In this document: piece by piece, positions 1-64,000 of the stretch | Layout: each line of letters starts with the position of its first letter | How positions within the stretch are numbered: position 1 is the first letter of the stretch | DNA from: Rhodotorula mucilaginosa | Taxonomy: Eukaryota; Basidiomycota; Microbotryomycetes; Sporidiobolales; Sporidiobolaceae | Length of the DNA: 64,000 bases | Direction: 5' to 3' | Assembly (NCBI GenBank): GCA_034406715.1 | Contig: CP137865.1 | Coordinates: 248,001 to 312,000, forward strand | Position numbers and translations under genes: made by a program | The notes under the pieces: generated by a model | Database searches by the model: none | What the model was told of the DNA's origin: nothing | The model's input: only the letters and a program-made list of their open reading frames with translations

Positions 1-1270
1 GGAGAGGCCGCCGCGCTTGAGTTCGACGAGGTCGGCCATGTCGACGTCCCAGAAGGTGAAGGGCAGGTTAAGGACTTTCAGAGCCGGCGAAGTGTCGGCG
101 AGGAGTTCGAGCTTCTTGATCGTCATTTCGCCGCCGTGCGATAGCAGGAGGTTTTCCAAGCTCGGAAAGAGCTCGAACAACGCGTGCGGGTAGGTGATGG
201 TCTCGACATCGTACCAGCTAGGATCCGAATAATGTTCTCGATACACCCGGTAGTCGTCCAATGGCGTGTCGCAGTCGATTGCGAAGTCGGTGATGGTGTT
301 GTGCTCGACGCGCTGCTCCAAGATGGTCGAGTCGAAGTCGAGTCTCTCCCTTTCGAACATGACGCGGTACCGCAGTTTTTTGAGCTTGGCGACGTCGGAC
401 GGCAAGAAGCATGCTGCTTTGTCGATATCGAACATTCCATCGCGATCTCGAGGTCGACTACTTCGTAGTGGAGATTTGGCGCGTCGTCGATATAGGTCGC
501 GTCTCTTAGGTGCCCGTCGTAAGACAAGCTGATCCGGAGAGCAGGAAACGCGGGCGTGCCGCTCTCACCGCCAGAGCGAAAGCCCTCGAGAAAGGCGGCC
601 AATGCCGGAATTGGCGCACTCATACTCGACAGGTAGGCGACGCGTACGTTCGACAGCCGACGAGTCGCCAGGATTGCGCCGACTTTCGACGCGTCCTCCG
701 GATCCGTCAGAACGACGCCGACGCTCGTTGCGGCCGTGGCGAGTTGTAAGACTTGACGTTGATACTCGTCTTGCACGACGGAGCGAGCGATCGCCGAAGC
801 TGCGCGCCTAGTCCTCCCCGGCTGCGGCAAAGCCGCGACCCATCTCGGCAGGTGGGACAAGTTTCGGACCATCTCGGCGAGCCCTGGTCTGTCGAGCAGG
901 TTCTTGCGGAAGAGCCAAGCTTTATACATCAAGGAACGATCGTACGCGCTCGAGAAGTGGATGTTGGAGAATTCGGGCGAAAAGTAGAGCGCGTGGGTGG
1001 CGGCGGGGACGAGTCGCCTGCAAGTCAACATGACGGATCGCACCGACTCGAGCGCGTCTGCGAAGCATGACTGCGTCAGTCAATAGCTTGCACCTCTAGG
1101 GCGAGCTGGAACATACTCCTTCTCCCCCATAAAGCACCGTCGAGGAGATCTTTGTCGACGTGGGCGACGTGCAGCAGGATGTGGGCGAGTATCTCTTCGG
1201 GGAGCTTGAGCAGCAGAGACTCGGGCCTCGGGCCACTGGGCGGATCCGATTCGATATCCGAGCTGTACAT
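1..1270 (-). CDS. F-box protein, 3' end outside window
   Basis: Probable substrate adaptor of an SCF ubiquitin ligase. Exon 1 (1117-1270) opens with an ATG at 1270 and carries an F-box core (LPEEILAHILLHVAHVDKD). A 59-nt intron (1058-1116, GTATGT donor, CTGAC branch, CAG acceptor) joins in phase to exon 2, which continues the F-box helix (ALESVRSVMLTCRRL). The rest is leucine-rich, as in fungal F-box/LRR proteins, and runs off the left edge still in frame. Near 425-470 the reading frame must shift by one base to continue from the upstream part (ending near NLHYEVVDLEI) into the downstream part (FDIDKAACFLPSDVAKLKK). I found no intron of the right phase there, so it is either a missed splice, an assembly error or a real frameshift. 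The substrate is unknown. The family call is firm for the F-box and weaker for the rest. Confidence 0.7.
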
Positions 1271-1733
1271 GCGTGCTGCTGCGCCGCGAGCAGGGGTGAT
1301 CAGCGGCACCACTCTGACCCGACGACGACGAGGGTGGAATCGAGACGGCGTACCTTGCCGTGCTGCGTAGTGCCGCGAGGCTCCAGCCTGTTCAGTACCG
1401 CGATGCCTTTCGAGCCCAGGCGGCGCTCTCAAGCGAGACGAGCTGCAGGGTGGAAAGTGGACGGGAAAGAACCACGGAACAGTTCCGACGACCCTGGCTC
1501 CGCTGAGTTCTACTTGCGTGCGATGGAATCTACGCTGTCCGGATGGTATCAAATATCAAGGCGCCGCTGTCCTTTTCGACTACCTTTTCGTTATGTTGTC
1601 CAATCTCACTTTCAAGTGGCTTTGGCGCTTCGCTTTGGGATTTTTCGCCTATCAGGACGTAAGACTACAGACATATTCATATCGGACGACTTCCCCCATA
1701 TGTCATCATACTGTTACATGTTGCCCCCGTGTC
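1271..1733. other. Intergenic, no gene seen
   Basis: Lies between the F-box gene start and the permease stop, both on the minus strand, so it should hold the F-box promoter and the permease 3' region. Open frames here are short and lack splice-consistent extensions or recognisable motifs. Confidence 0.5.
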
Positions 1734-3886
1734 TCAAGCGTGCGCGCTCAAGTTGTGCACCGACCCCGAGGCCTCGTCGCCACCTTCGCAGTCGAGTTTA
1801 GCGTCGTGCACGGCGTGCACGCGCTTCTTGCCGCCGCAGAACCAGTAGATGCCGCCGATGATGTGCGCGCCGCCAAAGATCGCGACAGCGTAATCTGTCG
1901 TCGGCGAGGGGAGAACATCGAGGAACGGAGTCAGATGGTTGTGCTTGTCACCGGAACAGCAGGAGCAACAAACTCACTCATGTTGCCGGCCGTGACGGGA
2001 TGGTATGTCGGAAGGAAGAGCATGATGGAGATGAAGATCTGGTAGACCATCGCGACCGAGTTGCAGATGATGCCGAGGACCCGCGGCAGTCGGAACGGCG
2101 CATTCGGGAGCTGCCCGGACGGTCGTCCTCGGAAGAGCATAAGCCCCGTCGGTACCGCATATCTGTGTGCGTGAGCAAGAAACGAAGTCAGTCATTGACA
2201 TCCCGCGCAACGCAATCTTGTTTTGACGCAGCTCACGAAAGATTAAGTAGCGAGATGGCGAGGACGATGATCGAGTTGAAGAGCGGCGCGTTGCCGATGT
2301 AGATCAGGACGAGGAGCATCTCGATGACGGAGACGACGATGAGGGCGCGAACAGGAACGTGGTTTGTCGAGCTGATCTTGGTGAACCAGCGCGAGAAGGG
2401 GATCCCTCCGTCAAGGGCGAACGACCAGATGACGCGCCCCGCAGTGGCTTGTGTCGCAACTGACGCTACGCCAGCCGTCAAGCTCGACAAGGCGACAGTC
2501 AAGACGATCGCGCCTGCCGTGCTGCCCGTCGCCTGCTCAAGCACGTACAAGATCGGGAAGCTGTGGCGGGGACAAAAGATAACGGTCCGTCAGCAAATGC
2601 CGAGTGGTCCTGCCGTAGCCGCGGGGACAGAGCAATACACACAGTTGCGTTGCGACCGCATCAATATCCTTGACGGTGAAGAGGAACGCGAGGATGAAGA
2701 GCAATCCGGCCGGGACAGAGAGCAAAATGGAGCCAAGCATGGCCCGAGGCGCATTGAGGGCCGGGTTCGGCAGCTCTTCGCAGAGATGGGCGATACTGTC
2801 GTAGCCCATGATTGAGTAGGCGCCGCTCACCATGCTGGGGGAAGCGGGAAAGAACACTGTGTAAGCGGAAAAGCCCGCACGGAAGACAATCTGAAACGCC
2901 TTACCCGATGATGAAGACGACGCCTTTCGAGGTATAGCCGGTCTCGTTGATGAGCTTGGTGAATACAAAGCTCGCTGCGCATCGAAGTCCGGGTCAGCGG
3001 CATTTTCCCACGCAACGCCCCCGGCGGGAAACCCCTCCTCACCGGAGTTAAAGTCGCCTTCGTGCCTTGCGAACAGCAGCACGACGATGACAAAAGTGAC
3101 GAGGATCGATACAATGCCGGTAAAGGTGTTGAGGGCGGACAGCGCGCGAAGCCCATAGATGTTCATGACGAGGGCGCACAGTGCCAAGGCCCAACTGCGT
3201 GGACAGAATGTCAGCCTCGGCTTCTCAAGCTCAAGCGAGGAAGTCGAAGCCTATATACAAGATGAGAGCTGTCTGCCATTGTGCTGGCGCATATGAAGGG
3301 TGGCATGCGGCGGCGTAGGCCGTGATCTGATTGCAGACATGTACCGTCAGCGACTCGAGTTTTCGCCGCTGACACAGAGCGGGGAAGAACTGACTCCGAG
3401 AGCGCAGATGAATGTGGCACTCATCGTAAGAGCGACCCATCCGGTGCAAGACAGCCAAGCCACCCAGTACCGCTGCAATGGGGAAAAGGTCAGGAAAAGA
3501 AACAAGAGGCACACGAAAGCGAAAGCGCGTCTCACCAAGAAACTCGCGCAGGACGCAGGCGCCATGTTCTCCGTCCAGGCAATCTGGCCTTCGGCAGTTG
3601 GCCAGATAGAAACCATCTCGGCGAGCGACGCCGCGCCGCACAGCGAGCACAGCGCGACGACGAGGAATCCGAGAACCATGACGGTCGGGCCTCCGGAGTA
3701 CAGGGCGGTGCTCAGGGATCCGGCCCACGACGGCGCGGTCGAGACGACGGTGAAGCACAGGAACGCCATAGAGAGCGGCGAGAAGCGGATCTTGAGCGTG
3801 CCATCTTGGGCGCCGGGCGCCCGCGAAGTGACTTGCTCGACTCCCGTAAAGGCGAGCGTACCGGCTTCTTCGTCTTTTCTGCGCAT
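1734..3886 (-). CDS. APC-superfamily amino acid/amine permease (GABA/choline permease type)
   Basis: A multi-pass plasma-membrane proton symporter of the fungal amino acid/choline/GABA permease group (Uga4/Hnm1-like). The ATG at 3886 begins MRRKDEEAG. The first transmembrane helix region (FSPLSMAFLCFTVVSTAP) and the glycine-rich segment AALCSLCGAASLAEM-type helix 2 follow, with further hydrophobic segments across at least six exons. Near the middle is MGYDSIAHLCEELPNP, the conserved loop of this family (FxGxD-x2-xHxxEE-x-xNAP), followed by helices SLTAGVASVATQATAGR and MLLVLIYIGNAPLFNS. The C-terminus (GGIYWFCGGKKRV and an acidic tail) ends at 1734. The substrate cannot be fixed from sequence; GABA, choline or polyamine-type amines are the usual ones. 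Its neighbours (cupin, amine oxidase, aldehyde dehydrogenase) would fit amine uptake. Confidence 0.85.
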
Positions 3887-4740
3887 CTTCGCGATGTTCC
3901 TCGTCTCTATATCGTCGTTGAGAGCTTGTTGTGATAGACTAGACAGAGATCGCGGATGAAGAGCAGGCGGCGGCGCAGGGAAAGCGGCGGTTTTATCGTC
4001 TTTGGTTCAAATTTGGAACAGAGGGGGCGCTCGCGTAGCAACCGGGTCGTAGCCAAGGTATGGGGATGGAGGTAAGGGGGCCCATGCGGGACAGGGACGG
4101 GCAAGAGTAGATCCGCTGTAATCAGGTGATTGAGGGGCGTGGGTGATCGGCGAGACGGAGGCAGCAGGCGGGAAGCCTCAGCTCGCACGCTCGGAGGCGC
4201 GAGTGGCCAGTTGGAAGCATCGAGGAACAGTGCCACAGGAGACGACCAATCGAGAGGGTGCCGTGCTGGCAGCTACATGGTCCACAGCGTAGCACACATG
4301 CGCATTGGAGAGGAAGAGGCCGTCGACCCGAAGAAGGCCGAAATCGACCAAGGCGGCCAAAACCAGTGGCAGTTTCTCATTCTCATCACTTTGTGGCGCT
4401 TTCTAGACTCGGGCGCTCGCCCTCCGCAGCTACTGCGTTACTCTATACACGGCAGCTAGGTTCCTAGCGCTTTGGATCAGTCTTCACAAATCCGGTAGCT
4501 TTCCGGCGCTTCGATGAGAACTTCGCCAAACGTCGGGCCTGCCTCCATTGGCCTCCAACTGATAGCCGACTACGGTCGCAGCCTCTACACCGGATTCTGT
4601 TGTTCCGAGCCCCGTGTTGCCAAAAGCGGGGCAATCATGGCTCGCGAAAAGGCTTGGTCCGAAGCGCGGTCGCTGCAGGCTAGCAATCCCTCCTCCCTCC
4701 GACTCCCGCCCCGCTCTCTGAAAGCACGCTCCGCTCCGCC
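3887..4740. promoter_or_regulatory. Divergent intergenic region, permease and cupin
   Basis: About 850 bases between the divergently placed starts of the permease (minus) and the cupin gene (plus), so both promoters and 5' leaders should be here. No gene or clear operator was identified by eye. Confidence 0.5.
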
Positions 4741-5327
4741 ATGTCTACGCCGAAAGTAACCGTTCACCGCTCTGTACTCGCGCAAACCTTGATTCCTGGA
4801 CTTCCCGGCGGCTCTCTCGGTGAGTTGGCCTCCTTAGAGACACTTTTAGACGTGAAGCGGAGTTTGAGAGAGGAACTGACCTCGCTCGGGATCGCGGCCT
4901 CGCAGTCGACTTCGGCGCTTTCCAGCATGTCGAGGGCGCAGCCGTTGTTGGCGTTTTCCGGAATCACGGTACCGAGCCGGCTTTCGAGATCCCGTCCTAT
5001 CCTGAAGACGAGGTGAGCGTCGGCCTTTCGTACATATAAAAGTCGCTGAGTGGACCTCTGACTCGGGATTTGCGTGTAGTTCAAATACATCATCGATGGT
5101 GTCCTCGCCGTACAACAGGATGGCAAACGCGTGACCGGCGTCGCCGGAGACATCGTGCATATTCCCAAGGTGAATCTCGCAGAGGAGCTTTTTGCGTGCG
5201 ACTTTTCCTGATGCTGTCCTCCTTGCAGGGCTCAAAGTTCACGGTCCTTCCGACAATCTTCACCGCGGTCTACTTCTCGGCCCGCAGCGTCGCTTTCCCG
5301 CAGCAGAGTGCGCAAGCGAGGCTCTAG
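4741..5327 (+). CDS. Small cupin-fold protein, EutQ-like
   Basis: A 124-residue single-domain cupin resembling fungal proteins annotated as ethanolamine-utilisation EutQ-like. Four exons join in phase: 4741-4819, 4906-5012, 5080-5169 and 5229-5327. It begins MSTPKVTVHRSVL. Cupin strands are recognisable in DFGAFQHVEGAAVVGVFR, in FEIPSYPEDE, in the second motif FKYIIDGVLAVQQDGK-RVTGVAGDIVHIPKGSKF (Gly-Asp then HIPKG) and in a final strand TAVYFSARSVAF. Metal-binding histidines are sparse, so catalysis is uncertain. The last three residues are Ala-Arg-Leu, which fits the PTS1 peroxisomal consensus. It converges on the hydroxyacid dehydrogenase gene. The exact function is unknown. Confidence 0.8.
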
Positions 5328-5690
5328 AGTACGCAACTTTGTAGACCGTTTCTTTCTGTCCGTCCCTGCATGCTATGCCACTCCTCGTACTCTCGCTGCG
5401 CCGGGCTTGGAGTGACTAGGGTCTGTGTAAGCAACAGATCGTATCGAGACTGGGACGGATCGAAGGCAAGAAGCGAACTGACTCGTCAGGCAAATGCGTC
5501 CAGCGCTTCTCTTCCGCCGCCCCGACTTGCTCACGAAGGAAAGCCTCTCATTCTAGACTTGCGAAGCCTGAATGTGCAGGTTTCGCGATCTTGCCGAGCG
5601 ATCAGTAGAGCCTGCACAGTCCGAGAACGGCTGATTCCCGAAGCATGCTCGCAAGTGGCAAACAAAAAGGTCCTTCTTTCACCGCGCCGT
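5328..5690. other. Convergent intergenic region, no gene seen
   Basis: 363 bases between the stop codons of the cupin gene (plus) and the hydroxyacid dehydrogenase gene (minus). It should contain both 3' ends. No open frame here has homology I recognise. Confidence 0.5.
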
Positions 5691-7005
5691 CTACATCTTG
5701 GTCGCAGCAAACTGCTTACCAACAGGCTGCGCACAAGTGTATCAATCAGTAGCTGCGTACGGCGAATAAGAAGAGTATGCCTGAGCGCACCGTGAGCAGA
5801 GGCTGTTCGTCCAGCAAGAAGCGTTCGGTATTCTCCATGACAAGACGTTCGAACTCGACGTGCGTCTCTTGAGCAACGCCGCCGATGTGAGTCGTGAGGG
5901 TGACTTGTTTCTGTTCACGGCGCACATCGGGTCAGTTCACGGTAAAGCAGACGCTGAGGTACTTTCCACTCGCACGCACCATGCCAATGAGCTCCTTCGA
6001 GACTTGCGGCTCAAACTCGTGAACGTCGAGACCAGCCGAAAGCAGATGTCCAGACTTCAGCGCCGCTACGAGCGCCGCTTCGTCGATGACCGGTCCGCGC
6101 GCTGTATTGATGATTCGGGATCCGGGCTTCATCGCCGCAAGGAACGCCGAATCGATCAGGTGATGTGTCGACTCCATGTAGGGTACTGCAGAGCGCAAGT
6201 TAAAGATCAGAGCTAGAACAGACTGCCCGGTGATGGAGAAGAGCGCGCACCCGAGACGCTAACGCAGTCAGCTTGACCAGCAAGTTCGGCGAGCGAACCG
6301 ATCCGTCGAGCCTCGAGCGCCTCGACGACGTCAGGAGGAGGAGGAGCCACGTCATAATAGCAAATCTCCATCCCGAGGGCTTTCGCCTTGCGAGCAATCT
6401 CGCGCTGGATCGCCCCGAGTCCGACGCATGCAAGCGTTTTCCCCCTCGGATTCCGCGCCTTGGTAGCGATATCGAGATGAACATCGTGGAAGACTTGAGG
6501 ATCTCCCGTGCGTGCACCCCACTCGGCGTAGCTCGTCAGGCGGAACGTCGCCAGGATGAGGAATAGACCGATGTCGCTGGTCGCGGTGTCGCCTGCGCCT
6601 CGCGAGTTGGCAAAGGCGATACCGCGAGCGTTCAAATCCGGAACCGACATGTAGTCAAAGCCGGCGCCGGCAGCAGCAAAGAGCTTGACGGTCGGTGGGA
6701 GGAGCGCGATGAGTTCTGCGTCCCACGGTGACGCGGCGTTGCCCGTTTCGACAGCAAACTTGACGATGCCGTCAAACTGGCCGTACCTATCTTCGAGAAG
6801 AGTCAGCAACGGTAGGACGAACTCGTTTAAGGTTGTACAGAGCATCAACGCACCGCTTGTCCCGCAACGACTGCTGGAAGTTCTCGCGGCTTGACAAGTC
6901 GGCGGGGATCACCTCGAAGCGTTGGCAGAAGGCGTCCCATTGCTCCTTCTGGTAAGTCGGCGTGTCGCCGAGCACAAGGATGCGGGCTTTGCTTGCGTTT
7001 GTCAT
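5691..7005 (-). CDS. D-isomer-specific 2-hydroxyacid dehydrogenase (glyoxylate/hydroxypyruvate reductase type)
   Basis: NAD(P)-dependent reduction of 2-keto acids such as glyoxylate or hydroxypyruvate. The ATG at 7005 begins MTNASKARILVLGD. Conserved parts in order are: substrate loop KLFAAAGAGFDYMSV; RGIAFANSRGAGDTATSD; nucleotide-binding ACVGLGAIQREIARKAKALG; catalytic Arg region IINTARGPVIDEAALVAALK; Glu in LDVHEFEP; catalytic His in TLTTHIGGVAQETH. The Rossmann motif reads Gly-Leu-Gly-Ala-Ile-Gln, so the third glycine of GxGxxG is replaced by glutamine, which is unusual. The last exon is reached through a GTGCGC...GCGCAG intron and gives LLTPVGKQFAATKM before a stop at 5691; reading through without that intron would stop at 5746. 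Family assignment is firm; substrate and cofactor are not. Confidence 0.88.
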
Positions 7006-7235
7006 GGTCGCTCGGTGCGGAGGTGCCGATCGATGCTAGCGGACGAGGGAAGGGCGTACAGTTCCAAGGTCATCGCGATGATACGAGCCACCCTGACCAG
7101 CAGTCGGTTCAGCGGGCCGAGGCAGCTGCAGCAAGCCTCAACAGTTCAGTAGGTTCTTCCTTTGAGAGCGCGGGCGGCAAAGTGCGGGTAAAGCACGGCG
7201 GCGGCGGCGGCGGGGATGGAGGCAAGCGGCGAGCC

Positions 7236-10200
7236 TCACCGCAACTGGCCTTTCGCGAGACGAGCGCCGCGCTTGCAAATAGCATGAATAGCGGCCGGCA
7301 CCGTCATGAAACTGGCGAGGTAATGGAACGCAGCGGTGAAACCGATGAAATTCCCTTCAAATCCAGTTTCGTCGAGCTTTAAGCTCACCGCGCAGAGTAC
7401 CACGAGGCTGTTAGAGGAGACTCCTATGCGCCAAGGAGAACGACGGAGGAGAAAGCTAGGAACGACCCAGGAACAGCTAATGAGATAGAGCGAAGAAAAA
7501 AGTTGCGGAGGTTTGCGCGTCATCACGCTCGAAAGGGCAGGACGAATACAGCTATGCTGCAGGAATGAGTGTCGTGAGTTACCGATATATTGCCTCCATT
7601 CCGTTGAACCACCGATCTTGGGCGACCGCTCCACCGAGAACCCGTACGACTCGCAATCCAAACTGCACGCGCTCCTGACTGTCCTGCGTGCTCGCAGCCG
7701 CAGCCGCAATGATTGACGGTGCCGGGAGATTCGGCACGGAGCCCGAGACGCTGCCGACGAGGGAACGGAGAAGGTTCTCCGACGCGGAGAGCTGCGACGC
7801 GATCGAGAGAAGGGTCTGAAGGAGGACGGCGACGGCGAGGGGACTGGTCGGCGAGAGGGCGGCGAGGGAGCGGGCAGCTTCGGAGCCCTGCGCGGGAGGT
7901 TTGCGCGACAAGAGCGAATTGAGGACTGTACTGAATGCCGGTTGGTTGATTTCGGTGGTGGCTGCGAGAAGCCGACTCGCTTGTCCTTGGACCCGCGGCG
8001 AGAAAGAGGCATTGTGGCGACGACGTTGTTCGACAGCCTCGCGCCAGGACACGGGCGTCTCGGCGTTCCACAATGAGTCATTAGCCGGTAACGGCAGTTG
8101 TGACAGCGCGGGGTGGTTGTGCGGGAGGAGTCGTTCCTTAAGTCCTCCCGTTTCGCCGTGTCGAATGTCGAGCAAGTAGCAGAGGAACGCGACTCTGCAC
8201 GCAGGGCGGGTCAGTTCTGCCGTCGAGGTGAAAATACAGCGACCAGATTGAGGGAGCTAACCGAATGTAGGTCTCGTGGACGACCCAAGCCTGCCAGATC
8301 CTCCGCAGGTCCCGTTCCGGAAGATCGAGGTTCGCCGGAATCTCGCACGGCGGCACTTCCAATTCGAGGAATTTCTGCAAGGAAGAGTTAGCGAGATGTA
8401 TCAAGAGCAACAGACGGAGGCAGGCAGAACGCACCTGTACAAGCAGAGCGTGATGTTTGCGCGTGTATTCTTGCTCTGCGGTACGTGACGAGTCTGATGA
8501 GCTAGTGAGCGATAGGAAATAACAAGGCACTCACCTTCTGTTGATTTCGAAAAGGCTCCGAGTAGCTGGTAGAGTAGCAGCGTCTGTCGGATCGGTGAGC
8601 ACGTCAGCCACTCTTCGCCCGTCTGCCAGCCAAAATATCGAACCGCACCTGAACCGACGCCAGCAATTCGTCCTGGCCCAGTTTCGCCGAACCGAGATGC
8701 TCGGCTGCAAACTCGCGCTTGATCCGCGACATCTCGTCGAAGAAGCTGGAATGCGTCTCGAACAAGCCGGCGCCGGCGACGGAAAGTGCGAACGCAAAAG
8801 TCGGCTCGACGGTGTTGAGGACGATCGATGGACCATGCTGTTGCCGCGGAAAAGAATCGGCCAAAGTGAGATACTGATCGACCAAGGAAGTGCGCCAAGG
8901 AAAGGGGGGAGACGTACAGCGAGCGGCAGGACCGGCAGCAAAGTTTTCGACGCCTGAAACGCAAACTTGGACAGTCGGGATAGCGGTGGAAGCTCCCACG
9001 CTGTAGACTGCGTATCAGTAACGTGGCGTGCAGACGAGATGAGGGCAAGCCGCGACCCACGATAGAGGTAAGCGATGCAGAAGCGCTGATTCGCCATCCA
9101 AAACCGTGAGCTGGTATTCCGTTCGACGCCGAACAGGCTGTACAAGGAGACGCTTTAGCCGCGATCCCGGAGAAAGCCTGCCGCAAGAGTGCGTACTGGT
9201 CGAGTCCCGGATACATGTCTGGTTCCTTCGAGCGGATCGGTTTCACCGTCGCGCCTTGCAACCACGAAGCGACGCCGTCGTCTTCGAATTCGGCCTCGAC
9301 CCAGTCCTCGTTCGCCTCGTCGTCGTACAGCTGCATAGCATAGTATCTTGGCCGCAGCGAGCGGTTGCACATGATCTCGTCGGCGCGGATTGGTGGCGTT
9401 GCTGAGGGAAGCGTGTGCAGCTCCTGAAGGAGGTCGAGCTCCGAGTCGGCCAACGTCGGCAGCGGCGGGGCTGCTGGTTCTCCGCTTGTCGAGGTGGACG
9501 CAATACCGGTAGCGGCAAGTAGATCGAGAGGACTCGAATGGCTACAGTCGCTCGATTGTCCGGAATCGCTGGAAGGGCTGGTGCGGCCCGGGGCTGATTG
9601 CGCCGGCACGGCGGCTGCGCGAGCCCTCTTTGCAGGTGCTGGATTTGAAGTCTTGTCGAGGGCCGGAAAGTCCCACGGTAGGAAGATTTCGGGTGACGCG
9701 TGACCTTCCGGCGACGAGGACTCCGTGACCTGCGCCACGCCGCCGATGGAAAGGGAGCTTGTCGAGTCGCCCGCCTGCAAGAACGCCTCGAGCGTCGCTC
9801 CGGCCGCGATCTCGGGTACACCGGAAAGGGGTTCCGCTGGCGGTGGAAGCGGTAGTTGCCATTCGCGATCAAACTCTTCGCTGAGCGCCTCCTGCGCTGC
9901 CGGGACAGTCACCGCCGCTGCCGTCGAATCGGGCGCCGCCGGCTCCTCCGTCGCCGAGGCCTGTTTACGAGCTGTTGGAGATGTAGGAACGAGAGGTATG
10001 GGCGCTGGTACGGCGATGTCGGCTGCGGCGGCTGCGGCGAGAGAAAATTCGGCGGCCGCAGTCTCCGACTCTGCTCCTTCCTTGTGGTACATCCGGATGT
10101 GGCGAGCAAGGATGTCGGGTCGAGAGAAGCCCGTATCGCATGCAGCGCAGCGGAGCGCAGCAGCGCCGGGCTCATCTGTAGAGTATCGCGGCCAGGTCAG

Positions 10201-10451
10201 ATGATATTCGCGAAGGGGAGGAATCCGAAAGCATCTCGAGTCAGCTCACGCTTCGCCCGCCAATGCCGTCGAGCGTACTCTGCGCGAGAGAAAACTTGTC
10301 CGCACTGCAGATGGTTCGGGCGAGTCAGTCAGCGGCGATTGGAACGCGGACTGATGAGAAGAGAGAGACGGCGCACAGTCGGACAGGCGTGCTCTTGTCT
10401 CGACGGCGGTGCTTTTCGCTTCGACCCTTCTGCTTGCATCGTGTCGGCCAT
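7236..10451 (-). CDS. Transcription factor with two C2H2 zinc fingers and a fungal_trans-type middle domain
   Basis: Nuclear regulator. The ATG at 10451 starts MADTMQAEG and is followed by a basic stretch and two adjacent fingers, both C-x2-C-x12-H-x4-H: CPTCGQVFSRAEYARRHWRA-K-H and CAACDTGFSRPDILARHIRM-Y-H. Finger 1 is spread over three exons: 10377-10451 ends after Cys-Pro-Thr, 10250-10304 supplies the second Cys and first His, and the codon of the last His is split across the next intron into the exon starting at 10175. A long Ala/Pro/Ser-rich region follows. Then comes a domain typical of fungal_trans regulators (IWQAWVVHETYIRLAPSIW; ELPPLSRLSKFAFQAS). The C-terminus is less certain: WFNGMEAIYR lies near 7590 and a last exon may end at 7236 (KLDETGFEGNFIGF). 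The twin N-terminal fingers recall Adr1-like activators, but that is only a resemblance. Divergent from ALDH. Confidence 0.75.
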
Positions 10452-11284
10452 GGCGTTGGCCCGCCTGGCTTCGCCCGAGCGTACGTGTCGTTGAGAGCAA
10501 GGAGACAACCCTGTTCTGCTCCGGGGCGGCAACTCGAGATACAAAAACGCGGGGGAACTCCGCTCTCGATCGGCCCGTCCACGCTTGTCTCATCACGACG
10601 CCGCGATAAGTTTCGGCGCGAGCAGCTCGGCACCCGCTGCAGCTGGCTCTCGAGCTCGCTCGCAGCGCTGTATCCCCTCGCCGTGACTCGCAAGGTACGA
10701 GCAGGCAGGTTGCATGCTGCTGTGCCATGGTGCGTGACGGGGGCTCGACGCTCTCCTGCTCAACCACTCTTCGCGCCCGCTCTATGCGGTACGGCACGTT
10801 CGTCTCACAAGCAGTATACGATAATGCCGCTACATCGAGTGCCTGACTGTGCTCGAAGCTTCCCACGTACGGCGTACCGCCTGACCTCGTCCAGCTGTGT
10901 CCCGGGCGGAGGCAGCGTGGGCGGGCTGGAGGCACCACGGTACCGCTTGCTCATGTACACGTCACCCTAGCTCGAGCAGAGTGCCTGCGGCTTCATAAAG
11001 TCCCGCAATAACCGTCGGGTGGAGGAGAGGCAGCTGGGCCAGACCAAGGCATGCGGTGGTGCACCAGATCTCACCGCTTCCGACTTGCTTTCCTCACCGC
11101 ATCGACTTGGACCAGCGCTCTGAATCTCTGCTATAACTCGACTCTTTCTTAACAAGGCCTTGACGACTTACTGTGAGTCGAGCCTATACGCGGCTCTCGG
11201 CGCTACGTTTGGTTCATCGCGCGAATCCATCTCCGCTTGCGAAACAGACTAACTCGTCCCTGATGGACTCATGCGCGCAGAAAA
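10452..11284. promoter_or_regulatory. Divergent intergenic region, transcription factor and ALDH
   Basis: About 830 bases separating the start of the zinc-finger gene (minus) from the start of the aldehyde dehydrogenase gene (plus). It should hold both promoters. No additional gene is supported. Confidence 0.5.
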
Positions 11285-13496
11285 ATGGCGGTGAGCACAC
11301 TACATAGCTACATCTTCCGCTTGGCAGGCCAGCAGGCTGACCTCCCTCCCGCCAACAGCACAACCTCATCGCAAAGCTCTCTTTCCCGAGCGGGCACGTC
11401 GTCTCCAAGGCAGAGTTCCCGGTCGGCCTCTTCATCAACAACGAGTACTCTCCGGCCTCGAACGGCGAGACGATCGAAGTGCGTGCGCCGGCGACCGACA
11501 AGGTGATTGCGCGGATCCCGGCGGGACAAGCAAAAGATGTCGACCGCGCCGTGGACGCGGCAGAACGCGCGTACAACTCTGTTTGGGGCGAGAGGTGCTC
11601 GCCGCGCGAGCGTGGACGTCTGCTCATGAAGCTTGCCGACCTCTTCGAGGAGCACGCCGACATTCTCGCCTCGATCGAGTCGATGGTGAATTTCTTTCGT
11701 CTGATCAAACTTTCGCTGCGTTCGAGGCATACTGACCTTTCTCCTCCACCTAAAGGACAATGGCAAGCCGTTCTCGATTGCCCGTAACGTCGACGTGCCC
11801 GAAGCGGCGGCGTGCTTGCGGTACTATGGCGGATGGGCGGACAAGGACCACGGCAAGATGATCGAAGTCGACGACTCGAAGATGGCGTTTGAGCGTCACG
11901 AACCGATCGGCGTCGTCGGGCAGATCATCCCTTGGAACTTCCCGCTCCTCATGTTTGCGTGGAAGATCGGACCGGCTCTCGCTTGCGGCAACACGATAGT
12001 GATCAAGACGGCCGAGACGACCCCCCTCTCGGCTTGCTATGCGACTCAGCTCATCGCCAAGCTCTTTCCTCCCGGTGTCGTCAACGTCATCATGGGCTAT
12101 GGCGACGTTGCCGGATCTGCCATCTCGTCGCACATGAGGATCCTCAAGGTCGCGTTCACCGGATCAACCGCCGTCGGCCGCGCCATCATGACGGCTGCGG
12201 CACGGTCCAACCTGAAGCCGGTCACTCTCGAGCTCGGCGGCAAGAGCCCCAACATCATCTTCGAGTGAGTCTCCCTGGTGCCGAAGGGTTATCTTCAGTA
12301 GGCGAGACGGAGAGACTGACTTGCTCGGCGTGATTTCCCCAGTGACGCCGACCTTGACCAAGCCGTCTCTTGGGCTGCATTCGGTATCTACTTCAACGCA
12401 GGGTACACTCTCTCTTCTAGATATCGGACATGAGATCTCTGGAGCTGACCTTCGCGGGTTTCGCCTCAGACAAGCGTGCTCGGCCGGTTCGCGCATCTTT
12501 GTCCAGGAAACGATCTACGACGAGTTCCTCGAGCGTCTCACCCGCACCATCAAGGCCATGAAGGTCGCTCAGCCGTTCCAGGAGGACGCGTTCGTCGGCC
12601 CCTTGACGTCGAAGCTTCAGTACGACCGCGTCTCGGCTTACATCCAAGCCGGCAAGGACGAGGGTGCGACCGTCCACCTCGGAGGCGAGCGGCACGGCAC
12701 CGAGGGCTACTTCCTGAGTCCGACTGTGTTCACCAACTGCACGCCAGAGATGCGCATCTGCCGCGAAGGTTCGTGGTCGCCGAATTTTCCCCTTCTTCTT
12801 GTCCGCAAGGAGTGAACCTTTCTCGCGGGTTGCTCCTGATGTACCGTTCCCGTGCACAGAGATCTTTGGTCCGGTTGTCGCCATTCAGAAGTTCAAGGTT
12901 TGTCGGGATTTCTCGAGACGTTCGGTCGCGGGCGTCGCTAAGTAAGCTACCGCTTCTCCCGCAGGACGACGACGACATCGTCGCCAAGGCCAACGACACC
13001 ATCTACGGACTCGCTTCGGCTGTGTTCAGTCGCGATATCTCTCACGCGCTCAACATCGCCAAGCGACTGCAAGCCGGATCGGTCTGGATCAACTGTGAGC
13101 ATTTCTCTTCTTTCGCCTTGTGCCTTTGTTTCGCTTGTATTACTCGGCTCCTTCTACCTTTCTTTCGCTCTTCTGACCGAGAATGTGTCTTTCTCCTACA
13201 CAGGCTACAACCAGCTCAACCCGAGTGTGCCCTTCGGAGGGTGAGCGAGCTTCTTTCGAGGTTTGATGCTCAGATTCCGCTCACACCCTTCTACTGCCCG
13301 CAGCTACAAGCAGTCGGGAATCGGCCGCGAACTTGGCGAGCAGGCTCTGCACTCGTGTAAGTCTCCCAATGGCATGCTTCTGAACCGTGCACAGAATGGA
13401 AACTGACCGCTTAAATCGCACACAGACACGGCGGTCAAGTCGATTCACGTCAACCTAACTCAGCCGAACCCGTTGCCTGTTCCGGCAAAACTCTGA
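11285..13496 (+). CDS. NAD(P)-dependent aldehyde dehydrogenase with a C-terminal AKL
   Basis: Oxidises aldehydes to acids. Ten exons join in phase (11285-11290, 11359-11685, 11756-12264, 12343-12402, 12470-12768, 12860-12897, 12965-13094, 13204-13240, 13304-13356, 13426-13496) and give 509 residues, normal for the family. Visible motifs are: [35 protein letters not shown]; the general-base Glu in [12 protein letters not shown]; the catalytic Cys at about residue 304 in [20 protein letters not shown]; and [13 protein letters not shown]. Exon 1 codes only Met-Ala. The protein ends Pro-Ala-Lys-Leu; AKL fits the PTS1 consensus, suggesting peroxisomal import. The upstream transcription factor is divergent and the Mpv17-family gene is convergent. 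It would be a natural partner of the nearby amine oxidase, which releases aldehydes. Confidence 0.93.
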
Positions 13497-13912
13497 ATCC
13501 ACATGTAGCAGATCTCAGTGTTTCGTTTGCAACCGTATCATCTGTTCCGACTCGTGCATGTTCGGTTCGACGGTATCGCTTTTTGGTCGCTTCTCGCGAT
13601 CACTTCGTGCTGCGGGCACTATGTACGGATGGGAGGCCAATGCGGAATTATTAGTGTTAAACTGAGGTCTTAGAGCGGGGCGATGGCGCAGCTGCACTTT
13701 CGGAGGCGAATTACAACTGCCGCAGGGAAAAATCGAAGGTGAAAAGCCTCGGACGGGGATTCGCTTCGGAGCTTGCTGAATTTGTTCCATGGAACACCCC
13801 GCTCGTGAATGAGTGGCCTTCACTTCCATCACCTATCTTTTCGAGCAAGAGAGAATTCCTCGGCAAAGCAAGGATTGCGTTCAACCAGGCGCGCATTGCA
13901 CCAAGCCAGACT
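13497..13912. other. Convergent intergenic region, no gene seen
   Basis: 416 bases between the ALDH stop and the Mpv17-family stop; both 3' ends should lie here. Nothing else recognised. Confidence 0.5.
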
Positions 13913-14927
13913 CTACGCCGTCTTCGCTCTCGAACCTGCATGCACTTTGACCTTGACGTTGATGAAAGTGTCGACCATGCTCGCGACACCGGTAAAGAAC
14001 GGTGTCCATGCGGGTTGAGGGAGGAACTTTTGCGCAAAGAGAAGCGAAAGCGTTTGAATGACTGCCGAGATCTGCTCGGCGGGCGGAAGTAGTAAGTCGC
14101 ATGGACGCAGAAGAAGCAGAGTTGAAGTCAAGGCTCACTCGAGTGATTGGGAGCAGCTCGCTTCGGACGTCGGCGGACACCTGGCGGATGCTACCGTGAA
14201 TGACGGAAAGTGCCGAGACTGTGGAAACGAACCATTAGGGTGACCGGAAACTCTCAACACTATGAAGACGCAAGACGTACGGTACACAGTATTTTGGATG
14301 GGAAGAATGATCGCGAGAGCGGCGACCACTTCAGTAATGCGTGCCCGGACCGAGGTGCGGCCGCGGAAAACCCTCGCGAGAAGCTCGTACAAAGCGTGGT
14401 CGAGTGGTGCTGCAATGCAAGCCGCTGCAGAAAAGCACCAGCACTAAGTATCTGACGACTTGATGAGAGGTCCGGCCCCGATCTCGGGAGAACGCACCGT
14501 AGAGCGCGAGCTTGAGAGCATTCAAGTGTGTTTGCGCCGCACAGATGCCCGATCGGGCGCGCGCGGGGTCGTCCGACTTGCTCAAGGCTGCTGCTCTCGC
14601 GTAAGTCCGGCGGCGGCCGCGCGCTAGTGCTTGTGCAACACCGGTCGAGACGAGCTCGGAGAGGTAGCTGCAAAGAAAGCGACGGCTCTCTGTCAGAATG
14701 CCACATCTTCCTGTTCGCACTTCTGGAGTACAGAAGATGCGCACTAGAGTAGACCACCGGTTCCTGCCTTGGTCAAGATGGGTCGACGGCTCAGGATCGC
14801 GAGATACGCTGCGCGACAGTTGCGAAGGTCAGTCTCGCAGGTACATCTGGCGCCTGCCCAGCATGCCCGGCGCACCTTCATTCAGAGCAAGCGGGCGCCG
14901 CACAGGTTTGATGACGGTCGACGACAT
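13913..14927 (-). CDS. Mpv17/PMP22-family membrane protein
   Basis: Small multi-pass protein of peroxisomal or mitochondrial inner membranes (Pxmp2/Mpv17/Sym1 family). The ATG at 14927 starts MSSTVIKPVRRPLALNE. The second exon gives the family's opening helix YLAILSRRPILTKAGTG. Later exons give ALKLALYGAF, then LDHALYELLARVFRGRTSVR, IILPIQNTVYLSALSVIHG, VRSELLPI, and the signature end QKFLPQPAWTPFFTGVASMV followed by DTFINVKVK. These match the family's conserved 'lalYGafi..PL.HyWY', 'sPiqn' and 'FlP....vpF' regions in order. There are many short introns; exact internal boundaries were not all fixed. It lies between a PTS1-bearing ALDH and a PTS1-bearing amine oxidase, which favours a peroxisomal role, but sequence alone cannot separate this from mitochondrial Sym1. 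Confidence 0.82.
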
Positions 14928-15453
14928 GCTCTTTGCTGCCTTGCGCCTGTATGAACGGCGACTCTGCTCCGGAGTGATCTGGGTCGCCTTCGGAGATTCT
15001 GCGACGGTGGCGGTCCGCTCGGAGCAGCTCGCTCCGTGTTGTGTCCGCGGTCAGGTGATGTAGCGGGGGCACGAAAAGTTTGGCCTCAACGCTAGCGGGG
15101 ACCTGCATGCCTCAGAGTCAGCTCTGCCTCGACGGCGGGGTGCTGCAGGTTAATCCTCGCGCCGGGGTATTCGCCAGCTTATCGAAAATTACTATGATGC
15201 TGCCCCACATGGCGGTGAACTTCGGCTAAAATTGCAATCACGGCGGCTCCCTTGCCTCCCCCAGAAGAAGCTGGCGGCTCCTGCCCGGAAACCTTCCCGC
15301 GCTGAGATTGACTGCCTCCGCCTCTGGCTGAGCGACCTGGAGGAGCGATGCCCAGGTCTAGGTCTGCCACACCACCTTCCCCGGATCTCTCCTGAGTCTC
15401 GCTCGACCTCTACCTACACCGACCTGCTACTGCACCTATTTCCGAGCTTCGAC
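14928..15453. promoter_or_regulatory. Divergent intergenic region, Mpv17-family and amine oxidase genes
   Basis: About 525 bases between two divergent starts; it should carry both promoters. An open frame continuous with the amine oxidase extends upstream from 15232, but the ATG at 15454 is the better start because the sequence before it has no recognisable protein similarity. Confidence 0.5.
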
Positions 15454-17362
<1,909 letters not shown>

Positions 17363-17742
17363 AGGAGACGCACTTCTTTTTCGTACAGGTCTGTTTCTGA
17401 ATCTGGCCAAGTCAGTAGCCGCAGTTTGGGGTGTAAGGATGTACTTTATCTCTCGATTCGATCTCAACAGCTCTGCGCTTCAAAGGTAAACCCAGCCAGC
17501 GTTTCTGTCACTCTTTCCCTCTTCCTCTTCCGTCTGGAAAGCGTGAGCGGCGTTGCGTGCAGCTAGATCTCGGATAGAGGGCGGCGTTTCAGACGACAAG
17601 AGTGTGTAGACGGACAGAAGTAGAATCGTACAGCGAGTCTGGGAATCTGCAAATCGACATCTCCCGTCAGTCAGTCTCCACAGGCGATCACAACAAAGTC
17701 GAGAGAGAAACCAAGCTAACTGACCAGGGAAAAGAAAAACTT
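17363..17742. other. Convergent intergenic region, no gene seen
   Basis: 380 bases between the amine oxidase and VPS4 stops, containing both 3' ends. No supported gene. Confidence 0.5.
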
Positions 17743-19916
<2,174 letters not shown>

Positions 19917-20559
19917 TTCTGCCGGCCCAACCTCAGTCTATACGCGGCTCAGGCGAATCGAGCGGAGAGAGATGCACGGCGCGAGAGAGAGAGAAAAGGG
20001 CACGAGGTGGGGTGAGGAGGATCGGCGGCAACTCGACACTGCACTGAGCGTCGTTCCGTCATATGCAAGTGCTTTTCGAGGTCATTTCATCATTTACAGT
20101 AGTGGTAGGTAGTCTATCCAGCCCCTCTAGAGAAGAGAAGAGCTTGAGTCGAAGACAGGGGCCCGCGTCGCGCAATTTGCCCGCGTTCGACGACGCGGTC
20201 CGTCGCGTCTCTCTCTCAAGCTCTCGCGCCCCTCGAGAGCCTGCTTGCTAAGCCGAGCAGCTCGTACAGCTGGTCTGCGCCCAGCTCCGCAGCCCCGCCA
20301 GCCGAGACCCCGCCAGCCGGGCTCAACTCCGCGACTCTCTCCGCGCGCACGAACGCGGCAAGAACCTCGCCGTCGCGCGTGCTCTTGACTATACGCGCGT
20401 CGATTCCGCCCCGCTGCCTAGCGCAAGAATAAGAGTCGATCTACACGCTCTTTCCGCCGCGTCCCCGTCCCCCCCGGACCGCGCGTCCAGTCGCGGCCGT
20501 CCCGCCCTGAGATCTCATCGCCGAGTCGACACCGAACCTACACGCCCGCCTAAACGACC
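19917..20559. promoter_or_regulatory. Divergent intergenic region, VPS4 and DNMT5
   Basis: About 640 bases between divergent starts, with a purine-rich patch near 19970-20030 and a pyrimidine-rich, very GC-rich stretch just before the DNMT5 start. Both promoters should lie here. No gene supported. Confidence 0.5.
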
Positions 20560-23500
20560 ATGCCTCCGCGCAAGAAGGCGTCGCCGGGCAAGGCCAAGAA
20601 GCGCCAGCGCCGCAACTCGGCCGGGTCCGACTCGGACTCGTACGACGACCCGAACGAGGGCAAAGGCCAACTCGACCTGACCCTCCCGCCGCTCTACAAA
20701 CTCGACGAGATCTTTAGCCACATGGTCTCGCGCGAGGCGGACGAGTTGGCCGCCCTGTTCAAGAAACTCGGACGCCCGCTCCGCGTCGCGACCATGTGTT
20801 CCGGAACCGAGTCGCCCATCCTCGCCCTCCGGCTCATGTCGCGCGCGCTCGAAGCCCAGACCGGAGTCTGCGCCGAGATCGACCACGTCTTTTCCGCCGA
20901 GATCGAACCCTTCAAGCAGGCCTACATCGAGCGCAACTTTGCGCCGCCCCTCTTGTTCCGCGACGTCACGGAACTGTGAGTGCCTTCCACATGAACGATC
21001 ATCCGCTTGCGCGCTCTCTCTCTGACTCTGACGACGAGCATCCTCTCCACCCTGCGTGCAGGCCCAACGACCAGGCTCGTACGGCATACGGTTCGTTCGC
21101 CGAAGTACCCGGCAACGTCGACCTCTTGTGCGTATTCATCTAGGACACTCTCGCACGTGCAACACGCGACTAGTCCTGACGCGTTGCCCCTTCCTCTGCA
21201 GGATTGCTGGCACATCTTGCGTCGACTACTCGAACCTCAATAACAAGCAAAAAGGAATCAACGACGGAGGCGAATCTGGTGCGACGAACAACGACCGAGT
21301 CCGAGCGTGGTCCTTCCGTCCGTCCCACCTAGCTGACGACGCAATTTTTCTTCGCCCCATCAGGTCGCACATTTCATGGCATGCTCGAATACAGCAAGAA
21401 GCACCGAGTCAAGATGATCATCCTCGAGAACGTCTTGAAGGCGCCGTGGAAGGCGGTCGAGGCCAAGTTTGACGAGGCCGGCTATGGCGCACGCTTTGTC
21501 CGCCTCGACACCAAGAAGTACTACATCCCGCACACGCGCACTCGCGGCTGTGAGTTTCTCGCTCCCCTGTCCTGCGCCCAGCCAGCGCAAAGAGTTTACT
21601 GACATCTGTCCGCCGGCGCCTCTAGACCTGATCGCCTTCTTGAAGGAAGGGACCAAGGACGCCAAAAAGTCCTTCTTCGAGAAGCGAGACTCTTCCAACC
21701 TGTCGGCGCACGAGATGGCCGACGAGTGGCAACAACGCGTCAAGGAAGCAGAGCGCGTCGCGTCCGCCCCGACCGAAGCGTTCTTGCTCGGGTCGGACGA
21801 CCCGCGCGTGCACCGCGCGAGGCAGGAACTCGCGTACCAAAAAGTCAACGCGGACGGGAACAAGCGCGCCGCGACCGACTGGGGACGGTGTGAAGTCCGG
21901 CATGCGATCCAGCGGCAGAAGGAGAAGTTGGGAGAGGCGAGGCCGCTCACCAAGTGGTCGGATGGAGGCGCGCCGCCCAAGATGCCGGACGGAGCGTGGC
22001 AGGATTGGGCCGAGACGCAGACGGAACGCGTGCACGACTTGATGGACATTAGTTACCTCCGCCAGGCCAAGCTCGGCGTCGACGTCAGTGCGTAACTCTT
22101 CTCTCTCGCGATCGTTCTTCTCCGCCCCTCTCACTGACGCGATTCCCCCTCGCAGCCGCCAAGTCGGCCGTCTGGAACTTGTCGCAGAACGTCGACCGCA
22201 CGACGGCGTCCAAGCTGTTCGGCATCACGCCCTGCTTGACCCCGAAGGGCCTGCCCTACCTCACCCACCGCGGCGGTCCCATCGTCGGAGTCGAGGCGCT
22301 CGCGCTGCAAGGACTCCCGATCGACGAGCTCTTGCTCACGCGCGAGAGTACCGATCAGTTGTCCGACCTCGCGGGCAACGCCATGTCGTCCACCGTGGTC
22401 GGTACCGCGATGCTGTACGCTCTCCTCGTCGGCGGTCACACGCTCGAACGCGGCGTTGTCGTCAAGGAACCCAAGGCGGGCGAGGATGAAGACGGCGACG
22501 TCGTCATGGATGGGGACAAGCTCCAAAAGGCCGAGAAGAAGGCGCCGCCGACGGACGAAGAGCTCGAGGCTCGGTTCCGCGGCGCGGACCGCCTCGTCGA
22601 ACACCCCGTCGACCTCGCTTCGCACAAGCCGGCGCCCGTCGACCTCCTCGAGCGCGCGCACCGTTCGGCCCGCCGCTGCAGCTGCGAAGGCCGCGAAGAC
22701 ATCTCGGTCCACCCGATCTTGACCTGCGCGAGTTGCGGTCACTCGACCTGCGTGCAGCACAAGGCTCGACCCGAACACAAGTACAAGGACGACTTGGCCG
22801 AGCGCGAGTCGCCGAAAAAGTTTGCCGCCGACTTGCGCGAGATGTTGCCGATGCGGTTGAAGTTGCCCGGCTTTGACCGCGGGACGATCACCAAACTTGT
22901 CGACGAGGCCAAGGAGCAAGGTTCGCCGCTCAACAAGAACTTGCTCGACAAGTACGTCGACATTGTGGTCGACGCGCTCGCCAAGGCCGAGTTCCACTTC
23001 CAGCACACGGACCGTCGCGACTACTGGACAGCGGTGTACGGAGCCGAACAGGCTCGCCTCGACCTGCACTTTGGGCAGACGACCATCGAGTGGCGTCTCT
23101 TTGTCGAGCCGCCTGCCGACCTTGCCGCTCTCGCACCGCTCCGAGTCGCGTTCGAGCAGCCGGTCGCGCGTCTCCAGCTCGCTCCCGGTACAACCGATCT
23201 CCTCGAGGGGACCTGGGCGATGAGCCTCCCCCTCTCGAGCTCGTCCAACACCGTCGAACTCGAGTTCGAGTACGACGGCGATGCCGTGACGGACGCTTCG
23301 TGGCGTGCCAAGATCGAGCTGGTCGACTTTAGGGAGGAAAAGTCGCCGCGTCGGATCAAGGTCAACTTCAACGGCGATGAGACCTTGCTCAACCGTCCGC
23401 TCGACGGCACCTACTTGCGCGAGGAAGACTGCGGCACGCCGACGCACGCGCTCTACCGCCGCGTCGAACCCGCCGAGGAGACCCCGCTCTACTTCTTCTT

Positions 23501-26500
23501 CGACCCGTCGCCGTACCTGGAAAACACGCACGACCGCTTCGTCTTTGCCGAGACGTGCTCTCGCATCCATGGCGCTCGTCCCCTCATCGCCTCGATGCTC
23601 CCCAAGTGGCGTCTCAACCCGTTCAAAGTCGAGAAGGAGCGGACCGAAAACGAAGTCGCCATCCTCCTCGAGCCGGACATGAAGCCCAAGGTCGAGATCT
23701 CGAGCACCTTCCGCCCTCTCAAGGACGTCAAGATCGTCCCGGGAGGTACGGACGTCAACGAGGCGAGCAAATTTGCCACCATCAAGACCGGCGGCAGCCT
23801 CTCGGTCGCCGAGCACAAGTGTCAACAGGCCGAGCTCCTCCTGACCGCGCACGTCCCCCTCGCCAAGTCGCCCTCGCCCGTCTGGGCCAGCGAACACTGG
23901 CACGCCGTCGACCTCCAGCACGAAGGCCCCGAAGTCTTTACCAAGCTCGGCTGGATGCTCGCGCGCATCCCCGACTGGCAGTCGCTCCACGAGTGGCAGT
24001 CCGTCGAAGCCGACAGCGCTCCCGCCGACAACTGCCACGACTGCGCGCCGGCGCCCCCCGTGCTCCAATGGATCCGGCAGCTTGTCGCCAAGCCAAAGTC
24101 GTGGGAAGTCTCGATCACAGCACGTGAAGACGGCAAGCAAGCTGCCGCCTACGAACATGTGAGTCCGTTCCGTGCACGCCAAGGTGGACGAAGGGAAAAG
24201 GAATGCTAATGTTTTCTGCGCCTCTTGACAGTCGCTCAAAAACCGCCCGGAGCCCATCGTCGTCCACACGCGGCAGATCGGCAACGACTTCCAGTTCAAG
24301 GTCGGCTTGAACGTTGTCAGTCTCGCGCACCGGGTCCTCGCCCAGCTTCCGACGCACCGCAACCTCGAGTGCTCGGAACCGAAGGTCGAATGGCGCCTCA
24401 ACTCGACCGCCAACATGGCTCTCGGTCGCGAAAACTCGCACGTGTTTACGCTCTTGAGCAACCGTCACAACCCCGAAGCGGAGAATCCGAGTCGGTTCAA
24501 GAACTACAAGCTGCGTCGGGAGCAGCTTCGCTCGCTTCACTGGATGATCGAGCAGGAGGCCAACCCGAAGCCGTGGATCGAAGAGGAAGTCACCGAGGCG
24601 CTCGTCACGCAGCTCGGCTGGACCGCCGAATGCAAGGCGACGCGCGAAGTCCTGGTCCGTGGCGGTGTCGTTGCCGATGCCGTCGGTTACGGCAAGACCG
24701 CCATCACGCTCGGCCTCATCGCCTCGCGCCGGGAGGCGGACGAGGACTTGCCCGAGGACGATGAGCGGATCCCGATCAAGGCGACGCTCATCGTCGTGCC
24801 GAAGCATCTCTCGCAGCAGTGGCCGGACGAGGTCAAGAAGTTTACACAACCCGCGCTCAAGACGATCATCATCCAGAACCACGCCCACCTCAAAAAGCAC
24901 ACCATCGAAGACTTCCAGGAGGCCGACATTGTCATCGTCTCCGAGTCCCTGTTCACGTCGGACGTGTACTGGCCTTACACGGCCGACTTTGCCGCCTCGC
25001 CGTGTGACATCAAGACCGACAAGAAAGCCGGTCGTTACTTCCGTCACTGTGTCGACGTCGCGATGGACTCGCTTTCCGAGCAGGTTCACCGCCTCCGCGA
25101 AGAAGGCTCTCGCGCGGCGCACAAGGCGCTCACCAAGGCGCGAGCGAGTCGCGACGAAGACTTCGAGAAGGAGTTTGTCATTCCCGAAACTCGCAGAAAA
25201 GCGGTCAGTCTCACCTCGTTTCAGATCCTCACGGGAAGCGATGCTGACTCCTTGTGCTACAGAACAAGATTGCCCTTGAGAAGGGCAAGAAGCCGGCGGC
25301 GCTGCCGCCGAAACCGACCTCGTTCCCTCGGTCTGCTAAGGTCGGCGACGACGAGTGGGGTCTCCTCTCCAGCGCCGCGAAGAACGACTGGACTCAAGTC
25401 AAGGGTCCGCCTCTGGCCGCTTTCTCGTGGGCTCGCGTCGTGCTCGACGAGTTCAGCTACACCGAGGGGGCGTCGCTCGTCGGCATCCACACTTGCCGTG
25501 GACGCGCGCGCTGGATCCTGTCCGGTACCCCGCCGCTCCGCGATTTCTCGGAGGTCAAGTCGTGCGTGTTCTATTCTCCCGTCATTGCTTCCCGCGCGTC
25601 TCGTCTGACATGGACGGTGTTTGCGCATGGCAGGATCGCCTCGTTGCTCAACATCCACCTCGGTATCGACGACCAGAACGAGGGTGTCGCAGACCAGGTC
25701 GTCATCCGGAACAAGGAGGCAACCAAGGCGGAAGTCTTCCGCTCGTACTGCGACGTTCGCACCAAGGCGTGGCACGCAAACCGTGACCGCGTCGCTCAGC
25801 GCTTCCTCGACCAGTTTGCCCGTCAGAACCGCGCCGAGATCGACGAGATCCCCCTCGAGATCGAGCACGTCGGCGTGCGTCTCCCCGGAGCCGAGATGGC
25901 CATCTACCGCGAGCTCGAGCACCACCTGTACTCGCTCGACGTCAACCTGAACAGGCTCACCAAGATCAAGGAGGACAAGCAGAGTGACCGCGACCGCCGC
26001 CTGCGCGAAGCCCTCGGGCAGTCTCAGTCGCCGGAAGAGGCGCTCTTGAAGCGGTGTTCGCACTTCACGCTCGACCTCGACGAAACCCTCCTCAAAGGCG
26101 ACGAAGCGCCTGATGTCTGCGACTTCATTCACGGCCTCCGTGAGCAGCAGCTCGCCGACTGCAAACGGGAACTCAAGTACAAAGTCCTCGCCGCCTCGTT
26201 CATGCATCGTCAGGCGAAGAAAAAGGAGTACTACAAACTCTCGAACGTGGAGAATGAGCACTTCCGTGCGTGGATCCAACGTGTCGAAAAGGGAGAAGGC
26301 GCGGGCGACGCAAGCGCGGAAAAAGTCCTCCGCACTCTGCTGAAGGAGTGCGGCTGCTCCTCCGAGTCTATCGGCAAGCCGGTCAATGCGGAGGACAAGC
26401 ACCGCCCCGAGGACGTCGCCAACTTCCTCGCCAAACCGGCGAAAGCTGACAGCGATCTCGACTACATCATCGGCAGGACGACGATCATCCGCGACGCGAC

Positions 26501-28713
26501 CGTTGGCCTCAACCGCTTGGTCCGCGAGCTGGTCGGTCGGATCCGCTCCGCTCGCTACTTCGGTACGGTTCGCGAGATTCTTCGCAAGGAGGGCGACGAC
26601 GAGGAGCTCGCCGTCCTCTCGTGCTGCGGTCACTTTGGTCCCGCCGCCGCAGTCAAAGCGGCAGTGCACCGGGGCAAGTGCATCGACGACTCGTGCGGCG
26701 CTCAGGTCTTCAATGAGAACGTCCTGACGGGCGAGGCGCTCGGAACCGACCGCAGCTCTGGCCACTACGGCTACAAGCTCGAGACGCTCGTGACGTTGAT
26801 CAAGCAGACCCCGAAGGACGACCGCGTCCTCGTCTTTGTGCAGTTCGAGGACCTCTTCGACAAGGTTCACGAGGCGCTCGCCCGCTACGAGATCCGCACC
26901 GAGATCCTGCAAGGCACCGCGGTTGCGCAGGCCAAGACTCTCACGTCGTTCCAGCAGAAGAAGGGCGCCAAGGTCCTCCTTCTCAAGGCGACCGATTCGT
27001 CCTCATCCGGAGCCAACTTGACGATGGCGAACTGGGCCTTCTTCGTGTCGCCGCTTTTGACCGACTCGAAGGCCAAGTACAAGGCGTAAGTCGAGCTTCC
27101 GCTTCACTTCGTGTATCGGTACTGACTTGTCTGGGAACCGTTTCAGTCTGTCGACTCAAGCGATCGGTCGTATTCACCGTTACGGCCAGGTCAAGACGGC
27201 CAAGATCGTGCACCTCCTCACGCACGAGACGAAGGACGTTCCGATCTACGCCAACATGAACGACCTCGCCGAGGACGACGTGCGCGGCTTGATCGCCAAG
27301 CGCAAAGAGATTGTGCCGCCGAAGCGCGAGCGCACCGGCGAGTATATCTGCCGCACGAAGAAGGAGTCCAAGAAGAAGGCGTCGCCTAAGAAGCAGAAGA
27401 AGGCTGCGAGCGACGACGAGGCGGAGGAGGAAGACGACGACGCGGACGAGGACGACAGCGATCCCGACAGCGACAACAGCCCGATTGCTCGCAAGCCCGC
27501 CGCGAAGCGCGCCACCAACGTCAAGAAGCCCGCTGGCCGGGGTGGGAAGAAGGCCCAGTCGATCGTCATTTCGGACGAAGAGAGTGAGGGCGAAATGTCG
27601 GCCGAAAGCAGCGAAGAAGAGGAGCCGGAGCTCTCGGACGATGAAGAGAGTAGCGAGGACGAACGGCCGAAGAAGGTGAGTCTGCCGCCGCCTTTTCTTT
27701 TCGACTCCCGCCGGCACTTGAGACTGATGACTCGGGTCCTTGCGAACAGAAGAAGGCCACCCAGATCAAGAAGAAGCCGGAGGACGACTACTCTGCCAGC
27801 GAGGATGAGGATCTCGCAGCCGCTGCCGCTTCGCCGTCTCGCAGGTTGCCGCGCCGGTCCGCTGCCGCCACGGCGAAGCCGATCATCATCGACTCGGAGG
27901 AGGAGGAGAGCGAAGACGACGAAGCGACGAAGGTTACGGCCACCAAACAGAAGTCTTCGGTTTCGGCAAGCAAGGCCAAGGGCAAGGCTCCCGCGGCTCA
28001 GGTGAGGCCCCATTCCGCTTTCAGGTGCTTGCGACCCATCGATTGACATGCTCGTATTCTCGCAGGACTCGAAGAAGCGACGTGTCATCGCAGACTCGGA
28101 CGATGAAGAGGACGAGGAGCCGGCAGCGCCAAAGTCTTCCTCGTCTCGCCCTAAAGCCGCCACCACCCCTGCTCCCAAGAAGGCCAAGACGTCGACTGTT
28201 CCCAAGGCGGCTACCTCTTCAAAGTCGTCGAAGACGACCAAGATCAGCGGTGTCTTTGACAGTCTCGAGATTCCGTCGCCGAAGGCCAAGAAGCAGGCGC
28301 AGCTGTACTCCTTCTGGAAGAAGGATCAGGCTGCCAAGGATGCAGCTCCGCCACCCGTTCGTGAGAACAAGCGCAAGGCCGAGGCTGACGCTCCGGCCGA
28401 GGACAAGGAGGCCGTCGTTCCGAAGAAGGCGAGGCAGGCCTCTCCGGCGGCCGAGGCTCCTCGCGAGGCCTCGGCGGCGCCGGCCGAAGCCGTCGCCGCT
28501 GACGACGTTGACGCCAGCGCTGGTGTCGAAGAAGCCGAGCAGGACTCGAACAAGGCTTCGACGCCTTCCGTCAACGGCAGCGACGAAACTTCGGGGAACG
28601 GCGACGCGGCGGTTGGTACCGCTCTCACTACGCCGGCCGACGAGCTCGACAAGCGTCTTGGTGACGACGTCGAAGAGGAGCTCGCCGAGGTGGCTGCGGA
28701 GGAGGAGGTTTGA
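20560..28713 (+). CDS. DNMT5: DNMT5-type DNA cytosine-5 methyltransferase fused to a RING/SNF2 ATPase
   Basis: ATP-dependent CpG methyltransferase that, in Cryptococcus, maintains methylation on hemimethylated DNA. Twelve exons join in phase (first 20560-20975; largest 22156-24158; last 28066-28713) to 2,453 residues, close to known DNMT5 length. Methyltransferase motifs: I at about 77-86 (VATMCSGTESP); IV with catalytic Cys at about 167 (IAGTSCVDYSNLNNKQKG); VI (IILENV, about 205-210); VIII (HTRTRGY); X (GNAMSSTVVGTAML, about 477). A Cys-rich cluster follows at about 577-602 (CSCEGRED...CASCGHSTC). SNF2 part: Walker A VADAVGYGKTAITLG (about 1222), DEAH-box equivalent VVLDEFSY (about 1455), RWILSGTPPL, a RING-like insert (LSCCGHF...CIDDSCG, about 1822-1855), and helicase motif VI QAIGRIHRYGQ (about 1985). 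The tail of about 450 residues is Lys/Ser/acid-rich. The N-terminus has only about 70 residues before motif I and no chromodomain, unlike the Cryptococcus enzyme. Confidence 0.95.
28294..28317 (+). other. Candidate PIP box in the DNMT5 tail
   Basis: Residues about 2315-2322 read QAQLYSFW, flanked by KK on both sides. This fits the PCNA-interacting pattern Q-x-x-[ILM]-x-x-[FYW]-[FYW], with Trp in the last place instead of the commoner Phe or Tyr. It sits in an otherwise disordered basic/acidic tail, the usual setting for PIP boxes. Seen directly; PCNA binding is inferred. Confidence 0.55.
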
Positions 28714-28996
28714 TTGGGGGTTTCCTTCGCTTGACGCTTGACGATTCTGTACCGGTACTCTCTTTTGGGCGCGTCTATCTCTCTCTCTCTTGCCTGTGTA
28801 TTGCGTCTCACATGTTCACTCTGCAATCTATCGCTTGCTTGCAACCATATCCAGCCGGAGGGACTTTGGTCGGAGATTGACGGAGTTAGGCGCTTCCGAG
28901 CTCAGACTCGCCCTTTTGATCTTTTGCACCGCCTCGTTCCCTTCTGATCCGTCTCCGCTTACACTCTGTCTAGCTACTAAGAGACTGGTTCCAGCG

Positions 28997-31362
28997 ATGT
29001 CGGCTACAGCTTCGCCAGTAGCGAGTACCTCGGCCGCGGCGATCGAAGCAAAGAAGCGCAAACGCAAGCGATCTCACCGCAAGAGCAACGGCAACGGCGG
29101 CGACGACAACGCTTCCACCGCAGCGCCTGCTGAGCCTAAGCAGCCCGAGCCGGCAGACGACGATGTCGAGCCGCTGATCGAGCCCGAGTTCGAGCCGGCA
29201 CCCGAAGAGACGGCGGCGGAGCGCAAGGCAAAGGCCAAAGACTTGAAGCGAAAGGGCAAGCAGGAGGGAGCGCCCGTCGCGTTCGAGACCGAGCAGGAGG
29301 GACACCAGGGCGCTGCGAACGGTACGGGGGACGCGGCGACCGACGCGCTCGCGCTCATGACGGGCGCAAAAGCCGCTCCGGAACCGAAAACGACCGAGTT
29401 CTCGTCGATCGACCTGAGCGAGGGGACGCGCAAGGCGATCGAGGGAATGGGCTTCAAGAACATGACCGAGGTGCAGGCACGGACGATTCCGCCTCTGTTG
29501 GCAGGCAAGGACGTTCTCGGCGCGGCCAAGACGGGTTCCGGCAAGACGCTCGCGTTCCTGATCCCGGCCGTCGAGATGCTCTACAAGCTCAAGTTCAAGC
29601 CGAGAAATGGTGGGTCTGATTCCTTTTGCTGGCTTTTGACGACGTGCAGTCCTCTGACTCGCGACCTCCATGCAGGAACCGGCGCCATCGTCGTCTCCCC
29701 GACGCGAGAGCTCGCCTTGCAGATCTTCGGAGTCGCCAAGGAGCTCTGCGAGCACCACAACCAGACTTTTGCGATCGTCATGGGCGGCGCGAACCGGAAG
29801 GCAGAGGCCGAGAAGCTCGCCAAGGGCGTCAACTTGCTCATCGCCACTCCGGGACGATTGCTCGACCACTTGCAGGTTCGTCTGCCGGGTCATCTCTCCG
29901 TGCGAAACCAATTCTGACATCATTTGCTTGCCACAGAACACGAAGGGATTTGTCTTCTCGAACTTGCGCGCTCTGATCATTGACGAGGCCGACCGGATTC
30001 TCGAAATCGGGTTCGAAGACGAGATGCGGCAAATCATCAACATCTTGCCGAAGGGTGCGTTCCAGGGGACCCACCATCGTCTCTTTCTGCAGAGAGACTG
30101 ACTGCCTCCACCTCGACTCACAGAGAACCGGCAGTCGATGCTCTTCTCGGCGACTCAGACGACCAAGGTCACCGACCTCGCCCGCATGTCGCTTCGTCCC
30201 GGACCTCTGTACATTAACGTCGACACCAAGAGCGAAACGTCGACGGCCAACAACCTCGAACAGGGTTACGTCGTCTGCGATTCGGACAAGCGGTTCCTGC
30301 TCCTGTTCAGCTTCCTCCGGAAAAACCTCAAGAAGAAGGTCATTGTCTTCTTCAGCAGTTGCAAGAGCGTGCAGTACCACGCCGAGCTGCTCAACTACAT
30401 CGACGTGCCGACGCTTGACCTCCATGTACGTCTCTTGCGTGCGTTCAAGTTCGGCATGTCGTACACGGTACTGACCCGGGTCATTCTCTACCGCTCAGGG
30501 CAAGCAAAAACAGCAGAAGCGGACAAACACCTTCTTCGAGTTCAGCAACTCGGAGAAGGGCATCCTCCTCTGTACGGACGTCGCCGCTCGAGGACTCGAC
30601 ATTCCGCGCGTCGACTGGATCATCCAGTTCGACCCGCCCGATGACCCTCGCGACTACATCCACCGCGTCGGTCGTACGGCTCGCGCCGGTAAGGAGGGCA
30701 AGTCGCTCTTGTTCTTGCTCCCTTCCGAACTGGGCTTCCTCCGATTCCTCAAGACGGCCAAGGTCCCCCTCAACGAGTACTCGTTCCCGTCCGACAAGAT
30801 CGCAAACGTGCAGGGCCAGGTGAGTCGAGCATGACGGGGTTCCTGTCCGACGCGATTTTCACACACGTGCTGACGTGAAACGCGTCGTCCTCCCCGCACC
30901 TTCCTCTCACAGCTCGAGAAGCTCATCGCCAAGAACTACTACCTCTCCCAAAGCGCTCGCGACGGCTTCCGCTCCTACATCCAGTCTTACGCCGCCTACT
31001 CGCTCAAGACCATCTTCGACGTCACGCAACTCGACCTCGCCAAGGTCGCCAAGGCGTTCGGTTTCACCACCCCTCCTTCCGTCAACATCAACATCGGCCG
31101 GAGTGCCAAGGGCAAGAAGCGCAAGGACCACAACGGCGTCGAGTCGGACATTGAGAACGCGAGCGACAGCGACGACGACCAGGAGGACGAGGCAGAGACG
31201 GAGCGAGAGCGGCGCGCCAAGATGGCCCGCCGCGGTGGTTCGAACCAGACCAAGCGTCGCGAGATCGAGGGTCGCAAGGCGGAGAAGGACTATTACCGCG
31301 AGCAAGGACGGGAGAAGCTGCAGAACAAGGGACGCGGACAGGGCACGCAGTGGTCGCGGTGA
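28997..31362 (+). CDS. HAS1: HAS1/DDX18 DEAD-box RNA helicase
   Basis: Nucleolar ATP-dependent RNA helicase needed for 40S and 60S ribosome assembly. Six exons (28997-29609, 29676-29875, 29937-30054, 30124-30425, 30499-30819, 30913-31362) join in phase to 667 residues. After a Lys/Arg- and acid-rich N-terminal tail come the Q-motif region [17 protein letters not shown], motif [10 protein letters not shown], Ia PTRELA, Ib [46 protein letters not shown] and [13 protein letters not shown]. The segment [17 protein letters not shown] and the C-terminal [20 protein letters not shown] (first part of the DUF4217 extension) are characteristic of Has1 rather than other DEAD-box proteins. The tail is basic. 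Convergent with the gene at 31621. Confidence 0.96.
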
Positions 31363-31620
31363 TGCGCTCGTCGAGACTTTTTGCTGTTGTACTTCTCCTC
31401 CCCTCCCCTGTGCTGCTTAGTGTACTCTTGTCGTCTGCATGTCGTCTCTTACAACAATCCCGCGGTTTGTTGCACGTCTCTGCCTGTGACGCCTCGCGTA
31501 GAGAGACTTTTGTGGTGAGAAGGTCAAAAGCAACGCCGAGTCCATTTCGTTCTGAAGGCTCCATCCACACTACAAGCTTCGTCCCCGTCTCTGCTGCGCT
31601 GCCCGAGCCGACCTGCAAGC

Positions 31621-32704
31621 CTAGTGCACGATCGTCGTGACTGAACCCGTCGGACTTGGCGCTCCGGCAACGGTGACGAACAGGCTGCCAGAGGTAGGGA
31701 GCGACGTCGAGCTCGAGTAGACGGTGAGAGGGGACGACGACAGACTGGCTGGTGCTCCGGTCCCCAGAGTGCCGACGGGAGAAGTCGGGCTCTGGCTTCC
31801 TGGAGCGGGACCGAGGGACGGCGTGGCAGGGACGAAAACACTCGGCGTCGTGAAGAACGGATCGGCGCCGAGTGCAGCAGTCGGGCCTATCGAAGGCTGT
31901 GTCAGCTTTTTCGTTGCGACAGAACGAAGTTGGATTGCTCACTCTGGCGAGAGTCGCTGTGCACGACTGCGGTCTGCGCATCGACCGTCGAGAGCTTGAA
32001 GATCCTTGGGCCAGTTGAAGTCGGACTGTGTTTCCTCGACGGCTTTCCCCCTATCGGGGGGCATACCGAGTCAGCTGCGAGCGGTACACGGAAAAGTCTT
32101 CTGGAGAGAGAACTTGCCGCCGAATCCCATTCCGAGTCGCGAATCCTGGCCGAAAACGCCTTCTGGTGCAGCGCCTTCCGCCGTTCCGTCGTCTCCCATG
32201 CTTGAACCAGCTGGCGGCTGGAGCGATGCGTCATCGTTACTCGAACTGAGATCAAGAACGTTTTCGGATCCTCCGATGGCTTCCGAGACACGATTCAAGT
32301 CGTCCAAGGCCGAATTGTCGTCTGGGGAGCAGCAAACGGTCAGCAGGATCTACCGCACCCTGTGCAGTCGGCGATCGGTACCTGCTTACCTTGGGCGGTA
32401 CCGTTCTGCCTCTTAAAGAGCGAACGTCCCGAGGTGCCGAAGACGAGACGAGGATTGCGGCCAAATCCAAAAGCCGACTTTTCAAGTCCCGCGCCGACGT
32501 CGAGGTTTCCGGCACCGACAGCGAGTGAACCCATGGAAAGGACGTCGCTAAAGTCCACCAGATCTGTCACCAGAGTGACCGTTATAAGCGCGCCGCTTTT
32601 CCCGAGCTCGCTTCTTGCCCGGCAGGTGGGAAGAGGGCTTACGTGAGTGGTGGGAGGTTGACAAAGGAGGAGAGAGGAGAGTGATGAGATTCGAGAAGGC
32701 CCAT
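31621..32704 (-). CDS. Unknown protein with Ser/Thr/Pro-rich C-terminus; first exon inside the tandem array
   Basis: I do not recognise this gene. Five exons join with consistent phase: a possible first exon 32643-32704 (MGLLESHHSPLSSFVNLPPL), then DVLSMGSLAVGAGNLDVGAG...GRSLFKRQNGT, then a segment rich in Asp/Ser/Gly (LDDLNRVSEAIGG; PPAGSSMGDDGT), then PRIFKLSTVDAQTAVVH, and a last exon (31621-31886) rich in Ser/Thr/Pro/Gly with many possible O-glycosylation sites. There is a Lys-Arg site (FKRQ) that Kex2-like proteases could cut. No signal peptide or transmembrane segment is evident in the exons found, so secretion is uncertain. The first exon falls within the repeat unit and its 3' edge coincides with the array boundary at 32643, so the true start may lie elsewhere. 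Confidence 0.45.
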
Positions 32705-33408
32705 TTTCCCGCAGTCGACGTCCGTCACCCTACAGACAGCGCAGGAAAGCTTCGTCCTGCGACGCAAGAGAGCATTCAGAGACTAGTCTTGCAGGTCCGG
32801 TTCCGGCTGAGAAAGAAATGAGTAAGATGGAAATACTGAAATCGAGGACTTCCTCCCCTTTCCAAAAGGATCAAGGCATAGTCGTGAAGAGCAAGCAGTG
32901 ACGAGTGCTTGGTCGCAGAAGGCCCTCCTGCTCAGATCACTCTCATTCTCTGCAGATTCACGAGCATAGCTGACGAGGCCGAGCGGCCTCTCGGAAAACT
33001 CTCGTGAAACCTCTCCTCCTCTTCCTCCCCACCTTACAACCTTCACGGCATCCAACATCTCTAGGATCGACTTACGCTGTCTCGTTTAGACTACGGCATC
33101 GATCCTGCGAGCTACATCCGAGCGGCGAACATAAAAGGTTCATCAAGAGGAAAGGAAAATCTAGAGGGGAGCCCAAACGAGGAGGGTTATGAGAGGGGAG
33201 GGGAATTAAGAGCGAAGTCACATCACAACGAATCGAGAGTAGTAAGATGGTAACAGGTTGTGCAAAGTCGGGTGTGATGAAGATGAAGGTATGCAGAGGA
33301 GGCCCAAAAAGAGTTACGAAAAGGCGAAAAGGGGAGAGAAAGGATGAGAGCGAGGGCCCTCTATCCCGGCAATCAAACGCCGGAAGCGAATCCGATGAGT
33401 CTCGGAGA

Positions 33409-33817
33409 CTATTGGTCGACCTCTCGAGGCGTAAACTTCAGGCGGCACTGATCCTTGGGGAACAGAGTGGCGATGATCTGGATTTCCTCAGACTCTGGCG
33501 TCTTTTCATGAACCCAGTCCATGAGGCCGGCGGCGGTCCCGATTGTCGCACACATGTGGTGATATACATAGCTCTGACCTGTATTTTCAGTCCAACAAGA
33601 GTCAGCAGGGAGGAGAACCTTGAGGGCGAAGAAGGGGCGGAGTCCTTCCCCTCCTTCCAAAATCACCAAAAACGGCCTTACCGATGCACTTGTGCGCCCC
33701 CGCACCGAATACGAGCCAATTTTTCGAGTCGGATCCGTCTGAGTTGGCCCCGCCCGGCATAAAGCGCTCCGGGATGAAGGATTCCGGGTCCGGGTAGACT
33801 TCGGGGTCGTGCAGAGA
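33409..33817 (-). pseudogene. Duplicated ERG5 terminal exons, copy 1
   Basis: Carries the haem-binding exon (SLHDPEVYPDPESFIPERFM through FGAGAHKCIG), its GTAAGG donor, the acceptor and the last exon ending REVDQ and a stop. All splice signals, including the upstream GCAG acceptor, are kept, so it could serve as an alternative 3' end, but it lacks the rest of ERG5. Confidence 0.85.
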
Positions 33818-33854
33818 CTGCGGCAGCTGGAATCCGGACTGAAAATGTCAAGTT

Positions 33855-33910
33855 CTCAAGTCTTGATTAACATTTTCCAGGCCTCAAGTCTTGATTAACA
33901 TTTTCCAGGC
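33855..33910. repeat. 28-base direct repeat x2 in spacer of unit 1
   Basis: Two perfect adjacent copies of a 28-base AT-rich motif beginning CTCAAGTCTTGATTAAC. The same pair is at 35594-35649; unit 3 has one copy. Confidence 0.95.
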
Positions 33911-35147
33911 CAACAGAGGTTCAACTAAACTTCAGCCGTCCATCGATGAAGGCTACAATACGGGAGAGCATGTCCCGTTCAATTATTTTCACCTTCCCCT
34001 CTCCCGCAGCTTGCTAATGCCGCGTTTGTCCAGAATCCATAACCTCTACATTCGTTGGACATGACAGGCTGAGATTCCAGAGAATCATGCCAAGACCAAG
34101 CGGCGTTGTTGTGGCGTTTTCTTCCCCAACGCTGGGAAGCTCAGGAAACGAGGCTCTTCGAGCTGTGCAAATTCTCTTCAAATGCCCTCTCCGATCTCTC
34201 TTAGCTCACGCGACACACACTCGAATTGATGCCTGCCGCTGGTACAGTTTCCGTCTGTATTCCTACAATTTGGTAACCTGCCTCATCTCTCCCTCAGTTT
34301 TCCAGCAGCTTTACCTCTTAGGCAAACACTGCTGTTTGCGGCCGTTGTAGCAAGCATGCGTAATGCTCACAGCGGATAGTTGTGAGTGGTGGGAGGTTGA
34401 CAAAGGAGGAGAGAGGAGAGTGATGAGATTCGAGAAGGCCCATTTTCCCGCAGTCGACGTCCGTCACCCTACAGACAGCGCAGGAAAGCTTCGTCCTGCG
34501 ACGCAAGAGAGCATTCAGAGACTAGTCTTGCAGGTCCGGTTCCGGCTGAGAAAGAAATGAGTAAGATGGAAATACTGAAATCGAGGACTTCCTCCCCTTT
34601 CCAAAAGGATCAAGGCATAGTCGTGAAGAGCAAGCAGTGACGAGTGCTTGGTCGCAGAAGGCCCTCCTGCTCAGATCACTCTCATTCTCTGCAGATTCAC
34701 GAGCATAGCTGACGAGGCCGAGCGGCCTCTCGGAAAACTCTCGTGAAACCTCTCCTCCTCTTCCTCCCCACCTTACGACCTTCACGGCATCCAACATCTC
34801 TAGGATCGACTTACGCTGTCTCGTTTAGACTACGGCATCGATCCTGCGAGCTACATCCGAGCGGCGAACATAAAAGGTTCATCGAGAGGAAAGGAAAATC
34901 TAGAGGGGAGCCCAAACGAGGAGGGTTATGAGAGGGGAGGGGAATTAAGAGCGAAGTCACATCACAACGAATCGAGAGTAGTAAGATGGTAACAGGTTGT
35001 GCAAAGTCGGGTGTGATGAAGATGAAGGTATGCAGAGGAGGCCCAAAAAGAGTTACGAAAAGGCGAAAAGGGGAGAGAAAGGATGAGAGCGAGGGCCCTC
35101 TATCCCGGCAATCAAACGCCGGAAGCGAATCCGATGAGTCTCGGAGA

Positions 35148-35556
35148 CTATTGGTCGACCTCTCGAGGCGTAAACTTCAGGCGGCACTGATCCTTGGGGA
35201 ACAGAGTGGCGATGATCTGGATTTCCTCAGACTCTGGCGTCTTTTCATGAACCCAGTCCATGAGGCCGGCGGCGGTCCCGATTGTCGCGCACATGTGGTG
35301 ATATACATAGCTCTGACCTGTATTTTCAGTCCAACAAGAGTCAGCAGGGAGGAGAACCTTGAGGGCGAAGAAGGGGCGGAGTCCTTCCCCTCCTTCCAAA
35401 ATCACCAAAAACGGCCTTACCGATGCACTTGTGCGCCCCCGCACCGAATACGAGCCAATTTTTCGAGTCGGATCCGTCTGAGTTGGCCCCGCCCGGCATA
35501 AAGCGCTCCGGGATGAAGGATTCCGGGTCCGGGTAGACTTCGGGGTCGTGCAGAGA
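35148..35556 (-). pseudogene. Duplicated ERG5 terminal exons, copy 2
   Basis: Same two exons and splice signals as copy 1, with no coding change from the intact gene seen by eye. Confidence 0.85.
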
Positions 35557-35593
35557 CTGCGGCAGCTGGAATCCGGACTGAAAATGTCAAGTT

Positions 35594-35649
35594 CTCAAGT
35601 CTTGATTAACATTTTCCAGGCCTCAAGTCTTGATTAACATTTTCCAGGC
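35594..35649. repeat. 28-base direct repeat x2 in spacer of unit 2
   Basis: Same pair of 28-base motifs as in unit 1. Confidence 0.95.
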
Positions 35650-36120
35650 CAACAGAGGTTCAACTAAACTTCAGCCGTCCATCGATGAAGGCTACAATAC
35701 GGGAGAGCATGTCCCGTTCAATTATTTTCACCTTCCCCTCTCCCGCAGCTTGCTAATGCCGCGTTTGTCCAGAATCCATAACCTCTACATTCGTTGGACA
35801 TGACAGGCTGAGATTCCAGAGAATCATGCCAAGACCAAGCGGCGTTGTTGTGGCGTTTTCTTCCCCAACGCTGGGAAGCTCAGGAAACGAGGCTCTTCGA
35901 GCTGTGCAAATTCTCTTCAAATGCCCTCTCCGATCTCTCTTAGCTCACGCGACACACACTCGAATTGATGCCTGCCGCTGGTACAGTTTCCGTCTGTATT
36001 CCTACAATTTGGTAACCTGCCTCATCTCTCCCTCAGTTTTCCAGCAGCTTTACCTCTTAGGCAAACACTGCTGTTTGCGGCCGTTGTAGCAAGCATGCGT
36101 AATGCTCACAGCGGATAGTT

Positions 36121-37831
36121 GTGAGTGGTGGGAGGTTGACAAAGGAGGAGAGAGGAGAGTGATGAGATTCGAGAAGGCCCATTTTCCCGCAGTCGACGTC
36201 CGTCACCCTACAGACAGCGCAGGAAAGCTTCGTCCTGCGACGCAAGAGAGCATTCAGAGACTAGTCTTGCAGGTCCGGTTCCGGCTGAGAAAGAAATGAG
36301 TAAGATGGAAATACTGAAATCGAGGACTTCCTCCCCTTTCCAAAAGGATCAAGGCATAGTCGTGAAGAGCAAGCAGTGACGAGTGCTTGGTCGCAGAAGG
36401 CCCTCCTGCTCAGATCACTCTCATTCTCTGCAGATTCACGAGCATAGCTGACGAGGCCGAGCGGCCTCTCGGAAAACTCTCGTGAAACCTCTCCTCCTCT
36501 TCCTCCCCACCTTACAACCTTCACGGCATCCAACATCTCTAGGATCGACTTACGCTGTCTCGTTTAGACTACGGCATCGATCCTGCGAGCTACATCCGAG
36601 CGGCGAACATAAAAGGTTCATCAAGAGGAAAGGAAAATCTAGAGGGGAGCCCAAACGAGGAGGGTTATGAGAGGGGAGGGGAATTAAGAGCGAAGTCACA
36701 TCACAACGAATCGAGAGTAGTAAGATGGTAACAGGTTGTGCAAAGTCGGGTGTGATGAAGATGAAGGTATGCAGAGGAGGCCCAAAAAGAGTTACGAAAA
36801 GGCGAAAAGGGGAGAGAAAGGATGAGAGCGAGGGCCCTCTATCCCGGCAATCAAACGCCGGAAGCGAATCCGATGAGTCTCGGAGACTATTGGTCGACCT
36901 CTCGAGGCGTAAACTTCAGGCGGCACTGATCCTTGGGGAACAGAGTGGCGATGATCTGGATTGCCTCAGACTCTGGCGTCTTTTCATGAACCCAGTCCAT
37001 GAGGCCGGCGGCGGTCCCGATTGTCGCGCACATGTGGTGATATACATAGCTCTGACCTGTATTTTCAGTCCAACAAGAGTCAGCAGGGAGGAGAACCTTG
37101 AGGGCGAAGAAGGGGCGGAGTCCTTCCCCTCCTTCCAAAATCACCAAAAACGGCCTTACCGATGCACTTGTGCGCCCCCGCACCGAATACGAGCCAATTT
37201 TTCGAGTCGGATCCGTCTGAGTTGGCCCCGCCCGGCATAAAGCGCTCCGGGATGAAGGATTCCGGGTCCGGGTAGACTTCGGGGTCGTGCAGAGACTGCG
37301 GCAGCTGGAATCCGGACTGAAAATGTCAAGTTCTCAAGTCTTGATTAACATTTTCCAGGCCAACAGAGGTTCAACTAAACTTCAGCCGTCCATCGATGAA
37401 GGCTACAATACGGGAGAGCATGTCCCGTTCAATTATTTTCACCTTCCCCTCTCCCGCAGCTTGCTAATGCCGCGTTTGTCCAGAATCCATAACCTCTACA
37501 TTCGTTGGACATGACAGGCTGAGATTCCAGAGAATCATGCCAAGACCAAGCGGCGTTGTTGTGGCGTTTTCTTCCCCAACGCTGGGAAGCTCAGGAAACG
37601 AGGCTCTTCGAGCTGTGCAAATTCTCTTCAAATGCCCTCTCCGATCTCTCTTAGCTCACGCGACACACACTCGAATTGATGCCTGCCGCTGGTACAGTTT
37701 CCGTCTGTATTCCTACAATTTGGTAACCTGCCTCATCTCTCCCTCAGTTTTCCAGCAGCTTTACCTCTTAGGCAAACACTGCTGTTTGCGGCCGTTGTAG
37801 CAAGCATGCGTAATGCTCACAGCGGATAGTT
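36121..37831. repeat. Array unit 3, 28 bases shorter
   Basis: Same as unit 1 at the two alternating sites. It has only one copy of the 28-base repeat in the spacer, which explains the 1711-base length. One private T-to-G change near 36963 replaces Glu by Ala in the ERG5-derived C-terminal segment. Confidence 0.9.
36887..37295 (-). pseudogene. Duplicated ERG5 terminal exons, copy 3
   Basis: Same two exons. One residue differs from the intact gene in the C-terminal segment (TPESEAIQ instead of TPESEEIQ). Confidence 0.85.
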
Positions 37832-39010
37832 GTGAGTGGTGGGAGGTTGACAAAGGAGGAGAGAGGAGAGTGATGAGATTCGAGAAGGCCCATTTTCCCG
37901 CAGTCGACGTCCGTCACCCTACAGACAGCGCAGGAAAGCTTCGTCCTGCGACGCAAGAGAGCATTCAGAGACTAGTCTTGCAGGTCCGGTTCCGGCTGAG
38001 AAAGAAATGAGTAAGATGGAAATACTGAAATCGAGGACTTCCTCCCCTTTCCAAAAGGATCAAGGCATAGTCGCGAAGAGCAAGCAGTGACGAGTGCTTG
38101 GTCGCAGAAGGCCCTCCTGCTCAGATCACTCTCATTCTCTGCAGATTCACGAGCATAGCTGACGAGGCCGAGCGGCCTCTCGGAAAACTCTCGTGAAACC
38201 TCTCCTCCTCTTCCTCCCCACCTTACGACCTTCACGGCATCCAACATCTCTAGGATCGACTTACACTGTCTCGTTTAGACTACGGCATCGATCCTGCGAG
38301 CTACATCCGAGCGGCGAACATAAAAGGTTCATCGAGAGGAAAGGAAAATCTAGAGGGGAGCCCAAACGAGGAGGGTTATGAGAGGGGAGGGGAATTAAGA
38401 GCGAAGTCACATCACAACGAATCGAGAGTAGTAAGATGGTAACAGGTTGTGCAAAGTCGGGTGTGATGAAGATGAAGGTATGCAGAGGAGGCCCAAAAAG
38501 AGTTACGAAAAGGCGAAAAGGGGAGAGAAAGGATGAGAGCGAGGGCCCTCTATCCCGGCAATCAAACGCTGGAAGCGAATCCGATGAGTCTCGGAGACTA
38601 TTGGTCGACCTCTCGAGGCGTAAACTTCAGGCGGCACTGATCCTTGGGGAACAGAGTGGCGATGATCTGGATTTCCTCAGACTCTGGCGTCTTTTCATGA
38701 ACCCAGTCCATGAGGCCGGCGGCGGTCCCGATTGTCGCGCACATGTGGTGATATACATAGCTCTGACCTGTATTTTCAGTCCAACAAGAGTCAGCAGGGA
38801 GGAGAACCTTGAGGGCGAAGAAGGGGCGGAGTCCTTCCCCTCCTTCCAAAATCACCAAAAACGGCCTTACCGATGCACTTGTGCGCCCCCGCACCGAATA
38901 CGAGCCAATTTTTCGAGTCGGATCCGTCTGAGTTGGCCCCGCCCGGCATAAAGCGCTCCGGGATGAAGGATTCCGGGTCCGGGTAGACTTCGGGGTCGTG
39001 CAGAGACTGC
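37832..39010. repeat. Array unit 4, core only, part of the intact ERG5 locus
   Basis: Core without spacer; it runs into the rest of ERG5 at 39011. Private differences from the other three copies: CG where they have TG near 38074, CA where they have CG near 38265, and TG where they have CG near 38570. Confidence 0.9.
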
Positions 39011-40830
39011 AGGAGTTTTCGGATCGAAAAATCAGCTCAGTAGTCTCTTCCGCCCCTTTTTAGTATCTTCGAACCGTTTTCGAGTGCAGAACTTACGTTC
39101 CAGAACGAGGGAATCACCATCGTTCCTTTCGGCACCGTGTAGTCGTCGTTGATCTTGAAGTCCTTCTTCGCGAGATAAGGCACCATGATGACCGGAGGGC
39201 GGTACCGAAGTACCTCCTTCACGGTCGCCATGGTGTACTTCATCTCGTCAAGAAGGGCCAACGAGAGGGGCGATTCGAAATCGCCGGCGCGGACGCGATT
39301 CTGCTCCTCTCGGATTTTGGCGAGCACTTCGGGGTAGTCGGCGAGGAGCTGGAAAGCGAAGGTGATCGAGGACGACATGGCGTCTACAGAGAATAACGAG
39401 TCAGTAAGGGACAGACAGAGATCAGTCTGCCGACGCACCCTGGGAGGCGAAAATGAACGAGAGGAGGACGAGGGCCATCTCCTTGTCGGTAAACTCGCGG
39501 ACCTTGCCCTCGACGATCTGCGACACCCACTCGTCGAGCAAGCAGTCCGGCTCCTTGCCCTTGCGCATCGCGACCTTCGAGTCGGCGGCGGCCTTCATCA
39601 AGTGCTTGACGGCGACCTCGCGCGCGCGGCACGCGTGCCAGACCTTGGTGCCCGGGAACGCAAACGGGAAGTTGACCAACTCCAACGCCTGCGTTATTTG
39701 CCAATATTTCGCCGACACCTCCTTCGCCGCTTCTTCAGGAATGTACGAGCCGCAGAACACGCGGAGGGACGTCATCATGTTGAGGTCGCGGAACTTGAGC
39801 TGGTACGGCTGCGGGTTCGGGTTCGGGTCGGCGAGCCACTCCTTAAAGTGCTGGCGGTAGATCTGGTCCTGGACGCGCAGGTAGATTCTGTAGGCATGCA
39901 CTCTGTCAGATGGCGGTCCATTCGATAATGAAACGAAGGGACGAACTCGAGGGCCTTGGGCGTGAAAAGAACGTTAAGCGATTTGCGGTACTCGTTGTGG
40001 ACCTTGCCGTTCAGGAAAACCCAGTTTTCGGCTGTGCGAAACGAGACCCGTCAACACACGAAGGGCAAAACGAACCGAAAGAAACAACACGCACGCAGGA
40101 GGATGTCCTTGGCCGACTTGACGAGACACGGCTCGGTGTAGGTCGACGAGTTGAGGATCTTGCGAGCATAGTCGGTCGTCGAGGCAATAACGATGTAGCT
40201 GTTTCGCGGAAAACGAGGGGGTAAGAATGCGTGCAGAGCCGCGTGAGAAGATAAGAAACGGGAGCGGAACGGACATGTTGAAGACGCTGTTGGAAACGAT
40301 GCCGGCGTCAGCTCGGATAGCGCCGAATAGACTCAGAACCGACTCACGAAACGGATGCGAGCGGCGTCGACCAGGCTATGTGCGCGATCACGAGGTGAGC
40401 AGGTTCCGAGCGAAAAGCGACGGGAACAACAACATTTCGATACTCACAGCGCTTGTACGCCTGCATCGTCGGGTTCAGCGACTCGGCAAATTGTCCGATG
40501 ATGGGCTGCAGGTATGCATCACGTCAGCTTCGAGGATTGAGAGGATGCAGCGGGAGATTGGCCTTTGTTGACGCGTACGATTTGCCATTGCTTGCCCGGC
40601 AAGTGTCGCTTCCTCGACCTCCACAGCGCCTGCTCGGCGATCAACAACGCGACGACGACGCAGAGGACCGACGTCCATACGGTCGCGGGCTTGGCGTCCT
40701 TGAGCGAGGGCAGGTTGAGGCCGTTCAAGCCGAAGCGGTCGAGCGCGTCTCCGAGCGGCGAGACGGTGCTCTGCGGTGCCGATACGTACTGCGACGAGTG
40801 GTGCACCATCCTAGACGCGTAGCCCTCCAT
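38598..40830 (-). CDS. ERG5: ERG5 (CYP61), sterol C-22 desaturase
   Basis: Cytochrome P450 of the ER that introduces the C-22 double bond in ergosterol synthesis. The ATG at 40830 (MEGYASRMVHHSS) leads to an N-terminal membrane anchor (SVLCVVVALLIAEQALW), the hinge KRHLPGKQW, and the CYP61-specific segment PIIGQFAESLNPTMQAYKR. Later exons give SYIVIAST, EPCLVKSAKDIL, the I-helix region ending FASQ then DAMSSSITF, the K-helix ExxR in VKEVLRYRPPVIMVP, VPKGTMVIPSFWN, then SLHDPEVYPDPESFIPERF and the haem loop FGAGAHKCIG with the axial Cys. It ends in TPESEEIQIIATLFPKDQCR and LKFTPREVDQ, typical of Erg5. About nine or ten exons. Its last two exons (38598-39006) are the fourth copy of the tandem array. 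Confidence 0.95.
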
Positions 40831-43389
40831 GGGTATACAGGACAGACAGACACTGGCTATAGCGAGACCTCTGGTGTCCAGAAAAAAAGTCGAACCACTC
40901 AGCTCGCTGCTTTTTCGGAAGCGCCGTGCCGACAAATCCGAACCCTCGGCCTTCGCGCCGCCCGCGATCGACCACTTCTTCGCAAAAACTCAATCTCTCG
41001 ACGTGCGCAGTACACACTTCCACTCGACAATCGTTCACACATCTCTACGAAGAGACAGTTATTGCAGCTTACGAGAGCGCGTGGCAGCACGGTCCTCCCC
41101 GATCGATCGCGGCTCGTGCGCTCAACATGCGCTCAGGCCTTCTGCCCTCCGCGGCGACGTTCGAACGGGCTCAACCAGCATAGGCGCGGTATTCACCCGG
41201 CACCATCTTGTTCGGACTCTGCGCAGGTAGCCGCGATGCTCCGAGTCGGATGGGAATACCTGCTCCGAGTCGGAACCGACAACCGTTTTCGAGAGTCGGT
41301 TCTCGGATTTCAAGCAAGGCTTGTGGCAGGATGCTCGCCCGCGCGCTCGTTCGCCAGCTTTGAGTCGCACCAAGCGCGTTTGAGATCGGTGTACCGTTCC
41401 TTTGGCGGGAACAGCCGACCAAAGCCAGCCAGGTCTGATGCTCCACTTGGCTGCCAAGCTGCAGGGACAACCGGCTGCACGGCGCTCATTCTTTCAGAGC
41501 CGCCGCGGCAGCGAAGAGCAGTACAGGTCCCAGGAGCATCGGATAGGCGAGTTACACGCCAGCAGCGGCCGTGTCAGTATCGCCGCGCGGGGAGAGCTCG
41601 CTCGTGGGCGACGGCGAGCTCCTTGATGTGAGGGGCTTCTGATTCGAGCGGCATCGCGCTCCGGGGGCTAGCAGTGAGCTTTGACGTCCTTCGACTCATG
41701 GCGAATAGGACTTCTGCGAGTGGCGACGGGGTCGAGTGAGGCGGTCGGGGCGCGTCGAACAACACACGGGAGGCGGAACAGGATGCGACCGGCGCGGGAG
41801 CGATTGATCGGAACTGATCGCGTAGCAAAGAGCAAAGGAGCGAGTTCGTCTTGGGCAGCCTATTGTCGCGAGTGCAACGTGTATCGTACGGTAGCGGAGC
41901 GAGCCAGCGCCGAGAAAAGCTTCGCAAACTGTTCAAGCAACGGAGGGGAGGCGTTCAGATGCTCGCCGCGCGCGTGAGACGACCCTCGTGTCGCCCGTCT
42001 CTTCTCTTCTTCTCTCCATCGCCAGGAGATGAACGAAGGGTCGCTACTTATCGCAGCACCGCGCACAGCGAGTCATCGCGTACTCGCTTGACCTCTTTAG
42101 CTGTGGGAAAAGGTGCGCTACAATACCCGCCTGCCCCCTCCGAGCTGACCTGAGCTGACCCGAAACCCCTTTCCACAGTCCCCGGACAGAACACTATGCC
42201 CTCTTCGCCCGCTTGCAGCCCTTCTCGAGCTCGTCTGCCTTGGCGGTGCTGCTTCGCGGCACGCACCGTCATCCCACTCTGTTCGACCTCGTCGCCCTCC
42301 GATGCTGCAGCTCGCGTCGGCCCGCCCGGAAAGCGGCCGTCCTTGATCCGGCGGAGCCCGGGTCGACGCGCAGCTGTCGTCTGGAGGGAAGAGTCGGCAT
42401 GCAGCGATGCATTCTCGAGGGGGGTGAGGGCAAGGTCAGCAGCGTTGCCGGCTCGGGAGGAGGACAGGAGCGCGGTCGTCAAGGGTTCTGAGCTTGCCTC
42501 GGGATTCTCGGCTTCCGCCTTCTCCCTTCTCTTCGAGCCTTGAGCTCGTCGCTGGCCTTGGAGGTGCGAACCCGTCGGCAGCGTGCTCGGGCGCCCTTCC
42601 ACGCTGCGTTGTCACATCCCGTCGTCCTCGTCGGGTCGCGTCTCTCCTCGGCTCGTTCGCTTCTAGGACGCGGTCGAGGAGCTGCTCGGTCGTGCATGGC
42701 TCGACTGCTCTGAGGGGACTTCACTGCACCAGCGAAGATATGAGCTGCCCCGATCCTCCCCTCCAGTCGTGTTCGCACGATCGAGCAGAGTGATCCGACA
42801 TTCATGGGGACCGGGATCACTGACCCAGTTTTGGCGCCCTCGAAGCCGGCCGGCGACCCCGTTCGTCATTCCTCTACAGTTATGCGACCGCCTCGTCGGC
42901 TTTACAGGCCGACGAGGTAACGGAATGGGGCTTACTCTCGATCATCTCCTGCTTTCCCGACGGCTTTTCTTTTCGCGATGTCGACCTGCTTTTCGCTCTT
43001 GGGTACGTCGATCGCGCAGCATGGGCGGCTTGACTTTGGCGTCGGAGCACTCGGCTCGCCGTATCACACAACGGCGAAGTCGGCGTTCGCTTTCGACCCT
43101 GGTCTCGTCATCCCCTCGCTCGCGTCGTCGTCGCCTTGAGCGCTCGACTCTCGTGACCGAATGACGCCCCTCGCTCGATTTTCAGAAGGATGAAAACCAT
43201 TGGCAACAACTACGAATTTCTTCATCCTAAGCGGTCGCCCCCTACGGGGGGTGGCCGTATGAGGAGACATTTTTAACCCTGAAACCTGAAAATCGAGCGA
43301 GGCGGGCTTCTGTAGCTTTTCTTTTTCCTCGCAACTTGATTCGTCTACACTTCTTTCGTCTCTGTTTCTGTTCACCTTCGAGGGTATAC
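40831..43389. other. 2.6 kb with no firmly supported gene
   Basis: Separates the divergent ERG5 and F-BAR/RhoGAP genes, so it holds both promoters. Open frames on both strands (for example a short one near 41577-41700 on the minus strand with PHIKELAVAHERALPAR, and frames around 42190-42600) are uninterrupted only over 100-180 codons, have no recognisable motif and no phase-consistent splice extension. An unrecognised small gene is possible. Confidence 0.4.
43169..43302. repeat. 134-base inverted-repeat element upstream of the RhoGAP gene
   Basis: Perfect 17-base arms at 43169-43185 and 43286-43302 (CCTCGCTCGATTTTCAG and its complement). Inside are an 8-base inverted pair (AGGATGAA / TTCATCCT) and a CCCCCTACGGGGGG hairpin. 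It could fold as RNA or be a small non-autonomous element; neither is proven. Confidence 0.6.
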
Positions 43390-46300
43390 ATGTCGCCTAT
43401 GACCGAAACCCTTCTTTTGGAAACGAGTCCGACTTCGGTCCCGCCGAACTTGGCTGTGCCTCGACTTGCCCACCTCGTCCGTCGGCACACGGGACTCGAG
43501 GCATGGACGAAGTGCACGGGCGGCTCTTGCGCGAGCTCGACTCGTACATCGGCTTCTTCAAACGACGGTGAGCGGAGCTCTGCCCAGCCTCATCCGCACG
43601 GGACCGAGTCGTGTCGGAGAAGGGAGCATACAGCGACTGATTTCACCTGGGACTGCGCTCGCAGTCAAGAGATAGAGCATGACTATGTCGATGCGCTCAA
43701 AAAGGTGCGCGGCCTCGTGCACGTCCCGTGTACTTGCTGTTGGGAGCTGACCGACGGCCAAGTGGGGGAAACAGTTGTCACGGGCAAACGACCGAGGAGG
43801 GACACCAGAAGACGAGTGAGGAGTGATCGAACGTCTCTATGCGAACCTGTGACTGATTCGACCTCGTACCCGTCTCGCCAGCGCCTTTGCGCAGGTCCCG
43901 ACGTCGTGGCGGGAGGCGTTTGCTGCGGTCCGCCACGCTGTCGAGGACGAAGCGCGCGCTCACCGCTCGACGGCGGAAGGACTCGACAGGCTCTTGGTCC
44001 GCTTGAGCGCGTTCCGCGACGACAGGGTGAGTCTCTGACAAGTCGAGCGGGCTCTCCTTTCTTGCTGACTCTCTTCCTCCTCTCCCTCTGACAGGATCGC
44101 ATCCGGCGACGGATCAAAGAGGACCTTCGTTCTACCGCGAGCGAACATGGAGACTACAAATCTGTCGTGCAGCGGCTACGGAAATCGTACGAGCGCAAGG
44201 TCGAAGACTTGCAGCATTTCGAGGAAGCCGAAGCTGCGCGACTCGAAGCCGAAGTTGCTGCCGTCTCGTCCAGCGGGACGAGGACGCCGTCCGGGAACGG
44301 GCAGGAGAAGCATGAAGTTGCGTGGCCGCCCGAGCACTGGCTGGCGTCCGAAACGACGGCCGCGAACCGGAGACGCAGCAACTCGGCCGCGTCTTCTCGA
44401 CCCGGAACCGGCAACGCAAGCGATCTCGAATCGCCTCCAACGACCGCAACCTCTCCCTCTCTCTCTCCCGTCTTCGTCTCCGGCGCAACCTCGTCCTCCG
44501 CCGCTCCACCTTCAGCCTACCGCGATCCGCCGACGGCGAAGTCGGGCGTGTTTGACGCGATCGCGAAACGGGATTGGTCCGGCGACAAGCAGCGGGTCAA
44601 CTCGATCGTGCGGGCAGTCGGGAGTCTGGCCAAGGGAAATGAATCGTCGACCGCACCGCGGAACGCCCGGAATCGCCAGTACGGCGGCAAACTCAAGCGC
44701 GAAGCGGAGCAAGCCGGTACGTCCTATTCCAGTCGCGATGTCTATTTGCACCAAATGGCTGACACACGGCAATCGTAGATCGGGACTACCGATCGGGGAT
44801 CTTCCAGCTGGAGACCCTCCGGCTGCAGAAAGCGCGAGTGCAAACATCCGCTCGCGACTCGCTCCATGAACTCGTGCACGAACTCGCTTCGACTCTAAAG
44901 ACGACTCTGTCAAAGAACGTAGATGAGCAGATCCTGCTCGGCGAAGCTCGTGTTGCCGTGAGTCTGTCGTTCTCTCTTGCGGGACGCCTTCGTCGTCCCC
45001 TCAGCTGAAGATGCCGACCCTTGCTCCTCGCTACAGATTGCGCGGCATACCCAGCCGGTCGTCGAGCAGATTGACCCGGCGCAAGATGTGTACAGCTTCT
45101 GTCAGCAAGTCGAGCAGCCCGCGACTCCTGACCCGCCAGTCTACTGTGCGTTCCTTTCTTTCTCCCGTGATCCGACTGCGGGACGGAAATCACGAGCCGC
45201 ATTCTGACCCTTTGCCGACGCAGATGTCAACGCCTTTGTCGGCGAATGCAAGTCTCTGCTGTTCGGCGTCGGTTTGCAAGACTATCACGCGAAACATCCC
45301 AACGTCCTCGTTCCTCTGATCGTCCAACGCTGGTGAGCTCTCGAAGTCGCTCGACAGATCAGTCTCAGACTTCTGATCAACCCCGGACTCCTCAGCATCG
45401 GCTACATCGAAGCGCACGGCCTCGAGGTCGAAGGCATCTATCGTGTGTCGGGCAAATTGTCCACGGTGCAGAATATCGTCCACAGCATGGAGAAAGAGGA
45501 GGAAGCTTTCGAGTTTGGGGCTCACGAGGAGGTGCCTGCGGTTGCGGGCGTCTTGAAGGTGCGCAACTCTGCCGTGCATGTTTCAGGGCGACATCCGCTG
45601 ACGCTTGAACCCGCTCGACAGCTTTACCTGCGACAACTGCCCTCCCCTCTCTTCCCGTTCCCCGCCGCCGAGTACGTGCCCTTCATAGACGTTTACGCCG
45701 TGCGCCGCTGACTCTTTCTGAGCCGTCCTGTCGCGCAGTCGCCGAGCCTTCACGGCCGAACTCGCCACTTCACCCGAGACCGCCCTCCCAAACCTCTCGC
45801 GCCGCATCGGTCGCCTCTCCCCGCCTCAGCAAGCCACGCTCCGCGCTCTGTGCCAGCACCTCTACCGCGTTTCGCAATACGAGAGTCGGAACAAAATGGG
45901 ACCGGCCAACCTGGCGTTGATCTTTACGAGCGTCATCTTTGGCGACGACGATGCTGCGGCGCTTGAAGCTGCCATGCATGGCTCGAAGGTAAGCCTCGCA
46001 TCACTTCCCTTCGAGCAGTCTCTCCCCCGGGAATTTAAAGCGGGACTCTGCGCGCAGGACAACGTCATGGAGACCTTGATCCGGCACCAGGAGTTGCTGC
46101 AGGACCTGCCGATCCGAGCAGGCACGCGATCTCGTTCAGGCAGTGCTATCCTGATGCAGCCTGCATCTCGACCTGGAGAAAACGTACGACCGCAGATCGA
46201 GCCGGCTGCTCCCAAAAGTACTCCCCTTCGCGATTCGTCTCTCCCTCAAGACGATCGTTCGTCTACGGATCCTGCCGTTCAGCCACCGCGTACGTGAGAC

Positions 46301-46641
46301 TACGAGAGAGATCCTTGCGTGTATTGTGCTGACGCTCTCTTCTTCTAGCTTTGCAACGCCCTGCACATGCAGGATCGATCGATTCCGTCTTCGCCTTGTA
46401 CGACGAGGCGACCGCGCCGGGAGCACTCAACAACGCCTCGCCGTCCAACCGCTACGGTCCCAGCTTGGCGACGCATCAGATCCCGCAAGCTCCGCTACCA
46501 CCCTCCCGGACGCAAGAGCCCGATCCTATGCGGTCTCCCGAACCGCTCTTCGGCGCTCAAACGCAACGCCGGCAAGACTCGTTTGATGAGCCGGAGCCGC
46601 CGTTGACGGCCGCCCTGGGCAGGCGCGATCCCTCGCTTTGA
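43390..46641 (+). CDS. F-BAR and RhoGAP domain protein
   Basis: Predicted GTPase-activating protein for Rho-type GTPases that also binds curved membranes (Rgd1-like layout). N-terminal exons give F-BAR-like helices: GMDEVHGRLLRELDSYIGFF, QEIEHDYVDALKK, VPTSWREAFAAVRHAVEDEA, RIRRRIKEDLRSTASEHGDY, LRKSYERKVEDLQHFEEAE. After a Ser/Thr/Pro-rich linker come more helices (IFQLETLRLQKARVQTSA), then the RhoGAP domain: HPNVLVPLIVQRCIGYIEAH, the arginine finger in GLEVEGIYRVSG, LKLYLRQLPSPLFPF, RALCQHLYRVSQYESRNKMG with PANLALIFTSVIF, and NVMETLIRHQELLQDL. The tail is Pro/Ser/Gln-rich and ends at 46641. The N-terminus is uncertain: the ATG at 43390 is in a different frame from GMDEVHG and the first intron could not be fixed. 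Confidence 0.85.
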
Positions 46642-46765
46642 TGACTCTATTCTTTTTCACTGCGCCTGATGGTCAACGGGCCCTTCTCTTTCTCCTTTGC
46701 CGGATATCTCGAAGTAGTGAACGTTGTTGATACATTTACAAATCTGATCTTCCACCCCATTCGCT

Positions 46766-47490
46766 TCAGGATTCGGGAGGTTTCGGTCTCGAGGCGTGCG
46801 CAGGACGATCGTGACGGTACATCGCGTGGTCTCCGCCCGGTTGACCACGTAAACATCGATCTCCTGCTGGAGATGGCCGCCATCCCCGCCTACACGCGAA
46901 TACCACGCATCGCCCATTCTCGCAGCCGACGCCATTCGCATGCCGTATGACGGTACAATCCTTGCCTTTCCCGTACGCGACACATCCTCCGCAAGATGTG
47001 AGTGAGCGGCTCGTATCGATGCACTCGTACCCGCCTTTCAGCAGCCGATGGGTTGGATCGCGCTCCGCCTCGTCGACATGCTTGGCTTTCTCCGGGTGCA
47101 GCCTAGACGGAAGTCTTGGTCAGCAATTTATCGCTGCAGCTAACTGCGCTGCGGTGCTTACTTGCTCCCTGGAATGGGGCAGGCAGTCTCATCGAGCTTC
47201 AGGCAGAGTTGGTCGGGTTTGCCACCATTCCTGGAGCGCTTCTCCATCGTGTGCTCCGGGACGACTGCTCGACCTTCGGTCGTACTAAATTCGTCGCCGT
47301 ACTCGATCGAGTACGTTGGGATGAAGGGGGCGGTCTCCGGCAGCGAGTTGGCTGAAGCGAGCTGTGCACCTGCGTTCGCAATCATCGCCTGCGAGATGTT
47401 GCCGCCTCGGTCGGAGACGCTTGCCGCTACAGGTGATGTAACGAGCGCGAAGACGACGACCCAATACCAGAGATGAAGCGACGGACGCAT
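46766..47490 (-). CDS. CPL1-like secreted cysteine-rich protein A
   Basis: Secreted protein of the fungal CPL1-like family; Cryptococcus Cpl1 is the studied member (secreted, linked to capsule and host immunity). Two exons (47162-47490, 46766-47102) give 221 residues. There is a signal peptide (MRPSLHLWYWVVVFALVTSP-VAA), a pro-region with a Kex2-like site (MEKRS), then CLKLDETACPIPGS. The cysteine domain reads GGYECIDTSRSLTSCGGC, KDCTVIRHANGVGCENGRC, VVFACRRGWRPSPAGDRC, matching the family's spacing of about eight cysteines. The tail is basic. It is the first of three related genes on this strand and converges on the RhoGAP gene 124 bases away. The biological role here is unknown. Confidence 0.85.
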
Positions 47491-48032
47491 CCTGGGCTGG
47501 AGCAAGAACTTCGTCAGCGTAACGACGGAGAAGTACCCATCTACAGACGAACCTTCAGAGGCCTTTGCGACCAATGCCAGCTTTGCAGGCCCGGTACGGG
47601 CACATAGGGGATGGCACTGCCTGTAGCACAGAAGCTGTCGCCGAAAGCACCGAAATACGATTATGCCCAGCAGAAAGAGTCCAGCGACGATCATTCCATC
47701 CCGCAAGGGGGTCTCGAAAACTCGGTGAGACAAGACCGCCCGGAAAGTCACCAGCCACCTACAGTATGCATGGTCAGCAGGACTGTCGACTCCTGCACGC
47801 TGTAGGTGGCTGTAAATTGCTAGACCGGACCGGATCAAGGTCGAAAGTGTGCGAAACCGGATCGCGCTGAGCATGCACAACGGATACTTGCACATGCCGG
47901 GAGAAGCCGCTGTCGAAGTGTATTTCAAGTCTCTAGGACTTGCTACACTCGATGAGCGACTCGAGAACGTACTGGCTACAGTTATCGGGGGTGGAAAGGA
48001 ATCTAAAGCTACAGAGGACGACGGGAGGGCGC
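47491..48032. other. Intergenic within the CPL1-like cluster
   Basis: 540 bases between genes A and B; it should hold the gene A promoter. Open frames on the minus strand pass through without a start or similarity. Confidence 0.5.
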
Positions 48033-49210
48033 TCAAGGGGTCTGCTTCCTTCTCGTTGGCGGCCGTCTCGGCTTTGCGCCATGTGTGGAGTATTGATCGC
48101 GATACCGCTCGTGGTTTGAGCCGTCGCGTCCGCGGAGGCAATGGTCGCCTGCAGCTGAGGGGTGCCACCCTCGTCGACAAGAGAGAACCAAGCATCGACC
48201 GGCGCGGCAGCTGACGCCGTCGGCGTGCTGGATAGTGGTACAGTCGCGACCTGCGCCCGTCGTCTGGCAGCCGCCGCAGGAAGTGAGGGAATTCATGGTG
48301 TCGATGCATTCATAGCCGCCGCCGACGAGAAGGTCAACTTCGTCCTCTTCCTCGTCGTCTCGATGTTTCCCCTGCTGTCGCAGCATCCTGTGAAACAGCG
48401 GATGAAAAATCAGCTATCTGCACACGTTGGCCGATAAAGAGATCAACGGAATGCACATATTGCTCGATATCGGACAGGCAACTTGGTTCGAACTGCGACA
48501 GTGCCGACTTTGCGATGGGGTGTTGCTGATCCCGCGCTTCCGAAGGGATTGGCCACCATCCCTCCCTAGCTCTGCAATTCAAGCGAGATCAGCAAAGAGC
48601 GACTTCGCTTGTCACGAGAAGTAGAGCTCACGAGTGCCGACTTTCTTGTCCCGGTTGGTCGGAATGCAGGCATGGTTTTCGGCATCGGGGACGTAGCCGT
48701 TGTTGCAGCCCAGGACTCGACAGCCCCCACGGACGCAGGCGACTCGCTTCGCGTTCTGAACTGCCACGCATTCATACGAGAACCCGCTGTGGAGAGAGAA
48801 ACGGGAAGAGCAAGGTCAATTATGCAAGATCAAACTTCGCTCGTTTGCGAGCACGAGCCAAACCCTCGAGCCACTTACCACGAGATAGTGTCTTCTCTCG
48901 TGTCGTACTGAGAAGCAGCCTGGGGAGTATGGCGGTGAGGGTCCCCCTTTCGCGACGCCGGTCCGGCGAGTTCGTTCGGAGAGCAAGCCATGTAACCGAG
49001 GAAGGGATCCTCGGTGCCCTTGAGCGAGCGCGGGTCGACGACATCTCGCCTAGGACCTTTGCTGGGTATGCAGATGCCGAGGAAGCACCGTCGTGATGCT
49101 CCAGGAGAGTCGACGAGCTCGTGATCGAGGATTCCGCTCGCCTTTTCCGCGAGTGCCGATGCGACGGAGCAGAAGGCCAAGAGGAGGAGGAGCCGGAGTC
49201 GACTGGTCAT
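48033..49210 (-). CDS. CPL1-like secreted protein B with two cysteine domains
   Basis: Four exons (48879-49210, 48632-48786, 48424-48571, 48033-48387) join in phase to 329 residues. The signal peptide MTSRLRLLLLLAFCSVASAL is followed by a diverged first half-domain: GFSYECVAVQNAKRVACVRG, then GCRVLGCNNGYVPDAENHAC, which lacks the usual SCGGC segment. A GTGAGC...TTGCAG intron then leads to a Kex2-like site (LRKRG), the family's CRSSNQVACPISSN, an acidic stretch, and a complete second domain: GGYECIDTMNSLTSCGGC, RDCTTIQHADGVSCRAGRC, LVLSCRRGWHPSAAGDHC. If the third intron is not used, the upstream part stops at 48612 and the locus would be two genes, but the second would then have no signal peptide. 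The last intron is only 36 nt, which is short. The fused reading is my preferred model, not certain. Confidence 0.65.
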
Positions 49211-50044
49211 CGTGCAAAAGGCACCGAGCCGGCGTCGGTGGGGTCTAGAGAGCGCTGGTTGAGCGGTGCAGGAGATTCCGCCGCCGTTAGGAAGGCCGTC
49301 GATCTATGTCACCTCTTCCGCTGGTTCGCACCGGGCTCAGAGCACGAGGGCAGCAGTGCAAGTGTAGTTGGTAGGTGCAAGAGAGCTTGAAGCAGCGCAG
49401 GCTGGCGTGTATCTGATGGAGCGTCCTATTCGAGCCTGTGGGACACTTGAGAAGGGTACTCCGGTCGAGCAGCGGTTCTCCGGCGAAAATGTGATCGAGC
49501 GCCATGTGTCGACCGGAGTTCGTCAAGCTCTCCGGCCGGCTTCCAAAAGGGGCTGACGACAACAGATGTACATAATCCAGAATACTGTACTCACAAAATC
49601 ACAAAAGTAATGAGGCTGGAGTGGCAGGCTCCTACGCTGAGCATGGCTCATTGCCACCAGCTAGTGTCGAGATGGATTCTCCCGTTGCCAGCATAGACGC
49701 TGTTGAACTGCCACAGCCGCCGGGGACGAAGATGACCCTGCTCGAGCGTCGCAGCGAAACGTGCAAGCCGCGATCATAGTTTTGGAAAGTAAAGCGCGCA
49801 GAGTTGCAGCGAAGTCAAGGAGCGCCGGGGTGGCTGGACTAAAGAGGTACCGGCGAAAAAGAAAAGATTAAGAGGCCGGCAAGAGACGGATACATGTAGG
49901 CTCAGGCGGGTATAGTGTAGGGTACATTGGCGGAGGGGTTACATGTTGAGAAAGGGAGAAAAGATGCATGTGCGAGTGGCGAAAGAACAACGAGGTTGGT
50001 GGTTTTCAGATCGGATCGAGGATGCCATAACTCGACGGCGGCGA
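49211..50044. other. Intergenic within the CPL1-like cluster
   Basis: About 830 bases between genes B and C. It should hold the gene B promoter and the gene C 3' end. No supported gene. Confidence 0.5.
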
Positions 50045-50694
50045 TCAAGGTGAAACGACGCCAGCAACACCATGCCGGCGCATCCTGCGAGCGCTAATAT
50101 GGCGCTTGGCTCCCGCCCGAGCGGCGTTCTTGCCCTCGACCGAGGCGGCGCGGACGCACTTGTCGCCGGAGAGGGCGGGTCGCCAGCCGCTCTTGCAGGA
50201 AAAGACGACGCACTTGCCGGCTTCGCAGCCGACGCCGACCGAGCCGCGGATCCGGGTGCAGTCGTGGCCTTCTCCGGTCGAGGCGCAGCCGCCGCACGAG
50301 TCGAGAGCTTCGGAGGTGTTGATGCATTCGTCTGCCGGCGCGATCTCGAGCGTCAGCCTATAGTGGTTCCGATCGAATCCATTTGCGTTCCTCTTGAAGA
50401 CTCACAACCGCCGTAGCCGGCCATGACCCCAGTGACTTCTCCCTTCAGCTTGAAGTGGTGCTCGACGGCTTCGTCATATGTTCTGCAGGCGGCGCAAAAA
50501 CGAGGCGTCAGCTGGAGCACGGTAGAGTCGATGTGTAGAGGCGTTCGCACGCACGTAGATCCGATGATGGGGCAAGCGATCTCGTCGACGGGGCAGAGGG
50601 TCTTTGGCTTGATATCCTTCTTCTTCTTGCTCGCCTCGACGCCGTTCAACGACCCGATCAACCCGAGAACGACCACCGCAATAGTCCAGCGCAT
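50045..50694 (-). CDS. CPL1-like secreted cysteine-rich protein C
   Basis: Three exons (50555-50694, 50406-50482, 50045-50331) give 167 residues. The signal peptide MRWTIAVVVLGLIGSLNGVE-A is followed by a basic SKKKKD segment and CPVDEIACPIIGST, the same cysteine pair as in gene A. The domain is GYECINTSEALDSCGGC, HDCTRIRGSVGVGCEAGKC, VVFSCKSGWRPSLSGDKC, ending in a basic tail. The first intron (GTGCGT donor, CTGAC branch) removes an otherwise open stretch, and the Tyr codon of GGYEC is split by the second intron. Orientation and exon layout match the other two genes, so tandem duplication is likely. Confidence 0.88.
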
Positions 50695-51432
50695 TGTAGA
50701 GCGTCTATGGCGACGTCGATAAGCGCGATGTCGGCGAGTGTGCTGGGCGGGACTGGGCGATCTGCGTTCGGAGGGAAGCGAGAGCCACGGGCGCCGGGCT
50801 TGCTGGGACTGGTCCCTTGGTTCGAGTCGGTTATAAACGAGTGTAGAGGGTGAGCAGGAACGCTCCGACAGCAGCGAGCACCAAACACTAGACAGCGACG
50901 AGTGGTGAAAGGAGAATGGGTCAGCCTCCCTTGAGACGAGCGCCCGCAGCAATTAAGGATGCTTTTCATATCCCGAGGGGCTCGACCCAGAGGCGGGACA
51001 ACTGATCGCCGTCTGCGCTGAGTCCTGCTTGATTCACATGCCGCACATGCCCCTTTCAAGCCGGATCAAGACAAGCGAGAGGCGAGCAAGATCTACTAGA
51101 AGCGGGTTCCGCCTTGGGAAGGTCATCTGAGACTCGTTTGTGTTCCCGCCTCGCGCCTCGCCCGGAGCTCTCGAATCAGACATGGCCTGTGCGAGCTCTG
51201 TATATTTCGGAGTAGCTGTACAGGGCCGTGTCACCCTGACCAAGTAGTGTATGAAGCGAGCGTATACGACTTTGCTACAGTCAGGACGTACCGAGCTTCT
51301 TGCGCTCGGGCTCGCTCGGTGCGCACGGCGAAGTGGCCGAGTCGGCTCCGAGAAAGGAGCCGACCAACTCGACGCGAACGCAGGAGGATGAACTGCTCAC
51401 CATAGCACCAGAGCGAGCGCAAGCAGCTCGCC
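50695..51432. promoter_or_regulatory. Divergent intergenic region, CPL1-like C and BNA7
   Basis: About 740 bases between divergent starts; both promoters should lie here. Nothing else recognised. Confidence 0.5.
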
Positions 51433-52477
51433 ATGAGCTACACCTCGCACCTTGACATCCCGTATCCGGGCGCCTCCTCGCCTCGCCAGGCTCTCGACCT
51501 CTACTTGCCCACGACGTCGTTGGCGCCGTCAGTCAACGGCGATGACGGTCCTCCTCCTCCGCTCTTGGTCTTCATTCACGGTACATGAAGAGTCGCACCA
51601 TCCTACCGAAGGAGATAGACCCGCTGACAGTCTAAGCGGAATCCGACAGGCGGAGCATGGCGATCCGGTGAGTCGAGTCGAGTCGAATTCCGCTGGCGGG
51701 GGATCCAAAGATGCTGAGACCCGTAAACACTCGCAACCAGAGAACAAATCCGACTTTCGGTCCGATCTCGTCCCGCTCATGCTCGAGCACCCGCAGCTCC
51801 CGCTCGCCGTAATCGAGTACCGCCTCGCGCCTACCGATCCTCACCCCGCCCAAATCACCGACGTCCTCTCCGCCCTGAACCTCTTGAGCGACCCCAATTT
51901 GCTTCCCTGCGAAGAAGAAGCGAACGCGCCGAGATGGAACCGGGAGAGGTTGATCTTGCTCGGTCATTCGGCGGGCGCGTTCATGTGCTTGCAGATCTTG
52001 TTGGACCCGCCGTCACACGCGACCTCACCCCGCGTGCCGACTCCCCTCCGCAACAAGATCGAGCAAGTCTTCTTAGTCGACGGGATCTACGACTTGCCCT
52101 CCTTGTTGGACGAGTATCCTTCCTACCTCTCGTTCGTCAGCGACGCCTTCGGCACTTCGTCAGCGAGTTATGAAGTCGAATCTCCCGCGCGGTGGTCCGT
52201 CCCAACATCCGTACTCGAACGGAGACCACGGTTCCACATCCTCCACTCAAAGGCGGACGACCTCCTCTCGCTCCGGCAGCCCGATCTCCTCCACGAAAGA
52301 CTCAGCCAGGCCGCATTTGCAAACGCCGGCCCACACAGCGCCGGGCCGCCGACGGTGCAAGTCGACTACGACACGCTCCAAGGAGCTCATTACGACGTCG
52401 TCCACAGCAAGGTCGACTCGCTCGCGCGGTACGTCGCTCGCGCCGTGCTGCCACCAAACTCGTCCACGACGCCCTAG
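51433..52477 (+). CDS. BNA7: BNA7, kynurenine formamidase (alpha/beta hydrolase)
   Basis: Hydrolyses N-formylkynurenine to kynurenine in tryptophan degradation and de novo NAD synthesis. Three exons (51433-51580, 51650-51667, 51741-52477) give 300 residues. It starts MSYTSHLDIPYPG. The oxyanion-hole motif HGGAWRS is encoded across an 18-base microexon. The nucleophile Ser is in LILLGHSAGAFMCLQIL, the acid is probably in FHILHSKADDLLS, and the His in LQGAHYDVVH. VIEYRLAPTDPHPAQITDVL matches the family's 'eYRLsP....P.ni.D' region. Size fits Bna7. Other small alpha/beta hydrolases share HGGxW, so this is a strong but not absolute assignment. Convergent with IDH2. Confidence 0.85.
51650..51667 (+). 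other. 18-base microexon of BNA7
   Basis: Flanked by ..CGACAG and GTGAGT. It encodes Gly-Gly-Ala-Trp-Arg-Ser, the oxyanion-hole motif after the His ending exon 1. Without it the frame is kept but the active-site loop is lost. Confidence 0.8.
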
Positions 52478-52832
52478 CGTTTCGACTGCGCTCAAGAGAC
52501 ATGCAAAACAATGGGGGGGGGATTTCACAAACAGTCGCATCATTCCGTAAATGGAGCTTTCGACGAAACACCTCCAAGAGAGAGAGAAAGCTCGCGCGCG
52601 CAGAGACGAGAGCGAGAGAAGCCAAGCCGTCAAACTCGCCTCTTGAGCCCGCGAAGAGAACAGTCACGAGAAACCGGGTTGTGTGCACGCCCTATGAGGA
52701 AAAGAGGGAAGGTATGACGAGGGAGTGGGTCTACAGGGTGTTTCTGAGCGGCGACACAAGTAAAAGGGAAAAAGGGGGGAGATTCTAGCATAAAGAAAGA
52801 TTTTTGAGACCGGCGTCGGACAAAAGGGCACT
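52478..52832. other. Convergent intergenic region, no gene seen
   Basis: 355 bases between the BNA7 and IDH2 stops, purine-rich on the plus strand with a G8 run near 52515. Both 3' ends should be here. Confidence 0.5.
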
Positions 52833-54569
52833 TTAGAGCTTGTCAATGATAGCCTGGGTGTACTGCTGCGTGCTCGCCTTCCCGCCCAAGTCGCCCGTCC
52901 GGGTTCCCTCGGCGATGGTCTGCAGCGCGGCTTTGTGGATCCGGTCCGCGAACGAGTCGAGCTTCATGTGCCGGAGCATCATCATACTCGAGAGGAGGAG
53001 CGCAGTCGGGTTGGCGCGGCTGTTCGCGGAGTCAAGGGCAATAAGAGAGAGGGGATTCTCGGTTCCAGGTCAGCTTTTCGAAAAGAAAGAGCGATTTCGC
53101 GATCTGTGATGACGAAAACCGAAAGGGAACACCGGGAGTTACGCACCCCTGACCGGCAATGTCGGGCGCCGAACCGTGAACGGCCTCAAAGATGGACGCG
53201 TCCTTGCCAATGTTGCCGGAGGGGGTCAGGCTGTGTTTGCGTTTCTCCATTAGTTTTTCGCCGAGGAGGGTGTGGTCCAGAACAACCCCAAGAGAAAAGG
53301 GGACAGGAACGCACCCGAGACCGCCGATGAGACCGGCGCACATGTCGGAGAGGATGTCGCCGTACAACTGCGCGGGGCGAAAAAAGTCAGCCGAGCGGAA
53401 AAGTACCCCGAGTGCGGAAAGGGAAGAGAACTGACGTTGGGCATGACCATGACGCGGTCGGCGTAAGGGGCCGGGTCCTGGACGATGCGGAGGCAGACGC
53501 GGTCGAGCAAGTCCTCGTCGTACTTGACGTCGGGGTACTCGGCTGCCATCTCGCGACACGCGCGGAGGAACATGCCGTCCGACTGCTTCATGATCGGGGC
53601 CTTGTGCACGGCCGTGACGTGCAAGCGGTTCTGACTCCTCGCGTACTCGAACGCGTAGCGCGCGACGCGGGTCGAGGCCTGGTGGGTGATGAGCTTGATG
53701 GATTGGACGACGCCGGGTACGACTTCGTGTTCGATGCCGGAGTATTCGCCCTCGGTGTTTTCGCGGATGAGGACCGTGTCGACGTTGTCGTACGCGGTTT
53801 TGAACCCGTCGATCGAGACGCATGGGCGGACGTTGGCGTACAGGTTGAAGGTCCTTCGGAGGGTCAAGTTCAACGAGACGTGGCCCTTTCCGACTGCCGG
53901 CGGCGCGATCGTCAGTACATACCTCGCTTGCTTACTGTATGTGATGTGGTCAGCCCGAACTCACTGGGGGTGGCGAGGGGACCCTTGAGGGCGATCGTGT
54001 TCTTCTTGATCGAGTGGATGGCGTCGGCGGGGATGGTCGATACGCCGTCGACGAGGATAGGGGCGACCGAGACTTCCTCCCACTTGATGGGGACCTTGGC
54101 GGCGTCGTAGATCTCTTTCACGGCCTGCGAGATCTCGGGACCGATACCCTGCGTGCGGTGTGCAGGTGTCAGTTTACCGACTCGCGTTCCCGTTCCAGGT
54201 CCAGGTCGATGCCGACTCGAGGGTCTGTGGGCTTACATCTCCGGGGATGAGGGTGACGTTGTAGGTGCCTGTAGTGCGAGTGAGCGGAAGGTGAGTGAGT
54301 GGGTTGCCGAGGTGTCAACTCGACTCGTCGTCGCTACACCAGGGGGGAGGCTGGCGCGCACCATCGGGGTTCTTGTTGGGGACATAAGACGAGGTCTGAG
54401 CCTGCTGCTGGGCGTAGGCGCGGGTGGCCGAGGTCTGCGCGGGTTGCGCGTCGGGGTGAGTGAAGTGAGTGTCAGTGAGAGAGAGGGAGGGAGAGGGAGG
54501 GAAGGGAAAGGGGTGACGTACGGAGAAGCCGCGGGTTGAGCGGTTCAAGGCGGTGCGAACAGACTGCAT
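52833..54569 (-). CDS. IDH2: IDH2, NAD-isocitrate dehydrogenase catalytic subunit
   Basis: Mitochondrial TCA-cycle enzyme, forming a hetero-oligomer with IDH1. The ATG at 54569 begins [18 protein letters not shown], a presequence rich in Arg/Ser/Ala. Then come [55 protein letters not shown], the substrate site region [95 protein letters not shown], and an end [27 protein letters not shown] and NVRPC are the catalytic-subunit forms. Many short introns. It shares a 144-base intergenic region with IDH1. Confidence 0.95.
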
Positions 54570-54713
54570 CGTGTCAAGTGGTCTACGTAGAGCAGCTGGA
54601 AGCAAAGCGAGTTGTCCGAGGCCAGAGTCACAAGAGTCCGAGTTCGACGCTGCATCGCCTCGCTCCTCGTCCTCTCGTGCCCTGAGTCTCTAGTCCGAGT
54701 GTAGTAGAGCAGC
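54570..54713. promoter_or_regulatory. Shared bidirectional promoter of IDH2 and IDH1
   Basis: Only 144 bases separate the two start codons, so both 5' leaders and core promoters overlap. No TATA box is evident. A shared element would keep the two subunits in step. Confidence 0.7.
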
Positions 54714-56610
54714 ATGTTCCCCAAGGCCAACATCCTCAAGCCTACCGCCCAGGCCATCGTGCGCTCTCCTCCCTCTCTCTCCCTCCCTCTCTCGCTCACT
54801 CGCGACACCTCGGCACCCGTGCCCCTCTCCAACTAACCCACCCCTATGCACACAGGGCCAGAAGCGTCTCGCGACCACCCTCGGCGTAGGCATCCAGAAG
54901 CCCTCCCCGCTCCAGCCCACAAAGTACGGCGGCGTCTACTCGGCAAGTCGCACGCACGCACTCTCCCTCTGCACCCTGCACTCTGGCGAACTAACCCCCT
55001 AGAGTAAACACCCCCGCAGGTCACTCTGATCCCCGGTGACGGTGTCGGAAAGGAAATCACCCAGTCGGTCGAGGAAATCTTCGAGGCGAGTCCCCCGTCC
55101 TCCCCTCCCACCCACTGCGTGCATTCGAGATCTAACGACGCCGCCAACAGCACGCCAACGTGCCGGTCGAGTTTGAAAAGTTCAACGTCTCGGGCAACAC
55201 GTCTCAGGATGCCGCCCTCTTCAAGCGCTCGATGGACTCGCTCCGCCGCAACAAGGTCGGCCTCAAGGGCATCCTCTACACCCCCGTCGAGCGCAGCGAG
55301 CACACCTCGTGGAACGTCGCCATGCGTCAACAACTCGACATCTACGCCTCGGTCGTCCTCTGCAAGACCGTCCCGGGAGTCCCGACCCGCCACCGCGACG
55401 TCGACTTTGCCATCATCCGTGAAAACACAGAGGGCGAGTACTCGGGCTTGGAACACCAGTCGAGCCCGGGCGTCGTCGAGTCGCTCAAGATCATGACCGC
55501 GTACAAGTCGGAGCGGATCGCCCGCTTCGCGTTCGACTTTGCCATCAAGAACGGACGCAAGGTGCGTGGCGCGCGCTCGCTTTCTCTCTTCGGGTTCGAC
55601 GCAACTCTCGCTGACGATCTCTCGCCCCTGCAGCACGTCACGGCTGTTCACAAGGCCAACATCATGAAGCTCGGTGACGGTCTCTTCCTCAACACGTGCC
55701 GCCGGATCGCCGAGGAGTACAAGGACTCGGGCATCACCTTCTCCGACATGATGTGCGTCCGCTCTCCCTTCTTCACTTTTAACACGAGTTTACACACCCA
55801 AGTGCTGACCGGTATGTGGGGATGGGGGAAACCAACCAAACGACAGCGTCGACAACACCTCGATGCAGCTTGTGAACCGCCCTCAGCAGTTCGACGTCAT
55901 GGTCATGCCGAACCTGTACGGCTCGATCGTGAGCAACATTGGCGCCGCCCTCGTCGGCGGACCGGGTATCGTCCCCGGCGCCAACATTGGCAGGGAATAC
56001 GCCCTCTTCGAACCCGGTTGGTACGCACGCATTTTCTCAGCCTCTTTCTCGCGCTTCTCTCTTTCGAGTGCCTGTGGGAGTTGCCGTGGCTGATCTTTCT
56101 GAACAAAACGCCCTTCTTGACGCGCGCGCGCGCACGCGCAGCCGTCACGTCGCCAAGGACATCCAGGGCCAGGACGTCGCAAATCCCGCCGCCATGGTCC
56201 TCTCCTCCACCATGGTGCGTTCATCCCACTGCTCTACTCTGGGGGGGGGGGGATGAATCTCGCTTTTTGGGAGAGGATCTGAATTTGACTGACGAAATGC
56301 TGACTCGTGTAACAGCTCCTGAGGCACCTCGGTCTCGACTTCCACGCCAACGCGATCGCAAAGGCGACGTACGACGTCCTCTCCGAGGGCAAGGTCCGGT
56401 ACGTCATTTTTCATCTTGGCACTCTGCTGCTGCTGCTGCGAAGTTCGGGGCTTTGTTGTTGTCACGTGCCGGAGAACATTCAAACTCGACGGGAAGGAGA
56501 AAGCTGACGCGGACGCGGACGCGGACGTGCACTGCGCTCACAGGACGCCGGACATGGGCGGCAACAACAAGACGACCGACTTCACTCGTGCCATCATCCA
56601 GAAGTTGTAG
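54714..56610 (+). CDS. IDH1: IDH1, NAD-isocitrate dehydrogenase regulatory subunit
   Basis: Mitochondrial partner of IDH2, carrying the allosteric sites in yeast. The ATG at 54714 gives [20 protein letters not shown], a presequence-like start, followed by [96 protein letters not shown], the segment [40 protein letters not shown], and an end [18 protein letters not shown]. These match Idh1 more closely than Idh2. Exon 2 (54856-54942) ends at a GC donor (GCAAGT). One of the last introns contains a run of ten or so Gs near 56242. Confidence 0.95.
54943..55019 (+). other. GC-AG intron 2 of IDH1
   Basis: Donor GCAAGT after TCG, acceptor CCGCAG before GTCACT. It is needed to keep the frame into VTLIPGDG; the nearest GT gives a frameshift. 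Confidence 0.8.
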
Positions 56611-57053
56611 ACAGCCCACCACATAACCCGGTTTCATCTCCTTATTCTCAGCTTATTCTCTCTCTCTCTCTTCCCCTTTTTGATCCCTCTTCGCCCCAAA
56701 ATGATACACTTCTTCTTTCTGCGCACTCTCTCTCTCTCTGCCTCTACACTGTACATGGCAAGTCTGTCTGGCGCTCCGGATACGAGGCTCTGCTGTGTAC
56801 GACGAGCTTGCATCGCGTACCAAATCCATGGCGCTCTCCTAGGCTCTCCGGATGGATCGATCCAAGACGACTGCCGGGGGGAAGCGACGACCGGCCTTCT
56901 GTCCTTGCATATCGTCTGCATTACGGGATAGAGCTACAGCGTCCGGAGAGGCCTGCAGCAGCTGGAGAGCCTCGAGCTCGAGAAAAAAGAGCCTCGGAAG
57001 CTCTGACGCGCCAGCCACGCGTCGCAACGTGTTCCGTCGAAACTCGCGCGGTG
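56611..57053. other. IDH1 3' region, no gene seen
   Basis: Pyrimidine-rich start and no supported coding sequence. Confidence 0.45.
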
Positions 57054-57381
57054 ATGAAGCCGTTGCCCGTTTCGCCCGCGGAGGAAAAGCTGCAAACGCT
57101 GGCCTGTACTACAGCTGCTGCAGCTACAGTACTCGGTGCACCTGTCCCCGGGGCAGCGCTCGTCTTTGACAGACGGCCTCCATTGATCACCTCGTCGACG
57201 ACAAGCGCTGGTCGCTTCTCCCGTTCCACGATCCGACGACTGGTGTGCTCTACACAACTACGAAGGGACAGAACCTTGGGCAGGCCACACAGAGGTGAGC
57301 AGTTCGAGTCTAGGCCCCACGCGTCTGTACGGAGCTGACTCCTCTTGGGGTTGCCAGGTTGATCAGGACCCGGTTCTGCTA
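57054..57381 (+). CDS. Possible small gene of unknown function
   Basis: A tentative model: ATG at 57054 (MKPLPVSPAEEKLQTLAC), an intron from GTACTC to TTTGACAG, then an exon with codon-like composition (SIDHLVDDKRWSLLPFHDPT and TGVLYTTTKGQNLGQATQ), a second intron (GTGAGC...GCCAG) and a stop at 57381. Phases agree and the middle exon reads like protein, but no family is recognised and the product is under 80 residues. Confidence 0.3.
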
Positions 57382-57539
57382 GTTCTCAGGAGGAACGGAT
57401 CGAAGTGCCGGGCTTGGCGGGTGCGGGAAAGAGTGTGCAACGAGGCTAGTATAGGAAGGTGAGTCGCACAGACCCCCCGTCTACGGCGCGGAAAGCGCGG
57501 CGATGTGCTGACCGCGCTCTTAAAACCTGCAGCCCTCCC

Positions 57540-60500
57540 ATGATGCAGCATCCCCATCTCCTCCTCGGCGCGATCCTCGCCGTGCTGTGCTCGACCCTCT
57601 CTACCGTCATCGCCGCTCCGCCGACGCTCGTCTACCCGCTCCAGGCTCAACGACCGCCCGTCGCCCGCGCCGGTTCGAATTGGACCTTTGCGCTCCTCGA
57701 GGGGACGTTCTCGGCGGCGGGGTCCGCGAACGCGACCATCGTACACCTCTCGCTCGCGTCGACGTTGCCGAGTTGGTGCACGTTCGATGAGGCGACGAGG
57801 ACCTTCTACGGAACGCCCGGGAAGGGGGATCTGGGGTCGACGATCGTGAGCGTGAATGCGGCGGCGGCGGGCGACGGAGACGGTGCGACGACGACCACGC
57901 AGGGTTCGTTCACCCTGTTGGTGGTGGACCCGAAGACCGACCCGACGCCGACCGTGCAGCTCCCACTGGCGCAACAACTCGCGTCGGCCGCCGCAGTCTC
58001 GGGAGGAGGCACCCTCACTCCGGACGGGTCGCTCAAAGTGCCGCCGAAATGGTCCTTTTCGTTCGGGTTCGAGTGGTACACCATCTCGTCCTCGGCGGGA
58101 GATTCCATGTTCTGGACCGCGTACCAAAAAGGGACGACGACGTTGCCGAGCTGGATCACGTTCGACAACTCGACCGTGACGTTCAACGGCTTGGCGCCGA
58201 ACCCGGCCCAAAAGGGTTCGTGGACGCTCGTGCTCGGCGCGAGTGATCATTACGGCTACGTCGACGTGTGGCAAGAGTTTGACCTTGTCGTTTCGGAGCA
58301 CTCGTTCGAACTGCTCGGTTCAAACGCCGCCGATGCCAACAACTCTCTCGCCCAGGGAGTCCTCCCTCCCCTCAACGCGACCGTCGGAGGTCCCGTCAAC
58401 TACACGATCACCCTCGACGGGTTCCGAATCGACAATTCGACCATCACGCGGAGCAACCTCTCGAACGTCTCGGCCGACTTTTCGCGCACCAATCTCGGCG
58501 GTAGCACGAGTGATGCGCTCCAACTCGAGACCAACACGTCGGCCTTGAGCATCGTCGGCGCTGTCCCTGCAGACTTCAACTCGTCCAGCTCGCCGGGCCT
58601 CGTTGAGCTCACGTTCGTCGACCAGTACAACGACACGCTCCAGACCAACATCTCGATCCGGATCGTCCCTTCGCTGTTCGACACGACCAAGTTTCCCGCA
58701 ACGTTCGGTGTCAAGGAGGGGTCCAACTTTTCCGAAGATCTATCCTCCTTCGTCGCGACGAGCAAGATGTCTTCGTCGCAGCGCAGGCGGAGCTTGCCCT
58801 CGTCGCTCTCGACAGCGAATCTCTCCCTCTCCGTCTCGCCCGCGAGCGCTTCCTCCTGGATCGCGCTCGATCCATCGTCGTTCACTTTATACGGCAAGGC
58901 GCCTTCGTCTGGTACGAACGCGACCGCCACCTTGGACGTCTTGGATCCTACCACCGGTGCGATCAGTCGAGCCAGCTTTTTGTTCACGGTCAATGCCGAC
59001 GGGTCGGGGACGGAGACGTCCGGTGGGGATGGATCTGCAGGTCACGGCGGCTTGTCGCAGGCGGCAAAGCTCGGTCTCGGCCTCGGACTGGGGTTGGGGC
59101 TGCCGCTCCTGATCGCGCTGCTCGTCCTCCTCTTCTGCTGCTACCGGCGCCGGAAACGAGGTGGAGCTGCCACGACAAAGTCTGGCGGCAAAGGTCCGTC
59201 TGGCGGTCGAAGCGGCGCCTTCAACGGACTCGTGATCAGCAACCCGCGGCCACTCTCGGTCGGTCCGACTTCGCCAGAGACGGCCGGCTCGTCTGCTTAC
59301 GGCGCGAGTACCGTCACGGTGGTCACTCCGTCGCATGAGCAGGAGCGGAAGAGCGGCGAGAAGGACATGGCGGAGAAGCCTGCGCAGTTGTCGCCGCCGG
59401 TCGGTACCGCCTGGGCAACGACGACGAGGATGACGGCACCGACTCTGCCTACTTCGACCGCGCCGGACTTTGCTCGCAACGCAGCAGCAGAGCGCGAGAG
59501 TCCGCAACGACCTCGGCGCTTTGACGTGATGGGAATGCTGTTCCGGTCCGAGTCGGGCGGGTCGATCCTCGACTCGATCCGGAGAGCCAAGATCAAGGGC
59601 AAGGGCAAGGCCGAAGAGGATGAGGACGCGCCACCTGTCCCGACGTTGCCGCACGAGCACCGGTCCTCCATGTACGGACTCGCGCTCGGCGATCACGGAG
59701 CGAGCGATGTCATCGTCGTTGCAGATGGTGGGCGCGGTTCCGGCGGCGACGACGAGAGGCGAAAGTCGACGTACCGAGAGGCGACGTCCTCGCCGCACGG
59801 CAGCGAGGGCAGCGTCGCTCTCGCCGGTGGGCGGCTTCAAGACGTGACGGGGCTGAGTGGCAGCGGGCGCGTGTCGAGCTGGGAGAGCGGCGCGAGCTCG
59901 TCCCTCTTCTACTCCTCTTCGGCCTCGAAATCAGCCACCGGCTCGACGGGTCCGCATCGACGCACTGCTTCCCGCGGAGGTTCACTCGGCAGTCAGGCTT
60001 CGTTCGGGTCCATGTCTTCTCTCGGGAGTGGCGGTCGAAGAGGCGGCGCGCCTTCGATCCCTCAGCGGCGGCGCGACTTTATGCCGATCGCGACGCAGAG
60101 TCCGCTGGTGACCCCGGATCAGTCTTACGACGCCAGCAGGGGCGCGTTTGCCGGCCCTGATGCTTCAATCACTTCGAGTGGCATGTATCACCACGACGGG
60201 TCCGTGGCGCGACTCGGCAGCGATGACTTGCTCGACGAGATCCGAATCGTTGGTTCTCACTCTGGCTCGACGTCCGGATCGTCCGCCGGTCCTTTCAACG
60301 ACTCGACGAACTCTGGTGCAGCGCAGAACTACTCCGCCGCATCTCGCGAGTACAGCTTCCCGGCGACTGAACCCTCGCAGGACTCGCTACCGGCACCTCG
60401 ATTCGTTCCGTTCACGTCGGAGCGCCGCTCTGTTCCGTACGGCGCAGCATTCGCGTCACAGGCGTCTCTTGCGGCGGCTCAGTCTGGTATCGACGAAGGT

Positions 60501-61502
60501 AAAGAGGAGGATCAGTTTGATCAGGACGCAGTCGAGGACGCGTGGGAGGACGAGGGGCAGTACGCCGACGAGGACGACCGACCCCGACCGCGGAGTGGCG
60601 TCTACGTCCCGACGGACGGGCAAGGTTCGCCGACTACGGCCGCGGTATACTACCCGTCCGGATCGGTCTACAGCCGCGCGTCGGTGGATACGGGCGCTGA
60701 CTCGCAGCGTCTGAGCGCCGCCGTTGGGGGTGGCGGCGGCATGCGCTACGTCGGTTCGGTCGCTTCGACCAATGTCTCTCCTCAAGTCGGCTCGTCTCCG
60801 CGCTACAGCGGTGCGAGTCACTACTCGCGCGATCCGGGAACGCCTCGGTCCGACATCTTTTCGATCGCCTCGTCGCAGCCGACGGCGGCTACGTCGAACG
60901 GGCCGGGGCGGACTTCTGACGCGTCCGGCGGCGGCGGCGCGATGGACGGCCGGACGAGCTGGGCGCAGAAGCGTGCGTCGTCTTACCTCGAGCCGCTGCG
61001 AGTTCCGGTCAACGTCGACGAGGCGTTCCGGTTCGTGCCGCGGTTGGATCCGCCGCCGTTTGCGAGCATCACGTCGTCGCCCGGTCGGAACGGTCCTCCT
61101 CGCGCGACTTATACCGCATGGATCGACCTCTCGCGTCTTGCCGATGATGAGGACGAATACGGACAGCCCGAAGAAGGTGCCGCCGAGCGCGGGGCTGCGT
61201 TGGCTCCCCTTCCAGACTGGGTGCGGTTCGACCCCGACCGGATCGAGATGCTCGGCCGCGCCGGAGCGGACGACCTCGGCTCGTGGCCCGTCGTGGTCAT
61301 TGAGCGGAAATCGCTCCGCACACCCGGCTCGCCGACGCGAATGCGGACGGCGAAGGAGCGCCGCGAGGACAACGACGACGTGCAGGAACAGGTCGTCGGC
61401 CGGTTCGAGCTCGTCGTGCAATCGCTTCTGGACGAGCAGGGCAGCGAGGAGATGCTGCACGAGCGGGAAGACGTGGGCGAGTTGAGGATTGTTTCATACT
61501 GA
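57540..61502 (+). CDS. Axl2-like type I membrane protein with cadherin-like (CADG) domains
   Basis: An intronless gene for 1,320 residues, unlike its intron-rich neighbours. In budding yeast Axl2 marks the axial bud site. Signal peptide: HLLLGAILAVLCSTLSTVIA. The extracellular part has several dystroglycan-type cadherin modules, each with the LPxW-x2-F...G-x-A/P pattern: LPSWCTFDEATRTFYGTP, LPSWITFDNSTVTFNGLAP, and WIALDPSSFTLYGKAP, with many N-glycosylation sites. One transmembrane helix lies at about 512-538 (GLGLGLGLPLLIALLVLLF) followed by CCYRRRKRG. The cytoplasmic part of nearly 800 residues is Ser/Gly-rich and ends in another CADG-like motif at about 1222 (LPDWVRFDPDRIEMLGRAG). Two adjacent ATGs occur; the first (57540) is used. 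Confidence 0.88.
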   Translation: MMQHPHLLLGAILAVLCSTLSTVIAAPPTLVYPLQAQRPPVARAGSNWTFALLEGTFSAAGSANATIVHLSLASTLPSWCTFDEATRTFYGTPGKGDLGSTIVSVNAAAAGDGDGATTTTQGSFTLLVVDPKTDPTPTVQLPLAQQLASAAAVSGGGTLTPDGSLKVPPKWSFSFGFEWYTISSSAGDSMFWTAYQKGTTTLPSWITFDNSTVTFNGLAPNPAQKGSWTLVLGASDHYGYVDVWQEFDLVVSEHSFELLGSNAADANNSLAQGVLPPLNATVGGPVNYTITLDGFRIDNSTITRSNLSNVSADFSRTNLGGSTSDALQLETNTSALSIVGAVPADFNSSSSPGLVELTFVDQYNDTLQTNISIRIVPSLFDTTKFPATFGVKEGSNFSEDLSSFVATSKMSSSQRRRSLPSSLSTANLSLSVSPASASSWIALDPSSFTLYGKAPSSGTNATATLDVLDPTTGAISRASFLFTVNADGSGTETSGGDGSAGHGGLSQAAKLGLGLGLGLGLPLLIALLVLLFCCYRRRKRGGAATTKSGGKGPSGGRSGAFNGLVISNPRPLSVGPTSPETAGSSAYGASTVTVVTPSHEQERKSGEKDMAEKPAQLSPPVGTAWATTTRMTAPTLPTSTAPDFARNAAAERESPQRPRRFDVMGMLFRSESGGSILDSIRRAKIKGKGKAEEDEDAPPVPTLPHEHRSSMYGLALGDHGASDVIVVADGGRGSGGDDERRKSTYREATSSPHGSEGSVALAGGRLQDVTGLSGSGRVSSWESGASSSLFYSSSASKSATGSTGPHRRTASRGGSLGSQASFGSMSSLGSGGRRGGAPSIPQRRRDFMPIATQSPLVTPDQSYDASRGAFAGPDASITSSGMYHHDGSVARLGSDDLLDEIRIVGSHSGSTSGSSAGPFNDSTNSGAAQNYSAASREYSFPATEPSQDSLPAPRFVPFTSERRSVPYGAAFASQASLAAAQSGIDEGKEEDQFDQDAVEDAWEDEGQYADEDDRPRPRSGVYVPTDGQGSPTTAAVYYPSGSVYSRASVDTGADSQRLSAAVGGGGGMRYVGSVASTNVSPQVGSSPRYSGASHYSRDPGTPRSDIFSIASSQPTAATSNGPGRTSDASGGGGAMDGRTSWAQKRASSYLEPLRVPVNVDEAFRFVPRLDPPPFASITSSPGRNGPPRATYTAWIDLSRLADDEDEYGQPEEGAAERGAALAPLPDWVRFDPDRIEMLGRAGADDLGSWPVVVIERKSLRTPGSPTRMRTAKERREDNDDVQEQVVGRFELVVQSLLDEQGSEEMLHEREDVGELRIVSY

Positions 61503-61730
61503 GGTCGTTCATGGCTGGAGGACAGCTGCGCATTTATCCCTTATCCCCCCCCCTCATCATCTATTTTACCCATACTCCGCATTCATTGTAGCTTTACCCC
61601 GATTACCAAGGCAACGCATGGACGTTCATACAGTATGCAGCTCTGTGAAACGTGATAAGATGGACAGCTTCACGTGGTAAAAGCCGCTCTCGCGCTCTCT
61701 TTCCCTCCGCCGCTGCACACACGCTCTGCG

Positions 61731-63433
61731 ATGGCGTCGTTCAATGTAGCGAGTCTCAAGCCCGAGATTGTGAGCCCGCTCTGCCCCACATACGCTCGTC
61801 CGGCGCGGCGGCAGCTGTCCCCAAGCTGTCGATCTCGTTCTCGCGGCTGCTGCAATCCAGCGCGTCATCATGACTGACCCGCTGACGGGTCCTGGCCGAG
61901 CAGGAGCGCATCCTCGAGACGGCTGACAGGTCGAGCATCTCGGCCAAGGCTGTCCGCAAGGCTCTTCAGGTGCGTTGCCGACACTTCCGCTCTCTCAGCC
62001 TCTTCCGCCGCTTCCGGAGGTGGAATGCTCTCTCTACTGACGCACGGAGGATGGGTATATAATACGTTTCGACTTGCACAGGAAAAGTTCCCAGAGCTGG
62101 ACGTCAAGACTCACAAGGCCGAGATCGATGCGCTCACGACTCGGATCTTTACCGCCGGAGCGAGTGGGGACGAAGAGGTGAGCCGTCGCTGCAGACACGC
62201 TGACCTTTTGAGGCTGCCCTGCAATGGCCTCGAGAGGTGCCGACAGTGCAACCGTGGTATTCACAGGAAGCGGACGTCAAGCCGACCGTCACCTCGCCCA
62301 AGCCGAAACTGCCCAACTTCTCCAAAGTCAAGCGCGCTCGCTCGCCTTCCAGTACCGTCGACAGCTCGGACGCCGTTCCCGCTTCCTCTCCCGCTTTTGC
62401 CCTCGCTTCGACGTCAGCTACTCGGGTCAAGAAGGAAGAAGCTCCGGCCTTGACCGACGAGGAACTCGCGCGCCAGATGCAGGCCGAGTTTGAGCAGCAG
62501 GCGACCGTGGGCCGCTCGACTCGCAACGGTGGCTCGGCTGCCTCGGCGGTGAAGAAGCGTGCTCCGATCAAAAAGTCGAAGAAGAACAAGAAGGCGGGCT
62601 CGGACGACGACGACGACGGCGCGGTCAAGAAGAAGAAGCGCAAGACGTCCCACACCGGGTTCAACAAGTTGCACGTCCTCAGCGATGAGATGGCCGAAGT
62701 CTGTGGCGCGCCGGTCCTGAGTCGGCCGGGAGTCACCAAGGTGAGCCCGCTTTCGTCAGCGCAGGATCCGCCAAGGACCGTCAATCTGATCTCCTCCTCG
62801 ACTGCCTCGCAGGCTCTTTGGAAGTACATCAAAGCCAACGACTTGCAAGATCCCGATCTGCGTACCGACATTCTCCCGGATGATCAGCTGAAGGTGCGCA
62901 CTGTGCCAGAGGTCTAGCAGTAGCGGCGGCCCGGAGCACCGCAAACCGATTGCCGTCTACTTATGACAATGGTTGCTTGTGTGCGCAGAAAGTCCTCCCT
63001 TTCGAGCGCATCAAGTAAGCTACCTCCTGCATGCCTGCTCCTAAGGTCAAGCAAGCTAATGACGTCCCGCCCTCCTCGGTCAGCTCTTTCAAGATGGCGA
63101 AACACATCGGGTCAGTTCCGGTGGCCCTTCCCATCTCGATCTCCTCACGCGCTCGTGACGAGTGAACGATTGAGCTTCCGCGATCGACTAACGCAGTCTC
63201 TACTCTGCAGTGCACATCTGTACCCTTACGACGAAGCCGAGCACGGGCACCTCGCGCCGCCTCTCGACCCCGTCTCGGACGCCGATTCCGACCCCGAAGA
63301 TGACCGCAAACCCAAGCTCAAAGCAGAACGCGGGACGCCCTCTTCCTCTTCCGGTGCTGTCGGCGTGCAGCGCGCGAACGGACGTACGAAGAGTGCGGCC
63401 GAGGTCGATTCGGAGGACGACTTGAGCTTCTGA
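61731..63433 (+). CDS. DEK_C and SWIB/MDM2-domain protein (UAF30-like)
   Basis: Nuclear DNA-associated protein of the Uaf30 type; yeast Uaf30 is part of the upstream activating factor for RNA polymerase I. Exon 1 (61731-61769) codes MASFNVASLKPEI and joins across a 134-base intron to ERILETADRSSISAKAVRKA and EKFPELDVKTHKAEIDAL, a complete DEK C-terminal domain. A basic, Lys-rich linker follows (KKSKKNKKAGSDDDDDG). The SWIB domain reads FNKLHVLSDEMAEVCGAP, VLSRPGVTKALWKYIKAND, LQDPDLRTDILPDDQLKKVL, then PFERINSFKMAKHIGAHLYP. The C-terminus is acidic/Ser-rich and ends DLSF. The exons in the SWIB part are short. Family assignment is firm; the Pol I role is by analogy. Confidence 0.9.
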
Positions 63434-63867
63434 GTTTGAGTCTTGAGTGGCGCTTGAGGGAACCGGTGGGGAAAGTACATAACGCTGGAGAGGAGAAGGG
63501 CGGGTTGGAGTCAGAAAAGACCTCGCCTGTTTGCGCTTGTTTGAGACGCTTGGTTTCGGAGTGTTGGGAGGGAGTAAATGCAGGAAGGCTCTTCCTTGGT
63601 GTGCAACGCGAATCTTTTGCTTGTTCGCTCGTGCTTTCTTCCCGAGCTCAACGAGCCCCGCCCAAGACTTGGCAGACTTCGAGCAGGGTCACATCTTCAG
63701 AAAACTTTCAAAGTTGCATTAGCACGATAGGCAAAGGAGATCCACAGGGATGTTTTACAAGGGATCGATAAGCAGAGGGTTGTGATTCAGGGCGTGTCCG
63801 TGAGGCCGAAGGGGGGCGGTATGATTAAACTATGTACGGGAATTTGTCGATGTAGCGGAGGGCCGGT
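63434..63867. other. Convergent intergenic region, no gene seen
   Basis: About 430 bases between two convergent stops. No supported coding sequence. Confidence 0.5.
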
Positions 63868-64000
63868 TTAGCGAGCGCTGCCGATGTTCATGTTCTGGAC
63901 GCCCGACTCGAGACCGGAGCCGTGCGTGCCGTGCGTGCCGTGCGTGCTGTGGGTGCCGGGCAATCCATGGGGGCCGTGCGTGCCGTGCGTGCCGTGCACA
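63868..64000 (-). CDS. C-terminal fragment of a protein with His-Gly-Thr repeats
   Basis: Stop at 63868; the frame stays open to the right edge. The visible part has repeated Gly-Thr-His triplets (VHGTHGTHGPHGLPGTHST, then further GTH units), encoded by a 9-base GC-rich tandem repeat on DNA level, and ends VQNMNIGSAR. The rest lies outside the window, so the function is unknown. Confidence 0.6.
   Translation of the reverse strand, partial: VHGTHGTHGPHGLPGTHSTHGTHGTHGSGLESGVQNMNIGSAR

Follow-up and report, generated by a model that had tools for sequence, protein, structure and literature searches.

Copies of an ERG5 tail array in Rhodotorula mucilaginosa differ mainly by CpG transitions, as do other young repeats of the genome

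An array of ERG5 tails and a DNMT5 gene

The window, i.e. the whole stretch of 64,000 nucleotides analysed here, carries an ERG5 gene and, at its 3' end, an array in which a 1179-bp core (core A) occurs four times, separated by three spacers (X; Table 1). Core A comprises the 3' end of ERG5 (CYP61), where heme is bound, and DNA downstream of it. The identity of the gene is borne out by its P450 domain and by orthologue names, as the region 39422-39901 matches 59 homologues, seven of which are named sterol 22- or C-22 sterol desaturase. The frame reads FGAGAHKCIG, which we take to be the heme motif. Like ERG5/CYP61 the array core contains the heme-binding exon and the last exon, but the array adds three gene tails that lack a gene body. 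The spacers are free of any substitution, X3 differing from X1 and X2 by one 28-bp unit fewer with no mismatches. Compared with the whole genome, spacer X matched only its own three places, which is no proof of rarity, and a small-word search against the other repeat loci and the masked window gave no match at E 1. No family reached its gathering score in an Rfam scan of the window. An aromatic-lyase exon is most similar, though not identical, to 1y2m and 1t6j, proteins of Rhodotorula toruloides, which points to a Rhodotorula-like yeast.

Table 1. Features of the ERG5 tail array and its surroundings in the window
Feature	Position	Strand	Evidence and remarks
DNMT5 gene	20561..28713	+	limits approximate; exons taken from reading frames
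Open frame, DEAD-box helicase domain	28790..29917	+	between DNMT5 and array
Core copy c1	32643..33821	-	ERG5 3' exons and downstream DNA; separate from ERG5 body; P450 match 33674-33817; stop codon 33409-33411; CpG change at column 908 (33550) and one state of columns 396/503
Spacer X1	33822..34381	.	560 bp; two 28-bp units
Core copy c2	34382..35560	-	alignment; P450 match 35413-35556
Spacer X2	35561..36120	.	sequence identical to X1
Core copy c3	36121..37299	-	alignment; P450 match 37152-37295; transversion 36963
Spacer X3	37300..37831	.	532 bp; one 28-bp unit; rest identical to X1
Core copy c4	37832..39010	-	sole core joined to ERG5 body; P450 match 38863-39006; stop codon 38598-38600; unique states 38074, 38265, 38570
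ERG5 body (C-22 sterol desaturase, CYP61)	39011..40935	-	Pfam p450 39037-39438, homologues, frames; outer limit approximate

Three frames of the DNMT5 gene match PDB 7r76 (E 6.3e-34, 7.5e-96 and 4.1e-104), an entry labeled 'Rad8' that we take to be Cryptococcus Dnmt5. A 14-residue motif, IAGTSCVDYSNLNN, presumably the catalytic motif of DNMT5, is identical in both within a 26-residue stretch. The gene belongs to the DNMT5 class, as it resembles Cn Dnmt5 and joins a C5-methyltransferase domain to an SNF2 ATPase in one protein. Pfam DNA_methylase had no match genome-wide, a search that missed DNMT5 itself and is thus uninformative, and none in the five DNMT5 frames scanned, the first exon lying outside the scan; the absence of a DNMT1-RFD match in this genome is likewise uninformative as the search had no positive control. 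An SRA domain is present at C1:1285503-1286193, away from the array. The system resembles DNMT5 maintenance methylation as represented by 7r76 in having a clear DNMT5 relative with the identical motif and an SRA-domain gene; methylation would here be a prediction from these genes, and the neighbourhood is silent on its targets.

Six of seven differences among the core copies are CpG transitions

The four cores align over 1179 columns without gaps, and seven columns are variable (243, 396, 434, 503, 739, 843 and 908). Six of them are transitions between CpG and TpG/CpA, and the seventh, column 843 (36963), is a T/G transversion in c3 that replaces a Glu of the last exon by Ala. The program alignment thus reproduces what the first-pass annotation had counted by eye, namely seven substitutions with 36963 as the only one that is not a CpG transition; its site coordinates were also right, except that 33036/34775 should read 33038/34777. 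On the mutated strand the context of the six CpG sites is TCG in two, as previously noted, GCG in three and CCG in one.

Taking the majority of the four copies as reference, CpG was lost at columns 434, 739 and 908, twice in c4, column 243 would be a CpG gain, and columns 396 and 503 are split 2:2. Hence, the majority gives no direction of loss for three of the six CpG sites, and for the other three the direction comes from a majority of four only. Columns 396 and 503 show the same pattern (c1=c3, c2=c4) and are therefore linked.

CpG had been described as a small share of positions, which was too strong: 13.2% of the bases of the core, and 21.4% of those of the window, lie in CpG, and the fair null share is 23.7% of core positions, TpG and CpA being counted too because the direction of mutation is mostly unknown. 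The probability of at least six in seven is 9.4e-5 for uniform mutation with a transition:transversion ratio of 2:1, 0.001 if all changes are taken as transitions, and 0.003 when the rates are those measured on the copia copies of the genome itself, under which six of seven is still unlikely. The events are just seven, and the linked sites may have a common conversion history; however, under the fair nulls (P 0.001-0.003) and with the support of other repeats described below, plain chance is highly improbable and was rejected. The CpG skew among the array copies is thus confirmed as real, on seven events.

The base composition of core A is that of a sequence without accumulated decay. Its observed/expected (o/e) ratios are 0.92 for CpG, 0.85 for TpG+CpA and 0.80 for GpC, so that a CpG deficit accompanied by a TpG/CpA surplus was not found; for the window, CpG o/e is 1.21 and TpG/CpA 0.91. 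Relative to GC-matched windows the CpG o/e of the core is lower in two of three GC bins (0.87 vs 1.08 and 0.93 vs 1.22), while the lowest bin (0.87 vs 0.89) holds a single comparison window. A noncoding control chosen by the absence of open reading frames comprised 2316 bp only and is weak.

Other repeats of the genome share the skew

Five other near-identical repeat groups (at least 99.6% identity, each genomic place counted once) differ by 19 substitutions, 12 of which are CpG transitions: 3/3 in the RVT_1 copies on C1, C15 and C16, 3/3 in the units of an array on contig 15 (L022-L028), 3/7 and 2/5 in two pairs on C11 (at 195/201 kb and 848/853 kb), and 1/1 in L017/L052. L030, which is 98.7% identical and has 6/31 CpG transitions against L022, was excluded from this count, and pairs free of differences add nothing to it. 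The array (6/7) is indistinguishable from these young repeats (12/19; P 0.37), so that the skew is shared beyond the array and the idea that it marks the array finds no support. Pairs below 99.5% identity have CpG shares of 0.14 to 0.62, lower than the array.

Among seven copia copies, which are about 3-10% apart, single-copy transitions occur at 46/357 CpG vs 26/595 other C/G columns (P 3e-6), a roughly 3-fold excess. A third family shows a weak excess (14/619 vs 17/1303) and a second one hardly any (11/902 vs 13/1350). Compared with all single-copy changes of copia (59/137) the array's 6/7 gives P 0.046, a comparison among repeats only; the CpG excess may thus extend to all DNA.

In the pair L042/L053, for example, a degenerate and a younger copy, transitions are found at 33/168 CpG and 17/268 other C/G positions. 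Ten loci with degenerate copies have, over the whole locus including 1.5-kb flanks, CpG o/e of 0.72-0.95 and TpG/CpA of 1.03-1.25, while the CpG o/e of the central parts that match transposons (117-540 bp) lies between 0.74 and 1.19. The majority of transposon loci show no CpG deficit (about 1.07-1.45), and the young contig-15 units have 0.86-0.93.

The array shows no evident TCG preference

In transposons of Pucciniomycotina, RIP-like hypermutation at TpCpG has been described (Horns et al. 2012, cited by PMC5381629). A TCG bias exists in this genome as well, since single-copy C>T changes of the copia copies affect 25/106 TCG vs 21/251 other NCG sites (P 2e-4), and five loci, which occupy four places (L047, L048, L054, L078 and L081), have TTG/TCG of 1.29-1.99 vs 0.43 in the window outside core A. 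Elsewhere the ratio is 1.31 in the young contig-15 unit L023, 1.08 in L039 and 0.94 in L056; therefore high values are neither confined to relics nor found in every degenerate locus.

The array resembles this process in that C>T changes fall in CpG within a repeat, but differs in lacking an evident TCG preference on its six sites. Two of six TCG sites compare with 2.12 expected from site counts, only two columns have changed for 220 TCG sites in the four cores, and core TTG/TCG is 0.48. GCG, the least mutable NCG context in the rve-region copia alignment, makes up three of six, which has P 0.011 under copia context rates and P 0.040 in direct comparison with copia (5/46). On these six sites we disfavour RIP-like mutation as the cause of the array changes and regard it as very unlikely to have shaped them. 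The earlier preference for plain CpG decay over TCG-biased RIP is thus supported weakly by the GCG counts and not by the TCG share, which does not differ significantly from copia (2/6 vs 25/46, P 0.41). A succession of two regimes, young repeats losing CpG in any context by 5-methylcytosine deamination and later acquiring TCG-biased RIP-like changes, would place both the ERG5 array and the 3.3-kb array on contig 15 in the first regime; we consider it unlikely. The TCG share of the young repeats including the array is 5/18 vs 25/46 in copia (P 0.09).

Discussion

We read the array as the ERG5 3' end amplified in tandem, with a spacer of other origin. Its copies are old enough to have gained about seven substitutions, mostly CpG transitions because in many repeats of the genome the cytosines of CpG mutate at a higher rate than other bases. 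The likeliest cause would be deamination of 5-methylcytosine at sites methylated now or once, with upkeep by DNMT5 and the SRA-domain protein as its putative partner. We see about an even chance that the array skew reflects such deamination, common to repeats and maintained by DNMT5. The enzyme and its partner would act on repeats generally and not on this array specifically. DNMT5 works in trans, and the proximity of its gene therefore carries no information; as other young repeats are skewed alike, we rejected array-specific methylation due to this proximity. From the original proposal of methylated-cytosine decay beside DNMT5 we thus keep the CpG skew and the nearby gene, and drop the specificity for the array and the role of proximity.

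As in CpG decay of methylated repeats, CpG transitions predominate among the differences between array copies; in contrast, the array core has no TpG/CpA surplus, and two of the three majority-polarised losses lie in the gene-joined copy. Several observations were counted against the 5-methylcytosine reading: the CpG deficit of relic loci comes partly from flanks, two families have little or weak excess, core A lacks the surplus, the majority sets a direction of loss for only three of the six array sites, CpG is reported to mutate fast in unmethylated fission yeast DNA (PMC4704713), and P is 0.003 with copia rates.

CpG might also be mutable genome-wide independently of methylation, repeats merely exposing it. 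The skew of other young repeats, not only of the array, is in line with this, as are the many transposon loci that are not CpG-poor, the young contig-15 units aside, and mutation is reportedly raised at unmethylated CpG in Rhodotorula toruloides. Fission yeast provides a precedent, PMC4704713 describing a raised CpG mutation rate without methylation, with 23 of 44 CpG mutations being C>A and 18 C>T, and citing another study with C>T in excess. However, a CpG o/e of about 1.2 in the unique DNA of the window would be hard to sustain under strong permanent CpG loss, and several degenerate-copy loci, flanks included, are CpG-poor, rendering this explanation somewhat unlikely.

Long reads are known to err at modified bases, and the array differences fall in near-identical repeats, so that modified CpG sites miscalled in the reads or the consensus, beyond the reach of short-read polishing, could mimic the skew. 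We regard this as quite unlikely, as the 3-fold excess is also found in copia copies, which are easier to polish, and the linked pattern at two sites looks inherited.

In summary, the skew is probably ordinary fast CpG mutation and tells nothing particular about the array or the adjacent methylase gene. No methylome for this lineage was among the literature matches listed. If 5-methylcytosine were absent, the array would be a caution that a CpG skew in few changes does not show methylation, a caution strongest for GC-rich genomes, where CpG is common. Confirmation of 5-methylcytosine would make the array a target that derives from a gene, not from a transposon, and whose CpG decay could be counted for each copy separately, next to a gene.

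Organization of the ERG5 array and its spacer

The array consists of a core A of 1179 bp, present four times, and a spacer X, present three times, in the order A-X-A-X-A-X-A. Core A is minus-strand sequence corresponding to the ERG5 3' end, comprising the FGAGAHKCIG exon, the last exon and ~770 bp from the stop codon on. A P450 search of the genome (19 contigs, 20.35 Mb) gave matches inside all four cores, with further ERG5 sequence adjoining copy 4 only. Of 59 homologues of the adjacent open frame, seven are annotated as sterol 22- or C-22 sterol desaturase. Judging from the layout (left flank-A-X-A-X-A-X-A-ERG5), such an order would result if a multimeric A+X circle had integrated via A homology; later unequal exchange would be an alternative route to it.

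Coordinates of the array and related features (window positions unless a contig is named)
Feature	Position	Remarks
DNMT5 gene	~20561-28713	three ORFs hit PDB 7r76 with its sister entries and nothing else
A/X array	32643-39010	
Spacer X	33822-34381, 35561-36120, 37300-37831	GC 0.49
28-bp tandem unit	33855-33911 (X1), 35594-35650 (X2)	two copies each; one copy in X3
SRA domain exons (L083, L084)	contig 1, 1285503-1286193	
Head-to-tail 3326-bp units (L022-L028, L030)	contig 15, matches at 171763-195365	eight units with reverse transcriptase fragment

X1 and X2 are identical, and X3 equals X1 minus one 28-bp unit with 0 mismatches. The spacer had no match elsewhere in the assembly beyond its own three places, and no relative was found. 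It contains 26 TTG/CAA against 10 TCG/CGA, and this ratio of 2.6 exceeds that of all 2827 overlapping 560-bp windows in the rest of the window (maximum 1.15). A high TTG/TCG ratio is also seen in some decayed transposon loci. X thus looks like DNA that decayed as a repeat, and since its three copies agree, the decay would have preceded amplification.

Substitutions between the core copies

A gap-free program alignment of the cores revealed seven variable columns among 1179, namely six CpG-type transitions and one transversion, bearing out the first-pass annotation, which had described copies differing almost only at CpG. The CpG columns 243, 396, 434, 503 and 739 lie 3' of the ERG5 stop codon and the sixth (908) is a synonymous change in the last exon, while the transversion at column 843 replaces Glu by Ala in copy 3. 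Pairs of copies differ at 2 to 6 positions. At columns 396 and 503 copies 1 and 3 agree against copies 2 and 4, suggesting exchange or pairwise duplication of units.

CpG had been taken to make up a small share of positions. It holds 13.2% of core bases, or 23.7% with TpG and CpA, which were counted too because the direction of change is not known at most sites; the share is thus larger than assumed, but the strong skew remains. The probability of at least six in seven is 9.4e-5 under uniform mutation with a transition:transversion ratio of 2:1, 0.001 under a transitions-only null and 0.003 under the rates of the copia copies of the same genome, rising to 0.085 if CpG transitions are 10 times faster and to 0.3 if 20 times. 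The CpG skew of the array is real, but it is based on seven events.

CpG o/e is 0.87 in the array and 1.24-1.28 in the flanks. Against windows matched for GC it is lower in two bins out of the three; the lowest bin offers a single window for comparison (0.89). Copy 4, joined to the ERG5 body, is likewise low (0.91). As GpC is also low in the core (0.80) and TpG+CpA show no surplus (0.85), the low CpG looks like gene-tail composition rather than accumulated decay.

CpG transitions in other repeats

Retrotransposon loci for comparison were cut out by RVT_1, RVT_2 and rve searches. In five groups of near-identical repeats (identity at least 99.6%) CpG transitions account for 12 of 19 substitutions, compared with 6/7 in the array (Fisher P 0.37); the seven most alike contig-15 units show three substitutions, all CpG transitions. 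Seven copia copies carry single-copy transitions at 46/357 CpG versus 26/595 other C/G columns, and the array lies above their single-copy changes overall (59/137 CpG-type, P 0.046). Raised CpG transition is therefore common to several repeat groups of this genome and not confined to the ERG5 array, although a second family (11/902 CpG versus 13/1350 columns changed) and a third (14/619 versus 17/1303) run counter to a uniform effect.

For Pucciniomycotina, one source reports a TpCpG mutation pattern (PMC5381629, citing Horns et al. 2012) and another an absence of RIP-like signatures (PMC12210899). The copia copies (L059-L064, L071) agree with the former, with single-copy C>T at 25/106 TCG versus 21/251 other NCG columns (P 2e-4). 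TTG/TCG is 1.29-1.99 in five degenerate loci (four places), 0.94 and 1.08 in two others and 1.31 in the young contig-15 unit; the remainder of the window has 0.43. The array differs: two of its six sites are TCG, as counted before, and three are GCG (P 0.011 under copia context rates). With a core TTG/TCG of 0.48, this left no visible trace of a RIP-like process acting on core A.

DNMT5 and the origin of the skew

The first-pass annotation was right to place DNMT5 near the array, with a DEAD-box frame in between. Its frames match PDB 7r76, which is labelled Rad8 and which we take to be Cryptococcus Dnmt5; a short exon contains an exact IAGTSCVDYSNLNN, and SNF2 and helicase domains follow downstream. 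The Pfam DNA_methylase model had no match in the genome or in the DNMT5 frames scanned, those beyond the first exon. The nearness had been read as a clue to array methylation, but gene position is uninformative on the targets of an enzyme. The gene with the SRA exons is a possible UHRF1-like partner of DNMT5. According to PMC13297926, Basidiomycota DNMT5 is a CpG maintenance enzyme, assisted in Cryptococcus by a UHRF1 homologue. Judged by gene content, the machinery for CpG methylation is probably present.

No Rhodotorula methylome was found among the matches listed in the literature searches. The main rival explanation, genome-wide CpG mutability independent of methylation, appears less likely; it draws on fission yeast, where, according to PMC4704713, the CpG rate is raised without methylation and 23 of 44 CpG changes are C>A. 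Deamination of 5-methylcytosine in repeats at large would be the likeliest cause of the CpG skew, a reading to which we give about an even chance.
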